A DNA stretch of 64,000 bases, from NCBI RefSeq assembly GCF_000702065.1, contig NZ_JNKN01000004.1:43964-107963 (forward strand), read 5' to 3'. This document shows positions 1-64,000 of the stretch, piece by piece. Position numbers and translations under genes: made by a program. The DNA comes from Kandleria vitulina DSM 20405. GTDB taxonomy: Bacteria > Bacillota_I > Bacilli_A > Erysipelotrichales > Coprobacillaceae. Below the pieces are notes generated by a model. That model saw only the letters and a program-made list of their open reading frames with translations. It did no database searches and had not been told where the DNA came from. The stretch's first letter is position 1, and each line of letters opens with the position of its first letter.

Positions 1-2
1 CA

Positions 3-587
3 TTAGGCAATAAGGAAACTGTTGTTGTACAGGGTGGTATTGGCAAAGTGAATGCGACTGTCTCTTGTACACTTATGATCAAGAACTTTAATATTGATCA
101 TCTTATCAATATTGGAACTGCTGGTGGTCTTTGTCAGGAAGAAGAAGTTGGAGATATTGTCATTGGTGAAAGAGTATGCCATCATGATTTCGACTTGACA
201 GGCTTTGGTAGACCGATGGGACGTATTCCTAATCTTCCTGAAGTTTATATTCATGCCAATGAGGACATGGTACGTGTGGCTCAGGAAGTCTTAAAAGATA
301 ATGATGTAAGAGCGCATACAGGTATTATCGCATCAGGTGATCAGTTTGTTCATACAAAAGAACAGGTAGATAAGATCTTGACTCATTTCCCAGAAGCGAT
401 GTGTGCTGAAATGGAAGCTGCCAGCATTGGACAGACTTGTTACTTGTTCCAGGTTCCTTTTATCATCACTCGCGGCTTAAGTGATATTTTTAATAAAGGA
501 AATAACTCAATACAGTTTGATGAATACTTAAAGAAAGCTTCTAAAGTATCTGCCAAGATGTGTTATGAGTTAGCGCAGAAATTATAA
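3..587 (+). CDS. mtnN: MTA/SAH nucleosidase, 5' end outside window
   Basis: Cleaves 5'-methylthioadenosine and S-adenosylhomocysteine to adenine and the thioribose or ribosyl-homocysteine, in the methionine salvage and activated-methyl cycle; cytosolic. The frame is open to the left edge, so the start codon lies outside the window; about 194 residues are visible of a family length near 230. Visible family motifs are GGIGKVNA near the edge, NIGTAGG, GIIASGDQFV, the substrate-binding MEAAS and the RGLSD motif carrying the catalytic Asp. The stop overlaps the next start by one base (TAATG), so it is translationally coupled to the U32 gene. Identification is confident; only the N-terminus is unseen. 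Confidence 0.95.
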   Translation, partial: LGNKETVVVQGGIGKVNATVSCTLMIKNFNIDHLINIGTAGGLCQEEEVGDIVIGERVCHHDFDLTGFGRPMGRIPNLPEVYIHANEDMVRVAQEVLKDNDVRAHTGIIASGDQFVHTKEQVDKILTHFPEAMCAEMEAASIGQTCYLFQVPFIITRGLSDIFNKGNNSIQFDEYLKKASKVSAKMCYELAQKL

Positions 588-2878
588 TGAAAAGAATTGA
601 ATTATTGGCACCAGCAGGTGATTTTGAATCTTTGAAGGCCGCTATTGCCAATGGTGCTAATGCTATTTACTTAGGTGGCAATGCTTTTTCGGCACGTGCT
701 TTTGCAAAGAACTTTGATCGTGATGAATTAGAAGAAGCTGTAAAATATGCGCATCTTCGTGGTGTTAAGATTCATGTGACAATCAATATTCTTTATAAAG
801 ATGAAGAGTTCACGCATCTGTTTGACTATATTGATTTTCTTTATAAGATACAGGTAGATGCTCTCTTGATTCAGGATATTGGATTATTGAAAGCAGTAAG
901 AGCACGCTATCCTGATTTTGAAGTTCATGTCTCAACGCAGATGACTGTCAATACGCTTGAAGCGTTACGTTACTTTGAAGAATTAGGAGTAAAACGTGTC
1001 GTTCTTTCTAGAGAGAATACAATTGAACAGATGAAATATATCTGTGATCATACTTCTCTTGAAGTAGAAGTCTTTGCTCATGGCGCCATCTGTGTAGCTT
1101 ATTCAGGACAGTGTCTTATGAGCAGCATGATTGGCAAGAGAAGCGGTAATAGAGGGGCTTGTGCCCAGCCTTGTCGTCTTCCTTATCGTCTTGAAGAAGA
1201 TGGAAAGATTTTAGATGAAGAGCAGTTCCTCATGTCTCCTAGGGATTTATGTACCATTGAAAATGTGGAGGAATTCATAAAGGCAGGTATTACTTCTTTA
1301 AAGATAGAAGGGCGTATGAAAAAGCCTGAATATGTTGCTGCGGTGGTGCATGCCTATAAGAAAGCTATTGATCATGTATATGATCATCATCTAGAAGATA
1401 TTGATAGTGATGACATCGATAACATGAAACGCATGTTTAATCGTCATTATACAAAAGGGTATGCTTTTCATGATCATAAGATTGTAGATCAGGATTATTC
1501 TGGTAATAGAGGAATGCATCTTGGCTATGTTAAAGGATATTCTAAAAAGAAGAAATGTGTTTCTATTATGTTAGAGGATACTTTATCCCAGCTTGACAGC
1601 ATTGTTTTTGAAGCTATTGATAAAGGAAGACCTGTCAATAAGATTTATAAGGATGGGATGCTTGTCAATGAGGCACACAAAGGTGACGTTGTAGAAATTG
1701 AATTTAACACACCGGTCTATGAAGGAGCTGTCAATAAGACAGTATCAGTGAAAACAATAGAGGCATTAAGAAAGACCTTCATGAAGGAAGGAAAGTTCCG
1801 CTATGTAAGTTTCTCATTCTATGCTTATTTGAATTCACCAATGATGCTCATGGCTGAATGTGATGGTGAACATTTCGAGGTTATCAGTGAGTATACATGT
1901 GAAAAGGCCCTTCATACACCAACTGATGAAATGCGTATTGAAAAGCAGTTAAGAAAGCTTGGTGGCACAATCTATGAAGTAGATAGTGTCAGTGTGGATA
2001 TTGCTGAAGAGATCAATATACCTATTTCTATTCTTAATAAGATGAGAAGAGAAATGGTAGATAAGATGAATGAACATTTCTCATCACGTGTTATTCATCA
2101 TGAAGGAATCAAAACTTATGAAGTAAACAAAAAAGAAAATGTAAGTGGAAACTTTTATGTTTGTGTACGTACATTATCACAGCTTAAGTGTGCACTAGAC
2201 TATTTTGATCATGTCTACTACTATTATCAAAGCAACTTGGATGAAGCTTTGAATCTCTTTGATCAATATGAAAAGGAAGCGGGTATCTATCTTCCACGTA
2301 TTACTACTGATAAAGAAATAAAGGAAATTGTTCAATCGATACCAGCGACAATTAAGCATTTTATTGTTAATGATTATGGTTTTTATCGTCAATATAAGGA
2401 TAAAGATGTTATCTTGGGAACAGGGTTAAATATCTTTAATCATTATAGTGCCTCTTCATTTGATGAATCTTTAATTGTCAGCTATGAAACAACATCAAAA
2501 CAGATTGAGACTATTAAGGATTATGCAAAAGAGACCATTGTTCCAATCTATGGATATATAGAAAACATGATCTCTGACCATTGTGTCATTTCCCAAAGAT
2601 ATTTCGGGAAAAAGGTACCACATTGCTCATTGTGTAAAAAGCATTCTTATCGCTTGATTGACCGTAAGGATGTAGCTTTTTCAGTATTTACTGATGATGC
2701 TTGTCGCAATCATATTTTAAATGCTTATCCACTATATTATTCTCATTATCGTAAGTTTAATACATCATATTTTATGATGTTTACAATTGAAGAGGATATT
2801 CAGGATATTATTGAATCTATTCTTAAAGGGCAATCGCTTTCAAAATATATACAAACAACGACAGGGTATCTTTCTTGA
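587..2878 (+). CDS. U32 family protein with DUF3656, RlhA/TrhP-like RNA hydroxylation factor
   Basis: 763-residue U32 'peptidase' family protein. The N-terminal TIM-barrel-like part begins with the ELLAPAGDFESL motif, and the U32 signature EVFAHGAICVAYSGQC lies near residue 165 with further Cys in RGACAQPCR. A DUF3656-type middle region follows. A second Cys-rich patch (HCSLCK) is near the C-terminus. Characterised relatives (E. coli RlhA and TrhP) are needed for 5-hydroxylation of rRNA or tRNA pyrimidines rather than proteolysis, and the Cys residues are probably iron-sulfur ligands. The DUF3656 region makes it closer in layout to RlhA than to the shorter TrhP. Which RNA it acts on cannot be read from sequence. 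It is coupled to mtnN. Confidence 0.85.
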   Translation: MKRIELLAPAGDFESLKAAIANGANAIYLGGNAFSARAFAKNFDRDELEEAVKYAHLRGVKIHVTINILYKDEEFTHLFDYIDFLYKIQVDALLIQDIGLLKAVRARYPDFEVHVSTQMTVNTLEALRYFEELGVKRVVLSRENTIEQMKYICDHTSLEVEVFAHGAICVAYSGQCLMSSMIGKRSGNRGACAQPCRLPYRLEEDGKILDEEQFLMSPRDLCTIENVEEFIKAGITSLKIEGRMKKPEYVAAVVHAYKKAIDHVYDHHLEDIDSDDIDNMKRMFNRHYTKGYAFHDHKIVDQDYSGNRGMHLGYVKGYSKKKKCVSIMLEDTLSQLDSIVFEAIDKGRPVNKIYKDGMLVNEAHKGDVVEIEFNTPVYEGAVNKTVSVKTIEALRKTFMKEGKFRYVSFSFYAYLNSPMMLMAECDGEHFEVISEYTCEKALHTPTDEMRIEKQLRKLGGTIYEVDSVSVDIAEEINIPISILNKMRREMVDKMNEHFSSRVIHHEGIKTYEVNKKENVSGNFYVCVRTLSQLKCALDYFDHVYYYYQSNLDEALNLFDQYEKEAGIYLPRITTDKEIKEIVQSIPATIKHFIVNDYGFYRQYKDKDVILGTGLNIFNHYSASSFDESLIVSYETTSKQIETIKDYAKETIVPIYGYIENMISDHCVISQRYFGKKVPHCSLCKKHSYRLIDRKDVAFSVFTDDACRNHILNAYPLYYSHYRKFNTSYFMMFTIEEDIQDIIESILKGQSLSKYIQTTTGYLS

Positions 2879-2893
2879 TATCCTGTTTTTTTA
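2861..2893 (+). terminator. Rho-independent terminator of the U32 gene
   Basis: Stem ACAGGGTATC (2861-2870) pairs with GATATCCTGT (2877-2886), with one G-U wobble and a 6-nt loop, followed directly by a long T-rich run. The left arm lies inside the last codons of the U32 gene. Confidence 0.8.
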
Positions 2894-2912
2894 TTTTTTC
2901 TAAATTCCTGAT

Positions 2913-2941
2913 TTGAAAAAGGAAATATTTTGTGTTATAAT
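2913..2941 (+). promoter_or_regulatory. Sigma-A-type promoter of the XRE regulator
   Basis: TTGAAA (2913-2918) and TATAAT (2936-2941) are separated by exactly 17 bp, with a TG one base before the -10. It lies just after the upstream terminator and about 20 bp before the XRE gene start. Confidence 0.8.
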
Positions 2942-2962
2942 ACTAAACAAGGAGTGAGTCAA

Positions 2963-3298
2963 ATGTCGTTAGATTTAGAATTAGCACAAAGATTGAAAGC
3001 ATATCGTAATTTTAAGCATTTAACCCAAAAAGAAGTTGCTGCGCATCTTAATGTACCTCATTCTGCTATCTCAGATATCGAAAATGGCAAGAGAGATGTT
3101 ACAGTAGGAGAGCTTAAGGTTTTATCACATCTATATGGGCGTAGTGTAGAAGAAATTATGAGCGGTAAGAAATATGACTATTATAATATCGCAAATATTG
3201 CAAGATTATTATCAGAATTACCTGATGAAGATCTTAAAGAAGTCATGTTTATCATTGAGTACAAACGTAAAAGAATTGAAGAAAAGAATTCATTATAA
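2963..3298 (+). CDS. XRE-family HTH transcriptional regulator
   Basis: 111-residue DNA-binding protein with a lambda-repressor-like helix-turn-helix at about residues 8-62 (LTQKEVAAHLNVPHSAISDIENGKRDV is spread over the two recognition helices). The rest is a short charged helical tail (ELPDEDLKEVMFIIEYKRKR) that may dimerise. I chose the ATG at 2963 because it has an AAGGAG site 7 nt upstream; an ATT/GTG-type start further left would sit in the promoter. It has its own promoter and terminator, so it is monocistronic. Targets cannot be inferred; no phage genes or metallopeptidase partner are adjacent. Confidence 0.85.
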   Translation: MSLDLELAQRLKAYRNFKHLTQKEVAAHLNVPHSAISDIENGKRDVTVGELKVLSHLYGRSVEEIMSGKKYDYYNIANIARLLSELPDEDLKEVMFIIEYKRKRIEEKNSL

Positions 3299-3300
3299 AA

Positions 3301-3339
3301 GAGAAGACCGAGACTATTGTCTTAGGGTCTTCTCTTTTT
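3301..3339. terminator. Bidirectional terminator between XRE gene and yfcE
   Basis: GAGAAGACC (3301-3309) pairs with GGTCTTCTC (3326-3334), followed by TTTTT on the + strand. The stem overlaps the 3' end of the convergent phosphodiesterase gene, so it probably serves both transcripts. Confidence 0.75.
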
Positions 3340-3874
3340 CTATTTGTGCAACCAGTTTTTTGAATTCTTCTAGAAGAGTTAAGCCTTCTTCAAGAACATA
3401 ATCTACACACTCATGCGTTGTATGATGATAGAAATGACAGCTGAAATGATTTTTGTCTATTTCAACAATCGCGTATGTACCATAGCCGTATGATCCTCTG
3501 TTGATCATGGTGCTTCCTGGATTGATAAAGGTAATGCCTTCATGAATCTGTAATGTAGGTACATGTGTATGACCATGAAAACAGTAGTGTACATTGTTTT
3601 CTTTGCAGAGTCTTATGAGTTCATCATAGTTTTTGTAGACATTATAGAGGTGTCCATGGGTAATGAGATAGTCATCATGTGTTATGAAGGTTGGATAGCT
3701 TTCATCATAATCATGGTTTCCTTTTACTATATAGTCTATTTTTTTATAACGTGTTTTATAGGGAAGAGAAGTGTCTCCACAATGAACAATGAGATCACAT
3801 TCTTTTCTGTAGGCTAAAATGTCTTCTAATATTCCATTTTCCATATGTGTATCACTTAGTATTAAAATTTTCAT
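3314..3874 (-). CDS. YfcE/MJ0936-family metallophosphodiesterase
   Basis: 186-residue calcineurin-like phosphodiesterase; relatives hydrolyse phosphodiesters in vitro with Mn2+, and the natural substrate is usually unknown. All metal-binding motifs are visible in order: SDTH near residue 8, HCGD near 32, KGNHD near 52, ITHGH near 72 and FHGHTH near 100. These correspond to the two-metal site. Length and motif spacing match the YfcE/YsnB branch. It is convergent to the XRE gene and stands alone on the - strand. The start ATG at 3874 is preceded by an AGGCTATTT stretch with only a weak ribosome site. Confidence 0.88.
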   Translation of the reverse strand: MKILILSDTHMENGILEDILAYRKECDLIVHCGDTSLPYKTRYKKIDYIVKGNHDYDESYPTFITHDDYLITHGHLYNVYKNYDELIRLCKENNVHYCFHGHTHVPTLQIHEGITFINPGSTMINRGSYGYGTYAIVEIDKNHFSCHFYHHTTHECVDYVLEEGLTLLEEFKKLVAQIEKEKTLRQ

Positions 3875-3981
3875 AGTAAATAGCCTTTCATGTAGGTAAA
3901 GATATTATCGATATATTCATATTAATTCTGATTTTGTGATTTCGTCAATATGTAAGGTAAAAAAAATTGAAACAGTAAGGG

Positions 3982-4010
3982 TTTACATTAGGGCATATTT
4001 GTTTTAAAAT
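3982..4010 (+). promoter_or_regulatory. Promoter of the orphan EIIB gene
   Basis: TTTACA (3982-3987) and TAAAAT (4005-4010) are spaced by 17 bp. A strong AAAGGAG site lies at 4029-4035 just before the ATG at 4045. Confidence 0.75.
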
Positions 4011-4044
4011 AGTCTTATAGATATAGGAAAAGGAGTAATTTATA

Positions 4045-4359
4045 ATGAAAACAATTTTATTAGTTTGTTCAGCTGGTATGTCTACTAGTTTATTAGTTAC
4101 AAAAATGGAAGCAGCTGCTAAAGAAAAAGGTGTAGAAACAAAGATCTTCGCATTACCTTTCTCTGATGCACCAAGAGTATTAGAAGAAGTTGATTGTATC
4201 TTACTTGGCCCACAGGTTAGATTCCAGAAAGCTTCAATCGAAAAATTAGCAGCTTCAAGAAAAGCAGGTCAGATTCCTGTTGATGTAATCGATATGAGAG
4301 ATTACGGTACTATGAACGGTAAGGCTGTATTAGAAAAAGCTTTAAGCATGTTAGACTAA
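4045..4359 (+). CDS. PTS lactose/cellobiose-type EIIB component
   Basis: 104-residue EIIB of the lactose/cellobiose (CelA/ChbB) phosphotransferase family. The phosphocysteine is Cys8 in the P-loop-like LLVCSAGMSTS. In a full system it takes phosphate from EIIA and passes it to sugar bound by EIIC at the membrane. The length is complete for a single-domain EIIB. No EIIA, EIIC or phospho-glycosidase gene lies nearby, and it has its own promoter, strong ribosome site and terminator, so it is an orphan transcription unit. It either partners with an EIIC elsewhere or has a regulatory role; the sequence does not say which. Confidence 0.9.
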   Translation: MKTILLVCSAGMSTSLLVTKMEAAAKEKGVETKIFALPFSDAPRVLEEVDCILLGPQVRFQKASIEKLAASRKAGQIPVDVIDMRDYGTMNGKAVLEKALSMLD

Positions 4360-4373
4360 TAATGAATAATACT

Positions 4374-4408
4374 GCGATATATGTGCTATCATATATCGCT
4401 TTTTTTTT
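4374..4408 (+). terminator. Terminator of the EIIB gene
   Basis: GCGATATATG (4374-4383) and CATATATCGC (4390-4399) form a perfect 10-bp stem with a 6-nt loop, followed by nine T residues. Confidence 0.9.
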
Positions 4409-4428
4409 GTAGCATTTGTACTTCTGTT

Positions 4429-4438
4429 TTGTTATAAT
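4429..4438 (+). promoter_or_regulatory. Extended -10 promoter of the ACT/UPF0210 operon
   Basis: TGTTATAAT is an extended -10 (TATAAT at 4433-4438) with no good -35 at 16-18 bp, because that position is taken by the upstream terminator T-tract. It is followed by an AGGGGGAAAG ribosome site and the ATG at 4468. Confidence 0.6.
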
Positions 4439-4467
4439 GAGAAAAAAATAGGGGGAAAGATACGATT

Positions 4468-4740
4468 ATGGAAAAAAGTATTATCACAGTTGTTGGAAAA
4501 GACCAGGTAGGAATTATTGCTAAGGTCTGCACATATTTAGCAGATTCTAACGTCAATATTTTGGATATTTCCCAGACCATTTTGGATGGTTACTTTAATA
4601 TGATGATGATCGTGGATACACACGGTGCAAATAGAGAGTTCTCTGTTTTAGTAGAAGAATTATCACAGTTAGGGGATAGCATTGGTACAAAGATTAAGCT
4701 TCAGCATGAACAGATCTTTGATATGATGCATAGAATTTAA
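4468..4740 (+). CDS. ACT-domain protein (UPF0237 family)
   Basis: 90-residue stand-alone ACT domain of the UPF0237 family. The ligand-binding pattern [18 protein letters not shown] near the N-terminus and the [18 protein letters not shown] strand are typical. Members bind small ligands such as amino acids, but none is established for this family. The gene lies 10 bp upstream of the UPF0210 gene. This pairing is conserved across many Bacillota, so the two products probably form a complex or sensor-effector pair (inference). No enzymatic domain is present. Confidence 0.9.
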
Positions 4741-4750
4741 GGAGAGCACT

Positions 4751-6115
4751 ATGATAAATTTATTTGAAGTTTCTGAAACAAATAAAATGATTGAACAGGA
4801 GAATCTTGATGTTCGTACAATTACAATCGGGATTAGTCTGTTTGATTGCATTGATGCTAATGTAGATACATTATGTGACAATATTTATAAGAAAATTATG
4901 ACAGTTGCTAAGGATCATGTTCCTACAGCTGAAAGAATTGAAAAGAAATATGGTATTCCTATTGTCAATAAGCGTATTTCAGTTACGCCTATTGGTACAA
5001 TTGGAGCTTCAGCATGTCATTCCATTGAAGATTTTGTGAAAATCGCAAAAACATTGGATAAATGTGCTCATGAATTAGGCGTTAACTTTATCGGAGGATA
5101 CAGTGCTATTGTATCTAAAGGGATGTCTAAATCTGAACGTCTATTGATTGAATCTATTCCATCAGCAATGAAGGAAACTGAGCTTGTATGTTCAAGTGTA
5201 AACGTAGGTTCTACAAAGACTGGTATTAATATGGATGCTGTGAAATTATTGGGTGAAATAGTTTTAAAGACAGCTGACATTACTAAAGAAAATGATTCGA
5301 TTGGATGTGCTAAGCTTGTTATCTTCTGTAATGCACCAGATGATAACCCATTTATGGCAGGGGCTTTCCATGGTATCACTGAAACTGATGCTATCATCAA
5401 TGTTGGGGTAAGTGGTCCTGGGGTAATGAACAAGGCTATTGCACAGGCTAAAGGAAAGTCTTTTGGTGAACTTTGTGAAACTATCAAGAAGACTGCTTTC
5501 AAGATTACTCGTGTTGGTCAGCTTGTTGCTAGAGAAGCATCTGAAGCATTAGGTATTCCTTTTGGTATTATCGATTTATCATTAGCACCAACACCTGCTA
5601 TGGGAGATAGTATTTCTGACTGTCTTGAAGGTATGGGACTTGAACGTACTGGTGCACCAGGAACAACTGCTGCATTGGCAATCTTAAATGACCAGGTTAA
5701 GAAAGGTGGCGTTATGGCTTCTTCTTATGTTGGTGGTTTATCAGGTGCCTTTATTCCAGTCAGTGAAGACCAGGGAATGATTGATGCTGTTAATGCTGGT
5801 TCATTAACATTAGAAAAGCTTGAAGCTATGACTTGTGTATGTTCAGTAGGTCTTGATATGATTGCCATTCCAGGTAATACAAAAGCGACAACTATTTCAG
5901 GTATTATCGCTGATGAAATGGCTATTGGTATGATTAACCAGAAAACAACAGCTGTCAGATTGATTCCAGTTATTGGTAAAGATGTAGGGGATACTGTTGA
6001 ATTCGGCGGTTTATTAGGATATGCACCAATCATGCCTGTAAACAATTTCTCATGTGATGATTTTGTTAACCGTGGTGGACGTATTCCAGCACCAATTCAC
6101 AGCTTTAAAAACTAA
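4751..6115 (+). CDS. UPF0210 (DUF711) family protein
   Basis: 454-residue protein of the UPF0210/DUF711 family, full length for the family. It has Gly- and Ala-rich motifs such as [18 protein letters not shown] and [21 protein letters not shown]. Distant similarity of the family to glycyl-radical enzymes (the PFL-like fold) is described, but there is no glycyl-radical motif or activase gene here, so I do not assign that activity. The ATG at 4751 has a GGAGAG site. It is co-transcribed with the ACT-domain gene just upstream and ends in a clear terminator. Biochemical function is unknown. Confidence 0.9.
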
Positions 6116-6117
6116 TG

Positions 6118-6143
6118 AAAAGACGAGTTTCTCGTCTTTTTTT
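6118..6143 (+). terminator. Terminator after UPF0210 gene
   Basis: Perfect 10-bp stem AAAAGACGAG (6118-6127) / CTCGTCTTTT (6131-6140) with a TTT loop and trailing T residues, only 20 bp before the next start. Confidence 0.85.
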
Positions 6144-6160
6144 AACAGGGAGAATATATT

Positions 6161-7384
6161 ATGAAACTAAATGATCTTATCGTATATGATCGCATTTCAG
6201 ATGATCAGGATGTTCTTTATGTACTAAAGAGCATTGAACATCTTCATCATGAAGATATCCAGCATGAGTTTATGACTCATATGTTAAGACTTGCAGAGCG
6301 TTATGATCTTCATGATCATCTAATGCAGGGATTGATTACTTATTTACTCGCAATGCATGAAAATGCCTTTACATTATCATTAGAAAGAAATGTTACTGTA
6401 GAAGATAATCTTAAATATCTTGTCATGGAAGATCTTCATTATTTCTTTGATTTGATGCATGAAAGCTATCAGGAATTAGCTGAAGGAAGTCTTAATTTAT
6501 TAAAGAACTATAAGCATTCTAGACCAATCATCAATAAAGAAATTTATGAACTATTATCTGATCTACAGGAAAAATTAGCACAAAGCAAATCAGTTGAAGA
6601 ATTTTATGAGATTCTCTATAATCATTATATGCACTACGGTGTGGGGAAATATGGCTTAAATAAAGCATTCCGCTACCGTGATGACAAAATCGTATCTATA
6701 GATCATATCGATGATCATACACTAGAACAGCTTATTGGTTATGAACGACAAAAAAAGAAGCTCATTGCCAATACTGAAGCATTTATTAATGGCAAAAAAG
6801 CTAATAATGTTCTTCTTTATGGTGATAATGGAACCGGTAAATCTTCAAGTGTAAAGGCGTTATTGAATCGCTATTATAAGCAAGGATTACGTATGGTTGA
6901 AGTGTATAAACATCAGTTTATCCAGTTGCCTCAGATCATAGGAGAACTTCAGAATCGTCATTATAAGTTCATTATCTTCATGGATGATCTTTCCTTTGAA
7001 GAATTTGAGACAGAATATAAATATCTCAAGGCTGTCATTGAAGGTGGATTAGAAAAGAAACCGGATAATATTCTTATTTATGCTACAAGCAACAGAAGAC
7101 ATCTTATCAAGGAAACTTGGGAAGATAGAGAAGGTTCTGAAATCAATATTAATGATGCAAAACAGGAGAAGCTTTCTCTTGTGGCAAGATTTGGTGTACA
7201 GATTCTTTATACGCATCCAAACAAGAAAGAATATCTTGAAATCGTGGATGGTCTTGCAAAAGAACACGGTCTTAATGTGGATGAAAAAGAGCTTCATCGA
7301 TTGGCTATGGAATGGGAACTTAGAAATGGAGGCTATTCCGGGCGTACTGCAAAGCAGTTTATAAACATGATGCTTGGACAATAA
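6161..7384 (+). CDS. DUF815-family AAA ATPase
   Basis: 407-residue protein of the DUF815 family of P-loop ATPases. The N-terminal ~180 residues are helical. The ATPase domain follows, with Walker A GDNGTGKSS near residue 221, a Walker-B-like IIFMDDLSFEEFE near 275, a sensor-type IYATSNRRHLI near 310 and a C-terminal lid with RTAKQF. The family is widespread, but its substrate or client is not established. An AGGGAG site precedes the ATG at 6161. The stop overlaps the region where the next gene starts, so the two are probably coupled. Confidence 0.88.
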   Translation: MKLNDLIVYDRISDDQDVLYVLKSIEHLHHEDIQHEFMTHMLRLAERYDLHDHLMQGLITYLLAMHENAFTLSLERNVTVEDNLKYLVMEDLHYFFDLMHESYQELAEGSLNLLKNYKHSRPIINKEIYELLSDLQEKLAQSKSVEEFYEILYNHYMHYGVGKYGLNKAFRYRDDKIVSIDHIDDHTLEQLIGYERQKKKLIANTEAFINGKKANNVLLYGDNGTGKSSSVKALLNRYYKQGLRMVEVYKHQFIQLPQIIGELQNRHYKFIIFMDDLSFEEFETEYKYLKAVIEGGLEKKPDNILIYATSNRRHLIKETWEDREGSEININDAKQEKLSLVARFGVQILYTHPNKKEYLEIVDGLAKEHGLNVDEKELHRLAMEWELRNGGYSGRTAKQFINMMLGQ

Positions 7385-7385
7385 C

Positions 7386-9098
7386 ATGCAACCCTTACAA
7401 CTTACCGATTATGATCGTATAAAACCATATTTAGAATTAGGAGATTATGAAGGCTATAATTCTAACTTTGTAACAATGATGATGTGGAATCATGAATATC
7501 ATATCGAATATGAAATTCATGATCATTTCCTTATCATGTTACATAATTACAAAGGTACAAAATATTTTGCGATGCCTTTTACATCAAAAGAATATTATCA
7601 GGAAGCAATGGACTATATGATAGATTATGCTAAAATGAATCATTTTCCATTTATGATTGACTGTGCTGTTCCTGCCTTTGTAGATGAAGTCAAGAAACTT
7701 TACAAAGGTCGTCTTATATTTGAAAGAACAAGAGATTATGATGATTATGTCTACGAAAGAGAAGCCCTGGTTTCTTTATCAGGGAAGAAAATGCAGAAGA
7801 GAAGAAATCATTATAATCAGTTTGTGAAGAGTTATCCTGATTATGAATATCGTTCTTTATCTCTTAATGATGATTTTGACTTAATTATAAAATGTCTTGC
7901 GGAATGGGAAAGCGATCAATCTGCAAGTGAATCACTTACTTCAGAGATTTATGGTATTTTATTTCTTTTATCAAGTAATCATCTTCTGAATATTAAGATG
8001 GGTGGTATTTTCATTAATAATGAATTAAAGGCCTTTACCATTGCTTCTCCATTGTTGCACAATACTATTCAGATTCATGTAGAAAAGGCTGATAAGTCAA
8101 TTAGAGGATTATATCCTGCGATTGCTAAAGAATTCCTTGAACACGAATTTACTGATTATGCTTATGTCAATCGTGAAGAAGATATGGGATTAGTGGGATT
8201 AAGACAATCAAAGATGCGTCTTCATCCTGTACATATGGTAGAAAAGACCCGTATTTTTATAGATGATACTTATATAAGAATAGCTAAACAAGAAGATGAA
8301 GAAGCTATCAGGGCATTATGGCTTGATCGTTTTGAAGATGAGGATGAACAGTCAACATCGTTCTATTTTGATCATATTTACCCTCATGCGAAAACATATG
8401 TTCTTTGTTTTCATGACCGCATTATTTCAGCTATTTCTGTTGAACAATTTGTCGTTAACGGATATGAAGAGTCCTATTATGTGATGGGCGTATTGACAGA
8501 TCGCAGTTTCGAAGGGCAGGGCTTCATGAAAAGGCTATTCAATGTAGTCTTAAATGACTATAAAGAAAAAAGATTATATCTTACGGCTTATCATCCTGAA
8601 GTCTATAAGAGTTTAGGATTTTTACCCTCACACTTTATGAATAAAGTGAAGATTGATAAGAAATATTATAAAACAATGGAAACTGACTATTCATTATCTC
8701 ATGAAGTGAATGCTGAAGTGATGTCATCATTATATGATAACTATGTCTCTTCCTGTTTAGAATACAGAATAAGAGATATCAAAAGCTTTGAATTGCTTCT
8801 TGATAGAACAAGAGCTTTTCATCAGGAATGTGTCATTCTGATGAAAGATAATCAGCCATCTGGTTATATGATTTATGAAATATCAAATGACAATGTTGAT
8901 ATTGTAGAAATCATTTACAAGAGAGAAGATATTGATGCCATTGTATCTTGTATTGTTCAATCATTTAAAGGTAAGTCTATCAATATCATTATTGATAAAG
9001 AGGCCCATATAGAAGGAAAAACATCTTCCCACATCAGCATGCTTTGTAACAAGGAAGATGGTCATGATCATGGAATTATGATCAATGAAGTCTATTAA
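7386..9098 (+). CDS. DUF2156 - GNAT acetyltransferase fusion
   Basis: 570-residue two-part protein. Residues ~1-295 match the DUF2156 family, the acyl-transferase-like fold also found at the C-terminus of MprF, here without membrane helices. Residues ~300-440 form a GNAT acetyltransferase with an acetyl-CoA-loop-like FEGQGFMKRLF and a YKSLGF motif, and a further ~130-residue tail resembles the Eis-type C-terminus. I prefer the ATG at 7386 over the TTG at 7374, which overlaps the DUF815 stop; neither has a strong ribosome site, so translation is probably coupled. Substrates are unknown. Aminoacyl transfer plus acetylation are guesses from the fold. Confidence 0.8.
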   Translation: MQPLQLTDYDRIKPYLELGDYEGYNSNFVTMMMWNHEYHIEYEIHDHFLIMLHNYKGTKYFAMPFTSKEYYQEAMDYMIDYAKMNHFPFMIDCAVPAFVDEVKKLYKGRLIFERTRDYDDYVYEREALVSLSGKKMQKRRNHYNQFVKSYPDYEYRSLSLNDDFDLIIKCLAEWESDQSASESLTSEIYGILFLLSSNHLLNIKMGGIFINNELKAFTIASPLLHNTIQIHVEKADKSIRGLYPAIAKEFLEHEFTDYAYVNREEDMGLVGLRQSKMRLHPVHMVEKTRIFIDDTYIRIAKQEDEEAIRALWLDRFEDEDEQSTSFYFDHIYPHAKTYVLCFHDRIISAISVEQFVVNGYEESYYVMGVLTDRSFEGQGFMKRLFNVVLNDYKEKRLYLTAYHPEVYKSLGFLPSHFMNKVKIDKKYYKTMETDYSLSHEVNAEVMSSLYDNYVSSCLEYRIRDIKSFELLLDRTRAFHQECVILMKDNQPSGYMIYEISNDNVDIVEIIYKREDIDAIVSCIVQSFKGKSINIIIDKEAHIEGKTSSHISMLCNKEDGHDHGIMINEVY

Positions 9099-9106
9099 CT
9101 ACTATA

Positions 9107-9135
9107 GCGAGGAGCATTTTGCTCTTCGCTTTTTT
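9107..9135 (+). terminator. Terminator after the DUF2156-GNAT gene
   Basis: GCGAGGAGCA (9107-9116) pairs with TGCTCTTCGC (9120-9129), with one G-T wobble and a 3-nt loop, followed by a T6 run. Confidence 0.85.
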
Positions 9136-9285
9136 ATAAAAAGCATTTTCAATATTTAACATACGATTTGGTCTTTTTTTACTCGTTCATTCTATAGAGT
9201 TCGCTGATTATATTGAGTATTTTAAAAAAACACTTTTAAAATATATTCTTTATAAAATTTATACCAACTTTTACAAAATACTTTA

Positions 9286-9318
9286 ATATCTAAATTAATA
9301 ATGATATCATTTAGATAT
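9286..9318. repeat. Perfect 10-bp inverted repeat upstream of the small-protein gene
   Basis: ATATCTAAAT (9286-9295) and ATTTAGATAT (9309-9318) are perfect inverted copies 13 bp apart, in an AT-rich 195-bp gap that is otherwise empty. It lies just downstream of a TTTACA (9270-9275), where a -10 would be expected. That position suits an operator (inference). Confidence 0.45.
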
Positions 9319-9335
9319 AGATTAGGCACGGAAAA

Positions 9336-9656
9336 TTGAAAGGAGATTTTTATGAAAAAGTAATCTATTCTATTTTTGGAAAACTGAGTTCAGATGAAAA
9401 GAAATGTTACATTTCACAATATGTAAATGGTGCTGGTAAAATCACAACATATATTAAGTGCTACGAAAAAAATGTTGTGACTGGTTATCATTTACATAAA
9501 GATGATTCTACTGTATATAGTGGTGCTGGTCGAAAATTCCATTTTAATGCATCTCCAGGATACAAATTTGTTTTATCGTATAAAAAGGTTAATGGTAAAG
9601 TCTGGATTACTAGAAACAATACTACAAAACTTGCTGAATCATTAATATCTTATTAA
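9336..9656 (+). CDS. Small cationic protein of unknown function, start out of frame with its ribosome site
   Basis: 106 residues from a TTG at 9336, rich in Lys, Tyr and Gly, with no clear signal peptide or helix. I do not recognise the family. The frame is odd. An ideal AAAGGAG site (9339-9345) precedes ATG at 9352, but that frame reads Met-Lys-Lys-stop. One extra A in the A5 tract would join it to the long frame as MKKVIYSIFGKL. As written, the long frame can start only at TTG 9336, which overlaps the ribosome site and has none of its own. It may be a frameshifted gene, a slippage-controlled gene or a sequencing error. A lipoprotein and ABC transporter follow, so a secreted or transported peptide is conceivable. 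Confidence 0.5.
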   Translation: MKGDFYEKVIYSIFGKLSSDEKKCYISQYVNGAGKITTYIKCYEKNVVTGYHLHKDDSTVYSGAGRKFHFNASPGYKFVLSYKKVNGKVWITRNNTTKLAESLISY

Positions 9657-9726
9657 TCATAAATTTTATGAAGTTATAAGATACTATTTATCAATTGAAT
9701 TACTATTGATGTGAGAGGAGAAGTTT

Positions 9727-10848
9727 ATGAAGAAGTTTTTTTCTTTGTTATTGTTAAGTACATTACTTGTAAGTGGTTGCAATGCTAATAATAGTTCTTC
9801 TAAAAAGAAGAGTGTGTCGCAGCGTACTAGTTCAGCTAAAAATGAAGTTATTAACTACACATTCAACTATGAAACAGATGCCCAACCTGATATTGGACAG
9901 ACACCTGATGAAGCTTATACAAAAAATGGTGTTTATCATGTTAAATATGTGAATGATGATGATTATTATCAGATTACTTTTACTGATAAGAAAAGCAAGA
10001 AGACGGTACCTTTATGTACGAAACCTAACTGTTCTCATAAGACAATTGAATGTGATGCCAATTTACCTTCGGATGATTCAGAGTTAAGTAATGGTGAATC
10101 GTATGTAGGAAACGGATATATTCAATATTATAAAGGGTCTTTATATGCACCTTTTAAATATGGTGATTACGTCTATCTAGAAAAGATGAGTGCTGATGGA
10201 TCTACAAGAAGCAGATATATGAAGTTATGCCGTTTTTTACAGGTTAAGAGCATTCAAGATGGTGCTGAGAATAATTCAACTTATTATCCAACAATTACTA
10301 TTCATCGGGGATATGTCTATTTTACCAATGATGAAATTCATGGTACGTCAGCTACACTGTATAGAATGAAGCTTGGATCGGATAAATTAGAGGTTATTAA
10401 AGCTATGAAAAAAGGACATCCTCAAATTATTCGCATTCATCCCTATGGAGATAGTGTCTACTTCATTGCGGGAGAAATGAGCGAAGATGGCTATAAGTAT
10501 ACAGGCAATCTATATAGATATAATACTAACTCAAATAAAGTAAGTGTTGCTGGTCAATCTGTTATTCGCAATTATACAGTAATGAATGGGTATATTTATT
10601 ATGAAGATAAAAAAGGAGACGGTACTATCTATAGAAAGAAAGCAGAAGATGGTAAATCAGAGCGTATTGTTTCAGTTTCATATAATCAAGAGGATCAGAC
10701 TCTATTAATGTGGCAGTATGATGGTGATCTAATTTTATCCATTGAAGATGATACAAGTGGAAATATTATAAAACAAATTCGCATACATGATAGTAAGAAG
10801 ATTGAGACTGTTAATAAAAAGAAATATAGTCCCTATACTAAGTTATGA
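9727..10848 (+). CDS. Lipoprotein, probable beta-propeller-like
   Basis: 373-residue predicted lipoprotein. The signal peptide MKKFFSLLLLSTLLVSGC ends in a lipobox with lipidated Cys18, then a Ser/Lys-rich linker. The mature part has repeated strands with GYVYF, GYIYYED and GDSVYFIAG motifs, the pattern of DUF5050-like propeller repeats. A CTKPNCSHKTIECD cluster is near residue 97. It should be anchored on the outer face of the membrane. A GAGAGGAG site precedes the ATG. Its stop overlaps the permease start (ATGA), so it is probably an accessory or substrate-binding subunit of the ABC system. Confidence 0.75.
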   Translation: MKKFFSLLLLSTLLVSGCNANNSSSKKKSVSQRTSSAKNEVINYTFNYETDAQPDIGQTPDEAYTKNGVYHVKYVNDDDYYQITFTDKKSKKTVPLCTKPNCSHKTIECDANLPSDDSELSNGESYVGNGYIQYYKGSLYAPFKYGDYVYLEKMSADGSTRSRYMKLCRFLQVKSIQDGAENNSTYYPTITIHRGYVYFTNDEIHGTSATLYRMKLGSDKLEVIKAMKKGHPQIIRIHPYGDSVYFIAGEMSEDGYKYTGNLYRYNTNSNKVSVAGQSVIRNYTVMNGYIYYEDKKGDGTIYRKKAEDGKSERIVSVSYNQEDQTLLMWQYDGDLILSIEDDTSGNIIKQIRIHDSKKIETVNKKKYSPYTKL

Positions 10849-13010
10849 TGGAATTAAGAAAAATACTTTTTAATAAACGGTCGTTTATTTCATTTTTTTT
10901 GATAACTATTATGACCTGTTTTGTATTTGCAATACAAAACAGGTCTTCTTATTCGAATAGTGCAATTGAAACCTTCAATAGAAATGAACTTGCTTACCAA
11001 AAACAATATAAGACTTATGTACAGAAAATCATGGCTGTCAGTGAGTCTTATTCGGGAATAAGTATTTTCGAAAAAACGAATACGTTTGCGAAAAAGAGGG
11101 GAGAAATCACTAGCAGAAGATATAAGCGTATTGCAGGTGTGCAGTTGAAACAGACACATGGTGCAGGATTGGTTTCAGTATTTAAGTTTATGTTAGTGAA
11201 TGTGCTGATCTTAGTATTTATGATAATGATTGTTTTCTCATATACGGATTATGAGCATCTGTCTTTAAGGTTGATTATTGCCACGACACCAAAGGGACGC
11301 ACGCGTCTTGTCATAAGAAGAATTTTCCTTCTGACATTTATCAGCATTCTTATGCATGTTTTTCTCTATACATTGTTGCTGATGGAATCATGTGTATTAT
11401 TTAAAGAGATTCCTTCCTTTTTTGTAAGTGTACAATCCTTATCTTACTTTAAAGATTTTACATTTCCTATGTCTATCGGGAATGCTTTTATTCTTTACAT
11501 TTTAATGAGTGCAATCTTGAAGGTAATGGTCGTAATGGTATTATGGATGATTCTTGTATTATGTTCTCACAAAAGTATAGCTAGCGCTATTTTTAGTGGA
11601 TTGGTGGCTATTGAATATTTAGTATATGTGACATTATCTCAATCTCATCCTTTTTCTTTATTGAAATATAATAATCTTTATCTCTGCTTAAATAGCATTG
11701 ATCTATTGAGAAGCTATAGAACTTATTCTTTTATGAATCAGGTTATAGAAGCACAGCGCATGTTTTTGTGTCTTTTTATCATAGTATTTATGATATTAAT
11801 TGGAATTCTTTTATTTAAAGGGCATACTCAAAGAACATTTCATCAATCTTATATTATGACAAGTATTGAGAGGATACTTGAGAGTATTCATTCATATATA
11901 AAATTGATAATAACTAAGTTTCCTTTAGTCTTTCATGAATTTTATAAAGTTATTATTACTCAAAAGGGGTGGATATTTTTTTTATGCTTTATTGTTCTGT
12001 TTATCAAGATGCAAGATACTTCTCCTTATTTAACGCAAGGATCAATAGAACAACAGAAAGCTATTTATTCAAAATATGGTGGTGTTTATAGTAAACGCAT
12101 TTTCGTGGAATATATTGATCCATGTAAGAAGAACTATGCTAAAGAAGTAAAGAGATATAAAGATGTTTTAAAACGTTATGAAGAAAAGAAGATAAACAAA
12201 GATGAACTGTTTGATGCACAAATGAGAATGGATAATATTCAAAATGAATATAATTTAGTAAAAAGTATAGAGGTTCATGTTAATAAAGTTAAGAAGAATA
12301 AGAAAGCCTGGTTAATTGATCAGAATGGATGGAAGATGCTTTTAAGTAAAGATGGTCATTATGCTGGTGAAGGGTTTCTTACAATGGAGAAAGAAGCGAT
12401 GCTTATTGTTGCTTTTATATGTTTCTTCTTTTCAAGTATATGGGATTATGATCAAAGAAGCGAGATGAACCTTATCTTGAGAGCGACTGCCAAGGGAAGA
12501 ACATATCTCTACAATAAGCGTATATTGATGTATTTTATTGTCTCTGTTCTATTGACAATTGTTTGGACAGTAGTTGATTTTTATGTACAGGCAAAAGTAT
12601 ATCCTTTAACATTTTTTAGTGCGCCTCTCGATAGCTTGCTTTTCTTCAAGAATGTTCCCATTTCTTTATCTATTAATGTCTTTATTGTATTATTAGCAAT
12701 CTATAGAACGTTGTCTCTTTTTGCATTATCAATGATCATCAATTTTATTTTAATGAAGATAGGTAGCTTTAAAGGAGGCTTTCTAACTTTGATATTGTTT
12801 GTAGTGCCACAGTTTATTTCGATGTTTAATATTGATGTACATTATTTATCATTAATACAGCCAGTCATGATACTTCCTCTTATTCATGAAGTAGGATTCG
12901 TCTACACAAGCTGGATCTTGATGATATTCTATCTGATTGGATTTATAGCATATAAAGCAGGAAAAAAATTATGGAGTGGGAAGGGGATGAATTTATGGAA
13001 ATCAAAATAG
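10845..13010 (+). CDS. ABC transporter permease with two fused halves
   Basis: 721-residue membrane protein made of two similar ABC-2-type halves. Each half has an N-terminal helix, an extracytoplasmic segment and a block of four to six helices. A similar motif recurs, ATTPKGRTRLVIRRI near residue 145 and RATAKGRTYLYNKRI near 545, where such permeases contact the ATPase. The second half restarts near residue 375 and has a charged ~120-residue outer segment. The gene overlaps the lipoprotein stop by 4 bp and the ATPase start by 16 bp, so it is a tight operon. Substrate is unknown; peptide export or immunity is plausible. Confidence 0.75.
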   Translation: MMELRKILFNKRSFISFFLITIMTCFVFAIQNRSSYSNSAIETFNRNELAYQKQYKTYVQKIMAVSESYSGISIFEKTNTFAKKRGEITSRRYKRIAGVQLKQTHGAGLVSVFKFMLVNVLILVFMIMIVFSYTDYEHLSLRLIIATTPKGRTRLVIRRIFLLTFISILMHVFLYTLLLMESCVLFKEIPSFFVSVQSLSYFKDFTFPMSIGNAFILYILMSAILKVMVVMVLWMILVLCSHKSIASAIFSGLVAIEYLVYVTLSQSHPFSLLKYNNLYLCLNSIDLLRSYRTYSFMNQVIEAQRMFLCLFIIVFMILIGILLFKGHTQRTFHQSYIMTSIERILESIHSYIKLIITKFPLVFHEFYKVIITQKGWIFFLCFIVLFIKMQDTSPYLTQGSIEQQKAIYSKYGGVYSKRIFVEYIDPCKKNYAKEVKRYKDVLKRYEEKKINKDELFDAQMRMDNIQNEYNLVKSIEVHVNKVKKNKKAWLIDQNGWKMLLSKDGHYAGEGFLTMEKEAMLIVAFICFFFSSIWDYDQRSEMNLILRATAKGRTYLYNKRILMYFIVSVLLTIVWTVVDFYVQAKVYPLTFFSAPLDSLLFFKNVPISLSINVFIVLLAIYRTLSLFALSMIINFILMKIGSFKGGFLTLILFVVPQFISMFNIDVHYLSLIQPVMILPLIHEVGFVYTSWILMIFYLIGFIAYKAGKKLWSGKGMNLWKSK
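10914..10944. repeat. Perfect 14-bp palindromic hairpin inside the permease gene
   Basis: ACCTGTTTTGTATT (10914-10927) and AATACAAAACAGGT (10931-10944) are perfect inverted copies around a TGC loop, 70 bp into the permease coding sequence. No T-tract follows directly, so it is not a standard terminator, but in mRNA it would form a very stable stem. Confidence 0.7.
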
Positions 13011-13858
13011 AAGATTTAACAAAAGTCTATGGCAGTCATGTCGCTTTAAATCATGTCAGCTTGACACTGAATGAAGGCATTTATGGCATTCTTGGTGAAA
13101 ATGGAGCAGGTAAGTCTACGCTTCTTAATTTATTGACAGATAATTTAAAAAGGAGCAGCGGCAGCATTCTTCTGGATGGGAAAGACATCTTAAAGATGGG
13201 AAAAGACTATCGAAAGATGATAGGCTATATGCCACAGCAGCAAGGTTTCTATGAGGATTTTTCTGCATTGCAGTTTCTTTTATATATTGGAGAATTAAAA
13301 GGAATCAGCAGAAAACAATGCAATAAGCAGGCTCTTAAGTTATTAAAAATGGTGAATCTCTATGATGTCAGACATCACTCAATTCGTTCTTATTCTGGTG
13401 GAATGAGACAAAGAATATTGCTGGCACAGGCCTTATTGGGGAATCCTGATATTATTATTTTAGATGAACCATCGGTTGGTCTTGATCCAAGAGAACGTAC
13501 GCACATGCGTAATATTATTTCTCATTTAGGAAGAGAGAAGATTGTGCTTATTTCTACACATATTGTATCTGATGTAGAAAGCATTGCTAGTGATATATTA
13601 TTGATGAAGAAAGGAAAGATTATCAAGAATGATACACCAACGTCATTGATTCATTCTATAAAAGGCTATGTGAAAGAGATTCCTATTGATGATCTCTACT
13701 ATAAGAAAATAAAGAATCATTATAAAGACGGTGTTTTTATGCAGCGTTCAGGTGGTCTTCAATATCGCATTGTCACTGATGATAAAATGGATTCTCAATT
13801 TACACTGGATGAAGAACACATCAACCTTGAAGATGTTTATCTTTATTATGTTCAATAA
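12995..13858 (+). CDS. ABC transporter ATP-binding protein
   Basis: 287-residue ATPase that should energise the upstream fused permease. Walker A GENGAGKST is near residue 33, the Q-loop MPQQ near 76, signature YSGGMRQR near 133, Walker B IIILDEPS near 153 and the H-loop STHIVSD near 190. The C-terminal ~70 residues are an accessory domain common in ABC-2 exporters. I chose the ATG at 12995 because it has a GGGAAGGGG site at good distance; the ATG at 12971 would place that site inside the gene. It ends the operon before a terminator. Confidence 0.92.
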   Translation: MEIKIEDLTKVYGSHVALNHVSLTLNEGIYGILGENGAGKSTLLNLLTDNLKRSSGSILLDGKDILKMGKDYRKMIGYMPQQQGFYEDFSALQFLLYIGELKGISRKQCNKQALKLLKMVNLYDVRHHSIRSYSGGMRQRILLAQALLGNPDIIILDEPSVGLDPRERTHMRNIISHLGREKIVLISTHIVSDVESIASDILLMKKGKIIKNDTPTSLIHSIKGYVKEIPIDDLYYKKIKNHYKDGVFMQRSGGLQYRIVTDDKMDSQFTLDEEHINLEDVYLYYVQ

Positions 13859-13885
13859 AGCAATCCCAAAAGGATTGCTTGTATT
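13858..13885 (+). terminator. Terminator of the ABC operon
   Basis: AAGCAATCC (13858-13866) pairs perfectly with GGATTGCTT (13872-13880), followed by a T-rich stretch. It separates the ABC operon from the two-component genes. Confidence 0.75.
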
Positions 13886-13989
13886 TATTTACAGGAACGA
13901 ATATAATTTTTTTGTTTAGATTTTTTTAAGATTTATATCTACATTTTCTTAATTTTTATTTCCTATACTAATAGACGAGGAGGGATGAT

Positions 13990-14691
13990 ATGAGTAAAGA
14001 TAAAGTTCTTGTAGTAGAAGATGAAGAAGGAATCAGAAATACCTTGAAGATATTTTTGAAATCACAGGGATATGAAGTTGTAGAAGCAACCAATGGCAAG
14101 GAAGGTCTGTCATTATTGAATGATGATATTTATCTTGCCATAGTGGATATTATGATGCCCATCATGGATGGCATAAGCATGGTCACAATATTACGTAAGC
14201 AGTTTGATCTGCCTGTTATATTCCTTACTGCCAAGACAGAAGAAATTGATAAGATCACTGGTCTAAATTTAGGTGCTGATGATTATGTAACTAAGCCATT
14301 TGAACCAATGGAACTTATGGCAAGAGTCAATGCGCATATTAGACGTTACAAAAGAATGCTAGAGCGTATTGAGAATCATGAATCTAGTGATCATATTATT
14401 AAAGTAGGAAGTCTTTCACTGGATCTTCATACGAGAGAAGTATGTGTGAGAAATGAATTTGTACGGCTTACGAAGAAGGAATATGAGATTCTTGAACTAT
14501 TGATGAAATCACCAGGAAGAATCTACTCAGCTGAGCAGATCTATGAAAGCGTATGGAAACAGGAAGCAATCAATACTGAAACAATTATGGTTCATATTAG
14601 AAAATTAAGAGAAAAAATTGAGTTAAATTCTAAAAAACCAGAATATTTAAAAGTAGTCTGGGGTCTAGGATACAAAATTGAGAAAATGTAG
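13990..14691 (+). CDS. OmpR-family response regulator
   Basis: 233-residue response regulator. The receiver domain (1-~120) has the acidic pair VVEDEEG, phospho-acceptor Asp53 in VDIMMPIMDG, FLTAKTEE and VTKPF with the conserved Lys. The C-terminal winged-helix DNA-binding domain (~135-233) has RLTKKEYEILELL and the TIMVHIRKLREKIE recognition region. A GAGGAGGGAT site precedes the ATG. It is 8 bp upstream of the kinase gene. The 5' region holds the inverted motif TTAAGA...TCTTAA about 45 bp before the start, a possible self-binding site. The likely regulon includes the ABC cassette just upstream (inference). Confidence 0.93.
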   Translation: MSKDKVLVVEDEEGIRNTLKIFLKSQGYEVVEATNGKEGLSLLNDDIYLAIVDIMMPIMDGISMVTILRKQFDLPVIFLTAKTEEIDKITGLNLGADDYVTKPFEPMELMARVNAHIRRYKRMLERIENHESSDHIIKVGSLSLDLHTREVCVRNEFVRLTKKEYEILELLMKSPGRIYSAEQIYESVWKQEAINTETIMVHIRKLREKIELNSKKPEYLKVVWGLGYKIEKM

Positions 14692-14699
14692 GTGAGAAA

Positions 14700-16694
14700 A
14701 TGATGAAAAAAAAGTTGATTGTATCATTTTTAATAATTGCGATTTTAACTGTGCTATCTTCATTATCAGTACATGTCTATAAAACAGTTGCATATAGTGG
14801 CAATAGTATAGATTTAACTGATTCTAATCTTGCTTTTAGTTTACAGCAATTAGTTCTTTACGGTGATTCACGAATGCATCCTGAACATTCGCAATTGGTA
14901 TTTCCTGATAAGATGACTGAAGATAAAAGAAATGAAATAAGTCAGCAATATAAAGACATACTTGATAGTAAAAGTTATTTATTTGATGAAGTGTATTATA
15001 AATTTACAAATACACAGAATGGTTCTGTTGAAGATAAACTCAATATAAACAAAAAGAATAAGAGATTTCACTTAGAATTAACATATGATCATAATGGAAC
15101 ACTACATATTAATAAATCTGAGTATTATGATTTATTCACAAATCAACTTATTGACGGTGCTTTAGAAAATATTGATAACGATGGCGATATTAAGATTGAT
15201 AACCCAAAAAATTTAAAAGTAGAAATTCAGATTCCTAAAGTAATTACAGATAGAAAATTGTTAGCTCAAGTTTCTGATTTGGAGGCAGTGCTTGGATTCT
15301 TCTCTATGACCTTATTTTGTGGAAGTATTCTTATTATTATATTTATGTGTTTTATTCCTATTGAAATACTTAAAGAACTTAATCCATATAAGACAATGAA
15401 AGATTGGTTCTTCATCGTTAATGCTGTTATCATATCTTTAGCCTTAGGTATTGCCGGTAGTGCAATGATTGCAATGATACAAGGTGATTTAAGTAATCAA
15501 GTACCATTATATTTCATTAAAACGAATACGCAGTTTAATTTAAATATCGCATTATTCACCTTATTCATGATCTTCTATCTCTTCGCATCTATTATTGGAT
15601 TTGGCTTGAAGTATATTGTTAGTGAAGGCGTATTAAACTATTTTAGTGAACATACATTCATTCATTTGTTCTATAAGTATGTTAAAGAAAAAAATGAACA
15701 GCTGTCAGAAATGGCAATTAGTGAGATTGAAAAGAAGAATCTTGCATTGACTTGTTTTGTTTCTATTCTTTTCTTAAGTTTATTATCATTTGTTCCTTAT
15801 ATTGGTATTCCTCTAATGGTTGTCTATGGTGTATTTTTATATCTCCATTTAAATAACAAGTTGATTGATATAAAACAGCATTATCAGCAGCTTATTGATC
15901 AGACCAACCGTATGATAGAAGGGGAGTTTAAAGAAATCACTGAAGATTTGGGAAGCTTCAATGATTTAAGAGACTCATTAAATAAGGTCAAAGATGGATT
16001 TGAAAAAGCGGTTGATAAAGAAGTCAGTGCTTCTAAGATGAAGACTGAACTGATCAGTAATGTATCACATGACCTAAAAACACCATTAACTTGTATCAAG
16101 AATTATGTTGTTCTTCTTCAAAATACAAAAGATGAGCAGGAGAGAGAAGCATATTTAAAGGAATTAAACCATTATACAAACAGAATGACGCAGCTGATTG
16201 AAGATCTCTTTGATGTAGCAAGAGTCAATTCCGGTGAAATGAATATTAAGAAAACAGAGTTGGATATTGTATCCTTATTAAACCAGGCCTTGATTGAATC
16301 AGATGAAATTCTTTCATCAAAGAAATTACAGATTATCAAGAACAGCAATGTTGATAAACAGATGGTCATGCTTGATGGAGAAAAGACATATCGTGTTTTT
16401 GAAAACCTCATCAATAACATCGGAAAATACGCTTTAGATAATACAAGAGTCTATATCGACTTGAACGTCGATGAAGATATTACAATTTCATTCAAGAACA
16501 TTTCCAAAGAAGAAATGAATTTCACATCAGAAGAAATTGTCGAAAGATTTAAACGTGGTGATAAATCCAGACATCAAAGTGGCTCAGGTTTAGGTTTAGC
16601 AATTGCTAAAAGCTTTACTGAAGTCCAAGAGGGAAAATTTGATTTAACAATAGATGGTGATATGTTTAAAGTAGTTCTTCATTTTAAAAAATAG
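14700..16694 (+). CDS. Membrane sensor histidine kinase
   Basis: 664-residue sensor kinase. There is one N-terminal helix (~4-26), a ~165-residue extracytoplasmic sensor rich in polar residues, then about five helices between ~197 and ~385. A HAMP-like linker and coiled coil lead to the H-box SNVSHDLKTPLTC with His ~456. The N-box FENLINNIGKYALDN is near 567 and the glycine box GSGLGLAIAKS near 628. The DxGxG G1 box is replaced by FKNISKEE, as in some VanS-like kinases. The large polytopic region distinguishes it from two-helix kinases and may bind an ABC partner or membrane ligand. It pairs with the regulator upstream. Confidence 0.88.
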   Translation: MMKKKLIVSFLIIAILTVLSSLSVHVYKTVAYSGNSIDLTDSNLAFSLQQLVLYGDSRMHPEHSQLVFPDKMTEDKRNEISQQYKDILDSKSYLFDEVYYKFTNTQNGSVEDKLNINKKNKRFHLELTYDHNGTLHINKSEYYDLFTNQLIDGALENIDNDGDIKIDNPKNLKVEIQIPKVITDRKLLAQVSDLEAVLGFFSMTLFCGSILIIIFMCFIPIEILKELNPYKTMKDWFFIVNAVIISLALGIAGSAMIAMIQGDLSNQVPLYFIKTNTQFNLNIALFTLFMIFYLFASIIGFGLKYIVSEGVLNYFSEHTFIHLFYKYVKEKNEQLSEMAISEIEKKNLALTCFVSILFLSLLSFVPYIGIPLMVVYGVFLYLHLNNKLIDIKQHYQQLIDQTNRMIEGEFKEITEDLGSFNDLRDSLNKVKDGFEKAVDKEVSASKMKTELISNVSHDLKTPLTCIKNYVVLLQNTKDEQEREAYLKELNHYTNRMTQLIEDLFDVARVNSGEMNIKKTELDIVSLLNQALIESDEILSSKKLQIIKNSNVDKQMVMLDGEKTYRVFENLINNIGKYALDNTRVYIDLNVDEDITISFKNISKEEMNFTSEEIVERFKRGDKSRHQSGSGLGLAIAKSFTEVQEGKFDLTIDGDMFKVVLHFKK

Positions 16695-16710
16695 AACTGA
16701 ATAATATGAA

Positions 16711-16741
16711 AAAGGACAGAACAATGATTGCTCTGTCCTTT
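16711..16741 (+). terminator. Terminator-like hairpin after the kinase gene
   Basis: AAAGGACAGA (16711-16720) pairs perfectly with TCTGTCCTTT (16732-16741) around an 11-nt loop. The T-tract is short (TTTAATAT). Confidence 0.65.
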
Positions 16742-16803
16742 AATATATAATATATATTCTACTTCGCATAATGTATATTATGTAAAATTAATATATGAGA
16801 ATA

Positions 16804-17694
16804 TTAGGTATTTAATCGTTGAAGATACTTCTCACCAAGCTCAAATAGCTGTTCTTTATGATCATAATGATAAACACTGTCAGTTAATTGATCAATTTCA
16901 TCAACTTCATTCTCATTGACTTCCTTAACCATCACTTGAAGATCTTCTAGACGAAAATGTCCATTGTCAGGAACAATTAATACTTCATGTATACTTGATG
17001 GCAATAAATAAAAATCTCCACCAGCTTTTAATGATGCCTGTTCCATAAATCCTTTATAAGCTATAACGCATGCTCCATGTATCTTATCAGCAACACTTGC
17101 TATAAAGATTCTTTCTTTTGTAGAATAATCTTCATTCATCATTTCAGATAACACTTCACTTAAATCATTGATGATCATAGGATTAATGATTTGAGCATTC
17201 TTGATAGCATCATTATGAAGTGTATTTTCATCAATATTTAATGTATGCAGAATCTGATTTGTAATTAAGATGGATGCACGTCCATTATCATTATTTAATA
17301 AAAATCGATATACGATGGCCATATCTTCAATTTGTTTATATGGAACACTTTCAAGAAGATCTATATTGCTTTTAATTGAAATAATTTCTATAAAAAGCTT
17401 ATTCTTCATGACATTATAATCATATAGTTCTTTCATATCAATATTTGGCTTATTCCTAAATCCTTCTTCAATGATATGAATAGCCCTCTGATAAGCATAA
17501 TCATAAGAATTATCAAGATACATTCTATATTGTTTATTCAGGTTAATATTGATACCAATATTGTCTTTGCTGATGGTCATGGCATCATAACTTTCATTGA
17601 TCTTATAAATCTTATTAAATGAGATATCAAATTCATTGTTTAGCTTATTTTCTAGATCATCGATAAGCTTTGTCTTAAATTCATTGTAGTTCAT
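16804..17694 (-). CDS. DUF5688 family protein
   Basis: About 297-residue soluble protein resembling the DUF5688 family found in gut Bacillota. It has no signal peptide or helix. The N-terminus MNYNEFKTKLIDDLENKL and the DYAYQRAIHIIEEGFRNKP and FLLPSSIHEVLIVPDN-like segments fit the family. Its role is unknown. I chose the ATG at 17694 because it lies 9 nt from an AAAGGA site; the TTG at 17703 and ATG at 17698-17700 are too close to it. It is transcribed away from the deoB operon terminator and convergent to the kinase gene. Confidence 0.75.
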   Translation of the reverse strand: MNYNEFKTKLIDDLENKLNNEFDISFNKIYKINESYDAMTISKDNIGININLNKQYRMYLDNSYDYAYQRAIHIIEEGFRNKPNIDMKELYDYNVMKNKLFIEIISIKSNIDLLESVPYKQIEDMAIVYRFLLNNDNGRASILITNQILHTLNIDENTLHNDAIKNAQIINPMIINDLSEVLSEMMNEDYSTKERIFIASVADKIHGACVIAYKGFMEQASLKAGGDFYLLPSSIHEVLIVPDNGHFRLEDLQVMVKEVNENEVDEIDQLTDSVYHYDHKEQLFELGEKYLQRLNT

Positions 17695-17725
17695 ATACAT
17701 CAATCCTTTCTTTTTTTATAGTTGA

Positions 17726-17755
17726 ATACAAAAAAGTCAGCGTTTGCTGACTTTT
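17726..17755 (-). terminator. Terminator of the xerD-deoB operon
   Basis: AAAAGTCAGC (17732-17741) and GCTGACTTTT (17746-17755) form a perfect 10-bp stem with a GTTT loop. The T-tract follows on the - strand, just after the small membrane protein gene. Confidence 0.85.
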
Positions 17756-18026
17756 AGAAATGATTGTTAATCATATAGATTGATGTTAAAAGAATAAATG
17801 CGATATCTACAATAATCAGAAATACAAATAATATTTTCTTATATTGTTTATAGGTCTTTATACATGATAATAGTGTTGTAATGAGCAATAATATTGAGAT
17901 GCCATAATAGATGCTATCTACTATGATATTGTTATGTGAGATGGTAATACCAAACATAAACAATAAGGTACTCATCAATAGCCCACCAAGTGTTACGACT
18001 AATCTTCTTTTTAGTTGCTGATCCAT
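17754..18026 (-). CDS. Small three-helix membrane protein
   Basis: 90-residue integral membrane protein with three predicted helices at about residues 10-27 (LVVTLGGLLMSTLLFMFG), 35-56 and 64-86, and a short basic N-terminus. I recognise no family motif. It begins one base after the deoB stop and ends at the operon terminator, so it is co-transcribed with xerD and deoB. Function unknown; the position does not by itself imply a role in nucleoside metabolism. Confidence 0.7.
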   Translation of the reverse strand: MDQQLKRRLVVTLGGLLMSTLLFMFGITISHNNIIVDSIYYGISILLLITTLLSCIKTYKQYKKILFVFLIIVDIAFILLTSIYMINNHF

Positions 18027-18027
18027 A

Positions 18028-19218
18028 TTAATCTCTTTCTAATTGATTCAAGATTGATGTACCAATACCAGGATTTTCTACACCAAAGTTTTCAGCAATT
18101 GTAGCACCGATAACACCATAGCTTTCTAATAATCCAAGGTTTCTTGGATTTGTAAGATTTTTAGCATACATGATAAGTGGTACATGTTCTCTTGTATGAT
18201 CTGTTCCTGTCCAAGTTGGATCATTACCGTGATCTGCAGTAATCATGATTAGATCATCATCATTGATATACCCCATTAATTCCTGAAGCTGTTTGTCAAA
18301 TGCTTCAATAGCATCTCCATAGCCAATCGCATTTCTTCTATGTCCATAAACAGCGTCAAAGTCCACTAGATTTACGAAAATAAGACCATTCTGTTGCTGT
18401 TTTGCTAATTCGATTGTTTTATTCATACCATCTTCATTTGAGACTGTATGAATGCCCTTAGTAATTCCTTTATTGACAAAGATATCTGGGATCTTACCAA
18501 CACCATAGACATCAAATCCATTTTCTTTAAGACTGTCTAATACAGTCTTTCCAAATGGTTCTAATGCATAATCATGTCTGTTGGATGTTCTTTTAAATTC
18601 ACCCTTCTTCTTGCCAACAAAAGGTCTAGCGATAACACGACCGACTTTCCATTCATCTCTCATTAGAAGTTCTCTGGCAATTTCGCATGCCTTATATAAT
18701 TCCTCTAAAGGAATGATGTCTTCATTAGCAGCAATCTGGAAAACGGAATCTGCAGATGTATAGACAATCCAATCCCCTGTCTCAATCTGATGTTCTCCCC
18801 AGTCATCAAGGATGACAGTTCCGCTTTCAGCATAGTTACCAACACATTTTCTTCCTGTTTTTTCTTCAAATAAAGAAATAAACTCCTGAGGGAATCCTGT
18901 TTCTGTAAAAGTCTTAAAAGGCTTTTCTACCTTTAATCCCATCATTTCCCAGTGACCAGTCATGGTATCTTTTCCGTTAGAAACTTCTTTTAAGCTAGCT
19001 GTAGTACCCAACTGACAGTTATGAGGATGAATACCTTTAAAATCTCCAAGATTTCCTAATCCAAGACCTTCCATATTGCTGACATGCAAACCGCCTTTTG
19101 CTTCACAGATATGTCCAATTGTATTGGCACCTTTATCTCCAAATCTTTCAGCATCTTCTGCATTGCCAATACCCATAGAGTCACAAACAATGACAAATAT
19201 TCTTTTGTATGGTTTCAT
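18028..19218 (-). CDS. deoB: Phosphopentomutase
   Basis: Interconverts ribose-1-phosphate (or deoxyribose-1-phosphate) and the 5-phosphate, linking nucleoside breakdown to the pentose phosphate pathway; a Mn2+ enzyme of the alkaline phosphatase superfamily. The protein of ~396 residues shows IFVIVCDSMGIG with the metal Asp, GANTIGHI, the catalytic-Thr segment GKDTMTGHWE, the C-terminal metal motif ITADHGNDPTW and HTREHVPLI. The start is the ATG at 19218, with AAGGAG upstream; upstream in-frame codons lie inside xerD. It follows xerD by one base, the same xerD-deoB order as in Bacillus. Confidence 0.96.
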   Translation of the reverse strand: MKPYKRIFVIVCDSMGIGNAEDAERFGDKGANTIGHICEAKGGLHVSNMEGLGLGNLGDFKGIHPHNCQLGTTASLKEVSNGKDTMTGHWEMMGLKVEKPFKTFTETGFPQEFISLFEEKTGRKCVGNYAESGTVILDDWGEHQIETGDWIVYTSADSVFQIAANEDIIPLEELYKACEIARELLMRDEWKVGRVIARPFVGKKKGEFKRTSNRHDYALEPFGKTVLDSLKENGFDVYGVGKIPDIFVNKGITKGIHTVSNEDGMNKTIELAKQQQNGLIFVNLVDFDAVYGHRRNAIGYGDAIEAFDKQLQELMGYINDDDLIMITADHGNDPTWTGTDHTREHVPLIMYAKNLTNPRNLGLLESYGVIGATIAENFGVENPGIGTSILNQLERD

Positions 19219-19219
19219 A

Positions 19220-20113
19220 TTATTCTCCTTCTTTCTTCCTATCTGGAAAAAATCTTTCATAGTCATTTTGTATTTTTTTATTATTAACATGTGTATAAAT
19301 CGTTGTTGTAGAAATATCACTATGTCCTAATAATTCCTGGATGCTACGAAGATCAGCATGTCCTTCAAGCATCGTTGTGGCATAAGTATGTCTTAACTTA
19401 TGGGGAGTAAAATGCGCTTTTACTCCTGCTTTTTTAGCATATTTATTTAATATCTGATAGAAGTTCTCTCTCGTGACAGGTTTCCCTCTTTGCGTTAAAA
19501 ATAAAAGATTCATACCTTCCTTATTAAAAGACCTTCTAGCTTCATACATGTAATCCTTGATAATATCACAAGTCATATCGTCAATTGGAATCAATCGTTC
19601 TTTATCCCCTTTTCCTCTAACAAGAATGTTTCTTGCATGAAGATTGATCTGCTTTACTGTCAGATTAACCATTTCACTTACACGCATGCCCGAATTCAGC
19701 AATAAAGTAATCATGCAGTAATCTCTTTGTCCAACCATCTTATTACGATCAATACAGGATAACAGCTTGCTTGCTTCATTGAGTGACACAGTCTGGGGCA
19801 AAGTTCTTCGCTGTTTAGGAAGATCAAATTGTTCCATGATGTTATGGTCAATGACCTTTTCTTTTAAAAGAAATAAAAAGTATTGTCTTAATGAAATAAT
19901 CTTTCTTTGTATAGATGTCGTTGCATAATGATCATCAAGAAAACAAAGATATTCATTAATATCATCAGCATCAATATCTTTGTTATGTGATTTACGGACA
20001 TGAACAAAGAAATCATCTAGATCTCTAAGATAGTTTTCAACAGTATTCTTGCTTAATCCTTTTTCTACTATCAAATACATTTTATAGTCTTTCAAAGTAT
20101 CTTGTATTTCCAT
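19220..20113 (-). CDS. xerD: Site-specific tyrosine recombinase XerD
   Basis: 297-residue tyrosine recombinase for resolving chromosome dimers at dif. The N-terminal SAM-like DNA-binding domain (1-~95) begins with DTLKDYKMYLIVEKGLSKNT. The catalytic domain shows Arg in NSGMRVSEMV, the beta-hairpin Lys in RGKGDKER, HKLRHTYAT (His-x-x-Arg), LLGHSDISTT and the nucleophile Tyr in TIYTHV. The synteny with deoB supports XerD over XerC. AAGGTGAT precedes the ATG. No phage genes adjoin it, so it is the chromosomal enzyme, not an element integrase. Confidence 0.93.
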   Translation of the reverse strand: MEIQDTLKDYKMYLIVEKGLSKNTVENYLRDLDDFFVHVRKSHNKDIDADDINEYLCFLDDHYATTSIQRKIISLRQYFLFLLKEKVIDHNIMEQFDLPKQRRTLPQTVSLNEASKLLSCIDRNKMVGQRDYCMITLLLNSGMRVSEMVNLTVKQINLHARNILVRGKGDKERLIPIDDMTCDIIKDYMYEARRSFNKEGMNLLFLTQRGKPVTRENFYQILNKYAKKAGVKAHFTPHKLRHTYATTMLEGHADLRSIQELLGHSDISTTTIYTHVNNKKIQNDYERFFPDRKKEGE

Positions 20114-20134
20114 GTAATCACCTTATTCATTATA

Positions 20135-21322
20135 TCACGAAGATGTCTTTTTTAATAGTGAACTTGCTTTCATCAAATGCGTATTGTTATTCTTGTTAAG
20201 CTGTTTAATAATATCATCAACTTGAACTTCTCTGCTTTCACGATCTGATTTTATTTCAGTGAAGAAAGAAAGCTGCTCATTGATCTGACCTTCTTTTTTT
20301 AGATTATTGATAGATAACCCAATAAGGCGAATAGGCTTATAGTCATAATGTTTTCTTAATAACATCATGGCATAGCTGTAGATTTCTTCATAACTGTTTG
20401 TATAATGATCAATGTTCATCTGCCTATTGATTGATTTAAAATTACTATATTTTAAAGTAATGACAATCGTGTTTGTCAGCAGTCTGCTTTTGATGGCACG
20501 CTGATGTACAGTCATTGCCAATGGTCTAAACTCTTCTTCTAGTGAAGAAAGATCATTAATATCATTTAAAAATGTTGTTGAATTGCTGATGGATTTCAAA
20601 TCATAGTCTTCATAGATGACCTTAGAATCATCTTTTCCATTTGCTTTATAATAATAAAGAAGAGCATGTCTTCCAAGAATGCTTCTTAATGTCTGATAAT
20701 TATCATAGTTGGCAACATCGCCAATAGTTTGTATGCCAGCTTCTTTTAGATAAGGCGCTGTTTTTTTGCCAATACCAAACATCTCATCAACTGGCAGTGG
20801 CCAGAGCTTTTCTCTAATATTTGATTTTGTCAGCATCACAATGCCCAATGGTTTTTTCATGTCACTTGCCATCTTTGATAAAAACTTGTTTGGTGAAATA
20901 CCAATAGAACAAGGCAAGTGAATCTGTCTTAAAACTTTATTTTGAATTTCTAATGCTAAATCAGCCGGATGAATATGATGCGTTGTAATGTAGTCGCTCA
21001 TATCAATATATCCTTCATCAATGCTCGCAATTTCCAATTTTTGACTATAGCTCAATAGAATATTAAAGAACTGATGGGATAGCTTTTTATATAGATCATA
21101 ATGTGGCTCTACAATGATAAGATGTTTACATTTTCTTTTTGCTTCATAGACCGGCATGGCAGAATGAATCCCATAGGCACGTGCTTCATAAGAGGCTGTT
21201 GAGCATACACTTCTTTTGCTGTCATGAGCAATGACAATGGGTTTATTAGCTAATTCCGGATGACGCGATATTTCTGCATTGGCAAAGAAAGCATTGAGAT
21301 CTATATGAAATATGACTCGCAT
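20135..21322 (-). CDS. dinB: DNA polymerase IV (Y family)
   Basis: 395-residue translesion polymerase. The catalytic acidic residues lie in FHIDLNAFFANAEI near residue 5 and SIDEGYIDMSDY near 100. The thumb and little-finger regions follow (GIGKKTAPYLKEAGIQTIGDV is a helix-hairpin-helix). No beta-clamp motif of the QLSLF type is obvious, though EQLSFF near residue 360 may serve. The start is the ATG at 21322, with AGGAGG upstream; an upstream extension would cover the recN terminator. It lies between recN and xerD, so damage-linked genes cluster here, but I saw no LexA box. Confidence 0.93.
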   Translation of the reverse strand: MRVIFHIDLNAFFANAEISRHPELANKPIVIAHDSKRSVCSTASYEARAYGIHSAMPVYEAKRKCKHLIIVEPHYDLYKKLSHQFFNILLSYSQKLEIASIDEGYIDMSDYITTHHIHPADLALEIQNKVLRQIHLPCSIGISPNKFLSKMASDMKKPLGIVMLTKSNIREKLWPLPVDEMFGIGKKTAPYLKEAGIQTIGDVANYDNYQTLRSILGRHALLYYYKANGKDDSKVIYEDYDLKSISNSTTFLNDINDLSSLEEEFRPLAMTVHQRAIKSRLLTNTIVITLKYSNFKSINRQMNIDHYTNSYEEIYSYAMMLLRKHYDYKPIRLIGLSINNLKKEGQINEQLSFFTEIKSDRESREVQVDDIIKQLNKNNNTHLMKASSLLKKTSS

Positions 21323-21335
21323 AAAAACTCCTCCT

Positions 21336-21363
21336 AAAAAAGCATATAGGATCACTATATGCT
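21336..21363 (-). terminator. Terminator or attenuator between recN and dinB
   Basis: AGCATATAG (21341-21349) pairs with CTATATGCT (21355-21363), and the - strand T5 run follows directly. The dinB ribosome site comes right after it, so some read-through may feed dinB. Confidence 0.7.
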
Positions 21364-23012
21364 TATCTCTTTAATAATGTACGCGCATTATCCAACGCTT
21401 CTTTTGTAATATGATCACCAGAAAGCATTGTCGCAATTTCATTGATACGTTCTTCTTCATCAAGAAGTTTCGTATTTGAATAAGTCTGTCCATCTTTATC
21501 CTGTTTAAGAATAGAGAAATGATGGGATGCATGTACTGCAACCTGTGGAAGATGGGTAATACAGATAACCTGCTTTTCCTGTGCAAGCTGTTCCATCTTA
21601 GAGCCAATAGCATCAGCGACCTTGCCGCTAACACCGGTATCGACTTCATCAAATATGATAGTATCTAGTGACGAATGTTTTAATGTGATTGTCTTGATGG
21701 CAAGCATCAGCCTTGAAAGCTCCCCTCCACTCGCTGATTCATTAAGTGGAGCAAATGACTGTCCGGTGTTCATTCTGATCATAAAGATGACATCATAGCC
21801 GCCAGCTTTAGTGTATGCTGCTTTTTCAAAGTGTACTTTGAAAGCTGCATGAGGAAGATAAAGATCATCAAGTTCCTTCTTGATATCCTTTTCAAATTGT
21901 TTCGCAGCTTGCTGACGCATATTTTGAAGAAGCATTGCATCTTCTTCTACTTTCTTTTTAGCACTCTTTAATGACTGTTTTAATTTCATCAAGACATCAT
22001 CTCTATTTTTAGCAGTATCAATCTTTTGTTTTAAAGTATCTCTTGCTTCATAGATATCATCTAGACTATAGCCATATTTGTTTTTAAGTCTAGATATTTC
22101 ATAGAGTTCTTCTTGTACTTCATTAAAACGATATTCATCAAATTCATAACGTCCAAAGGTATCAATGATGTGATTATGTACATCCATTAATGAATAGTAA
22201 AGATTATAGAGGTTATTATAATCTTCTTCATATTCATCCATATCCTTGATTTCATCTAATTCATGTAATGTTGCGTCAATCTTTTCAAATGCACCATCTG
22301 ATGAAGAAAGCAGCTGATCAATTGCATGAACATGTGTATGAAGCTGCTCATAGTTCTTTAAGATGTCAGCTTCATTTTCTAGTTCCTGTAAGGACTCTTC
22401 AGTATAGGAGAAATCTTTGATTTCATTATACTGTTTTTCATAATATTCAATCTGTTCATCACTGAATTCTTCTTCTTCAATTCTTCTGATTTCTTTTTCA
22501 ATAGACTTCATTTCTTTATAAGAATGCAAATACTGCTCTTTTAAAGGAAGAATGTCCTTGCCGATATATTCATCTAGAAGAACGATATGATTTTTCAAGG
22601 AAAATAATGATTGCGTCTCAAACTGTGAATGAATATGCAACAAGTAAGGTGCAAGCATCTTAAGTGCTGCATTAGTAAGTGGGCGATAGTTCATCTTGAT
22701 AGTAGATTTACCCTGAGAAGAAATCTCTTTTGTAATGATGATTTCATCATCTACATCCATGCCAAGTTCTGATAAAACATTTGCGATCTTCTCATTGTCA
22801 GTTAGAGAAAACACACCTTCGATTATCGCCTTGTTTTCCCCTTTTCTCACTAATGATGCAGAAGAACGATTTCCACATAATTGTCCTAGTGCATCTACAA
22901 TGATTGATTTACCTGCACCTGTTTCACCTGTCAGTACAGACATGTGATCATCGAAGTCTATTGAGACTTTATCAATAATCACAAATGACTGTATATAAAG
23001 ACTTTTTAGCAT
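21363..23012 (-). CDS. recN: DNA repair protein RecN
   Basis: 549-residue SMC-like ATPase acting early in double-strand break repair. Walker A GETGAGKSI lies near residue 30. Two long coiled-coil arms span the middle (~150-370). The signature SGGELSRLMLAIK and Walker B TIIFDEVDTGVSG follow in the C-terminal third, then the H-loop ITHLPQVA. I chose the ATG at 23012 because the AGAGGTGA site precedes it and overlaps the GTG at 23021. It lies 15 bp after tlyA; the argR gene usually found between them in Bacillus is absent. Confidence 0.95.
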   Translation of the reverse strand: MLKSLYIQSFVIIDKVSIDFDDHMSVLTGETGAGKSIIVDALGQLCGNRSSASLVRKGENKAIIEGVFSLTDNEKIANVLSELGMDVDDEIIITKEISSQGKSTIKMNYRPLTNAALKMLAPYLLHIHSQFETQSLFSLKNHIVLLDEYIGKDILPLKEQYLHSYKEMKSIEKEIRRIEEEEFSDEQIEYYEKQYNEIKDFSYTEESLQELENEADILKNYEQLHTHVHAIDQLLSSSDGAFEKIDATLHELDEIKDMDEYEEDYNNLYNLYYSLMDVHNHIIDTFGRYEFDEYRFNEVQEELYEISRLKNKYGYSLDDIYEARDTLKQKIDTAKNRDDVLMKLKQSLKSAKKKVEEDAMLLQNMRQQAAKQFEKDIKKELDDLYLPHAAFKVHFEKAAYTKAGGYDVIFMIRMNTGQSFAPLNESASGGELSRLMLAIKTITLKHSSLDTIIFDEVDTGVSGKVADAIGSKMEQLAQEKQVICITHLPQVAVHASHHFSILKQDKDGQTYSNTKLLDEEERINEIATMLSGDHITKEALDNARTLLKR

Positions 23013-23027
23013 GAATGTCACCTCTTT

Positions 23028-23825
23028 CTAGAAATGATTATGAGCCTGATCAACAATCTCATCAATGTCTATTTTAGCATTTTCTTTATTGTCGAAGAGG
23101 AAATATCCTAAAAATTCGATATTGCCTTCTCCTCCAGTAATTGGAGAATATGTTAAACCTTGTATAGAGAATCCTGATTCATTGGCATAAGAAATGACAT
23201 TTTCAATGACTTTCTTATGAACTTCTGGATCTCTGATGATACCATGTTTACCAACTTCTTCCCTTCCTGCTTCAAACTGCGGTTTGATCAATGCAGCAAC
23301 TTGACCATTTTCTACAATCAAGTCAGCTAAAGCCTTGAAGATATGTGAAAGAGAAATAAACGAAACATCAATGCTGGCAAACTGAATATCTCCTCTTTTA
23401 AAATCTTCTTTTTTTGCATAGCGGAAATTATATTTTTCCATGACTTCTACACGTTCATCATTTCTTAATTTCCATACTAGCTGATTAGTTCCTACATCAA
23501 CCGCATAAACCATCTTAGCGCCATTCTGTAAGGCACAGTCAGTAAAGCCACCAGTAGAGGAACCGATGTCTATCATAATCTTATCATGAAGATCAATAGG
23601 AAAACACTGTAATGCTTTCTCTAATTTCAATCCTCCACGAGAAACGTACTTTAGTTTTTCACCTTTGATAGCTAATTTTGTATCACGTGGAATCTTCATG
23701 CCAGGCTTATCTAGACGATCGTGTTCGTCGTGAACAAGACCGGCCATAATCGCTCTTTTTGCTTTTTCACGTGATTCAAATAATCCTTGTTCTACACAAA
23801 GAATATCAACTCTCTCTTTTTTCAT
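23028..23825 (-). CDS. TlyA-family rRNA 2'-O-methyltransferase
   Basis: 265-residue protein with an N-terminal S4 RNA-binding domain (~1-60: RVDILCVEQGLFESREKAKRAI region) and an FtsJ-like SAM methyltransferase domain with IDIGSSTGGFTDCAL and DVGTNQLVW. The catalytic K-D-K-like residues include IDVSFISL and ALIKPQFE. Mycobacterial TlyA methylates 16S C1409 and 23S C1920; the target here is unknown. It overlaps dxs by 20 bp, with the recN gene after it, matching the Bacillus dxs-yqxC-recN order. Confidence 0.92.
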   Translation of the reverse strand: MKKERVDILCVEQGLFESREKAKRAIMAGLVHDEHDRLDKPGMKIPRDTKLAIKGEKLKYVSRGGLKLEKALQCFPIDLHDKIMIDIGSSTGGFTDCALQNGAKMVYAVDVGTNQLVWKLRNDERVEVMEKYNFRYAKKEDFKRGDIQFASIDVSFISLSHIFKALADLIVENGQVAALIKPQFEAGREEVGKHGIIRDPEVHKKVIENVISYANESGFSIQGLTYSPITGGEGNIEFLGYFLFDNKENAKIDIDEIVDQAHNHF

Positions 23826-25674
23826 TATTTAACTCCTGAATACGTAATTCGACATCATCCATGGATAGCTTTTCTTGCTTAAGAAGATTTTCAATATCTC
23901 CATGAGTCACATAATGTTCACCAATGCCCATAAGAGAAATATTTACATTCAGATGATGTTTAGCATAATGTAAAACAATTGCACTTCCCAATGAACTATT
24001 TACCATGCATGTTTCATACACAATAATATTCTTATCTACAATAGAATTGAGCATCTCTTCATCCATTGGATTAATAAAACGTGCATTGATCAGATCACAA
24101 GATAGATTGTGAGATCTGATTCTTTCTTCAATTTCATTGACATGATCACCATAAGTAATAACGACAGTTTTGGCATCACTATGAATGCGATATTCCCATG
24201 ATCCAATTTCAAGACGTTCATCATTATGCAATGAAGTCTTAGAAATACTGTTTTTAGAATAACGAATAACATAGGGATGATCATGATTATAGTAAGCTGT
24301 ATTAATCATAGCTTCAGCTTCTTTTTGAGAAGAAGGAGCCATCAATATAAGATTTGGAATACCTCTCATAAAGCTAATATCAAATACCCCATGATGAGTA
24401 GAGCCATCGCTTCCTACTAAATCAGAACGATCGATGCCAATAAGACATGGAAGATCCATTCTTGCTACATCATGATTAAGCTGATCATAAGCGCGTTGTG
24501 CGAATGATGAATATATACTTAAGAATGGGAATTTCCCTCCAACAGATAATCCTGCTAAAAATGTCATAGCATGCTCTTCAGCAATACCGACATCAAAGCT
24601 ACGATTTGGATAGGACTTAAAGATATGATTTAATTGACTGCCACTAATCATCGCAGGGGTAATGACACATATGTCATCATGTTTACCCATCATATATTCG
24701 ATATGATTAGCAATCGCTTCACTCCATTTTTGTGAGTGAGTGTTTGTTTTATTTAAAATGCCCTTCTTTAAATCAAAAGGAGGAACACCGTGATAAAGCC
24801 CTATTTTATCCTGTTCAGCACGAGGATAGCCTTTTCCTTTTATAGTTTTAACATGAAGAATAACACTATGATCCAGCTTCTTCGCAGTTGTTAAGGCATT
24901 AATCAATTCTCCCATATCATGCCCATCGACAGGTCCAAGGTAATCAATGCCAAACTGCTGGAACAAGGAATCAATCATGACTCTATGTTTGATTTTATCT
25001 TTAACTTTTTTTGTAGCTTTATAAATTTCCTTACCAGTCTTTGTTTTCATCATAAACTGCGTATAATTATCTTTTACTTCATTATACTGCTTTGAAACAC
25101 GAATATCTGATAAGGCTTTAGAAAGACCACCGACATTTTTTGATATAGACATATCATTATCATTTAAGATAACGATAACTTTCGTATTAGAACTTCCTAA
25201 ATAGTTTAATGCTTCTAAAGATTCACCACTTAATATAGCAGCATCTCCAATGATCGCAATAACCTGAAAATCTTCTTTGTTGAGATCTCTTGCTATCGCA
25301 ATACCAGTAGCACCTGAAATAGAAGTAGATGAATGTCCTGCTTCCCATGGATCATGTTCACTTTCATGGCGACGCTGGAATCCACTTAATCCATTATATT
25401 GTCTTAATGTAGAAAAATCCTTAGCTCTTCCTGTTAATATTTTATGTACATAAGATTGATGTCCTACATCAAAGATAAATTTATCTTTAGGAGAATCAAA
25501 AACATAATGCAAAGCGACAGTTAAATCAGTAATACCCAAATTACTAGAAAAATGCCCTCCTGTTTTTGAGACATTTTCCATAATAAAAGTACGTATATCT
25601 TGAGATAGATGCTCTAGCTCATTGATACTTAACTGCTTAATCTGTTTTGGATTGTCTATCTCTTTGATATTCAT
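23806..25674 (-). CDS. dxs: 1-deoxy-D-xylulose-5-phosphate synthase
   Basis: First enzyme of the MEP isoprenoid pathway, condensing pyruvate and glyceraldehyde-3-phosphate with thiamine diphosphate. It has 622 residues, normal length. The N-terminal domain has HFSSNLGITDLTVALHY, DVGHQSYVHKILTGR and the cofactor motif GDAAILSGESLEALN (the usual GDG is GDA here). The middle domain has the DRSDLVGSDGSTHHG motif (DRAG in most), and the C-terminal transketolase domain follows. It abuts ispA with no gap, so prenyl chain building is co-expressed with precursor supply. Confidence 0.96.
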   Translation of the reverse strand: MNIKEIDNPKQIKQLSINELEHLSQDIRTFIMENVSKTGGHFSSNLGITDLTVALHYVFDSPKDKFIFDVGHQSYVHKILTGRAKDFSTLRQYNGLSGFQRRHESEHDPWEAGHSSTSISGATGIAIARDLNKEDFQVIAIIGDAAILSGESLEALNYLGSSNTKVIVILNDNDMSISKNVGGLSKALSDIRVSKQYNEVKDNYTQFMMKTKTGKEIYKATKKVKDKIKHRVMIDSLFQQFGIDYLGPVDGHDMGELINALTTAKKLDHSVILHVKTIKGKGYPRAEQDKIGLYHGVPPFDLKKGILNKTNTHSQKWSEAIANHIEYMMGKHDDICVITPAMISGSQLNHIFKSYPNRSFDVGIAEEHAMTFLAGLSVGGKFPFLSIYSSFAQRAYDQLNHDVARMDLPCLIGIDRSDLVGSDGSTHHGVFDISFMRGIPNLILMAPSSQKEAEAMINTAYYNHDHPYVIRYSKNSISKTSLHNDERLEIGSWEYRIHSDAKTVVITYGDHVNEIEERIRSHNLSCDLINARFINPMDEEMLNSIVDKNIIVYETCMVNSSLGSAIVLHYAKHHLNVNISLMGIGEHYVTHGDIENLLKQEKLSMDDVELRIQELNNEKRES

Positions 25675-26523
25675 TTATTTCACTCTTTTCATAACTTTTT
25701 CAATAATCTCAATCATTAGTCCATGATTAAGTGTTAAAGCATATATCTTCTCTAGACAGGATTTAAATAGCTTATTGGCATAATCCTGTGACTGTTCAAT
25801 TCCAAGTAGAGTGACATATGTTGATTTGTGATTATCAATATCACTACCTACTGGCTTTCCTAATGTTTCTGTATCACTTGTCACATCAAGAATATCATCC
25901 TGAATCTGGAAAGCTAAACCAATGGTAAAACCTAAATCTTTTAGTGCTGGCACTTCGTTTTTGTTGGCAATAAGTCCAGCTAGAATTAGTGGTGCACTAA
26001 GGAGACATCCAGTTTTATAATGATGAACATCTTCAAGCTCTTTTAAATTTGCCTGATGATCTTCAAAATAAATATCCTGCTGCTGACCATAGATCATCCC
26101 ATTAACACCAGAATGATCATATAGAACTTTCATCATATCTACTTTTAATGACGAATCAATATCCATATTTAATATGACATTCATGCTTTCATTTAATAAG
26201 CCATCACCGGCTAAAATAGCAGTGGCTTCATCAAATTGAATATGACAAGTTGGTCTTCCTCTACGTAAATCATCATTATCCATGCCAGGAAGATCATCAT
26301 GAATCAATGAGTAAGTATGAATCATCTCAATTGCACAGGCAACATCAATGTAGTCATGATAATCTACACCGTAGCTTTTTAACGTATAACAAAATAACAA
26401 TGGTCTTAAACGTTTACCACCAGCCATCAATGAATAAGTCATTGCCTCTTTCACATTGCCATCTTTTAATGAGGACATAACTTCTGTTAATCGTTCATTG
26501 ATTTCATTGATTATTGTATCCAT
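25675..26523 (-). CDS. ispA: Polyprenyl (geranyl/farnesyl) diphosphate synthase
   Basis: 282-residue all-helical prenyltransferase that condenses isopentenyl diphosphate with allylic diphosphates. The first aspartate-rich motif is DDLPGMDNDDLRRGRP near residue 85 and the second is QIQDDILD near 215; both are intact. The residues before the first motif (HTYSLIHDD) fit a short-chain (C10-C15) product. The ATG at 26523 follows a GAAGGTGA site; an ATG at 26538 would put that site inside the gene. It starts one base after xseB. Confidence 0.95.
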   Translation of the reverse strand: MDTIINEINERLTEVMSSLKDGNVKEAMTYSLMAGGKRLRPLLFCYTLKSYGVDYHDYIDVACAIEMIHTYSLIHDDLPGMDNDDLRRGRPTCHIQFDEATAILAGDGLLNESMNVILNMDIDSSLKVDMMKVLYDHSGVNGMIYGQQQDIYFEDHQANLKELEDVHHYKTGCLLSAPLILAGLIANKNEVPALKDLGFTIGLAFQIQDDILDVTSDTETLGKPVGSDIDNHKSTYVTLLGIEQSQDYANKLFKSCLEKIYALTLNHGLMIEIIEKVMKRVK

Positions 26524-26524
26524 A

Positions 26525-26737
26525 TTATTCACCTTCATAGTCTTTTAATTGCTGATCTTCATAGATCTTAGTGACTTGATTTTCAATTGATTTTAGTTTC
26601 GCATCGCAATAGCTTGCAAGCTCTACTCCTTCTTGATAAAGAGCTATGCTGTCATCTAAGGATACTTTATTATTTTCAAGCAAATTGATGATTTCATCAA
26701 GTCTAGCCATTGCTCCTTCATATGTTTTCTTTTCCAT
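26525..26737 (-). CDS. xseB: Exodeoxyribonuclease VII small subunit
   Basis: 70-residue helical protein of normal family length. The conserved core TYEGAMARLDEIINLLENN and SLDDSIALYQEGVELASYC identify it. It binds the large subunit XseA to form ExoVII, which degrades single-stranded DNA. The ATG at 26737 follows AGGTGA; the GTG at 26746 overlaps that site. Spaced 9 bp after xseA. Confidence 0.94.
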   Translation of the reverse strand: MEKKTYEGAMARLDEIINLLENNKVSLDDSIALYQEGVELASYCDAKLKSIENQVTKIYEDQQLKDYEGE

Positions 26738-26746
26738 GTCTTTCAC

Positions 26747-27997
26747 CTACTTTATTTCCGCTTCCACATGACCATCTTTTAATGTCAGTTCAACCTTGTC
26801 TCCTTTAGAAAGCATATTGACTGAATCTACAAGCTTATCATCTTTTTTTACAAGAGCATATCCCCTTGCAAGAGTCTTTAAAGGACTCACAAGATCAAGC
26901 TTTTCAACTTTCTTCATATAAGAAAATTGTTCTTTGGCCATTGTCTGGTTCATGAGATAGCTTAGTGTCTGTAATTTTTTCTTGATGATTGATTGATGTG
27001 AAATCATAAATTTATCATGGAAAGCATCAAGTTTATTTTTATATTGCATCATCTTTAATAGATCATTTTCAATAAGACGATGTGGATCCTTAAAGAAATA
27101 ATGACTTCTTAAATGATTAAGATGCTGACGTTCAATTTCAAGACGTCTTGTTAATAGCGTCTGTAGCTGTACTTTCTTATGTACTACACTTTCTGTAAGT
27201 TCATCGACATGCGGTGTCGCAGCGACAGCTGCAGCCGTAGGCGTAGCACAACGCAAGTCACTGACAAAATCGACAAGCGTAAAGTCTGTTTCATGCCCAA
27301 CACCAGTTATGATTGGTGTCTTAAGTTCATAGATGCAGCGCACTAATGCTTCTTCATTGAAGTTCCACAGATCTTCAATGCTGCCACCTCCACGTACGAG
27401 CAGTATTGTTGAGAAGTTGAGCTGATCAATGCCTTTTAATGTTTCTATGATTTTAATAAATGCCCCTTTTCCTTGTACAGGAATAGGGAAAATGATTATT
27501 CTTGCTGCGGGAAAACGTCCCTTTATTGTTCTAAGTACATCCTGTAAGGCTGCTCCCTGCTTAGCAGAAAGGACTGCAATCCTTTGAGGGATAGTAGGAA
27601 TTGGTTTTTTATGTTCTTCATTAAAAAGGCCTTCACTTGAGAGCTTCTTCTTAAGTTCTTCAAATTGAATAAAAAGGTTTCCTAATCCATCACGTGACAT
27701 TTCACGAATATAGAGCTGATATTGTCCTGTCTTTTCATAGACAGATACATATCCTCTTACAAGTACTTTATCCCCGTTATTGGCATGAAACGCCATCCTT
27801 TTTGCATTAGAAGCAAACATGATGGCGTTTACACTTGCATTTTCATCTTTCAATGTAAAATACATATGTCCGCTTGGATGTGGTCGATAATTAGAGATTT
27901 CTCCTTTAATCATAACATCCTGCAGCTGATAATCACTATCCATTCTTGCTTTAATATATTTATTGAGGGCAAAGACGGATAAATATTTTTCGTCCAT
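26747..27997 (-). CDS. xseA: Exodeoxyribonuclease VII large subunit
   Basis: 416-residue catalytic subunit. An OB-fold domain at ~1-100 includes MIKGEISNYRPHPSGHMYFTLKD. The nuclease domain has LVRGGGSIEDLWNFNEE, TGVGHETDFTLVDFVSDLRCATPTAAA, then a long coiled coil and a C-terminal segment LARGYALVKKDDK. All hallmark motifs are present. It begins at the nusB stop (one-base overlap) and is coupled to xseB. Confidence 0.96.
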   Translation of the reverse strand: MDEKYLSVFALNKYIKARMDSDYQLQDVMIKGEISNYRPHPSGHMYFTLKDENASVNAIMFASNAKRMAFHANNGDKVLVRGYVSVYEKTGQYQLYIREMSRDGLGNLFIQFEELKKKLSSEGLFNEEHKKPIPTIPQRIAVLSAKQGAALQDVLRTIKGRFPAARIIIFPIPVQGKGAFIKIIETLKGIDQLNFSTILLVRGGGSIEDLWNFNEEALVRCIYELKTPIITGVGHETDFTLVDFVSDLRCATPTAAAVAATPHVDELTESVVHKKVQLQTLLTRRLEIERQHLNHLRSHYFFKDPHRLIENDLLKMMQYKNKLDAFHDKFMISHQSIIKKKLQTLSYLMNQTMAKEQFSYMKKVEKLDLVSPLKTLARGYALVKKDDKLVDSVNMLSKGDKVELTLKDGHVEAEIK

Positions 27998-28404
27998 TAA
28001 CTTACGACCTTATGTAAGATCCCATTGATGAATTTGTAAGAACCTTCATCACAGAAAGATTTTGCATTGATGACAGCTTCGTTGATGACAACTCTTTCAT
28101 CAGTTTCAGTATCAAGGATTTCAGCAGTAGCTACTAGTAAAATAGCCTGTTCCATTTTGCTTAGACGATCAAAAGTCCAACCTCTCTTTAAATACTTTTC
28201 AATAAGTTTGATATATGATTCTTTATTTTTTAATACAATATCAATAAGAGATTCACAGAATGTCATGGCTGATAACCCTTCTTTTAGTACATCATCATGT
28301 TTTACATAATTCATGATATCCTGTTTATCAGCACCAACTGCTAAATTCTGATATATACCAATAATTGCTTTTTCTCTTGCAACTTGTCTAACTGTTTTTT
28401 TCAT
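27997..28404 (-). CDS. nusB: Transcription antitermination factor NusB
   Basis: 135-residue helical protein that binds boxA RNA with S10 and promotes rRNA antitermination. The motifs RQVAREKAIIGIYQNL and ERVVINEAVINAKSFCDEGSYKFINGIL are characteristic. The start is the ATG at 28404, 10 nt after a GGAGGT site; the ATG at 28428 lies upstream of that site. It sits between the Asp23 gene and xseA as in Bacillus, except that folD is missing. Confidence 0.94.
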   Translation of the reverse strand: MKKTVRQVAREKAIIGIYQNLAVGADKQDIMNYVKHDDVLKEGLSAMTFCESLIDIVLKNKESYIKLIEKYLKRGWTFDRLSKMEQAILLVATAEILDTETDERVVINEAVINAKSFCDEGSYKFINGILHKVVS

Positions 28405-28467
28405 ATTTTCAAAGACCTCCGTAAACATTGATATTCTATCATAGTCTTATAAAAAAAGGAATGAAAG

Positions 28468-28504
28468 ATAAAAAAGAAAAGCAAGAAAATGACTCGCTTT
28501 TCTT
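28468..28504 (-). terminator. Terminator after the Asp23 gene
   Basis: AAGAAAAGC (28474-28482) pairs with GCTTTTCTT (28496-28504), and a - strand T-tract follows. The stem covers the last codons of the Asp23 gene. Confidence 0.65.
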
Positions 28505-28847
28505 AGAATTCAATATTAACAACTACAATATCAATTGTTTTTACACTTACGTTTGTATAATTCTTAATTGATGATGCAATTTTTCTCTGAATTTCTTTAG
28601 TTTTTTCAGAGACATTTGTGCCATATTTTACACTGATATGAACTGTAATATAAACTTCATTATGATCAATACGACAGCTGACAAGATTTTTTGTTCCTGA
28701 AATTGAAAAGCCCTTTGTCTTATCCAAGCTTACATCTGGATCTTCTTCAAAGACCTGTTTAACAATGATATCGAAGACCTGTACGCTCATCATGATATCG
28801 CCATTAATTGGACTTTCCTTGTATGTGTAATATTCGATATTAGCCAT
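28503..28847 (-). CDS. Asp23/Gls24 family protein
   Basis: 114-residue Asp23/Gls24 (DUF322) protein. The family forms small alpha-beta domains linked to envelope stress; the member next to nusB (YqhY in Bacillus) affects acetyl-CoA carboxylase regulation. Visible features are the INGDIMMSVQVFDIIVKQV start and the YITVHISVKYGTNVSEKTKE strand-helix unit. It has its own promoter and terminator. The efp-asp23-nusB order supports orthology with YqhY. Confidence 0.9.
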   Translation of the reverse strand: MANIEYYTYKESPINGDIMMSVQVFDIIVKQVFEEDPDVSLDKTKGFSISGTKNLVSCRIDHNEVYITVHISVKYGTNVSEKTKEIQRKIASSIKNYTNVSVKTIDIVVVNIEF

Positions 28848-28872
28848 ATGATATACCTCTCTTTACCTTTTT

Positions 28873-28901
28873 ATTGTATAAGAAAATGAAACTGATTACA
28901 A
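28873..28901 (-). promoter_or_regulatory. Promoter of the Asp23 gene
   Basis: On the - strand TTGTAA (28896-28901) and TACAAT (28873-28878) are spaced by 17 bp. An AGAGAGG ribosome site follows before the ATG at 28847. Confidence 0.65.
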
Positions 28902-28916
28902 GACTCTTTAATGATA

Positions 28917-28944
28917 CAAAAAAAGAGCTTATGATTAAGCTCTT
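28917..28944 (-). terminator. Terminator of efp
   Basis: AAGAGCTTA (28923-28931) pairs with TAAGCTCTT around a 3-4 nt loop, with a - strand T7 run after it. It overlaps the last efp codons. Confidence 0.8.
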
Positions 28945-29492
28945 CCTACATATTTACCGTCAGTTGTGTTAACAATAACAGTTTCACCTTCACTGATGAA
29001 TAAAGGAACTCTGATAGAGAATCCAGTTTCAATTACAGCGTTCTTAGTAGCACCTGTTGCAGTATCACCTTTAACTGCAGGTTCTGCTTCAATGATCTTG
29101 AATGGAACATTGACTGGTAAAGCTACACCTAATACTTCACCTTCGAACTGAGTAATTTCAACTTCATCAGATTCTTTCATGAAGTTCATTTCCCAAGTTA
29201 AGTTTTCAGATGAAATTTCAATCTGATCATATGTTTCAGTATCCATGAATACTAACATGCCACCATTGTCATATAAGTACTGCATTTTTCTCTTTTCGAT
29301 ATGTGCTCTTGCAACTTTTTCACTGTTACCGAAAGTAGTTTCAGTAGTTGTTCCAGTTCTCATATTCTTCATTTTAACACGAATATTTGCAGCTGCTCTT
29401 GCAGTCTTGTTATGAGAGTATTCTAATACTACAAATAAATTTCCGTCAAGCTGGAAAGTCATTCCAGGTCTTAAATCACCAACATTAATCAT
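28935..29492 (-). CDS. efp: Elongation factor P
   Basis: 185 residues, normal length, with three beta-barrel domains. It relieves ribosome stalling at polyproline. Domain I begins NVGDLRPGMTFQLDGNLFVV; the loop that reaches the peptidyl-transferase centre reads SHNKTARAAANIRVK. At the position of the modified lysine in Bacillus and E. coli, an ungapped comparison puts Arg32. The C-terminal signature ETGFSIRVPLFISEGETVIVNT... is intact. A strong promoter precedes it and a terminator follows, so it is monocistronic between comG and asp23. Confidence 0.96.
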   Translation of the reverse strand: MINVGDLRPGMTFQLDGNLFVVLEYSHNKTARAAANIRVKMKNMRTGTTTETTFGNSEKVARAHIEKRKMQYLYDNGGMLVFMDTETYDQIEISSENLTWEMNFMKESDEVEITQFEGEVLGVALPVNVPFKIIEAEPAVKGDTATGATKNAVIETGFSIRVPLFISEGETVIVNTTDGKYVGRA

Positions 29493-29526
29493 CGTAATGA
29501 TCTCCTTTCAAGTTTTTACCGTAGAC

Positions 29527-29555
29527 ATTATAGCAAAATAATGCCTTAATGTAAA
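29527..29555 (-). promoter_or_regulatory. Promoter of efp
   Basis: TTTACA (rc of 29550-29555) and TATAAT (rc of 29527-29532) are spaced by exactly 17 bp on the - strand, 35 bp upstream of the efp start. Confidence 0.8.
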
Positions 29556-29589
29556 AGCCTTATTCAAGAAAGATGAAGAATATAATCAA

Positions 29590-29967
29590 TTAGGCCTTAT
29601 ACTTCAGTTTTCTTACTCTTTGATCATCCACATAGATTTCAAGATAAAGCGAGTATTGACCTGATTTAAGCTTAATCTGTGATTCAATGAGATAGTAATC
29701 TCCCATATTATCAACTGTATAATGAATAGATTCTTCATTATTTCGTATTGTTCCAGATAAAAGCATATCTGTAGCCATTGTTTTCTTAAAGAAATAAACA
29801 AGTTCAATTTCTACTAATCTTCTTTGATTTAAAATCTTTTCTTGTCCATAAAGAAGAATCGTACTACGAACAATCATTGATATGGAAAGAATAAAATGTA
29901 GCAGTACTAAAAAGATGATCAATACAATCTGTAGAATACTGCCATTGTTGTTGCGTAGTTTCTTCAT
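29590..29967 (-). CDS. comGG: ComGG-like minor pseudopilin
   Basis: 125-residue protein with one N-terminal hydrophobic helix (SILQIVLIIFLVLLHFILSISMIV) and a ~95-residue beta-rich outer part, in the last position of the comG operon. ComGG proteins lack a strict prepilin consensus, as here. I chose the ATG at 29967 because a GGAGAG site lies just upstream. The overlap with comGF is unusually long, about 100 bp. Assigned mainly by operon position and topology. Confidence 0.7.
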   Translation of the reverse strand: MKKLRNNNGSILQIVLIIFLVLLHFILSISMIVRSTILLYGQEKILNQRRLVEIELVYFFKKTMATDMLLSGTIRNNEESIHYTVDNMGDYYLIESQIKLKSGQYSLYLEIYVDDQRVRKLKYKA

Positions 29968-30340
29968 CGCTTTTCTCTCCATGATACAAGTTGCCGATAA
30001 GATAAGTATAAGAATGATGATTTCTTTCTAGTCCTAAATAGATATAGTTGTTTTTAACATAGAAGTTAGCACAATCAATATTGGTAATCAGTGTTTCATA
30101 GCCCGGTCTTTTTACAAGTCGATGATTGTCATATTCGATGATGTTTTTCTCTTTATCTTCATCTTCATAGATCAGCTGATCATTTACTTCTTTAATATCC
30201 CCTGCAAGCAGGTACTCACTCACCTGTTTTACACCAATGGAAATATCAAAGTCATGATCAGCTTTCTTTATTTTTACAAGATGCAAGATGGAAGTCATAT
30301 TGACGACTATCAATAATGTTATTGATAAAGAAAGGAGCAC
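29864..30340 (-). CDS. comGF: ComGF-like minor pseudopilin, start region anomalous
   Basis: Minor pseudopilin of the competence pilus. The first normal start codon is GTG at 30340, but the prepilin motif RRGFTLIEV lies upstream in the same frame (to 30361), and the frame stays open to a stop at 30380-30382. The only initiators there are a rare ATC at 30373, 10 nt after GGGGAG, or an ATG at 30381-30383 that is one base out of frame: removing one A from the A4 tract gives MIQIRSRRGFTLIEV. At the other end the gene runs ~100 bp into comGG. True ends are uncertain; product assignment is by motif and position. Confidence 0.65.
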   Translation of the reverse strand: MLLSLSITLLIVVNMTSILHLVKIKKADHDFDISIGVKQVSEYLLAGDIKEVNDQLIYEDEDKEKNIIEYDNHRLVKRPGYETLITNIDCANFYVKNNYIYLGLERNHHSYTYLIGNLYHGEKSDEETTQQQWQYSTDCIDHLFSTATFYSFHINDCS

Positions 30341-30345
30341 TTCGA

Positions 30346-30555
30346 TTAACGTAAATCCTCTACGAGATCTGATTTTGGATCATCTCCCCTGCTTTTTAAT
30401 TCAATTTTCTGATTTTCTTTCCTGTTTTCTTTGATCTTATACATACTTCTATTTTGAATGGTCAATAATGACACAAAGAAGATAATCAAAGTAACATAGA
30501 TAGAAAAAGCAAACAATGCTTCAATAAGTGTCATTCCCCTATTGTTCTTCCACAT
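30346..30555 (-). CDS. comGE: ComGE-like minor pseudopilin
   Basis: 69-residue short pseudopilin. The N-terminus MWKNNRGMTLIEALFAFSIYV carries the prepilin peptidase site (Gly before MTLIEAL) and a single hydrophobic helix; the rest is charged (ENRKENQKIELKSRGDD). Start overlaps the end of comGD. It is somewhat shorter than typical ComGE. Exported and processed by ComC outside this window. Confidence 0.7.
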   Translation of the reverse strand: MWKNNRGMTLIEALFAFSIYVTLIIFFVSLLTIQNRSMYKIKENRKENQKIELKSRGDDPKSDLVEDLR

Positions 30556-30943
30556 AAAAAGTACCTGATCCTAATTGAAAAATAAAATCATAGCGCTTAT
30601 GAGGCGTTTCTAGCTTTATGGTTTTGGCATGCTTGATTCTTCCGGTATTATTGTAGCTGAAATGATGACATGCTAAAAAGCGATAGCCCTGTCCTAAATG
30701 AATTTCACGGTTCATATGTTCACTATAGATATGCAGTGATTTATCTGAAACATCTACATCGGTGGTTTCTTTTTTTGTGCTTGCATGCATCCTCGCGTAG
30801 GTAAGTACATTGACAATCAAGTTCAGCTCTTCATCATCGCTTACCTTTGGAAGTCGACAAGTAAAGCCAAATGCTGATAGGATTAGTATTACTGATAAAC
30901 TCAGCAGCATTTCTACAAGGGTAAACCCTTTTCTATTTAACAT
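30539..30943 (-). CDS. comGD: ComGD-like minor pseudopilin
   Basis: 134-residue type IV prepilin-like protein: NRKGFTLVEMLLSLSVILIL holds the cleavage site Gly-Phe and the hydrophobic helix, followed by a GspH/FimT-like globular part with RMHASTKKETTDVDVS and ending GSGTFYVEE. Either ATG at 30943 or at 30955 could be used; I chose 30943 as it starts six residues from the cleavage site. It overlaps comGC and comGE, so translation is coupled through the operon. Confidence 0.78.
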   Translation of the reverse strand: MLNRKGFTLVEMLLSLSVILILSAFGFTCRLPKVSDDEELNLIVNVLTYARMHASTKKETTDVDVSDKSLHIYSEHMNREIHLGQGYRFLACHHFSYNNTGRIKHAKTIKLETPHKRYDFIFQLGSGTFYVEEQ

Positions 30944-31238
30944 AGGCCTGTCCATCACTTATATAGATTGATTTGCCATTAGGACAAGTCGCCTGTTTTT
31001 CTGTTAGATAAGGCTTGCTGCCAGATGTCAATTGACTGATGCTTGTTGGCAACTGTTCATGTTCTATTTCATATAAGATAATCTGCGAGTTGACAACTTC
31101 GATCTGTGCCTTGCAGCTCTTATTTTTAACAATATCATTTTTGCTTGTTACATAAGGTATAACCAGCAATAAGATAACAAGGATTATCGATAAACAAAAA
31201 ATCAGTTCAATAAGTGTAAAGCCCATATTTCTTTTCAT
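30933..31238 (-). CDS. comGC: ComGC-like major pseudopilin
   Basis: 101-residue major subunit of the competence (type IV-like) pilus. MKRNMGFTLIELIFCLSIILVI has the prepilin cleavage site before Phe with the conserved Glu5; the CKAQIEVVNSQIILYEIEHEQLP and TCPNGKSIYI segments match ComGC, including two Cys that could form the subunit disulfide. It is preceded by an AGGAGG site. Pilus retraction pulls DNA through the wall to ComEA/ComEC. Confidence 0.88.
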   Translation of the reverse strand: MKRNMGFTLIELIFCLSIILVILLLVIPYVTSKNDIVKNKSCKAQIEVVNSQIILYEIEHEQLPTSISQLTSGSKPYLTEKQATCPNGKSIYISDGQAYVK

Positions 31239-31252
31239 AAAAGCTTCCTCCT

Positions 31253-32251
31253 TTAAAGATCTCCAATTATATTCATAAGTGGCAATACAGCCGCAAGATA
31301 GATTGAAATCACAAATATCGCAACGAAACTATAGACTGCTGGAACAACAATTTTGACCATTTTATTGATACGTACATGAACCCATTCCAAAGTTAAATCT
31401 ATATACCCCTGCAGTGATTTTACATCTTGAGGACTCTGTAAAAAAAGCTTATACATAAGTATAAACAGTGGATCAAAATATTCGAGATTGTACATTCCTT
31501 CTTCAAACGATAGACCATTGTTCATTTTCGTATAAATTTCATAGATCATAATCTTAATATCACTGTGATTCATCTTCTCATTAAGCAATTTCATAATTGA
31601 ATGTGCATCAATATGATCCTTTAATAACTCATTAAAATACACCGCAAACTTTAATGTAAAATACTTCTGCAAAAGAACCTTGATGCCTTTGACTTTAAGA
31701 TACTTTTCAATGATCAGATACTTCTTATTCTTCAAGGCATAAAGAAGATAAAGAAACAGAAACGTTATCACAATAAATGAAACTATAAATAGAATAGGAA
31801 TCATTTTCATGATATAGATCATTACAATTAACAAGAAAGGACGTTCAACTGAAAAAGAATCAAAAAGCATTGATACTTTTGGAAACAGAATAGTTGTCGC
31901 AAAGATAGAAAAACCAATCATAAATACAATTAACATCAATGGATAAGTCATATCCTTGCGTAGCTGCTTCTTTATTTCTTTTACATGATCACAAATATCA
32001 AGACTGTTCTTAATTGCTAAAGCAAGAGTAAAACGTTCTGAGAAGAAGTCAAAGAATTCAAGAAACAGTGTAGGCAGTGGTGCTTCCATAATAATCTCTT
32101 TGACATCCATTCCTATTTTCATTTGATCTATCATTGTATCTACATAAGGAAAACGTGTGATATCCTCACAGATCAGTAAGGTTTCTTCTAGTCCATAACC
32201 CTGTTTTAATAACATATAAAAGGTTCTTAAAAAGAAATAATCTTTATCCAT
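31253..32251 (-). CDS. comGB: ComGB-like pilus membrane platform protein
   Basis: 332-residue type II secretion F-family membrane protein. Two GspF repeats each end in a hydrophobic helix pair; helices lie around residues 103-125 (YPLMLIVFMIGFSIFATTIL), 140-170 and 300-328. The repeat motif GLEETLLICEDI and NGLSFEEGMYNLEYFDPLF are typical. It anchors the ATPase and pseudopilins. Overlaps the comGA end by 8 bp. Confidence 0.87.
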   Translation of the reverse strand: MDKDYFFLRTFYMLLKQGYGLEETLLICEDITRFPYVDTMIDQMKIGMDVKEIIMEAPLPTLFLEFFDFFSERFTLALAIKNSLDICDHVKEIKKQLRKDMTYPLMLIVFMIGFSIFATTILFPKVSMLFDSFSVERPFLLIVMIYIMKMIPILFIVSFIVITFLFLYLLYALKNKKYLIIEKYLKVKGIKVLLQKYFTLKFAVYFNELLKDHIDAHSIMKLLNEKMNHSDIKIMIYEIYTKMNNGLSFEEGMYNLEYFDPLFILMYKLFLQSPQDVKSLQGYIDLTLEWVHVRINKMVKIVVPAVYSFVAIFVISIYLAAVLPLMNIIGDL

Positions 32252-33230
32252 TCAGTTCTTCCTCAAAAAGATAACGATCATAATGTTTCTTATTAACAAG
32301 CATCAAAGCATTCTCTTTGAAAGTATGATAGTTTACTTCACGATTATGAAGAAAGACATCTATTTCTTTTTTCGTTAATATCTCTGGTAAAAGAATGACC
32401 TTGTGCTGTTTTTCATCATATTTGATTTTTTGAGAAGCAATACCAATCAGAATATCCTGCAGGTCTGAAAGACTCACTTTCATATTTAATAATCGCTTAA
32501 TGACAAGCAATGCGGATGAAGCGTGGATTGTACTTAATACAAGATGTCCCGTTAATGCGCATGTCACTGCTAATGCAGCAGTCTTTTCATCACGAATTTC
32601 TCCAATCATGATAACATCAGGATCATGTCTTAATATTTGTCTTAGTGTATCAAAGTACGTAATGCCTAATGATTCATTAATTTGAATCTGTAGACAGTGA
32701 TCCTTGATCATTTCAATAGGATCTTCAAGCGTAATGACATTTTTTCCACCCATTTCAATAATACGATCAAGAAGTGCATAAAGCGTTGTCGATTTCCCGC
32801 TTCCAGTAGCTCCACTTACAAGAAATAGACCAGATTGCTTATGACATATTTCATTGAGAAATCTTGAATAATCTCCTACTTCTGATAATTCATTGATTGT
32901 TATTTTTTCATGATTATTCAATATTCTTATAACTATGCTTTCAAAATCAATGCCTGGAAGATAAGAAACACGAAGAAAGTAGATATGATCACTAATATAA
33001 TAATTAAAAGAACCTGTCTGAGGCATCAGACGATAGTTTACGTTGATAAAGGACTTATATTTTATATAATTCATGATCCTTTCTCCTAATTGTTTATCAT
33101 AAGTCTGATAGTGCCTTAACTGTCCATAAATACGATAATAAATCGCTAAGTCTTTCTTTAATTTCATATGAATATCTGTTGCTTCATTTTTCAATGCCTT
33201 ATAGATCAGAGTTTCAAATAATTCATCCAT
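32244..33230 (-). CDS. comGA: ComGA-like competence pilus ATPase
   Basis: 328-residue GspE/PilB-type traffic ATPase that powers pseudopilus assembly. The N-terminal part has EATDIHMKLKKDLAIYYRIYGQL. Walker A GATGSGKST is near residue 142, the Asp box LEDPIE near 168 and Walker B DPDVIMIGEIRDEKTA near 203, with a His box GHLVLSTIHAS. The tetracysteine zinc motif of PilB is absent, as in ComGA. First gene of the comG operon; its upstream region has a -10 but no clear -35, consistent with activator-dependent competence control (inference). Confidence 0.92.
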   Translation of the reverse strand: MDELFETLIYKALKNEATDIHMKLKKDLAIYYRIYGQLRHYQTYDKQLGERIMNYIKYKSFINVNYRLMPQTGSFNYYISDHIYFLRVSYLPGIDFESIVIRILNNHEKITINELSEVGDYSRFLNEICHKQSGLFLVSGATGSGKSTTLYALLDRIIEMGGKNVITLEDPIEMIKDHCLQIQINESLGITYFDTLRQILRHDPDVIMIGEIRDEKTAALAVTCALTGHLVLSTIHASSALLVIKRLLNMKVSLSDLQDILIGIASQKIKYDEKQHKVILLPEILTKKEIDVFLHNREVNYHTFKENALMLVNKKHYDRYLFEEELNG

Positions 33231-33246
33231 AAAATCATCTCCTATT

Positions 33247-33252
33247 ATTATA
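33247..33252 (-). promoter_or_regulatory. Possible -10 of the comG operon
   Basis: TATAAT on the - strand (rc of 33247-33252), 17 bp upstream of the comGA start, and an AGGAGATG site follows. The 17-bp upstream position is A-rich with no recognisable -35, so any promoter here probably needs an activator. Confidence 0.35.
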
Positions 33253-33287
33253 TTCTTGATAATGGATTTTTTTTCTCATAAAAAATA

Positions 33288-33317
33288 AAAACAATTCAGA
33301 TTTTTTTGAATTGTTTT
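33288..33317 (-). terminator. Terminator-like hairpin upstream of comGA
   Basis: AAAACAATTCA (33288-33298) pairs perfectly with TGAATTGTTTT (33307-33317). The T-rich tract follows on the - strand, so it would stop transcription entering comGA from the island side. It probably marks the last chromosomal sequence before the island. Confidence 0.6.
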
Positions 33318-33330
33318 ATCAGTAGATAGT

Positions 33331-33354
33331 AATGTAATTCTCTAAATAAAAATG
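33331..33354 (+). repeat. Left copy of the imperfect direct repeat flanking the island
   Basis: AATGTAATTCTC followed by TAAATAAAAATG; the right copy at 42780-42803 has the same first 12 bases and then AAAATAAAAAGG. The two agree at about 21 of 23 positions allowing one gap. It lies exactly where the ABC-3C effector frame loses its start. Confidence 0.5.
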
Positions 33355-34188
33355 GATATAACCCCTTTTCATTTGGAGCTATAGCAAGTAATACAATAGA
33401 TAAGATATGTAGAGGAACTGATGAATTCCCAAAAAAGCATGCTCAAGCTATAGTTAAAAACTTAAGATCCCCTCTAGCTTTTGCAGACTTGTTGAATGAG
33501 CATATTAATGATGATCGTTTAGACGATTTAGTAGCACAGTTGAATATAATAGAAAATAAACTAATAGATCCCATGCTTGCATTTAATTATCTACAAGATT
33601 GGTTCATTTCATTTCTAAAGAATCGTGCTCTTATTAATTCTCAAAATCAAACCCTCGTAAATATTGTAAAAATACGTGAAGTCTCTGAGTATAATGGAAT
33701 GATTTATGTAGATGGAAAAGAATTAAAAATTTCTAAAGATTTATCTAGCCAAGAGGTTGATACTGATATGCTTCCATATAAACATGAACTATTAAGAGCG
33801 TACGGAGATGCAGAAAATACAACTGTCAAAACTGAAAGTGAACTTAATAATATACCTGAAATGTATTTGATGGATTACAAAGAGCAAAGACATAATTTTT
33901 TAAATGCTGAATATGTACGAAGATCTTTCAGAGAAATATTTGTTGATGCTGATGCAAACTTCGATATTTTGAAGAATGAGCTTATTAAAAACCTTAATAA
34001 AGTAAGAGGACCTTTTGAAAATGGATACGATAAGGAGTGCAAAGTTTTAGATAGAGCAACATTAGCACCGCTTGATAAATCACTATTATTTAAAAAAAAC
34101 AAATCTTATTGGTTATGACGAACGCTTAGGTCTCTGTCATATGTTAGTTAACGATGGAAAGTTAAAATGGGTAGAAGAACATGAGTAA
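33333..34188 (+). pseudogene. ABC-three-component (ABC-3C) effector-like gene, no start codon and frameshifted
   Basis: The reading frame opens after a stop at 33330-33332 and reads GYNPFSFGAIASNTIDKI, PLAFADLLNEHI and LAFNYLQDWFISFLKNRA, resembling the C-terminal region of ABC-3C defence effectors. It has no ATG or ribosome site in frame; the first allowed start is TTG 33489. The frame stops at 34116-34118, but dropping one A from the A8 tract at 34092-34099 continues it as GYDERLGLCHMLVNDGKLKW, ending at 34188. That end overlaps the next gene's ATG (34181), as expected in an intact operon. It is therefore a decayed gene, truncated at its left end and broken by one base. Confidence 0.6.
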
Positions 34189-34621
34189 CGTACTTTTTAA
34201 TATGCCTTTTGAATATGCAATGCGACTTTTAATGATATTAGGAGCAGATTATCAATCTGAATTCAGTTCATCAAGACTAGCTTCACTGGATTTTATGATT
34301 ACATATTCCAAGTATTTTAAAATAAATGAAATAAATTTGCACCCGGATAGTCAATACAAGTTTAGTGAGTATGCTGCAAGATTACAAATTCTCTCTTCAG
34401 CAATTAATTATCTCGTTGTAAATAACTTAATTAATGTTCAAGATTCACAAGAAGGTTTTCTATATAAAATTAATGAAAGAGGATTAACAATATATTTCCA
34501 AGTTGAATCCGAATACTATGATACCTATGCTCTTATTGCATCGGATACTATTGAAAAAATGAAACGCTTTACTAATCAATTACTTGTCGAACACATCAGA
34601 GAGCGAAGATACGGAAGGTAA
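34181..34621 (+). CDS. ABC-3C middle component-like protein
   Basis: 146-residue protein resembling the middle component of ABC-three-component systems, a winged-helix adaptor thought to link the ATPase and effector. Evidence is the FEYAMRLLMILGA start, the LDFMITYSKYFKINEINLHPD segment, a wing-like helix region (QILSSAINYLVVNNLINVQD) and GFLYKINERGLTIYFQVES. It appears intact. It overlaps the end of the broken effector by 8 bp and is followed by the truncated ATPase after 2 bp. Without intact partners it is probably non-functional. Family call is from memory of the motif pattern. Confidence 0.6.
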   Translation: MSNVLFNMPFEYAMRLLMILGADYQSEFSSSRLASLDFMITYSKYFKINEINLHPDSQYKFSEYAARLQILSSAINYLVVNNLINVQDSQEGFLYKINERGLTIYFQVESEYYDTYALIASDTIEKMKRFTNQLLVEHIRERRYGR

Positions 34622-34623
34622 CA

Positions 34624-35040
34624 ATGATGAGTTTTTATTTTAAAAAATTAACTATTTCAGGTATAGGAAAGCCTGAGCCTGTTATTGAATTTAATGAAAA
34701 TTTGAATATCATCCATGGTCGATCAAATACAGGTAAAACTAGAATGTTAAAATGCCTAGATTATGTAATGGAATCTAAGGACTTTCCTCTAGATGAAAGA
34801 TTGGGATATAACACTATAACAGTTGATGTTTGTACATCTACCAATGAAATAATTACATTTATGCGCATCGACACTGATAACCTTATAAATCATAGAAATG
34901 AAGGACAAGTCATTATTGTTGAAAATACTAAAAATTTACCAACTTTAAATTACGATCAAGAAGGTATAAATATTCTCTCTTTTACACATGACAAAGAAAA
35001 AGGTCGTTATGGATTACTCCCAGACGTATTTGAAGATTAA
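34624..35040 (+). pseudogene. Truncated ABC-3C-type ATPase
   Basis: 138 residues that contain only the N-terminal half of an SMC/AAA-like ATPase: YFKKLTISGIGKPEP, FNENLNIIHGRSNTGKTRML with Walker A, then a strand-rich part. Signature, Walker B and the coiled coil expected for such a protein of several hundred residues are missing; the frame stops just before the long terminator at 35049. I read it as cut off by the rearrangement that brought in the BrxL operon. A short active form is unlikely. Confidence 0.6.
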
Positions 35041-35048
35041 ATTTGCAA

Positions 35049-35094
35049 AAAAAGCTCTCCAAACACTGAATCGTCAGTGCTTAGAGAGCTTTTT
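35049..35094. terminator. Two-part bidirectional terminator
   Basis: Outer stem AAAAAGCTCTC (35049-35059) / GAGAGCTTTTT (35084-35094) is perfect. An inner stem AAACACTGA / TCAGTGCTT has one mismatch around ATCG. T-tracts occur on both strands. It ends the - strand BrxL operon seven bases before the GIY-YIG stop codon. Confidence 0.85.
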
Positions 35095-35100
35095 ATATTA

Positions 35101-35796
35101 TTATTTTCTTACATATCCACGTGATTCTTCTTCAAGACGTGTTCTTAAATTATCTAAAATTTCCCCATTATATGAGAAACACGCTGGGCCCTGTACTGGA
35201 GAATTAATACCTTTTAAACTTCTTAACTCCTGTGCTAAAGCAGACAGTGAAGTTGTTTTGCCTTTCCACTCGATATGACGATCATCAACAACCTCAGGTG
35301 TTATTGAAGGGTCATCGATATAGACAACCTTTTCTCCTGGTTTAATATTTACAAGACTAAATCTAAATGGAGCACGCTTTGATTCTTTTTTAGCTTCTTC
35401 TGCTTTTTCTTCATCTTGAATCTCAGTAGCTGTTGGATTTACCAAATGTAATCTATCCTCAGTACCACTTATTTCAGCTATAGCTTGTAAAATAAGATAT
35501 GCCTTCTCTTTTGTCATTTCGTAGAACTCTTTAGTACGTTTCTTACCATCGAAAGTTTCTATGGTTCTTAGATCAGGATCCAGAGTATCTATTAACATAT
35601 GAAGTTTTTTATCTGTTAATTTATGCGTAACTTCATATACGGCGTATGCTCTAAATGCATATGGAACAGAAGCTGAACGATTTAATTGTTTTAAACGCTG
35701 ATTAACATTCTTAGCGTATCCAATCTTCACATACTCAGGGAAAGATGGATTTGTAAGAATATAGATATAACCAACACTCTCTTCTTTATTTGTCAT
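35101..35796 (-). CDS. GIY-YIG nuclease with a C-terminal defence-associated domain
   Basis: 231 residues. The N-terminal GIY-YIG (T5orf172-like) domain has YIYILTNPSFPEYVKIGYAK with both signature tripeptides, the catalytic-Arg segment NQRLKQLN and a likely metal Glu in TKEFYEM. After an acidic linker (~125-140) a second domain reads FSLVNIKPGEKVVYIDDPSI, VVDDRHIEWKGKTTSLSALAQ and VQGPACFSYNGEIL, a layout I associate with the RAMA-like domain found with modification-dependent nucleases. It is the last gene of the operon, 21 bp after the 71-aa gene. Cleavage of phage or modified DNA is plausible; it could instead be regulatory. Confidence 0.75.
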   Translation of the reverse strand: MTNKEESVGYIYILTNPSFPEYVKIGYAKNVNQRLKQLNRSASVPYAFRAYAVYEVTHKLTDKKLHMLIDTLDPDLRTIETFDGKKRTKEFYEMTKEKAYLILQAIAEISGTEDRLHLVNPTATEIQDEEKAEEAKKESKRAPFRFSLVNIKPGEKVVYIDDPSITPEVVDDRHIEWKGKTTSLSALAQELRSLKGINSPVQGPACFSYNGEILDNLRTRLEEESRGYVRK

Positions 35797-35817
35797 TAAT
35801 ATTCTCCAATACTCATA

Positions 35818-36033
35818 TTAATATACATCATTAACGTACATAACATTATCAGTCCAAAGCTCGCACTGACTGATTACAGTTTCTAAAGCATCCTTTGTTT
35901 CTTCAGGGGGATAGTCATATTTCTTTAGTAATCGTTTAATCATTCGTCGCATTTGAGCTCTAGCTGACTTTTTCTTTTGCCAATCTATAGTTTGATTCTT
36001 TCTTAATGTTTCCGTAAACTTTTGTTCATTCAT
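35818..36033 (-). CDS. 71-aa protein resembling the C-terminus of type I restriction HsdR
   Basis: A free-standing copy of the C-terminal helical segment (DUF3387 / EcoR124-type) of HsdR. The pattern TIDWQKKKSARAQMRRMIKR, KYDYPPEETKDALETVISQ and CELWTDN is closely similar to that tail. In HsdR the segment contacts the methyltransferase core; no nuclease or helicase is encoded here. It has its own ATG (36033) one base after the brxL stop and lies in a tight operon, so it seems to be a real gene, not a random remnant. No HsdM or HsdS is in the window. Function as an adaptor is inference. Confidence 0.7.
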   Translation of the reverse strand: MNEQKFTETLRKNQTIDWQKKKSARAQMRRMIKRLLKKYDYPPEETKDALETVISQCELWTDNVMYVNDVY

Positions 36034-36034
36034 A

Positions 36035-38077
36035 TTAAATATTCATAGCAATTTTTGCAGCATCAATTGGTGAAGAATAGAACATAGGCTGTACTGATTT
36101 ACGAATATTCTCAGGTATATTTTTCATATCAATTACAGCTGATCTAGGAAGCAATAGTTTCGTAGCGCCAGCATTAGCACATGTTCTAAAGATTTCCTCG
36201 AGATCCTTCAATTCATCAAGTGTACCCGATAATTTAATATCTCCGACAATCACAAGAGATTCAGTTACAGATATTCTTATTGCTGCAGAGCACAATCCTA
36301 CAAATTCAGCTACTGACACCTGTGAACTTAACCCTTTATTTTGTAAATCAGCATAATATAAAAGATAATCTTTATTACTATATGATTCCCAATCAGCAAC
36401 TTTTTTAGAATTATTCTGGAAGTACATCCATGCTGATTCAATAGATTCTCGAACAGCTTTAGTTGTAACACCTTGTTTTTCAAATCTACCACTACCACGT
36501 ATAGCTTTGTTTTCTAATCTATATACACACATTTCACCCGATGATTGACTTCTTCCCATTGTAAACACATGACCAAATGGAAGTGTTGCATTAGTTATTA
36601 GATCACCAGATTTTTGCTCTGGAACTGAAACAACATATTCTTTATGTTCATCATCATAATAACCTAAGTTAACATCAGCAAATTCATTTCCAGCAATTAG
36701 CTTAAGCTGTTCTTTTACTCGTCTTCTTCCTTCAATTGCATAATCAAGAAGAATCTTTGTTTCTTCTTTGTTAATAATCCCATTAGGGAACAACACTTTA
36801 CATAATCCTGAAAATGTTTTTCTAACCGCATCTTCATCACGTTTATTGAAGTCTCTGTTTAGATGATAATAATTATCTAGTAATGCAGTAAAATCTTGTT
36901 TTCGCATTTCTTTACAGAACTCTGATAAGCAGTCAGTTATTAAGCCATAATGCTTTGTGATAATATCCGATCGCATTTTTGGTACTTCCCATCCAGGCAA
37001 GTAATAATGCATACGGTCAAAGAATGCTGTATCCTTATTGAACTCTGGAGGAAATGGTTCAAATAAATTACTTCTTTTAAGTAAATTCGAAACAGAATCA
37101 TTAATATTTCCTACGTATACCATAGAAGCATCTGCATTTATCTCCTCTTTCCCACGCGCGAATGATCCTGAAGCCATGTAATCTTTTAAAATCTGAATTG
37201 CATTCTTATCCTTAAAATGCATACCTGCAACTTCATCAAAAGCAACAGTATCCCAATGTCCAACTAATCCAACTCTATGATTTGACAAGTTATAAAACAG
37301 GTTAGCCGTTGTAGTTTGACCACCGGACATAAGGATTGAGTATGGTGAAATTTCTTTGTAAACATGCGATTTGCCTGTCCCTCTAGGTCCTAATTCACAG
37401 AAATTATAATTACGTTCAACAAGTGGAACTAACCTTTCTATGAAATGAAACTTTTGTTTATTATCTAACTGATCAGGTTCATATCCTGACGATCTAAGAA
37501 TTAGATCCATCCATTCTTGATAGTTAAAATATTTTCGTTTTGAAATTAAATCATCTAAATTTAACGATGGCATCTGTATTGGTTTTACACCTACAAGTTT
37601 AAACGGAGATTCACGCCTCTTTCGTTTACCTTCAAAATCTTCACCTTGTGGTACATATGCAATTTTTGCCATACACCACATACCACCAGTCAGAATTTTT
37701 GAATACTGTGTTACATAATCTGATGATAACTCTAAAGGAGAAAATTCTAAATTAGAGAATCTTGAATAGTATTTATCCACTGTTTCATCTAACCATCCAG
37801 TTAATTTGTCAATAACAGTATATTGTCCTCTTTCCCTAATTCTAGATTTAATTTTTTCTGATTCATCAGGTCTAACATAATTCTCAGTAAGAATTGTCTT
37901 AATCTTTTCAATTCCTGCTGCAATAACATCTTCATCATCTGATGAACAATACATTCCTAATAAATATTCAAGTACAAATGTAGGTACATTAGCACCTCTT
38001 TTAAGAAGACTCGTAAGATCCTTTCTTACAACTCTTCCTGGAAAATTTTGTATTAACGCTCTATCTAAATTATCCAT
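36035..38077 (-). CDS. BrxL-type AAA+/Lon-like protein
   Basis: 680 residues, the usual length of BREX BrxL. The N-terminal helical domain (~1-190) ends in MPSLNLDDLISKRKYF. The AAA+ core has Walker A ELGPRGTGKSH near residue 234, Walker B-like TVAFDEVAGM near 275, VYVGNIND near 325 and an arginine-rich DRMHYYLPGWEVP segment. The C-terminal Lon-like domain has VSVAEFVGLCSA and GDIKLSGTL. In an ungapped comparison the Lon Ser is kept but the catalytic Lys position is Glu, so peptidase activity is doubtful. BrxL is a DNA-binding oligomer in BREX, but other BREX genes are absent here. Second gene of the island operon, 12 bp after the membrane protein. Confidence 0.88.
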   Translation of the reverse strand: MDNLDRALIQNFPGRVVRKDLTSLLKRGANVPTFVLEYLLGMYCSSDDEDVIAAGIEKIKTILTENYVRPDESEKIKSRIRERGQYTVIDKLTGWLDETVDKYYSRFSNLEFSPLELSSDYVTQYSKILTGGMWCMAKIAYVPQGEDFEGKRKRRESPFKLVGVKPIQMPSLNLDDLISKRKYFNYQEWMDLILRSSGYEPDQLDNKQKFHFIERLVPLVERNYNFCELGPRGTGKSHVYKEISPYSILMSGGQTTTANLFYNLSNHRVGLVGHWDTVAFDEVAGMHFKDKNAIQILKDYMASGSFARGKEEINADASMVYVGNINDSVSNLLKRSNLFEPFPPEFNKDTAFFDRMHYYLPGWEVPKMRSDIITKHYGLITDCLSEFCKEMRKQDFTALLDNYYHLNRDFNKRDEDAVRKTFSGLCKVLFPNGIINKEETKILLDYAIEGRRRVKEQLKLIAGNEFADVNLGYYDDEHKEYVVSVPEQKSGDLITNATLPFGHVFTMGRSQSSGEMCVYRLENKAIRGSGRFEKQGVTTKAVRESIESAWMYFQNNSKKVADWESYSNKDYLLYYADLQNKGLSSQVSVAEFVGLCSAAIRISVTESLVIVGDIKLSGTLDELKDLEEIFRTCANAGATKLLLPRSAVIDMKNIPENIRKSVQPMFYSSPIDAAKIAMNI

Positions 38078-38089
38078 TATTATCTCCTG

Positions 38090-41000
38090 TTAAAAATCAA
38101 AATCTGATGTAAATACAATATCGATTTTACACTTCTTTTCTTGTAGCACTTTACCATTATTCTTGTTTATAAGAACAATCTTGTAATCTTTTGTTTTATC
38201 GAATGTTGTCCCTGCTTTAAGTGTAAGTGTTACTTTACGATTAGCATCATTTGTATTAATTTCTTTGGTATCACTCATTGTAGAACCAAACTCATCTTTG
38301 ATTGCTATTGTATAAATACAGTCATCTAAACTTGTATCAGTAATTGAATAATTAATCGTAAAGATACTATTAGTAATGAGTTTATGATCTTCTTCAATTT
38401 CTACTTTCTTCTTGTCATGATTATCATTCAACACTTCTGAAGTATTACTCATATCTTCTTTTTCTATGATTTTTGTCTGACGCATTGCTAAGATAGCCTG
38501 TATTTCTTCATCAGATAATGGGCCAAGTCCATTATCTTTAAATATGTTATCTGACTTATTTGTTTTTTCTGCATATAACTCTCTTAAACGCTGTATCTCT
38601 TTATTGATAGAATCCAAATAGAACTGAGAATCATTATATCCATGTAAAGCACTAAAGAGATCCTGTACTTTTAAGTAATCCTGAACAGTCCTTGATTTCT
38701 TATACATGTCTCTTGCTGTCTGATATTTCTTTTCTTTTCTATCTTTTATTGCATTCATAGAATCAATATGTTTTTTACATTGATTCATATACTTATAAGC
38801 ATCTTTATATCCATCTAATTCTTTAAATGCGTAATATAATTTGTCATATATTTCTAATGTATTTGCATTAGTGTACTGATTAACGAGATATTCATATAAA
38901 CCTATACGTTTATCATTGTTGTCTCTTAATACATTAATTTTCTTTCGAAGATCATTTACATTTGTATAAGATGATATTGACTCACAAACTATTAACGCTT
39001 CTTCAAACTTATGGGCATTAGCCAAATCAACTGCATGATTATATTCTTTAGAAATCATGCTCTTCTTCTTTTGTTCGTGAGCTACTATATATTGATATAT
39101 GTCTTTATAACCACTTAATTCTTTAAGTAACAACAGATTATCATCCAGTTCCTTGATTGATACTGAATCTTCATAACGTTTTAACGCAACCTCATAAAGC
39201 TCCTTAAGATCATGTACACCTACAAGATTATATTTACGAAGCTTATTATTAACAGCTTTCTTGATATTCTCTTGATGTGCTTTTACCGACGCATAACCTT
39301 CAGCATTTAAAAATTCATCATATGCTAAGTTTAACGTATATAGAGTATTTCTTAATTCATGTTTTAAAGCGGATTCATAATAACTTTTACTTTGGTCAGC
39401 ATTACTAAGCCCTTTTGAAGAATCTTTAATATGAAAATTATACTTAGTATCCTCTTTTTCAGAATCATATATTGACCATTTTCCATCAGTGCATGAATTT
39501 GCAACATCTAAATAGTCAGTCTGATGATTAAAGAAATCATTATAAATTTTTTCAGGATCTCCATCAATTGAACTTGTAAGTTCCATTGCAGTTTTATGTT
39601 TTTTAGTTCTCAAATACTTATATACTTCATTATTACAAATATTTGCGTTTTTCTGTGTATCTAAATCCGAATTTTCATATGCGTCAACGTTATCGTACAA
39701 TTCCAATAATTCTTTATGGTTTTCATAAAACAAAAGAAAGGAATCATAATATTCTTTGATATGATCATAATATTTCATCTCTTCTCTATAATGATATATT
39801 GCTTTGATTATTTGATTATCCCCCACAAAACCATCATAGAAATCAACTTTCGGCTCAATTGAATACTCTAACTGAGATTCACTCAAGTTTGCTTTGAATT
39901 CTTCAGCCTCATTCATGATTGTGTGCGATACATTACCACGAATACAAAATCTTTTCGCTAATGTATTTTCATCATATCGAGATAAAAGATCATCTACACT
40001 TTCTACACCTTCATTACTCATCTCTTCAAACAATTTACTTGAAACACTCTTTAACTGTTCTAATGAAGTATCTTCTAAGATTTCGTCAATCTTATTGTCT
40101 TTGATAAATTGATATTCATAATCAAGGTCATCTTTTGCATTTTCCTTTGCAGTTGCAAGATATTTCTGTAGATCCTCTTTATCATATGTAAGAATATCAA
40201 AATATGACTCTCTGTCTCTCCTAACCACTTCTTTAACAGCTGGTTCTTTAGCTTTTATTTGACTTTTTTCTTTATCAGCTTCAAAGTTAAATGGCGAATT
40301 CTTTATATACCAATACTCACCAGTAATATTAGTTGCTAATTTTAAGTATTCATCAAGATGATCTTTAAAATCCAGATATATCTCCTGCATATTATTATTT
40401 GGATCATATGCGAGTATATGGGCATTTAACTTGAATTCCTCACTATGTAAATAATCAGTCACTTCGTCATTTACCTGTATAACGCGTTTTTTATCTTCGT
40501 CATTCAGTAAACTGAACTTCACGTCATCTTCATAGAATTCAACTTCGTTAATATGTTCCTTATAGTAATCAGAAAATACCTTATAGAAATCATTTAATGC
40601 ATTTCCTTTTTCAATAAATTCCCTATATCCATAAATAGCTTCAATCATCCCATTATCATCAAAGAATCCATTTTCATAATCAACATTATAATCCATGAAA
40701 TATTTCATGTTTGCATTCTTTAATTGATGAATTATAGAATTGTAAAATTCGAATAATTTCTTTGCATCTGAAAAACTAATATTACAAGAACGAGCCAAGT
40801 CATTCTCATTTTCATATTTCTTTAAATCATATAATGTGTAAACATTATTTTTAGAAAGTCTTGAAGTCACCTTAGCATCAGGAATAAATGGCTTAAGATC
40901 CATTCCCTTTAATGCTATACTAATCTTATCATCTTTAATGATATTAAAGATATCTAATACTGAATCTTCGCCTTGTAATTCTAAATCAGTTAACTGATTA

Positions 41001-41797
41001 GCCATGTCTGTTTTAGCATTTCTAAACTCTTGACAGATAGACGGTTTGACTCTTTCAAATTCATCTTCAAATATTGTATCTTTCCTTTCTAAGATTTTAT
41101 GTAATGTTTCGATACCATCATTTAAAGGTACAAATAAAAGTATAAATAATATTAAGGGTGCAAAACTAACTTTGCTATAGGTAGTTAAAAAGATGTACGT
41201 AATGATGTACGTAATAAAGAAAATAAATATTAAATCTAGTAGCAACATAAACCATTTAAAACTACGGTCTTCTTTATTTGCATGAATATCATTTCTTATT
41301 TTTTTTCTATTCTCACCAAATATCATTCTCTTAATAAAAAAGAAATCTACTATACCAAACACAATATGCCATCCCATCGTCAACCCTAAAAAAGAAGATA
41401 ATCCATTTTTGCTTTGAATGTTTGAAATATGTATTGAGTTATCATTACATATAGTAATCACCTTAGCAATCCATGCTTCCGTAATAAAAGATATTACCAT
41501 AAAATATGACATCTTATTCAATGTTGATATACAAATTTTTTCTCGCTTTTCTTTATCTATAGAAAATAATTTAGAGAATTGGTCAACTGCAACACAAACA
41601 GGTAAATAACTTACAATTACAGTTACCATAAGTTCACTAGAAACATGTAAATTTCGATAGGCATTACCATAATCTAATAAAACTGGATTGATTCGATGAT
41701 AGCATCCATCGAAAATTGCATACAAAATATAGACATCAATAGTCAAAATAATTAAATTTGCAAACTTACTTTTCATATACTTTCCCATATCTTCCAT
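38090..41797 (-). CDS. Large six-helix membrane protein with duplicated cytoplasmic module, defence-operon first gene
   Basis: About 1235 residues; not recognised. Six hydrophobic helices lie in the first ~230 residues. Then come two copies of a ~210-residue module (about 290-500 and 575-785 in this numbering). Each has a helix-hairpin-helix-like start (TLYDLKKYENENDLARSCNI; SVDDLLSRYDENTLAKRFCI), then VDYENGFFDDNGMIEAIYGY versus VDFYDGFVGDNQIIKAIYHY, and a Trp-containing end. A third partial helical unit and TPR-like repeats with LSGYKD, LDGYKD and LHGYND follow. The last ~100 residues are beta-rich and end in SDFDF. I chose ATG 41797; ATG 41776 is an alternative, and the GTG at 41839 lies upstream of the likely -10. 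Confidence 0.7.
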   Translation of the reverse strand: MEDMGKYMKSKFANLIILTIDVYILYAIFDGCYHRINPVLLDYGNAYRNLHVSSELMVTVIVSYLPVCVAVDQFSKLFSIDKEKREKICISTLNKMSYFMVISFITEAWIAKVITICNDNSIHISNIQSKNGLSSFLGLTMGWHIVFGIVDFFFIKRMIFGENRKKIRNDIHANKEDRSFKWFMLLLDLIFIFFITYIITYIFLTTYSKVSFAPLILFILLFVPLNDGIETLHKILERKDTIFEDEFERVKPSICQEFRNAKTDMANQLTDLELQGEDSVLDIFNIIKDDKISIALKGMDLKPFIPDAKVTSRLSKNNVYTLYDLKKYENENDLARSCNISFSDAKKLFEFYNSIIHQLKNANMKYFMDYNVDYENGFFDDNGMIEAIYGYREFIEKGNALNDFYKVFSDYYKEHINEVEFYEDDVKFSLLNDEDKKRVIQVNDEVTDYLHSEEFKLNAHILAYDPNNNMQEIYLDFKDHLDEYLKLATNITGEYWYIKNSPFNFEADKEKSQIKAKEPAVKEVVRRDRESYFDILTYDKEDLQKYLATAKENAKDDLDYEYQFIKDNKIDEILEDTSLEQLKSVSSKLFEEMSNEGVESVDDLLSRYDENTLAKRFCIRGNVSHTIMNEAEEFKANLSESQLEYSIEPKVDFYDGFVGDNQIIKAIYHYREEMKYYDHIKEYYDSFLLFYENHKELLELYDNVDAYENSDLDTQKNANICNNEVYKYLRTKKHKTAMELTSSIDGDPEKIYNDFFNHQTDYLDVANSCTDGKWSIYDSEKEDTKYNFHIKDSSKGLSNADQSKSYYESALKHELRNTLYTLNLAYDEFLNAEGYASVKAHQENIKKAVNNKLRKYNLVGVHDLKELYEVALKRYEDSVSIKELDDNLLLLKELSGYKDIYQYIVAHEQKKKSMISKEYNHAVDLANAHKFEEALIVCESISSYTNVNDLRKKINVLRDNNDKRIGLYEYLVNQYTNANTLEIYDKLYYAFKELDGYKDAYKYMNQCKKHIDSMNAIKDRKEKKYQTARDMYKKSRTVQDYLKVQDLFSALHGYNDSQFYLDSINKEIQRLRELYAEKTNKSDNIFKDNGLGPLSDEEIQAILAMRQTKIIEKEDMSNTSEVLNDNHDKKKVEIEEDHKLITNSIFTINYSITDTSLDDCIYTIAIKDEFGSTMSDTKEINTNDANRKVTLTLKAGTTFDKTKDYKIVLINKNNGKVLQEKKCKIDIVFTSDFDF

Positions 41798-41812
41798 AAA
41801 AATTCTTGTATT

Positions 41813-41820
41813 ATTATACA
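41813..41820 (-). promoter_or_regulatory. Extended -10 promoter of the BrxL operon
   Basis: TGTATAAT on the - strand (TATAAT is rc of 41813-41818). No clear -35. Transcription from it would begin near 41806, leaving a very short leader before ATG 41797 or ~30 nt before ATG 41776. Confidence 0.5.
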
Positions 41821-41882
41821 ATATTTGGTACCGAAACACTATGCATATCTATTTCAAGATACAAAAAAAGAACAGATATCAG

Positions 41883-41929
41883 GGAACCAACCATCATCTC
41901 ATTGCACAAAGGAACCAACAAAGTGCAAT
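41883..41929. repeat. Paired GGAACCAAC motifs and ATTGCAC inverted repeat upstream of the BrxL operon
   Basis: GGAACCAAC occurs at 41883-41891 and 41911-41919, 28 bp apart. ATTGCAC (41901-41907) and GTGCAAT (41923-41929) form a 7-bp inverted repeat enclosing the second copy. The position about 65-115 bp upstream of the promoter suits an operator, but no regulator gene is next to it. Confidence 0.35.
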
Positions 41930-42060
41930 ATAAGAGCGTCGCTGAGTCGGATAATCACTCAACAATCTTTATTATAAATATAAATTTAGTAAATATCTAT
42001 TTTATGGATTATATAACAATAAATAAATTTCTTTAGGTTCATTTAAGTTTAAAAATAAAA

Positions 42061-42138
42061 ACACAGCATATGGGAGTTTGCTGCGTTAAATAATGAGACT
42101 TATCTATGTTAATTGGGATATGGGAGTTGATAAGTCTC
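42061..42138. ncRNA. Noncoding stretch with two hairpins sharing a loop sequence
   Basis: Hairpin A: ACACAGCA (42061-42068) / TGCTGCGT (42079-42086), one mismatch, loop TATGGGAGTT. Hairpin B: a perfect 10-bp stem GAGACTTATC (42095-42104) / GATAAGTCTC (42129-42138) with a 24-nt loop. The 11-mer ATATGGGAGTT occurs in both loops, exactly 50 bp apart. AATTGGGA also recurs at 42111 and 42159. The surrounding 41840-42215 region has no supported coding sequence. An RNA role or a regulatory/recombination site are both possible; transcription is not shown. Confidence 0.35.
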
Positions 42139-42215
42139 TAGAATGGTGGATCCCTGGGAATTGGGAACGTTAAAATTATAACTCTTTTTAATCTGCAAAT
42201 GTAAGTATAAAGCTT

Positions 42216-42398
42216 TTATTTTGTATATACCTTATATGACACTGGTACTACTCTAAACTCATCATCTGTTAACGGTGTTTTGTAAATCTTCAATTTTGCT
42301 GTCTTCTTTTCTTTATTAAGATCGTACACACGATAAATATAATATTCTGAATCTGTTCTCTTTGAAGTTTCTAATTCATTAGATGATAAGTAAAAACC
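42216..42398 (-). pseudogene. C-terminal remnant of a DUF3883-domain protein
   Basis: The - strand reads RIDGFYLSSNELETSK, YYIYRVYDLNKEK and a tail ending VPVSYKVYTK at a stop (42216-42218). This matches the end of DUF3883 domains (FYLSxNE, YYIYRVY), which are common in restriction and defence helicases. There is no start, and the upstream part is replaced by IS256-like sequence at about 42390-42425. It is a fragment of a lost defence gene. Confidence 0.55.
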
Positions 42399-42779
42399 AT
42401 CGATACGAAGTATGGTCCAATCACAATCAAGATGCCAAGAGACAGACTTGGACTTTTTGCGTCATCGCTGATTCCTGCATATGTGAGACGTACAGAAGGT
42501 ACGGAAAGATCCGTCATCGACCTTTTTGACCTGGGACTCACAAACAGTGAGATCACTGAGGCAGTTGATAGAATGTTTGGCGCCAAGGTCTCAAAGGGTA
42601 CTGTCTCTAACATCACAAACAGAATCATATCCAACATCGATTCATTCAAGAATCGTACTATGGCAAGCGAATATGCCGTAATCTATATTGATGCGACTAT
42701 GATGCCTCTTAGACGTGATACGGTGCAGAAGGAAGCAGTGCATATCGCATTAGGAATTCGTACCGATGGAACCAAGGAA
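42390..42779 (+). pseudogene. IS256-family (mutator-type) transposase fragment
   Basis: About 130 codons of a ~390-residue transposase: KTIDTKYGPITIKMPRDR, LFDLGLTNSEITEAVDRMFG, VSKGTVSNITNRI, then VIYIDATMMPLRRD with one catalytic Asp and VHIALGIRTDGTKE. The N-terminal third and everything after GTKE, including the other acidic residues, are missing. Homology stops at 42778, one base before the right flanking repeat. An open frame from ATG 42432 runs on to 42839 but reads chromosomal sequence at its end. Inactive. Confidence 0.75.
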
Positions 42780-42803
42780 AATGTAATTCTCAAAATAAAA
42801 AGG
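42780..42803 (+). repeat. Right copy of the imperfect direct repeat flanking the island
   Basis: AATGTAATTCTC then AAAATAAAAAGG, matching 33331-33354. It begins where transposase homology ends and runs into the T-tract of the gloB-like terminator, so it is the point where chromosomal sequence resumes. Confidence 0.5.
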
Positions 42804-42824
42804 AATGCCATCAATAGCCATTCC
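42796..42824 (-). terminator. Terminator of the gloB-like gene
   Basis: On the - strand GGAATG pairs with CATTCC (about 42802-42824) around an 11-nt loop, followed by CTTTTTATTTT. The stem is short, so strength is uncertain. Confidence 0.5.
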
Positions 42825-43440
42825 AATCTACGTTTTTAATATAATAATTATGTTCACGTTCATAAGATAACGTTGTCTTTTCTCCATGACCAGGATAAAT
42901 ATCTGCATCAAATGGAAGATCTCTTATTCTCCTGATTGTCTTCTTTAAAAAGCCCAAGGAAGATGTTGGAAAGTCATGGCGGCCTACACAGCCCTTAAAC
43001 AATGCATCACCGGTAAATAACGCATTTTCACTTTTAATATAGAATGCTTCATCTCCAAATGTATGACCAGAAGCATCAATAACATCTATTTCAAATGAAC
43101 CCAAACTCATATGAGGTGTCGTTGTCGTTAAAGGTGCCTCAGGTACAAACGGAGAAGTCATCATATCTGAAAGATTCAATTCTGAATTATGTATGATGAT
43201 CTTATTACGAGCTGATGTGTAGACAGGCACATTATAACGTTCTACTAATGGATCAATTCCTGCAATATGATCAAAATGTCCATGTGTAATAAGAATACCA
43301 ATAAAAGTAAGTTGAGAGTTGTCAATAATCTCTGAAATAAGATCCACCTGTTCCCCTGGATCAATAACAATCAATTCTTTATCATTGGATACAATGTACG
43401 TATTGACATCCATAATACCATTTTGAAGTGTTTGAATCAT
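42811..43440 (-). CDS. MBL-fold hydrolase (glyoxalase II-like)
   Basis: 209-residue metallo-beta-lactamase-fold hydrolase of the YqgX/GloB-like group. The zinc motif THGHFDHIAG is near residue 58, further ligands lie in DASGHTFGDEAFY and FTGDALFKGCVGRHD, and the C-terminal PGHGEKTTL completes the set. The substrate could be a bacillithiol or other thioester; Bacillus YqgX acts in methylglyoxal detoxification. In Bacillus yqgX lies near comG, which suggests the island split an ancestral gloB-comG neighbourhood (inference). A GGGTAAAG stretch precedes the ATG. Confidence 0.9.
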   Translation of the reverse strand: MIQTLQNGIMDVNTYIVSNDKELIVIDPGEQVDLISEIIDNSQLTFIGILITHGHFDHIAGIDPLVERYNVPVYTSARNKIIIHNSELNLSDMMTSPFVPEAPLTTTTPHMSLGSFEIDVIDASGHTFGDEAFYIKSENALFTGDALFKGCVGRHDFPTSSLGFLKKTIRRIRDLPFDADIYPGHGEKTTLSYEREHNYYIKNVDWNGY

Positions 43441-43454
43441 TTTGCTTTACCCTA

Positions 43455-43480
43455 TAAAAAAATAAGCCATTAGGCTTATT
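43455..43480 (-). terminator. Terminator of rpmG
   Basis: AATAAGCC (43461-43468) and GGCTTATT (43473-43480) form a perfect 8-bp stem with a 4-nt loop, with a - strand T6 run after it. It overlaps the rpmG stop. Confidence 0.75.
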
Positions 43481-43625
43481 TCTTTTCCTTGTGAACTGTT
43501 TTCTTCTGACATCTTGGACAATACTTTTTGATTTCCTGTCTTTCAGGATGTTCTCTCTTATTCTTAGTACCAATATAGTTTTCTTCACCACATACTGTAC
43601 ATTTATAAGTTACGTTTTCTCTCAT
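43476..43625 (-). CDS. rpmG: 50S ribosomal protein L33
   Basis: 49 residues ([20 protein letters not shown] at the N-terminus). It carries four Cys in the pattern Cys-x-x-Cys near residues 9 and 12 and CPRC near 36-39, so it is the zinc-binding type. The [16 protein letters not shown] segment is diagnostic. AGGAGG lies 6 nt upstream of the ATG at 43625. It has its own terminator. Many Bacillota hold two L33 genes of zinc and zinc-free type; only this one is visible. Confidence 0.95.
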
Positions 43626-43794
43626 TTTAACACCTCCTGTTAAACTTGCTTTTATATACTAACATATCACTTAAGAAATTGCTAGTCCTTTTTACGTGTT
43701 TTTATCTTAATGAAGACATAATACACATGCATATTATAAATTGAAGATAGCCGTTAAACAAGAGTAAATTACATGTTCAAGTAAATATTTTTAA

Positions 43795-43824
43795 AAAGAA
43801 AGAAGACCTTTAAAAAGGTCTTCT
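43795..43824 (-). terminator. Terminator of the PBP gene
   Basis: AGAAGACCTTT (43801-43811) and AAAGGTCTTCT (43814-43824) form a perfect 11-bp stem. A - strand T-tract (TTTCTTTTT) follows. Confidence 0.75.
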
Positions 43825-45886
43825 ATTTCTTATAGCCATATTTCTCAAAATACTGTGATACCGCATATTTCCATACCGATGGTGCAGAGTTGTTATTCTT
43901 CTGTCTTTCTACCATAACTGTACATACAATCTGTGGATTATCAACACTTGAATAACCAATCAACAAGTGGTTTGGATAATCGGTATTGCCTGAATGTGTA
44001 TAGTCTTCGGCAGTACCTGTCTTAGCCGCAACCTGATATGGGAAACCTTTGAATTGACCAGATACAGTACCATAATCAATGACAGCTTTCATACCAGCTC
44101 TAATCTGTTTAAAGGCTGTCTTTTGATCACTCATGTCATCGACAATCTTCTTCTGATATGTATCCAAGGTAACAATGTTGCCATCGTCATCATAAGTAAA
44201 TGAGCTCTTATATAGATGAGGTGTAATTTTAACCCCCATATTGGCTAATGTAGTAGCATAAGTTGCTAACTGCATATTTGTATAGGTATCATACTGCCCG
44301 ATTGAGAAATCAAGCAGATTACCAGCATTCTGAGCATTACCACGATATCCTAATGCTTCACTATCGACATCGATGCCAGTCTTGACACCAAGTCCTAATT
44401 CACCAGCACCATTACGTAATTTTGTAAAGGCATCCTTATTGATCTTCAATGGCTTATTGTATTGATACTTGCCACCAGCTAATTTAATGATGACCTGCAT
44501 CATCCAGATATTTGATGAATAAGCCAATGCTGAAACTTCATTAAGATGACCCAATCCTTTTTTCCAAGAATACTTTGTCTTAGTACCAGCAATCTTTAAA
44601 CCTTGTGGTGTATCATCTTCATAATGGTTAGCTTTAATAACTTTATTCTTGAAGGCAGTATAAATAACTGCAGACTTCATTGTAGAACCAATACGATAAG
44701 CACTTAAATAGTTACCAGCTGAATAGTCAGTAATCTTTCCTGTCTTCTGATCAATTTCTCTACCAACCATGGCGATAATATCACCCGTTGTTGGATCTTC
44801 TAGAATACAGTAGATATGATCATTAAATGGTTCACTACGATGAGCAAGAAGTTCTTTATCAATAAAATCAGAAATCTTTTTCTGTAGATCCCAATCAATT
44901 GTCAGCTGAATATTGGCACCGTTGGTACCTTCCTGACTTAGTTTGACTGTAGGTGTTCCATTGGAGTCATAAGATATAGAATATGTTGAGCTGACCCCCT
45001 TAAGAATATCTTCATATTGACCTTCAATACCTGAAGTCCCTACTCTTGCATCATTGGTATAATCAAGGGCAATCAGTTCATCCTTTTTAGTAGAAGGAAG
45101 CCCCTGTTTACGTGTTGTAAGATTACCAAGAGTTCTCTTTAAAATCTTATCTGTTGTCTTACGTTCCCAATCACTTGTTACCTGAATTCCTCTTAACAGA
45201 TCACTGTGTTCTCCAATGATACTTGCTTCCTTGATAGAAATATCAGATAGCACAACTGAAGACCCAGAAGTACAAGACTTAATCGCATAGAATATCTTAT
45301 AGTACTTGATATCATCATCAGATAATTTCTTCTTTAGAATATCATCTGTAATATAATGCAGCTGCAAACGAGTTAAGTCACTCTTTTCACTATCTAATCC
45401 TTTGATAGCATTGAGTTCTTTCTTTGGAATCAATGATGTAACATATTTCTCATCTTTCATTATAAGAAAGTCTTTCTTCTGTCTTGTAGTGACTTCAGAA
45501 ATATCTACATTCACATTTTTCATCAAGAACTTTGTCATTGCATCAATCTCTTCATCCTTGATGCCTTTAACAGCATAATAAGTCGCACAAATGACAGTCT
45601 TGTTTTGTACAAGCGGCTTATAATTACGATCCATTATTTCACCACGCTGGGCATCTACCTGAAAAGTATTGGTATTGTACTGCGTCAGTTTAGCATCATA
45701 ATAGTCCTTTTGCCTGATCTGCGTAGAAAAAAGCTTCAAACTGAAGATAAGACCAATGACAATAATGACAATCATCATAATCTTTAAACGCTTCTGCATC
45801 AGCTGTTCTAGATTTTTTCGTTTTTCTAATTTAATTTCACGTTGTCCATGAAAATGAATGGGTGTTTTATTAAACAAACCTACCAC
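43823..45886 (-). CDS. Class B penicillin-binding protein (PBP2-like transpeptidase)
   Basis: 687-residue high-molecular-weight class B transpeptidase that cross-links peptidoglycan. A single N-terminal membrane helix (~33-52: LKIMMIVIIVIGLIFSLKLF) is followed by the dimerisation domain with AQRGEIMDRNYKPL. The transpeptidase domain has the active-site Ser in GSTMKSAV near residue 405, SSN in AYSSNIWMM near 465 and AAKTGTAED near 625. No PASTA repeats are present. Partner RodA- or FtsW-like genes are not in the window. Own promoter and terminator. Confidence 0.92.
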   Translation of the reverse strand: MVGLFNKTPIHFHGQREIKLEKRKNLEQLMQKRLKIMMIVIIVIGLIFSLKLFSTQIRQKDYYDAKLTQYNTNTFQVDAQRGEIMDRNYKPLVQNKTVICATYYAVKGIKDEEIDAMTKFLMKNVNVDISEVTTRQKKDFLIMKDEKYVTSLIPKKELNAIKGLDSEKSDLTRLQLHYITDDILKKKLSDDDIKYYKIFYAIKSCTSGSSVVLSDISIKEASIIGEHSDLLRGIQVTSDWERKTTDKILKRTLGNLTTRKQGLPSTKKDELIALDYTNDARVGTSGIEGQYEDILKGVSSTYSISYDSNGTPTVKLSQEGTNGANIQLTIDWDLQKKISDFIDKELLAHRSEPFNDHIYCILEDPTTGDIIAMVGREIDQKTGKITDYSAGNYLSAYRIGSTMKSAVIYTAFKNKVIKANHYEDDTPQGLKIAGTKTKYSWKKGLGHLNEVSALAYSSNIWMMQVIIKLAGGKYQYNKPLKINKDAFTKLRNGAGELGLGVKTGIDVDSEALGYRGNAQNAGNLLDFSIGQYDTYTNMQLATYATTLANMGVKITPHLYKSSFTYDDDGNIVTLDTYQKKIVDDMSDQKTAFKQIRAGMKAVIDYGTVSGQFKGFPYQVAAKTGTAEDYTHSGNTDYPNHLLIGYSSVDNPQIVCTVMVERQKNNNSAPSVWKYAVSQYFEKYGYKK

Positions 45887-45899
45887 CTCGCTCTTATCT

Positions 45900-45927
45900 A
45901 TTATACCTAAGTTTGGTATGAAATCAA
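45900..45927 (-). promoter_or_regulatory. Promoter of the PBP gene
   Basis: TTGATT (rc of 45922-45927) and TATAAT (rc of 45900-45905), spaced by 16 bp on the - strand, followed by a GAGGTGGT ribosome site. Confidence 0.65.
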
Positions 45928-45943
45928 TCTTTAAGAAAAGACA

Positions 45944-45969
45944 AAAGACAGAGTCAATACTCTGTCTTT
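45944..45969 (-). terminator. Terminator of lepA
   Basis: AAAGACAGAGT (45944-45954) and ACTCTGTCTTT (45959-45969) form a perfect 11-bp stem with a CAAT loop just before the lepA stop. The - strand downstream has only a short TTTTG run. Confidence 0.8.
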
Positions 45970-45970
45970 A

Positions 45971-47776
45971 TTAATCATCATCAACAGAAAGAATAGCCAT
46001 GAACGCTTCCTGAGGAATTTCAACACTTCCTACAGCCTTCATACGTTTCTTTCCTTCCTTCTGTTTTTCAAGAAGTTTCTTCTTACGAGAAATATCTCCA
46101 CCGTAGCATTTAGCTAATACGTTCTTTCTGACAGCTTTAATATTAGTTCTAGCGATAATCTTTCCATTAAATGCTGCCTGAACAGGAATTTCAAACTGCT
46201 GTCTTGGAATAATTTCTTTTAGTTTATTACAGATGATCTTTCCTCGATCATAAGCAAAATCTTTATGAACAATGGTACTTAAAGCATCTACGACTTCACC
46301 ATTAAGCATAATATCCATCTTCTGCAGACGACTTGTACGATATCCTTCTAATTCATAATCAAATGAAGCATATCCCTTTGTACATGATTTCAATTTATCA
46401 AAGAAATCATAAACAATTTCAGATAAAGGAATAGAATAAATAACATTTCTTCTTGTATCATCAAGATATTCGATATTTACATATTCCCCTCGTTTATTTT
46501 GACAAAGCTCCATGATCGGACCAATAAACTCTTCTGGTGTCATAATAGAGGCTTTGACATAAGGTTCTTCTATATGATGAAGTTCAGTTGGATCAGGCAT
46601 ATCTGCTGGGTTATCAATGGCGACCATAGTCCCATCAGTACGATAAGTGTGATAAATAACAGATGGTGCAGTGGCAATAAGATCAAGATTAAATTCACGT
46701 TCTAATCTTTCCTCGATAACATCCATATGTAATAGACCTAAGAAACCACATCTAAAGCCAAATCCTAAGGCCTGTGATGTTTCTGGTTCAAAGACAAGTG
46801 AAGAGTCGCTTAAAACAATCTTTTCCAATGCTTCTCTTAAATCACCATAACGGGCATTATCTACTGGATAAAGACCGCAGTAAACCATTGGATTCATGCG
46901 CTTATAACCTGGCAATGGATCAGCAGATTGATTTTCTACTGTAGTGATTGTATCACCAACGTGAACATCCTTGATTGTCTTAATGCTTGCAGCAATCCAT
47001 CCAACTTCACCCGTAACAAGTTCATCCTGTTTCACTTCTTTTGGCGTATTGACACCAAGTTCAGTTACTTCATAAGTAGCACCAGTAGCCATAAACTGAA
47101 TGTGATCACCAACTTTGATCTTACCTTCCTTGACACAGACAATAATGATTACACCACGATATGAATCATAATATGAATCAAAGATCAAAGCCTGCGTAGG
47201 ATTGTCAATTGAACCTGTAGGTGCAGGTACATTCTTGACGATATCTTCTAAGACATCTTTAACATTAAGACCAGTCTTAGCAGAGATTCTAGGTGCATCT
47301 TCAGCAGGTAATCCAATATCATCTTCAATTTCCTTGATGACACGATCTGGATCAGCACTAGGTAAATCAATTTTATTGATAACTGGAAGAATTTCAAGAT
47401 CATTATCTAGTGCCAGATAGACATTCGCTAAAGTCTGAGCTTCAACACCCTGTGCTGCATCTACAACTAAAATGGCACCTTCACAAGCAGCTAAGCTTCG
47501 TGAGACTTCATAAGAAAAATCGACATGACCCGGTGTATCAATCAAATGAAATAAATATGTTTTCCCATCATCGGCCTTATAGCGCAACTGTACAGCATTT
47601 AGCTTGATGGTAATGCCTCTTTCTCTTTCAAGTTCCATATTGTCTAACAGCTGATCTTTCATTTCACGATCACTTACAGTATCCGTTAACTGAAGAATAC
47701 GATCAGCTAATGTACTCTTTCCATGATCGATATGGGCAATAATGGAAAAGTTTCTAATCAATGATTGATCTATCAT
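45971..47776 (-). CDS. lepA: Elongation factor 4 (LepA) GTPase
   Basis: 601 residues, normal length. This translational GTPase back-translocates or helps ribosome biogenesis under stress. G1 is [10 protein letters not shown] near residue 14, switch I has [13 protein letters not shown]3 is [12 protein letters not shown]4 is [10 protein letters not shown]. Domains II, III, V follow, then the LepA-specific C-terminal domain ending with [19 protein letters not shown]. It follows ssb by 12 bp, so the two probably share a transcript. Confidence 0.97.
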
Positions 47777-47788
47777 ATCGTAACTCCT

Positions 47789-48127
47789 TTACTTCAAAAA
47801 ATAACTTTTTAGTTCCTCATCAAGAACACGAATTGTTTCAGCTTTAATATAAGTAATATACATATGCTCATATAAAGGCTGACCCTTCATATTCATCAAT
47901 CTTCCCTTTACAGAGATAAAGCTTCCAGGCTGACAGATGTCTTTGATCATCTCAGCTAAAGAATGCCAGCAAACGATTGAAACAATCTCTTCAGGCTTGC
48001 TATTGAGGTCCATATCATAAGGCAAACCTACCTTGAGATGAAACAATGCATCTCCATGGGGACTCTGTAAAATCTTAAAATCAGGAACATCGACTAATCT
48101 TCCTATAAGAAATACTTCGTTAAACAT
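47789..48127 (-). CDS. Short single-stranded DNA-binding protein
   Basis: 112-residue OB-fold SSB-like protein: NEVFLIGRLVDVPDF, FHLKVGLPYDMD and SFISVKGRL are SSB hallmarks. It is shorter than replicative SSB (about 160-170 residues) and lacks the Gly/Gln-rich tail and acidic DDDIPF-like tip that recruit partner proteins; it ends DEELKSYFLK. It resembles the second, competence-type SSB class in length (inference). GGAGGTG precedes the ATG. Confidence 0.75.
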   Translation of the reverse strand: MFNEVFLIGRLVDVPDFKILQSPHGDALFHLKVGLPYDMDLNSKPEEIVSIVCWHSLAEMIKDICQPGSFISVKGRLMNMKGQPLYEHMYITYIKAETIRVLDEELKSYFLK

Positions 48128-48195
48128 AAAAACACCTCCACTAACATCATAGAATATTTTTATGTTAACGAATAAAATTTGTAGAAATTGACAGC

Positions 48196-48531
48196 CTATT
48201 TGCAGGAATTGACAACAACCATCGCTACAGCGTAGTCTTTTTCATGAGAAATAGAAATCATGGCGTTCTCATCATTTAGGTAAGGACTGCCATCTTCATG
48301 ATTAAGAATCTCAATATCATGAAAAGCAATACCGCCAATTCCTTTATGATAAGCTTTCAGATAAGCTTCCTTCCCTGCAAAGCGGCCACCAAGAAATTCT
48401 CTTTTTCTTTTTTCTGAGTCTAGTTTCATAAAACAAGCATATTCTTTGCTTGAAAGAATATGCTTAATAAATCTCTCGTTTTTTAAATCAAAACGATTAA
48501 GATCGACAATATCTACACCAATGCCATTCAT
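48196..48531 (-). CDS. acpS: Holo-acyl carrier protein synthase
   Basis: 111-residue AcpS that transfers 4'-phosphopantetheine from CoA to acyl carrier protein for fatty acid synthesis. GVDIVDLNRF (Mg-binding Asp) is near residue 7 and FLGGRFAGKEAYLKAY (Glu) near 50; ISISHEKDYAVAMV is the C-terminal conserved strand. Length is normal. Start overlaps the upstream stop by one base (TAATG). Confidence 0.95.
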   Translation of the reverse strand: MNGIGVDIVDLNRFDLKNERFIKHILSSKEYACFMKLDSEKRKREFLGGRFAGKEAYLKAYHKGIGGIAFHDIEILNHEDGSPYLNDENAMISISHEKDYAVAMVVVNSCK

Positions 48532-49283
48532 TATTCTTTGAATTTCTTTTCATATAGATTCATCAATTCGTCTAGACTCATATTATCATCAATTTCATCG
48601 ATCAAGGAATCTTCCTCAGTCTTGAAATCTAATTTAAATTTACCAGTACGTTCTTCAATGATCTTAAGATCATCCTGAGTTTCTTCAGTTAAGGAAGCAA
48701 TATTACGTAAACGATTTTCTACTGAATCGATAACTTCATCATTTTTCTTTTCTTTCTTTTCTTCCTTAACAACTGGAACTTCCTGTGTTTCATCAACTGC
48801 TGGTTTAGAAACAGCAGGTTCTTCAAACTTTTTATATTCCTTAGTTTCCTCTAAGTCCTTCTTTTCATTTTCTTCTTCATCAGGACCGTAGAATGGAGAA
48901 ATAACGGGAATCAATTCATCATTATTAGTTCTGAATTTCTTTTTTCTAATCGCTTTTTTCTTAACGATAGGTGCTTCTTCTTCACTGACACGCAAACCAC
49001 TAAAAGGAGAAATAATCTGTGTCATAACATATTCTTCACTTTTATCTTGAGCAGGTGCAGGTTTAGCCTTAGGCTTTTCAACTTCCTTGACAACCTTTTT
49101 AGGTTCTTCTTTTACTGCCTTAGGCGCAGGTTCTTTCTTTTCTTCAAATTCACTGTTATAAATCAGTGGTTCACTAAACTTTTCTTTTCTTCTTTTTTCA
49201 ACGATAGGATCTAGAATAGGATCTAAATCTTCATCTTCGTCAAAATCATCGGATCCAAAAAGCCATTCTTTTAAAAAACTCAT
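48531..49283 (-). CDS. Charged low-complexity protein with ISPF motifs, unknown function
   Basis: 250 residues, no membrane helix or signal peptide. The N-terminus FLKEWLFGSDDFDEDEDL is acidic. The middle is Lys/Glu/Pro/Ala-rich and probably unstructured, with two short motifs IISPFSG and VISPFYG about 45 residues apart. The C-terminus (VENRLRNIASLTEETQDDLKI, NMSLDELMNLYEKKF) is helical. I do not recognise a family. It lies between acpS and ytpR with 1- and 4-bp overlaps, so it is co-translated with them. A scaffold or division-associated role is possible but unsupported. Confidence 0.6.
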   Translation of the reverse strand: MSFLKEWLFGSDDFDEDEDLDPILDPIVEKRRKEKFSEPLIYNSEFEEKKEPAPKAVKEEPKKVVKEVEKPKAKPAPAQDKSEEYVMTQIISPFSGLRVSEEEAPIVKKKAIRKKKFRTNNDELIPVISPFYGPDEEENEKKDLEETKEYKKFEEPAVSKPAVDETQEVPVVKEEKKEKKNDEVIDSVENRLRNIASLTEETQDDLKIIEERTGKFKLDFKTEEDSLIDEIDDNMSLDELMNLYEKKFKE

Positions 49284-49885
49284 CCTTTCATCACCTCGAA
49301 ATAGTGATCACCTTCATGGTAATCGTCTTCATCTAAATACAGTAAACCAGTCTTATCGCTAAGACCTAAATCTTTTCTGGAGCAAAGCATTCCTTCAGAA
49401 GGAACTCCCATCAATTCAGATGCTTCAATGACAGTACCATCTGGCATAACAGCTCCAGGCAATGCTACAACGGCTAGCTTTTCTTCTTTAAGATTACGAG
49501 AGCCACAGACAATCTGTACTTCCTGATCACCTAAATCTACCTGTGCAATATGAAGATTCATAGCTTCAGGATGCATCATAACTTCAGTAATATATCCAAC
49601 TACAAAGTGATCATCGTAGTCACTTGAAACGCTGTCTTCTTTATAAGTTGAAAGATACTGATTAAGTCTTTCTACAAACGCTTCATTAATCTTAACTTTG
49701 CCTTCTTCAAGATGATCAAAATGCATTGATGCATTAAGAACATTATAACCAATAACTTTTTCATCATCCTTCAAGATTACAAGATCATCTTTCTTCTCAT
49801 AAGAAACAGTAGTTCCTTCATTAAATAATCTTACAAGTAAAATATCTCCAACGCTTTCTTTTCTATAAAAAGCATGTAAATTCAT
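49280..49885 (-). CDS. YtpR family tRNA-binding-domain protein
   Basis: 201 residues. An N-terminal DUF4479-like part (~1-95) is followed by a tRNA-binding (EMAP/PheT-like) OB domain: HFVVGYITEVMMHPEAMNLHI, QIVCGSRNLKEEKLAVVALPG and SEGMLCSRKDLGL are typical. It matches the YtpR family; the cellular role is not established. It sits one base after the thioredoxin-like gene, the ytpP-ytpR order seen in Bacillus. Confidence 0.88.
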   Translation of the reverse strand: MNLHAFYRKESVGDILLVRLFNEGTTVSYEKKDDLVILKDDEKVIGYNVLNASMHFDHLEEGKVKINEAFVERLNQYLSTYKEDSVSSDYDDHFVVGYITEVMMHPEAMNLHIAQVDLGDQEVQIVCGSRNLKEEKLAVVALPGAVMPDGTVIEASELMGVPSEGMLCSRKDLGLSDKTGLLYLDEDDYHEGDHYFEVMKG

Positions 49886-49886
49886 G

Positions 49887-50213
49887 TTATTCTCCCCTTA
49901 CTTCATTCACAAATTTTTGCACTTGTTCACGTGTCTTTCTTAACTTATCAACATATCTGGCAACCTCTTTACCATCCTTATAGGCAATAAACGAAGGAAT
50001 ACCAAGGATATTAAGATCAATGCATAAATCTATCATCTGATCACGATCAACATAATACCAAGTGAAATCTTTATTTTCATCTACAATATCATTCATAAAT
50101 GTTTTTGCAAAAATACAATCAGGACACCAGTCAGCACTAAACATGATAATTGACTGATTCTTTATTGCTTCTTCAAACGCTTCTAATGATGTAATCGCAA
50201 TTAATTTATCCAC
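49887..50213 (-). CDS. Thioredoxin-like protein (YtpP type)
   Basis: 108-residue thioredoxin fold. The active site is WCPDC near residue 28, an unusual variant of WCGPC, with the cis-Pro in LGIPSFIAY near 77. Cytosolic, no signal peptide. Overlaps trmB by 8 bp. The Asp in the redox motif is shared by a subset of thioredoxin-like proteins; the partner is unknown. Confidence 0.88.
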   Translation of the reverse strand: MDKLIAITSLEAFEEAIKNQSIIMFSADWCPDCIFAKTFMNDIVDENKDFTWYYVDRDQMIDLCIDLNILGIPSFIAYKDGKEVARYVDKLRKTREQVQKFVNEVRGE

Positions 50214-50865
50214 GAATCTTCTCCTTATCTACCACCACATCAGCTCTATAGATAGGTCCACGTGGTGAAAATTTTCTTTCATATTCAGTCTGAATATTAT
50301 CATCGTATCCTTCAGAATGATGAAGATCCAGACAGATATCTTCAAAAGTTAAACCGTAGTTCGCAAATGAAGATAAAGAATATTCAAACAAGCCACGATT
50401 ATCTGTCTTAAAAACAAGATGACCCTGATCTTTAATAAGCTTCTTATAGACATCCAAGAAACTCTTATAAGTCAAACGTCTCTTTGTATGTCTCTTCTTA
50501 GGCCAAGGATCACTGAAATTCAAGAAGATTCCATCGATTTCTTCATCATCAAATACTTCATTCAATCTCACCGCATCTTCTTTAAGATAACGTAGATTGC
50601 TTGGAATTTCATCATTCTTAGCTTTCTTGACCGCAATCGTTAAAACTGTTGAATATTTTTCAATCCCGATAAAGTTCTTATCAGGATATCTTTTTGCATT
50701 TTCTAAAATGAAATCTCCTTTTCCCATACCAATTTCAATGAAAATAGGATTATCATTACCAAAAATCTCATGCCACTTCCCTTTCACGTCAGTGGGATTT
50801 ATATATACTAGTCCTTCCTGGGATAATAAATAGTCTAATGCTTCAGGATTATTTCTTAATCTCAT
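50206..50865 (-). CDS. trmB: tRNA (guanine-N7)-methyltransferase
   Basis: 219-residue SAM methyltransferase forming m7G46 in tRNA variable loops. PIFIEIGMGKGDFI is the SAM motif, NFIGIEKYSTV the next acidic motif, and FLNFSDPWPKKRHTKRRLT the TrmB signature. The start is ATG 50865, preceded by GGAGG; the TTG at 50877 would put that site inside the gene. First of the trmB-ytpP-ytpR-acpS run. Confidence 0.96.
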   Translation of the reverse strand: MRLRNNPEALDYLLSQEGLVYINPTDVKGKWHEIFGNDNPIFIEIGMGKGDFILENAKRYPDKNFIGIEKYSTVLTIAVKKAKNDEIPSNLRYLKEDAVRLNEVFDDEEIDGIFLNFSDPWPKKRHTKRRLTYKSFLDVYKKLIKDQGHLVFKTDNRGLFEYSLSSFANYGLTFEDICLDLHHSEGYDDNIQTEYERKFSPRGPIYRADVVVDKEKIRG

Positions 50866-50888
50866 GAGTACCTCCAAATACTTTCCTA

Positions 50889-51599
50889 TTATAACATAGT
50901 TTTACCATATAAGCTATTGATTTCATCCGTAGTTAAAGGTCTATATTCCCCTTTCTTTAAAGATGAATCAAGTTTTACATCCCCCATCTGGATACGCTTA
51001 AGAGAAAGGACAGGTTTTTTAATATAGACAAACATTCTTTTGACCTGATGAAACTTGCCTTCGTGGATTGTCACATGACATTTCGTCTTATTCTCTTTAA
51101 CTTCTATAATACGTAAATCACTTGATTGTGTCGTAAAATCCTTAAGAGGAATTCCTTTTTTAAAGACTTCCTGATCTTCTTCATTGACAATACCATCTGC
51201 AAGAACCTCATAGACTTTAGGAATATGTTTCTTTGGTGCCGTCAAAAGATGACCAAGTTCACCATCATTAGTCATAATCAAAAGTCCCGTTGTATCAATA
51301 TCCAATCTTCCTACTGGAAAAAGTTCATGAATTGAAGGAATAAGTTCACATACAACCGGATGACTATCATCCTTTGTCGCACTAATATAACCTTCAGGCT
51401 TATAGAGCATATAGTATTCAAATTGACTATAATGGATCACTTCACCATCGAAAGCGATGATATCCTTTAACGGATCAATCTGTGTCTTATCTTTCTTGAT
51501 GATTTCACCATTCACACTCACTCTTCCCTTCTTCAGGAAAGTCTTGACTTCCTTTCGAGAGCCAATCTTAGTGTTCGCTAAAAACTTATCAATTCTCAT
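50889..51599 (-). CDS. RsuA-family 16S rRNA pseudouridine synthase
   Basis: 236 residues with an S4 domain (RIDKFLANTKIGSRKEVKTFL) followed by the pseudouridine synthase catalytic domain: motif YMLYKPEGYISAT, then FPVGRLDIDTTGLLIMTNDG with the catalytic Asp, and HEGKFHQVKRMF. The family includes RsuA (16S 516) and RluB/RluF (23S). The GRLDIDTTG type and the short form fit the RsuA/YtzG branch. Overlaps the lipoprotein gene by 11 bp. Confidence 0.92.
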   Translation of the reverse strand: MRIDKFLANTKIGSRKEVKTFLKKGRVSVNGEIIKKDKTQIDPLKDIIAFDGEVIHYSQFEYYMLYKPEGYISATKDDSHPVVCELIPSIHELFPVGRLDIDTTGLLIMTNDGELGHLLTAPKKHIPKVYEVLADGIVNEEDQEVFKKGIPLKDFTTQSSDLRIIEVKENKTKCHVTIHEGKFHQVKRMFVYIKKPVLSLKRIQMGDVKLDSSLKKGEYRPLTTDEINSLYGKTML

Positions 51600-52068
51600 T
51601 TACAATCTCCTTATATGAAGTTTTCATCTTCTTATGATCCTTATCTTCATAATAGCGAATAAAAACTCTAATGCTCGTTTTCTTATACACCCTACCAGAA
51701 ATCGCAATTCCTTTATAGAAATACTGCTTTTTATCTATCTTATTTAAAACAAGATGATAAGGATGACTATCAAAGAACCCAATCGATGGATGATATTCAT
51801 CCTTGATTTCAGGACTATACGATAAAGCTTGGATATTATACATACTCTCTTTAGGATTATCGATAATAACATTATAACTGTAATAATTACCAAGCTTATA
51901 GTACTTCACTTTAATATCACAAGGACATTCTGTATCAGCATGCCCTTTTTTTAGTGTCTTCACAACACTATTGTATCTATCTAGCTGTTTTTGATTAACA
52001 TCGGATGATGATTTCGTACATCCTGTACATAGAATAATAGACAAAAAGAATAGCAGTAGTTTTTTCAT
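51589..52068 (-). CDS. Small lipoprotein of unknown function
   Basis: 159 residues. Signal peptide MKKLLLFFLSIILCTGC with lipobox Cys17, then a ~140-residue soluble domain with several Lys and Tyr (DTECPCDIKVKYYKLGNYYSY). The two Cys of ECPC could form a disulfide. The ATG at 52068 follows AAAGGTGAT; the GTG at 52077 overlaps it. I do not recognise a family. Confidence 0.75.
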   Translation of the reverse strand: MKKLLLFFLSIILCTGCTKSSSDVNQKQLDRYNSVVKTLKKGHADTECPCDIKVKYYKLGNYYSYNVIIDNPKESMYNIQALSYSPEIKDEYHPSIGFFDSHPYHLVLNKIDKKQYFYKGIAISGRVYKKTSIRVFIRYYEDKDHKKMKTSYKEIVNEN

Positions 52069-52100
52069 TTTTATCACCTTTACTAATTATAGCATGAAAA

Positions 52101-52132
52101 TAAAAAGAAAGACTAATTGTTTTAGTCTTTCT
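52101..52132 (-). terminator. Terminator after the aldose-1-epimerase-like gene
   Basis: AGAAAGACTAA (52106-52116) and TTAGTCTTTCT (52122-52132) form a perfect 11-bp stem followed by a - strand T-run. Confidence 0.8.
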
Positions 52133-53009
52133 ACTGATTAATTTCAATTTTAAATTGACAATGGAAACGTTCCCCTTTATTCAAAGTCACAATACCTTCT
52201 TTATCCTTGAACTCTCCATTAAAATCAACATAGTCAGTATGACCTACCCATGGTTCAATAGCCAAGAGTCCACCGACATGGTTGCTTGTCCATAATCCCA
52301 GATGATCAAATCCTTCCATATGGAATACCAATGACTTATCATGATTGATAGATTTCAATGCGACAGATTCACTTTTAAAATGTGGCACAACAATCGCATC
52401 AGAATTAAAGAGTGCCTGTCTTATAAAGAAACGTCTTTCATTTTCAAATAAAGGCTTTAATTCATGTGACATGCCACCTCTTGCAGGATAAATGACCTTT
52501 GATGAAACAGTTTCATTCTGAGAGAACTCTACATAATAATCATTAGCACTTTCCCCTTCCATAAATGGACAAGCGAAAGCAGGATGTCCACCGATCTGGA
52601 ACATGATATGATCATCTCTTTCGTTGACTACTTCAAGATCAGCCTTTAATATATTATCTTCTAATGTATAAGTGACATATAGATCAAAGCTGTAAGGATA
52701 CATTGTTTTGGTTTCTTCGTTTTCATGAAGATGAAAAACAACATGTGTATCATCACTTTCTTCTACTTCATAAACACTATTTCTAGAAAAGCCATGCTGA
52801 TTCATGGAATAAGACTTTCCTTCAATATTTGTCTTGCCGTTCTTTAAAGCTCCTACAATTGGAAATAAGATAGGTGCACTATGTCCCCATAATAAAGGAT
52901 CCTGTTTCCACATATAGTTGATATGATCTTCATTGCCAATCACTTTCGCAATTTCTGCACCCTTAGGATCTAATTCTACCTGTAAATAATTATTTTTTAA
53001 TATCACCAT
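52131..53009 (-). CDS. Aldose 1-epimerase family protein (LacX-like)
   Basis: 292-residue galactose mutarotase-fold protein. LDPKGAEIAKVIG, GHSAPILFPIVGALKNG and MNQHGFSRN with the catalytic His, IGGHPAFACPF with the second His, and GLLAIEPWVGHTDYV with the catalytic Glu are visible. It resembles LacX/YihR, where the sugar is not settled. It follows nagA by two bases, so it may act on amino-sugar-derived or other hexose phosphates (inference). Confidence 0.85.
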   Translation of the reverse strand: MVILKNNYLQVELDPKGAEIAKVIGNEDHINYMWKQDPLLWGHSAPILFPIVGALKNGKTNIEGKSYSMNQHGFSRNSVYEVEESDDTHVVFHLHENEETKTMYPYSFDLYVTYTLEDNILKADLEVVNERDDHIMFQIGGHPAFACPFMEGESANDYYVEFSQNETVSSKVIYPARGGMSHELKPLFENERRFFIRQALFNSDAIVVPHFKSESVALKSINHDKSLVFHMEGFDHLGLWTSNHVGGLLAIEPWVGHTDYVDFNGEFKDKEGIVTLNKGERFHCQFKIEINQ

Positions 53010-53011
53010 TA

Positions 53012-54136
53012 TTATAGCCTTCTTTCTCCATTGATATAAACCTGATTGATAGTAAGATCATCATCAAAGAACACAAAATCCGCCTGACATCCTTTTTCTA
53101 GACGACCTATCTTTTCATTATGAATACAATTGGCTGGATTACGTGATGCACAATTGATTGCTTCACATAAACTCATGCCTAAATGATCACGTGCATTCTT
53201 AATGGCCTCATTCATCGCTACGACACTGCCAGCCAAGGTTCCATCTTTAAGTCTTGCCTGGCCATCTTTTACAAAGACTTCCTGTCCCCCTAAATGATAA
53301 ACGCCATCTTCCATGCTGGCGGCTTCTAATGAATCAGTAATAAGCACAAGATGTTCAGGTCCTTTCATTTTATAAAGAATAGTAGCTGCTGGATAACTGA
53401 CATGAACACCATCAAGAATCAGTTCCGCATAGACATCATGAAGCATGCTTGCACCAACTACTCCAGGATCACGATGTTTCAATGGTGTCATCGCATTATA
53501 AGTATGTGTTGTCGAATTAGCACCAGCTTCTATAGCTTTTAATGCTTCAGTATAAGTAGCATTTGTATGTCCAATAGAGACACTTACTCCCTGACTTGTT
53601 AAATAAGGAATCAGTTCTTTATCTTTTACAACTTCTGGTGCTAAGGTAATCTTCTTGACTAATTCATGATGAGCAGTCAACTTCTTATAATTATCCAAGG
53701 TTGGCTCAATAATACAGTCTTCAGCTTGAGCACCTTTATAGATCTTATTAATAAATGGTCCTTCAAGGTGAACCCCGCCAATCTTGGCTCCTGTTACTTT
53801 ATCCTTCATCTGACTTATGACATCAATAGCTTGAGAAATACGTTCAACAGGCATTGTCATTGTCGTTGGCAAAAAGGTAGTGACACCAGTCTTAAGATGT
53901 GCATTAGAAAGCTGATCAATCGTATCTGTAGTGACATCCATCGTATCAATACCACCACGACCATGGGTATGTATATCTACAAAACCTGGGGAAACGTAGC
54001 TATTGGCAGCATCGATGATTGTTTCATCACAAGGTACACGATTAGAGATTTCTTTAATGATGCCATCTTCAAAATAAAGATTCATATTTACAATCTCATC
54101 TTTGAGAATTAATTTACTATTAATAATACATTCCAT
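53012..54136 (-). CDS. nagA: N-acetylglucosamine-6-phosphate deacetylase
   Basis: 374-residue amidohydrolase that yields glucosamine-6-phosphate and acetate. The metal motif DIHTHGRGGIDTMD is near residue 55, HLEGPFINKIYKGA near 125, IGHTNATYTEA near 188, HTYNAMTPLKHRDPG near 208 and the catalytic Asp in LITDSLEAA near 265. Length is normal. It is co-directional with the epimerase-like gene. No nagB or NAG-specific PTS is in the window. Confidence 0.94.
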   Translation of the reverse strand: MECIINSKLILKDEIVNMNLYFEDGIIKEISNRVPCDETIIDAANSYVSPGFVDIHTHGRGGIDTMDVTTDTIDQLSNAHLKTGVTTFLPTTMTMPVERISQAIDVISQMKDKVTGAKIGGVHLEGPFINKIYKGAQAEDCIIEPTLDNYKKLTAHHELVKKITLAPEVVKDKELIPYLTSQGVSVSIGHTNATYTEALKAIEAGANSTTHTYNAMTPLKHRDPGVVGASMLHDVYAELILDGVHVSYPAATILYKMKGPEHLVLITDSLEAASMEDGVYHLGGQEVFVKDGQARLKDGTLAGSVVAMNEAIKNARDHLGMSLCEAINCASRNPANCIHNEKIGRLEKGCQADFVFFDDDLTINQVYINGERRL

Positions 54137-54207
54137 AAATACTTCCTCCTTTTCATATTATAGCATCTTCATCTTATTAATAGTCACATAATTTCTTTAT
54201 GTGAAAG

Positions 54208-54240
54208 CAAAAAAGAAGGATATGAATTTCATATCCTTCT
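54208..54240 (-). terminator. Terminator of the nusA-infB-rbfA operon
   Basis: AGAAGGATATGAA (54214-54226) and TTCATATCCTTCT (54228-54240) form a perfect 13-bp stem followed by a - strand T6 run just after rbfA. Confidence 0.85.
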
Positions 54241-54246
54241 CATCAA

Positions 54247-54582
54247 TTATTTTTTATTAAGGTTGGCAAGTAATTCTTCAATGTGATTACCGTATTCAAG
54301 TGATTCATCCTTCACAAAGTTAAGTTCAGGACATTTACGTACATTTAATTTTTTAGATAACTGAGAACGAATAAATCCTTTAGATCTCTGTAATGCTTCT
54401 AGACCACGTTTAGAATGATTCATAAATGTAACATAGACTTTTGCATAAGAAAGATCATTAGTAACTTCTACTGCTGTAATTGTACAGTTCTTTACAAGTG
54501 GATCTTTTACTTCATTTCTTAAGATTAAAGATAATTCTCTAAGAATAAAAGTATTCATTCTTTCTGTTTTAATTTTTTTCAT
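54247..54582 (-). CDS. rbfA: Ribosome-binding factor A
   Basis: 111-residue KH-like protein that binds the 30S subunit during 16S 5' end maturation, needed in cold. TERMNTFILRELSLILRNEVKDP and SYAKVYVTFMNHSKRGLEAL are typical, and RKCPELNFVKDESLEYGNHIEELL ends it. The start overlaps the infB stop. Last gene of the operon. Confidence 0.94.
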   Translation of the reverse strand: MKKIKTERMNTFILRELSLILRNEVKDPLVKNCTITAVEVTNDLSYAKVYVTFMNHSKRGLEALQRSKGFIRSQLSKKLNVRKCPELNFVKDESLEYGNHIEELLANLNKK

Positions 54583-56432
54583 TAGTCGCGTTCAACTTCT
54601 TCCATGATATAACCTTCAACGATATCTCCTTCTTTGATATCATTGTAGTTTTCAATAGTTAAACCACATTCAAATCCCTGTGCCACTTCTTTTGCATCAT
54701 CCTTGAAACGTTTAAGTGAACCAAGTTTACCTTCATAAACAACAACACCCTGACGAATCAATCTGACACCACAATCTCTTCTGATAAAACCATCAGTGAC
54801 ATAACATCCAGCGATGTTACCGATACGTGATACCTTGTAGATTGTTCTAATTTCTGCTTCACCAGTAACCTTTTCTTCATATTCTGGAGCAAGCATACCC
54901 TTCATAGCAGATTCAATTTCTTCAACCATCTTATAGATGATATTGTGAAGTCTGATTTCAACACCTTCTTCTTCAGCCTTACGTCTAACGTTAGCATCAG
55001 GACGAACGTTGAAACCATAGATAATTGCACGTGATGCACTTGCAAGAAGAACATCAGATTCAGAAATAGCACCTACTGTAGAACGGATAACATTAACCTT
55101 TGCACCTTCAATATCAATCTTTTCAAGTGAACCCTTAACAGCTTCTGCAGTACCGTTTACGTCCGCTTTAACAATGACATTCAAGTTAGCGACTTCACCA
55201 TCTTTGATATGGTTGAATAAGTCATCAAGTGACATAGCACTTGTCGCATTTCTTTCTTTTTCCTGCTTGATCTTAGCACGTTCTTCACCGATATGACGCG
55301 CTTCTTTTTCAGATTCAAATACCATAAAACGATCTCCTGCTTCAGGAACATCATTTAAACCAGTAATTTCCACTGGAGTAGCAGGTGCCGCCTTCTTGAT
55401 AGGCTTTCCTGTATCATCAAGCATCTGTCTTACTCTACCGAAAGTAGAACCAACAACAATTGGATCACCAGTTCTTAAAGTACCATTCTGTACTAATAAA
55501 GTAGCAACTGGACCTCTACCTTTATCTAGACGACCTTCAATGACTGTACCATAAGCATAACGTTTAGGGTTAGCTTTTAATTCAGACATTTCTGCTACAA
55601 TAGTAATTGTTTCAAGAAGTTCCTGAATACCAATTCCTTTTTTAGCTGAAATGTTGCAGTATACAACATCTCCACCCCAGTCTTCTGGCATAAGACCAAG
55701 TTCAGCTACTTCAGCCTTGATTCTTTCAGGATCTGCGCCTTCTTTATCAATCTTATTAACTGCAACAATGATAGGTACACCAGCAGCCTTAGCATGATCT
55801 ACCGCTTCTCTTGTCTGAGGCATTACACCATCATCAGCTGCAACAACGATAATAACAATATCAGTAACCTGAGCACCACGAGCACGCATGGCAGTGAATG
55901 CTTCATGACCTGGAGTATCTAAGAAAGTGATCTTCTTTCCATTAACTGGAACCTGATAAGCCCCAATATGCTGAGTGATACCACCAAATTCACCCTCAAC
56001 GACCTTAGACTGTCTGATTCTATCAAGTAATGTTGTTTTACCATGATCGACATGTCCCATAATTGTAACAACTGGTGGACATGTTTCAAGATCAGCAGGA
56101 TCATCATTGATTTCAAGATCTTCAAAGTTCAATTCAGTAACCTTTACTGTCTTCTTAGCTTCATATCCATATTCAAGACAAATTAATTCTACCTGTTCAT
56201 CAGTCAATGATGAATTGATAGTGACCATTGTCCCAAGCATAAATAACACTTTAATGACATTGGCAGGTGTCTGTCCAATCTTTTCAGCTAATTCTTCTAC
56301 TGTGATGCCATCTTCATATTCAACAATGCCATCATTTAAGATTTTCTTTTCTTCTTTCTTGTTAGGAAAGTTGGAAACCATCTTCTTTTTTCTATTATTT
56401 CCCTTTTTCTTTACAATTTTCTTCTTTGCCAT
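54582..56432 (-). CDS. infB: Translation initiation factor IF-2, short form
   Basis: 616 residues. After a short Lys-rich N-terminus, the IF2 N-domain [23 protein letters not shown] appears, then the GTPase G1 [10 protein letters not shown] near residue 125, G3 DTPGHEAF, G4 [10 protein letters not shown], and the C-terminal fMet-tRNA-binding region. The N-terminal extension of E. coli or even Bacillus (716 aa) is much reduced, a form seen in Mollicutes and Erysipelotrichia. Placed between ylxQ and rbfA as usual. Confidence 0.96.
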
Positions 56433-56434
56433 AA

Positions 56435-56740
56435 TTAACCTCCTAACTTTTCTTTAAGCTTCTTCGCAAAGCCCTGGTCTTCAATCGCAATAGCCATACG
56501 ATTAATTTTACCAATTGCCTGCGATAATTCTGCACTTGTTCCCCATTCCATAATGTCCACTTCATAGAAGGCACATTTGTCATGGAACTTCTTTTTCGTA
56601 TTAGGACCAGCATCTTCAGCGACAATCACAAGCTTGGCAGTCTTTGATTGCACAGCCTTCAAAGCTGATTCACCAGTAGAGAGTTTTCTTGCTCTTTCTG
56701 CAAGTCCTAGAAAATTTAAGATATTTTGTTTATTTTGCAT
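56435..56740 (-). CDS. L7Ae-family RNA-binding protein (YlxQ)
   Basis: 101-residue L7Ae/L30e-fold protein. [19 protein letters not shown] and [16 protein letters not shown] are the conserved RNA-binding elements. It overlaps ylxR by 11 bp and lies two bases before infB, the standard nusA-ylxR-ylxQ-infB order. YlxQ binds structured RNA; its in vivo target is unclear. Confidence 0.9.
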
Positions 56741-56984
56741 ATTTTAATAGTTCTTCGTAGATTTCATCAGGAACTTCAATTCCTAGTGTACGATTAAGAA
56801 CACCTTTCTTTTTTGCAAGCGCAATAGCTTCCTCAGATTTCTTCAAGTAAGCACCGCGCCCATTCTGTTTTCCTGTTGGATCTACAAAAACGTCTCCCTC
56901 TTTATTTTTCACAACGCGAATCAGTTCCTTCTTAGGAAGCTGTTCCCCAGTTGCTACACATCTTCTTAAAGGTATTTTTTTCAT
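56730..56984 (-). CDS. YlxR/RnpM family RNA-binding protein
   Basis: 84-residue DUF448 protein. RRCVATGEQLPKKELIRVV and DPTGKQNGRGAYLKK hold the conserved Cys, the GRGAY motif and basic surface. Bacillus YlxR (RnpM) binds and modulates RNase P RNA. The usual second and third Cys are reduced to one, as is common. Co-operonic with nusA. Confidence 0.92.
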   Translation of the reverse strand: MKKIPLRRCVATGEQLPKKELIRVVKNKEGDVFVDPTGKQNGRGAYLKKSEEAIALAKKKGVLNRTLGIEVPDEIYEELLKYAK

Positions 56985-56995
56985 AAGATCACCTA

Positions 56996-58357
56996 TTAAT
57001 CATAATACTTGTCATATTCATCATAATCAATGTCTTCATCGAACTTTGGATCATATTCAGGTTCATTTTCTTCTTCAAAAGCTTCATCTTCTTCAGCAAT
57101 AACCTTTACATAATCAGTATCTTCTTCTTCATGTTCTTCTCTTAAAGCTTCAATATCAACATTGATTGATTCTTCTTCATCAAAAGATTCTTCATCAAAT
57201 GATTCAGCTACTAAAGCATCATCCTGATGAGTTTCTTCCATAGCTGCAAGCAATTCATTGTTCATTGCTTCATCAGCATCAAGATCAATACCTTCTTCAG
57301 CAATTTCACTTTCAGACTTGATATCAATCTTCCATCCAGTAAGTCTTACAGCCAATCTTGCATTCTGACCTCTCTTACCGATAGCCAATGATAACTGATT
57401 ATCTGGAACAACAACTAATGCGCTGTTTTCTTCTTCATTGATCTTAACAGTAGCTACCTGAGCTGGAGATAAAGCATTAGAGATGAATGTAATAGGATCT
57501 TCATCCCAAGAAATAATATCAATCATTTCTCCATTAAGTTCAGTCACAACATTTCTAACACGAGTTCCCTTAGGACCTACACAAGCTCCGATTGGATCGA
57601 TATCTTCATTATCAGTAAATACCGCAATCTTGCTACGTTCACCAGGTTCTCTTGAAACAGATTTGATCTCAACAGTTCCATCATAGATTTCAGGAACTTC
57701 CATTTCAAATAATCTCTTAACAAGACCAGGTTCAGTTCTTGATACACCAATATGTGTACCCTTAGTTGTCTTTTCAACATCACTTACATAAACCTTAAGA
57801 TGCTGACCTTCATTGATCACTTCTCCAGGAATCTGAGCATTAAGAGGAAGCAATGCTCCAGTTTTACCAATATTGATAATGGCAAATCTTTCTTCTACAC
57901 GATCAACAATACCAGTAATGATATCATCTTTCTTATCTACATATTCATTATAAAGTGCTTCTTTTTCAGCTTCTCTGATCTTCTGACGTAGAATCTGCTT
58001 AGTCTGAATGGCAGCTAGACGACCAAATACTTCAGGAGATACTTCAGTAATAACATCATCCCCTACTTCATATTTAGGATCAATTTCTTTTGCTTCTTCT
58101 TCAGATAATTCATAATCTTCATCCATGACATCATCAACGACATGTTTGATTTCAAATAATCTGATTTTTCCTGTCTCTTCATCAATTTCAACATTAACAA
58201 TTGAATCAGGACCAAGATAGTTCTTCTTATATGATTTTTCCAACGCTTCCTTTAAAGCATCAAGAACAGTTGCTTTTGTAATGCCTCTTTCTTCTTCAAG
58301 TGCATCAAGTGCTTTAATAAATGCTTTAGTTGCAGCATCCACTTTTTTTCTAGCCAT
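56996..58357 (-). CDS. nusA: Transcription factor NusA with acidic C-terminal tail
   Basis: 453 residues. The N-terminal RNAP-binding domain (~1-130) is followed by S1 (ITGIVDRVEERFAIINIG region), KH1 (IGACVGPKGTRVRNV) and KH2 (LAIGKRGQNARLAVRLTGWKIDI). Beyond residue ~350 the protein is a ~100-residue acidic tail ending EYDKYYD, longer than in Bacillus (371 aa). The tail may mimic the acidic repeats of E. coli NusA or contact the RNAP alpha subunit (inference). Confidence 0.95.
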   Translation of the reverse strand: MARKKVDAATKAFIKALDALEEERGITKATVLDALKEALEKSYKKNYLGPDSIVNVEIDEETGKIRLFEIKHVVDDVMDEDYELSEEEAKEIDPKYEVGDDVITEVSPEVFGRLAAIQTKQILRQKIREAEKEALYNEYVDKKDDIITGIVDRVEERFAIINIGKTGALLPLNAQIPGEVINEGQHLKVYVSDVEKTTKGTHIGVSRTEPGLVKRLFEMEVPEIYDGTVEIKSVSREPGERSKIAVFTDNEDIDPIGACVGPKGTRVRNVVTELNGEMIDIISWDEDPITFISNALSPAQVATVKINEEENSALVVVPDNQLSLAIGKRGQNARLAVRLTGWKIDIKSESEIAEEGIDLDADEAMNNELLAAMEETHQDDALVAESFDEESFDEEESINVDIEALREEHEEEDTDYVKVIAEEDEAFEEENEPEYDPKFDEDIDYDEYDKYYD

Positions 58358-58373
58358 TATTCAATAATCCTCC

Positions 58374-58835
58374 TTAAAACTTAACAGCCAATCTTATGAA
58401 ACGTACATTATCATAAGGAATCTCAATTTTCTTTTTTCTTCCTTTCACAAAATACTGTAAAAGAATGATTTCATTTTCTGCTGAAAGAATAGTACCTTCT
58501 ACTTCATGCATACCTTCCTTAGGATCCTTGAAGTCAATGTGAACATACGAATCAACATTTTCAACAACTTTTTCCCATGTTCTCAAAGGCTTCTCAATCC
58601 CCGGTGATGACACTTCAAGATAATATTCATCCTTGATGACATCAATTTCATCAAGCTTTTCACTGACAGCTTCACTGACAGCAACGCAAGTATCCATATC
58701 TAAGTTATCTCCATTCTTTTCAATGTAGACACGAAGATACATCTCTCCTGCTTCTTTTTCATAGACAAGATCATCTAAATAACAATCCTGTGCTTCAATT
58801 AATGGAACAATTGCAAGTTTGATTTTTTCTAGCAT
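58374..58835 (-). CDS. rimP: Ribosome maturation factor RimP
   Basis: 153 residues. It binds S12 and helps 30S assembly. DLVYEKEAGEMYLRVYIEK, CVAVSEAVSEKLDE and YYLEVSSPGIEKPLRT identify the family, with the Sm-like C-terminal domain near 95-150. GGAGGT precedes the ATG. First gene of the rimP-nusA-ylxR-ylxQ-infB-rbfA operon. Confidence 0.95.
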   Translation of the reverse strand: MLEKIKLAIVPLIEAQDCYLDDLVYEKEAGEMYLRVYIEKNGDNLDMDTCVAVSEAVSEKLDEIDVIKDEYYLEVSSPGIEKPLRTWEKVVENVDSYVHIDFKDPKEGMHEVEGTILSAENEIILLQYFVKGRKKKIEIPYDNVRFIRLAVKF

Positions 58836-58856
58836 AAAACCTCCAGTTCAATAAAT

Positions 58857-58880
58857 AACGAGAGGGTCGCCCCTCTCGTT
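58857..58880 (-). terminator. Hairpin between polC and rimP
   Basis: AACGAGAGGG (58857-58866) and CCCTCTCGTT (58871-58880) form a perfect 10-bp GC-rich stem with a TCGC loop. The T-tract (TTATTTATT) is interrupted, so it may be a terminator or a partial attenuator. Confidence 0.7.
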
Positions 58881-58917
58881 GTAATCTTATCACAAGAACA
58901 CTATAGCATAATTAATA

Positions 58918-61900
58918 CTACAAGTCAAATATAGATAACTGATCACTTTCAGATAAATGATCAAGCACGCCCATACGACTTAATGTCTCGATATGTGTAT
59001 TAGAAAGCTTTGTACGCTTCTTGACATCTTCCACAGAAGTAAACTCATGTTCATTTCTCGCCGCAATCACTGTATCCCCTACAGAATCACCAAGACCATC
59101 AATAGATGTAAATGGTGGAACAATCGCAAATGGATCATCTTTATCTAAAGTAAAGGAACGAGAATCACTCTTATCTAAAGATAATGGTGAAAAATGATAG
59201 CCACGATCAAACATTTCCATGCATACTTCAAAAACTGTAATCAATGCTTCATCCTTATTTGAAGTCTTGTTTTCAGACTTCAAATGAAGAATTTCCTGAT
59301 ATCTATTCCATGTTGCTTCTTTCCCATTGATCATTGTCTCAATCTCATAGGCATCACAACGTGTTGTAAAATAGACCGTATAATATTCTCTAGGATAATA
59401 AAGTTTCCACCAGGCAATACGCAAAGCAGAATATACATACGCTGCCGCATGGGCCTTAGGGAACATGTATTTAATCTTCAAACAAGAATCAATATACCAT
59501 TGTGGAACATTGTTCTTCTGCATAAGTTCCACATATCCCTTATCAGGGAAGACTTTTGGTGCTTTCCCTTTACGGGTAACTTCCATGATATCAAAAGCGT
59601 CCTTGTTAGGAAGACCTTTTTCAATAAGATAAACCATGATATCATCACGACACCCAATGACATTGGACAATGTACAAGTTCCCGTCTTGATCAAGGTTTC
59701 CGCATTTCCCAAGTAAACATCAGTACCATGGGACAACCCAGAAATAATGACAAGGTCATTGAATGACTTAGGCTGAGTTGCATCAAGCATACTGCGGACA
59801 AAACGCGTACCGAATTCAGGAAGACCAATAGCCCCACTCTTGCAGTTCATATAAGACAGATCAATACCTAATGCCTTAGAGCTTGTAAATAGACTCATGA
59901 CATAAGGATCATTAGTAGGAATAGTCATTGGATCAATTCCTGTTAAATCCTGTAGTTTACGTGTAACAGTAGGATCGACATGTCCTAAGATATCGAATTT
60001 AAGAACGTTGTCATGGATCTTATGGAAATCGAAGTGCGTTGTCTTCCATGCTGCATTGACATCATCAGCTGGATACTGATATGGCGTGAAGTCAAAGACT
60101 TCCATATCATCTGGAATAACGATAATGCCGGCTGGATGCTGTCCAGTTGTACGTTTAACACCCTGACATCCGTCTGCAAGACGCTGCAGTTCCGCACCGC
60201 TGATGGTATCTTCGATACCTAAACGTTCAGCATACGCTTTAGCATAACCATAGGCTGTCTTTTCAGCGACAGTGGCAATGGTACCGGCTCTAAAGGAATG
60301 AGCTTCTCCAAAGATTTTTCGACAGAAGGCATGTGCCTTTGGCTGATATTCACCTGAGAAGTTCAGATCGATATCTGGAACCTTGTCCCCGTTGAATCCA
60401 AGGAAGGTTTCGAATGGAATATTATGTCCATCACCTTTCATATATGTACCACAGACCGGACAGCGTTTATCTGGTAAATCGAATCCGTTGGCAATCTCAC
60501 CATCTTCAAAGAACTCAGAATGCTGACAATGTGGACAACGGTAATGTGGCGGCAATGGATTCACTTCAGATATACCTGACATTGTGGCTGCAAACGAAGA
60601 TCCAACGGAGCCTCGTGAACCTACTAAGTAACCATCATCATTGGATGCATGAACTAGGAGTGCAGATATATAGTAGATAACGGCGAATCCATGTTTGATG
60701 ATACTTGACACTTCTCTTTCAAGTCTCTTTTCAACAACTTCAGGAAGCTCCTTACCGTAAAGACGATGAGCTGTATCATAACAAAGATCCTTGAACTTCT
60801 GATCTACGTTTTCAATGTGTGGTGGATACAGCTTATCTTTAACAACCTGAATCTCATCATCACAAAGATCAGCAATCTTATTGGTATTTGTAACAACATA
60901 CTCATAAGTCTCTTCATCACTCAAATAAGGGAACAGCTTCAACATTTCATCTGTTGTTCTAAAATAACAATCAGGAGTCAATGCCTTTGGATCCCCTCTT
61001 ACAAGAAGTGGATGAGGACGACCATTGATCTGCAGCTTATCATTGGAAATAAAGACATCCCTAAAAATCTTATCACTTGGATTTAAGAAATGAACATCCC
61101 CTGTTGCGACAATGATCTTTCCTTCTTCCTTGGCTACCTGAATAATACGTTCATAGATCTTCTGAATATCTTCCAATGATTCATAGCGATGTCTATAGAC
61201 AAGACATTCAGCATTCACCAATGGCTGTATTTCAATATAATCATAGAAACGAATTTCTTCACGTAATTCTTCAATATTTCTTGTAGCAGCAATTTCAAAG
61301 ACCTTCGAGTTAAGACATGATGAACCATAAAGCAAGCCATCACGATAATGTTCTAGTTCAGCTCTAGGAATACGTTCACTTCGATAGAAGTACTTTGTAT
61401 TAGCCAAAGAAATAATTCTAAACATATTCTTTAATCCATCATGCGTCTTGGCGATAGCGGTCATATGATAAGGGAAAGCATGCTTATAGCTTTCTTCAAT
61501 AGGAAGATCATTGATCTCATTGACATCCTGGATGCCTCTCTTCTTCATATCTTCCACCATACTGTTAAAAGCTAACCCCAATACTTCCGCATCATAGTCA
61601 GCACGGTGTGCTTCTTCCCCATCATAAGGAATCTTATAATAATTACATACTGCTCCTAATCGATAAGAACGCATCAAAGGAATAAGATGTCTAGCTAGAG
61701 GAAGCGAATCAATCCAGGTATTTTGAATTGGTTCTTGTCCCATATTGCGTAGATCCTTATCAAGCATACCAATATCGAATTTACCATTATGCGCTACAAG
61801 CAGATGATCACCAAAGAATTCAAGAATCTTAGGCATAAGCTCTTCGATAGTAGGTGCATGCTTGATATCTTCATTGGTAATACTTGTCAACTCCGAAATC

Positions 61901-63240
61901 TTAGGACTGATTGGCTTTGGTGATTTTACAAAGCTTTGCATACGATCTACAATCAATCCATTCTTGATCTTGACTGCACCAAATTCAGTGATGTGGTCAT
62001 CAATCTGCGATAGACCTGTCGTTTCCAAATCGAATGAAACAAAGGTTAAATCATTAAGAGGAATAGAACTTACATTCATGACACTTGTAAAGTCCATATC
62101 AATCATATTGAGTTCTACCCCATAAATCATCTTGATATTATTGCTTTTAGCAGCTGATTGTGCATCTGGGAATGACTGTACGTTACCATGATCAGTAACC
62201 GCAACAGCCTTATGTCCCCATTTTGCAGCCTGCTTTATATAATCCGCAACGGGATTCATACCATCAAGTGTAGACATGTTGGAATGCATATGCAATTCAA
62301 CACGTTTCTCTTTTGCTTGATCTTCTCTTTCTTTTGGAGAAGGAATAATCTCAATATCACGAGCCATGATAATCTGTTCCTGCGAGAATTTATCATATTC
62401 TACCTGACCCTTGACTCTGATCCATTTGCCACCTTTTTTAAGCTGATCTAAATCTTCCTTAGTGACACGTTTACTTTCAAAACGTTTTACAATAATACTA
62501 TCAGTATAATCAGTCACATAAAGTGTCTGAAGATGCTTTCCGCTTTTCAACTGCGTTGTTTCTTCCTTGAAGCAGTACCCTTGTACCATCGCATCTCTGA
62601 TATTCATATCAACTTCACACATCTTGACATGTGTATATTCTTTCTTATAAGAACGCTGTTTCCCCTTTTCAAAAGAATGAGAAGGTGCAGGTGCACTTGA
62701 TGAGACCATCTTTAATGCTTCAGGACTAACATAAGCATCAGCAGGATGATTAAGTTCTTCTTCTAATGCCTTATAATCCTCATTGTTTTTATCAATGTAA
62801 GTCTTAAATGAAATATGAAGACCAAACATCTGGAAATAATGTTCAAATACAGGATACAAGTTTGTAAACTGATTCACCTGTATCACATTGATAGCCTGTA
62901 TCAATAGCACATTATTCTTAAAAGACAAATCCTTCTTTTCTACTGTCGCAATCTCTGGATATCTGATTGCGAGCTTCTCAAAGATAAAAGCAGAGTATTC
63001 AAGAACCTCTGCTTCATCAAAGCTTTGTTTTGTTTCAAAGAAGAATTCAGTTGGATATGGGAAGTGATTACGTGAATCTAATAGACGTGTCACTTCATCT
63101 AATGGCAATAATTGAGCAGATGAAATGAAGAAGGTGTAATGATCATCATGATGTACGATAACACGCTTTATCTTTGAAGATAAAAGATGTGGTACATTGC
63201 TTAGCTCTAACTGCTTAAGCAAGATCGCCATTTTGTCCAT
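58918..63240 (-). CDS. polC: DNA polymerase III alpha subunit, Gram-positive type
   Basis: 1440-residue replicative polymerase, normal length. An N-terminal OB region is followed by the PHP domain start ELHMHSNMSTLDGMNPV near residue 325, the inserted DEDD proofreading exonuclease starting FVSFDLETTGL near 410, the PHP remainder, the polymerase core with a zinc-finger-like CPHCQHSEFFEDG...CPVCGTYM region near 920 and DIDLNFSG near 965. The C-terminus (HIETLSRMGVLDHL) binds DNA; LSIFDL at the very end resembles a clamp-binding motif. Follows rseP by 12 bp. Confidence 0.97.
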   Translation of the reverse strand: MDKMAILLKQLELSNVPHLLSSKIKRVIVHHDDHYTFFISSAQLLPLDEVTRLLDSRNHFPYPTEFFFETKQSFDEAEVLEYSAFIFEKLAIRYPEIATVEKKDLSFKNNVLLIQAINVIQVNQFTNLYPVFEHYFQMFGLHISFKTYIDKNNEDYKALEEELNHPADAYVSPEALKMVSSSAPAPSHSFEKGKQRSYKKEYTHVKMCEVDMNIRDAMVQGYCFKEETTQLKSGKHLQTLYVTDYTDSIIVKRFESKRVTKEDLDQLKKGGKWIRVKGQVEYDKFSQEQIIMARDIEIIPSPKEREDQAKEKRVELHMHSNMSTLDGMNPVADYIKQAAKWGHKAVAVTDHGNVQSFPDAQSAAKSNNIKMIYGVELNMIDMDFTSVMNVSSIPLNDLTFVSFDLETTGLSQIDDHITEFGAVKIKNGLIVDRMQSFVKSPKPISPKISELTSITNEDIKHAPTIEELMPKILEFFGDHLLVAHNGKFDIGMLDKDLRNMGQEPIQNTWIDSLPLARHLIPLMRSYRLGAVCNYYKIPYDGEEAHRADYDAEVLGLAFNSMVEDMKKRGIQDVNEINDLPIEESYKHAFPYHMTAIAKTHDGLKNMFRIISLANTKYFYRSERIPRAELEHYRDGLLYGSSCLNSKVFEIAATRNIEELREEIRFYDYIEIQPLVNAECLVYRHRYESLEDIQKIYERIIQVAKEEGKIIVATGDVHFLNPSDKIFRDVFISNDKLQINGRPHPLLVRGDPKALTPDCYFRTTDEMLKLFPYLSDEETYEYVVTNTNKIADLCDDEIQVVKDKLYPPHIENVDQKFKDLCYDTAHRLYGKELPEVVEKRLEREVSSIIKHGFAVIYYISALLVHASNDDGYLVGSRGSVGSSFAATMSGISEVNPLPPHYRCPHCQHSEFFEDGEIANGFDLPDKRCPVCGTYMKGDGHNIPFETFLGFNGDKVPDIDLNFSGEYQPKAHAFCRKIFGEAHSFRAGTIATVAEKTAYGYAKAYAERLGIEDTISGAELQRLADGCQGVKRTTGQHPAGIIVIPDDMEVFDFTPYQYPADDVNAAWKTTHFDFHKIHDNVLKFDILGHVDPTVTRKLQDLTGIDPMTIPTNDPYVMSLFTSSKALGIDLSYMNCKSGAIGLPEFGTRFVRSMLDATQPKSFNDLVIISGLSHGTDVYLGNAETLIKTGTCTLSNVIGCRDDIMVYLIEKGLPNKDAFDIMEVTRKGKAPKVFPDKGYVELMQKNNVPQWYIDSCLKIKYMFPKAHAAAYVYSALRIAWWKLYYPREYYTVYFTTRCDAYEIETMINGKEATWNRYQEILHLKSENKTSNKDEALITVFEVCMEMFDRGYHFSPLSLDKSDSRSFTLDKDDPFAIVPPFTSIDGLGDSVGDTVIAARNEHEFTSVEDVKKRTKLSNTHIETLSRMGVLDHLSESDQLSIFDL

Positions 63241-63252
63241 GTAAATTCCTCC

Positions 63253-64000
63253 TTAAAATAGTTTGATAATATCCTGGAATGTAATATAGAACATCAATAA
63301 TAAAATTAAACCAAGTCCAGCAGCCTGTAATGCATACTTCACATTAATTGGCAATTCTCTACCAATAACCCCTTCGATAATCGCAAAGAGTGTCTGAGCA
63401 CCATCTAGACCAGGCACTGGCATCAAGTTAAAGATACCAATATTGACAGACAACAGTGCCATCAAATAGAAGATTTCAGCTACCTGTCCATTTTCAGTAA
63501 CTGAAGCAGTTACCTTATAAATACCAACTGGTCCACTCATCTGTTTTACAGTTGAAGTGAAATTGACAACTAAAAGCTTCAAAGCATTAAAGATAGCTAA
63601 AGACATTGTACCAATTGTCGTAAATGTATTAGTAAATGCTTCTCCAATACCAAGACGACGTGTCTTTTGCATAATGCCAAGCTTATATCCTGCTGCATCT
63701 TTTTGATAAGTTACACTCATTGGGACATCCTGTTTCTTCCCATCTCTTTTGATAGTGACAATAAGTGATACCGTCTTTTCATTGTTATGGGCATCACCAG
63801 TTAAAGCTTTATTTAATCCTTCAATACTCTCAACAGGAAATTCCTGATGCGTATTCTGATCAGTAATCGCAACAATCTGATCATTGACTTTAAGCCCTGC
63901 CTTCTGTGCTGGTGTATCATTTAATACTTGTCCAATAACACAGTTATTGACTGGTGTTGTACCAACGCTCACGTTTAAGACGAGCATAATAACAATGGCC
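63253..64000 (-). CDS. rseP: RseP-family site-2 protease, 5' end outside window
   Basis: Intramembrane zinc metalloprotease of the RseP/RasP/YaeL family. About 249 C-terminal residues are visible; the HExxH motif and start lie beyond 64000. A PDZ domain spans VIGQVLNDTPAQKAGLKVNDQIVAI and on to about residue 100 of the visible part, followed by helices with the LMPVPGLDGAQTL motif, where Asp is the third zinc ligand. It cleaves anti-sigma factors and signal-peptide remnants in the membrane. The order rseP-polC matches Bacillus, with proS absent. Confidence 0.92.
   Translation of the reverse strand, partial: AIVIMLVLNVSVGTTPVNNCVIGQVLNDTPAQKAGLKVNDQIVAITDQNTHQEFPVESIEGLNKALTGDAHNNEKTVSLIVTIKRDGKKQDVPMSVTYQKDAAGYKLGIMQKTRRLGIGEAFTNTFTTIGTMSLAIFNALKLLVVNFTSTVKQMSGPVGIYKVTASVTENGQVAEIFYLMALLSVNIGIFNLMPVPGLDGAQTLFAIIEGVIGRELPINVKYALQAAGLGLILLLMFYITFQDIIKLF

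What the first reader, a model, noticed from the sequence alone, without database searches (positions are those of the whole stretch)
38090..41797. Large unknown membrane protein with an internally duplicated HhH-like module and a DFDF end
Seen: six helices in the first ~230 residues, then two ~210-residue repeats sharing a helix-hairpin-helix-like start, the motif VD(Y/F)-x-x-GF-x-x-(D/N)-x-(M/I)IxAIY-x-YRE and a Trp-containing end, then TPR-like units with repeated L-x-GY-x-D, then a beta-rich ~100-residue C-terminus ending SDFDF. This looks like a membrane-anchored sensor or scaffold with DNA- or protein-binding repeats. I do not recognise it. Being first in a BrxL operon, it may link BrxL to the membrane or sense infection.
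Basis: partly seen in the sequence, partly recalled or inferred. Interest (0 to 1): 0.75.

Follow-up and report, generated by a model that had tools for sequence, protein, structure and literature searches.

The report
Membrane protein borrowing BREX's BrxL-docking end

Summary
The ORF (minus strand, 1235 aa) has about six hydrophobic segments, a real internal duplication (27% over 219 aa, E=5e-17) and a beta-rich C-terminus ending SDFDF. No Pfam, NCBIfam or PADLOC family matches it.

A profile of 74 PglZ ends finds it at E=1e-6 (Z=100,000). The phosphatase domain is absent. The next gene is an intact BrxL, and the genome has no detectable PglZ or BrxC, so the pair stands alone.

Two further non-PglZ proteins with this domain lie directly before a BrxL 60-65% identical to this one. 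Both are BspA-type leucine-rich-repeat proteins; one also has two membrane helices.

In two lineages the acidic DF[DG]F tail is replaced (FKMF-like and AMKF). The only BrxL columns conserved at 95% or more in canonical pairs and changed in both lineages are R18 and D20, of the VRKDL motif. Type-B PglZ, without a tail but with VRKDL, is a counter-example.

Best reading: a membrane sensor or anchor that docks BrxL through a borrowed PglZ tail. The docking is inferred; AlphaFold2 gave no interface.

The parts
38090..41797 (-). Membrane adaptor gene, 1235 aa (here P0001)
   Evidence: ORF; no Pfam, NCBIfam or PADLOC match; only a non-significant PHROG match, E=0.21
41102..41764 (-). About six predicted transmembrane segments (residues ~12-232)
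   Evidence: hydropathy peaks 12-33, 52-74, 99-117, 137-155, 185-203, 207-232
40292..40948 (-). Repeat 1 (residues 284-502); HhH-like start at ~289-355
   Evidence: 27% identity over 219 aa to repeat 2, E=5e-17; HhH-like model
39461..40117 (-). Repeat 2 (residues 561-779)
   Evidence: as repeat 1
38618..39133 (-). TPR-like stretch with three L-x-GY-x-D units (residues ~889-1060)
   Evidence: sequence; no family match
38093..38425 (-). PglZ-type Ig-like C-terminal domain (residues 1125-1235)
   Evidence: PDB PglZ 9zn5_B, E=2.5e-4; profile of 74 PglZ ends, E=1e-6 at Z=100,000; above all of 2000 shuffles; alignment A1
38093..38107 (-). Acidic-aromatic tail SDFDF
   Evidence: shared with PglZs of most BrxL loci
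36035..38077 (-). brxL, 680 aa, intact (Walker A GPRGTGKSH, Lon-like C-terminus)
   Evidence: TIGR02653 868 bits, cut-off 628; PDLC02506 906 bits
38018..38026 (-). BrxL residues R18-K19-D20 of VRKDL, proposed tail contact
   Evidence: co-variation with partner tail
38083..38088 (-). AGGAG ribosome-binding site of brxL in the 12-nt gap
   Evidence: sequence
41971..41999 (-). Promoter-like site TAGATA-17-TATAAT before the operon
   Evidence: consensus match only, 10 of 12; the region as a whole has fewer such sites than its shuffles
35101..35796 (-). T5orf172/GIY-YIG-like protein (PADLOC candidate PDC-S57), same strand, downstream of brxL; membership uncertain
   Evidence: PF10544 6.5e-12, PDLC05043 320.8 bits; no relative among the ORFs of the other loci held

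Best explanation
P0001 is a membrane-anchored adaptor for BrxL. Six membrane helices hold it in the envelope; the duplicated HhH-like modules and TPR-like stretch form a cytoplasmic sensing or scaffolding arm; [quoted passage not shown] When the arm senses infection, or simply because phage DNA enters at the membrane, BrxL is positioned or released to assemble on the incoming DNA and block its replication. Shown: domain identity, duplication, operon, no detectable PglZ or BrxC in this genome, recurrence of the domain on non-PglZ proteins before BrxL, co-variation of tail and VRKDL. Inferred: the physical docking, cytoplasmic orientation, sensing, and defence itself.
For: C-terminus homologous to PglZ's end. 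Gene order [protein with this domain]-[BrxL] holds in nearly all the BrxL loci read. Three non-PglZ carriers, each directly before BrxL (the other two BrxLs 60-65% identical to this one): P0001, L029 (2 TM + LRR_5, ends SEFDF) and L173 (LRR_5, ends AMKF). PADLOC's PglZ profiles match L029 and L173 only over the last ~115 residues. No PglZ in this genome or in L173's genome, with four of four other genomes positive in the same search; no BrxC in this genome (that query had no positive control). Co-variation: of 220 BrxL columns at least 95% conserved in 81 canonical pairs, 5 changed in the group with FKMF-like tails and 13 in L173; the overlap is exactly R18 and D20 (P=0.03; with the 98% cut 3, 2 and overlap 2, P=3e-4). 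BrxL rings dimerise through their C-terminal domains (PMC10164562), which leaves the N-terminal faces outward.
Against: AlphaFold2 of domain plus BrxL gave a good domain but a disordered tail and linker (pLDDT <50), so no interface; the construct forced a 5-residue link. Type-B PglZ (L137, L138) has no DFDF tail though its BrxL keeps VRKDL. The co-variation rests on two lineages and the threshold is a choice. Published map-docking assigns the PglZ Ig-like domain a role in PglZ-PglZ contacts (PMC13326643). No relative of P0001's body exists in the data searched, so conservation cannot be tested. The membrane helices rest on hydropathy only.
Confidence: 0.6

Rival explanations
1. Deletion scar. 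A decaying type I BREX operon lost its middle, and the 3' end of pglZ was fused by chance to an unrelated membrane-protein gene; the domain no longer does anything.
For: No other BREX gene detected among those looked for (PglZ, BrxC); a broken Lamassu system lies next door, so the island has decayed; one relative of this BrxL clade is truncated beside a BrxC fragment (L022).
Against: Domain only 20-36% identical to the other ends yet in frame over 111 codons with the conserved Ile, Ser, Tyr and two Phe kept; two further non-PglZ carriers exist, one inside a BREX locus that also has a full PglZ; brxL intact with its own ribosome-binding site.
Confidence: 0.12
2. The domain does not bind BrxL. 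It binds invader molecules or DNA, or mediates self-dimerisation, as proposed for PglZ; lying before brxL is inherited operon order.
For: PMC12839542 calls it a fast-evolving Ig-like sandwich and proposes invader recognition; PMC13326643 docks PglZ dimers with contacts between these domains; type-B PglZ lacks the tail beside a BrxL that keeps VRKDL.
Against: Three separate non-PglZ carriers all keep BrxL as the next gene; the tail is among the best-conserved parts; tail loss goes with change of two otherwise near-invariant BrxL residues in two lineages; by the same paper BrxL is specific to types 1 and 4, while type 2 PglZ ends in a wHTH and type 3 PglZ has no end domain.
Confidence: 0.22
3. 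P0001-BrxL is not a defence system but a host process, for example a membrane-tethered replication or segregation factor.
For: No defence assay; unknown body; housekeeping genes (lepA, pbp) flank the island.
Against: No match in 97 relatives, as defence genes behave; BrxL is a known restriction factor (PMC10164562); neighbours are a Lamassu remnant and a defence candidate.
Confidence: 0.06

Closest known systems
PglZ type A of type I BREX (PDB 9zn5, 9nv3)
   Same: C-terminal Ig-like domain with acidic-aromatic tail, encoded directly before brxL
   Different: P0001 has no PglZ phosphatase/nuclease domain and no match to the PglZ body; it has membrane helices and repeats instead
BrxL (PDB 8emc, 8emh; TIGR02653)
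   Same: The partner gene is an ordinary intact BrxL, about 48% identical to the solved ones
   Different: Found without PglZ or BrxC in this genome, in a separate BrxL clade on a long stem
BspA-LRR/PglZ-end proteins of L029 (Emergencia) and L173
   Same: Same end domain, same place before a related BrxL; L029 also has two membrane helices
   Different: Body is an LRR_5 solenoid; L029 lies in a BREX locus with its own PglZ; L173's tail is AMKF and its N-terminus is cut by the contig end
Zorya and other membrane-sensor defence systems (from general knowledge; not tested here)
   Same: Works-like analogy: membrane sensor coupled to a DNA-acting effector
   Different: No ZorA/ZorB-like match in PADLOC; no membership claimed

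Membership tests
Type I BREX | BrxL | tested here: met
   TIGR02653 868.4 bits, cut-off 628
Type I BREX | PglZ phosphatase domain | tested here: not met
   PF08665: none in the genome; the profile finds relatives' PglZ
Type I BREX | BrxC | tested here: not met
   no match of the Emergencia BrxC in the genome (no positive control in that call)
Type I BREX | PglX, BrxA, BrxB | not tested
   none identified beside the operon; whole genome not searched for them
PglZ | C-terminal Ig-like domain with DFDF tail | tested here: met
PglZ | central alkaline-phosphatase-like (PglZ) domain | tested here: not met
   no Pfam match in P0001; no PglZ in the genome
BrxL | N-terminal, AAA+ and Lon-like domains with intact Walker A | tested here: met
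   PF20442, PF13337, PF05362; GPRGTGKSH
Membrane-anchored BrxL adaptor (proposed) | non-PglZ protein with PglZ end, directly before brxL | tested here: met
   P0001, L029, L173
Membrane-anchored BrxL adaptor (proposed) | transmembrane helices | tested here: inconclusive
   hydropathy: P0001 about 6, L029 2; L173 truncated
Membrane-anchored BrxL adaptor (proposed) | physical binding of the end domain to BrxL | tested here: inconclusive
   co-variation for; AlphaFold2 gave no interface

The most novel reading that the evidence does not exclude
The PglZ C-terminal domain is a transferable BrxL-docking module. Bacteria have moved it onto different, often membrane-bound, sensor proteins to build BrxL-based defence systems without BREX's methylation-based self/non-self test; in BREX itself the same DFDF-to-VRKDL contact recruits BrxL to the PglZ complex.
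Probability: 0.5. Interest if true: 0.85.

Novelty: new variant of a known kind. Interest (0 to 1): 0.7.

Why it matters
How BrxL is brought to phage DNA and what PglZ's end domain does are both open in the BREX literature. Natural proteins that keep only that domain and BrxL point to a single testable contact (tail and BrxL R18/D20), and suggest that BrxL can work without PglZ and BrxC, with a membrane sensor in place of methylation. No mention of membrane or LRR proteins carrying this domain was found in the papers searched.

Tried and rejected
Searches with full P0001 in genome contigs, viral contigs, plasmids, phages and 97 relatives gave no relative. The repeat profile in 316 genomes gave only weak matches: in one the 904-aa protein looked like a coiled-coil, the other match overlapped an AraC-like regulator gene; both set aside. 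AlphaFold2 of domain plus BrxL, joined by reading through the stop codon with naturally in-frame PglZ-BrxL pairs, folded the domain but did not dock the tail. A two-row model of the repeat was poor outside the HhH part and its fold searches gave nothing significant. A tree of the end domain is too short to say whether P0001 groups with L029. A strict tail-to-VRKDL rule is rejected because of type-B PglZ. L159, first suspected as another non-PglZ carrier, is an ordinary PglZ with one gene inserted before brxL. No Rfam element lies in 30000-46000.

Full report
Observation. The ORF lies on the minus strand, 38090-41797, 1235 aa from its ATG. Hydropathy gives six segments in the first 232 residues. 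Residues 284-502 and 561-779 align at 27% identity over 219 aa (BLASTP E=5e-17). The first ~65 residues of a repeat model as an HhH-like bundle (pLDDT 70-92), with RAD51C and RadA N-terminal domains as nearest folds, though not significant by E-value. Three L-x-GY-x-D units follow. Pfam, NCBIfam and PADLOC give nothing, PHROGs only a match at E=0.21.

The C-terminus. phmmer against the PDB gives PglZ 9zn5_B (E=0.0066 full length, 2.5e-4 for the end alone). A profile from 74 PglZ ends, without P0001, scores P0001 at 31.4 bits, E=1e-6 for 100,000 sequences, aligned over residues 1125-1235 to the very last residue, and above all of 2000 shuffles of the end. In the literature this is the Ig-like beta-sandwich of PglZ, of unproven function (PMC12839542; PMC12205998; PMC13326643). 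P0001 has no PglZ phosphatase domain.

Context. brxL starts 12 nt downstream with an AGGAG site and is intact. The genome, 99.93% complete, has no PglZ and no BrxC; the PglZ profile does find relatives' PglZ, while the BrxC search had no positive control. So BrxL is here with P0001 and without the BREX core that was looked for. On the other side lie a T5orf172 protein (PADLOC PDC-S57) and the remains of a Lamassu system.

Relatives. P0001's body has none in the data searched. BrxL does: 80 genome-contig loci and others. In nearly all the gene just before brxL is PglZ, ending DFDF, EFDF, DFGF or similar; the tail also occurs in E. coli (DDFF), Acinetobacter, Methylomonas and a haloarchaeon. Exceptions: L029 (Emergencia), a 924-aa protein with two membrane helices, an LRR_5 solenoid and the PglZ end (ends SEFDF), before a BrxL 65% identical to ours, in a locus that also holds BrxA, BrxC, PglX and its own PglZ; and L173 (genome G1207), an LRR_5 protein with the PglZ end (ends AMKF) before a BrxL 60% identical to ours, in a genome without PglZ. 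PADLOC's PglZ models match L029 and L173 only at their ends. In a tree made before L173 was found, this BrxL, those of L029, L030, L031 and Collinsella, and a truncated one (L022) form one clade (100/100) on a long stem.

Co-variation. In six loci (L117, L118, L119, L147, L171, L172) PglZ ends FKMF, FKPII, FRPF or FKVF and BrxL reads VV[PK]KGAT; in L173 the tail is AMKF and BrxL reads VCKGLT; in canonical pairs BrxL reads VRKDL. Of 220 columns at least 95% conserved in 81 canonical pairs, 5 changed in the first group and 13 in L173, with R18 and D20 the whole overlap (hypergeometric P=0.03). At 98% the counts are 139 columns, 3, 2 and 2 (P=3e-4); at 90% P=0.02 with three further columns in the overlap. 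Columns are not independent and the threshold is chosen, so this is suggestive. Type-B PglZ without a tail but with VRKDL in BrxL is a counter-example.

Structure. AlphaFold2 on the domain joined to BrxL (37 rows, many naturally in frame) gave the sandwich at pLDDT ~70-87, tail and linker below 50, and no information on docking.

Mechanism. BrxL rings pair through their C-terminal domains (PMC10164562), leaving the N-terminal faces outward, where the VRKDL motif should lie; that paper suggests that other factors, perhaps BREX components, load BrxL on DNA. The simplest reading is that the PglZ-type end is the handle: in BREX it ties BrxL to PglZ, and here it ties BrxL to a membrane protein. Docking, sensing and defence are inferred.

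Novelty. Both parts belong to known families, but the combination (membrane body, PglZ end, stand-alone BrxL) was not found described in the papers searched (open-access papers only). It is a new variant of BrxL-based systems and makes the role of PglZ's end directly testable.

Noticed in passing
window 33489-35040 (+): Remains of a Lamassu/ABC-3C system: LmuA C-terminal part (208 aa), LmuC, and LmuB reduced to its first ~110 of ~605 residues.
   Followed up: partly
window 35101-35796 (-): T5orf172/GIY-YIG-like protein matching PADLOC candidate PDC-S57 (320.8 bits), same strand as brxL; may be its own defence gene.
   Followed up: partly
L020 5992-9784 and L021 2682-6474 (genome G022, two contigs): A second kind of BrxL pair: brxL directly preceded by an unknown 585/581-aa protein without Pfam match and without the PglZ end, twice in one genome.
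   Followed up: no
L147 1599-3660, L118 3423-4804, L171 2-1495: Several short ORFs between pglX and pglZ all end much like PglX itself (DWDSFETSWDFKKHPLI and variants): looks like spare target-recognition cassettes for switching PglX specificity.
   Followed up: no
L162 8166-8441 (+): A free-standing 91-aa piece of the PglZ end domain without the tail, before a DUF262-like gene (profile E=8e-14).
   Followed up: no
L131 3037-7518 (+): 1493-aa YhaN/SMC-like ATPase whose C-terminal end weakly matches the PglZ end domain (A1 profile E=9.7e-7; PglZ-only profile E=0.007).
   Followed up: partly
L160 483-3149 and L161 (genome G896): PglZ copies ending EEFNFFG[NE] with no brxL directly downstream.
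   Followed up: no
L163 6352-9951 (+): BrxL-like ORF of 1199 aa after a PglZ, much longer than usual; possible fusion.
   Followed up: no
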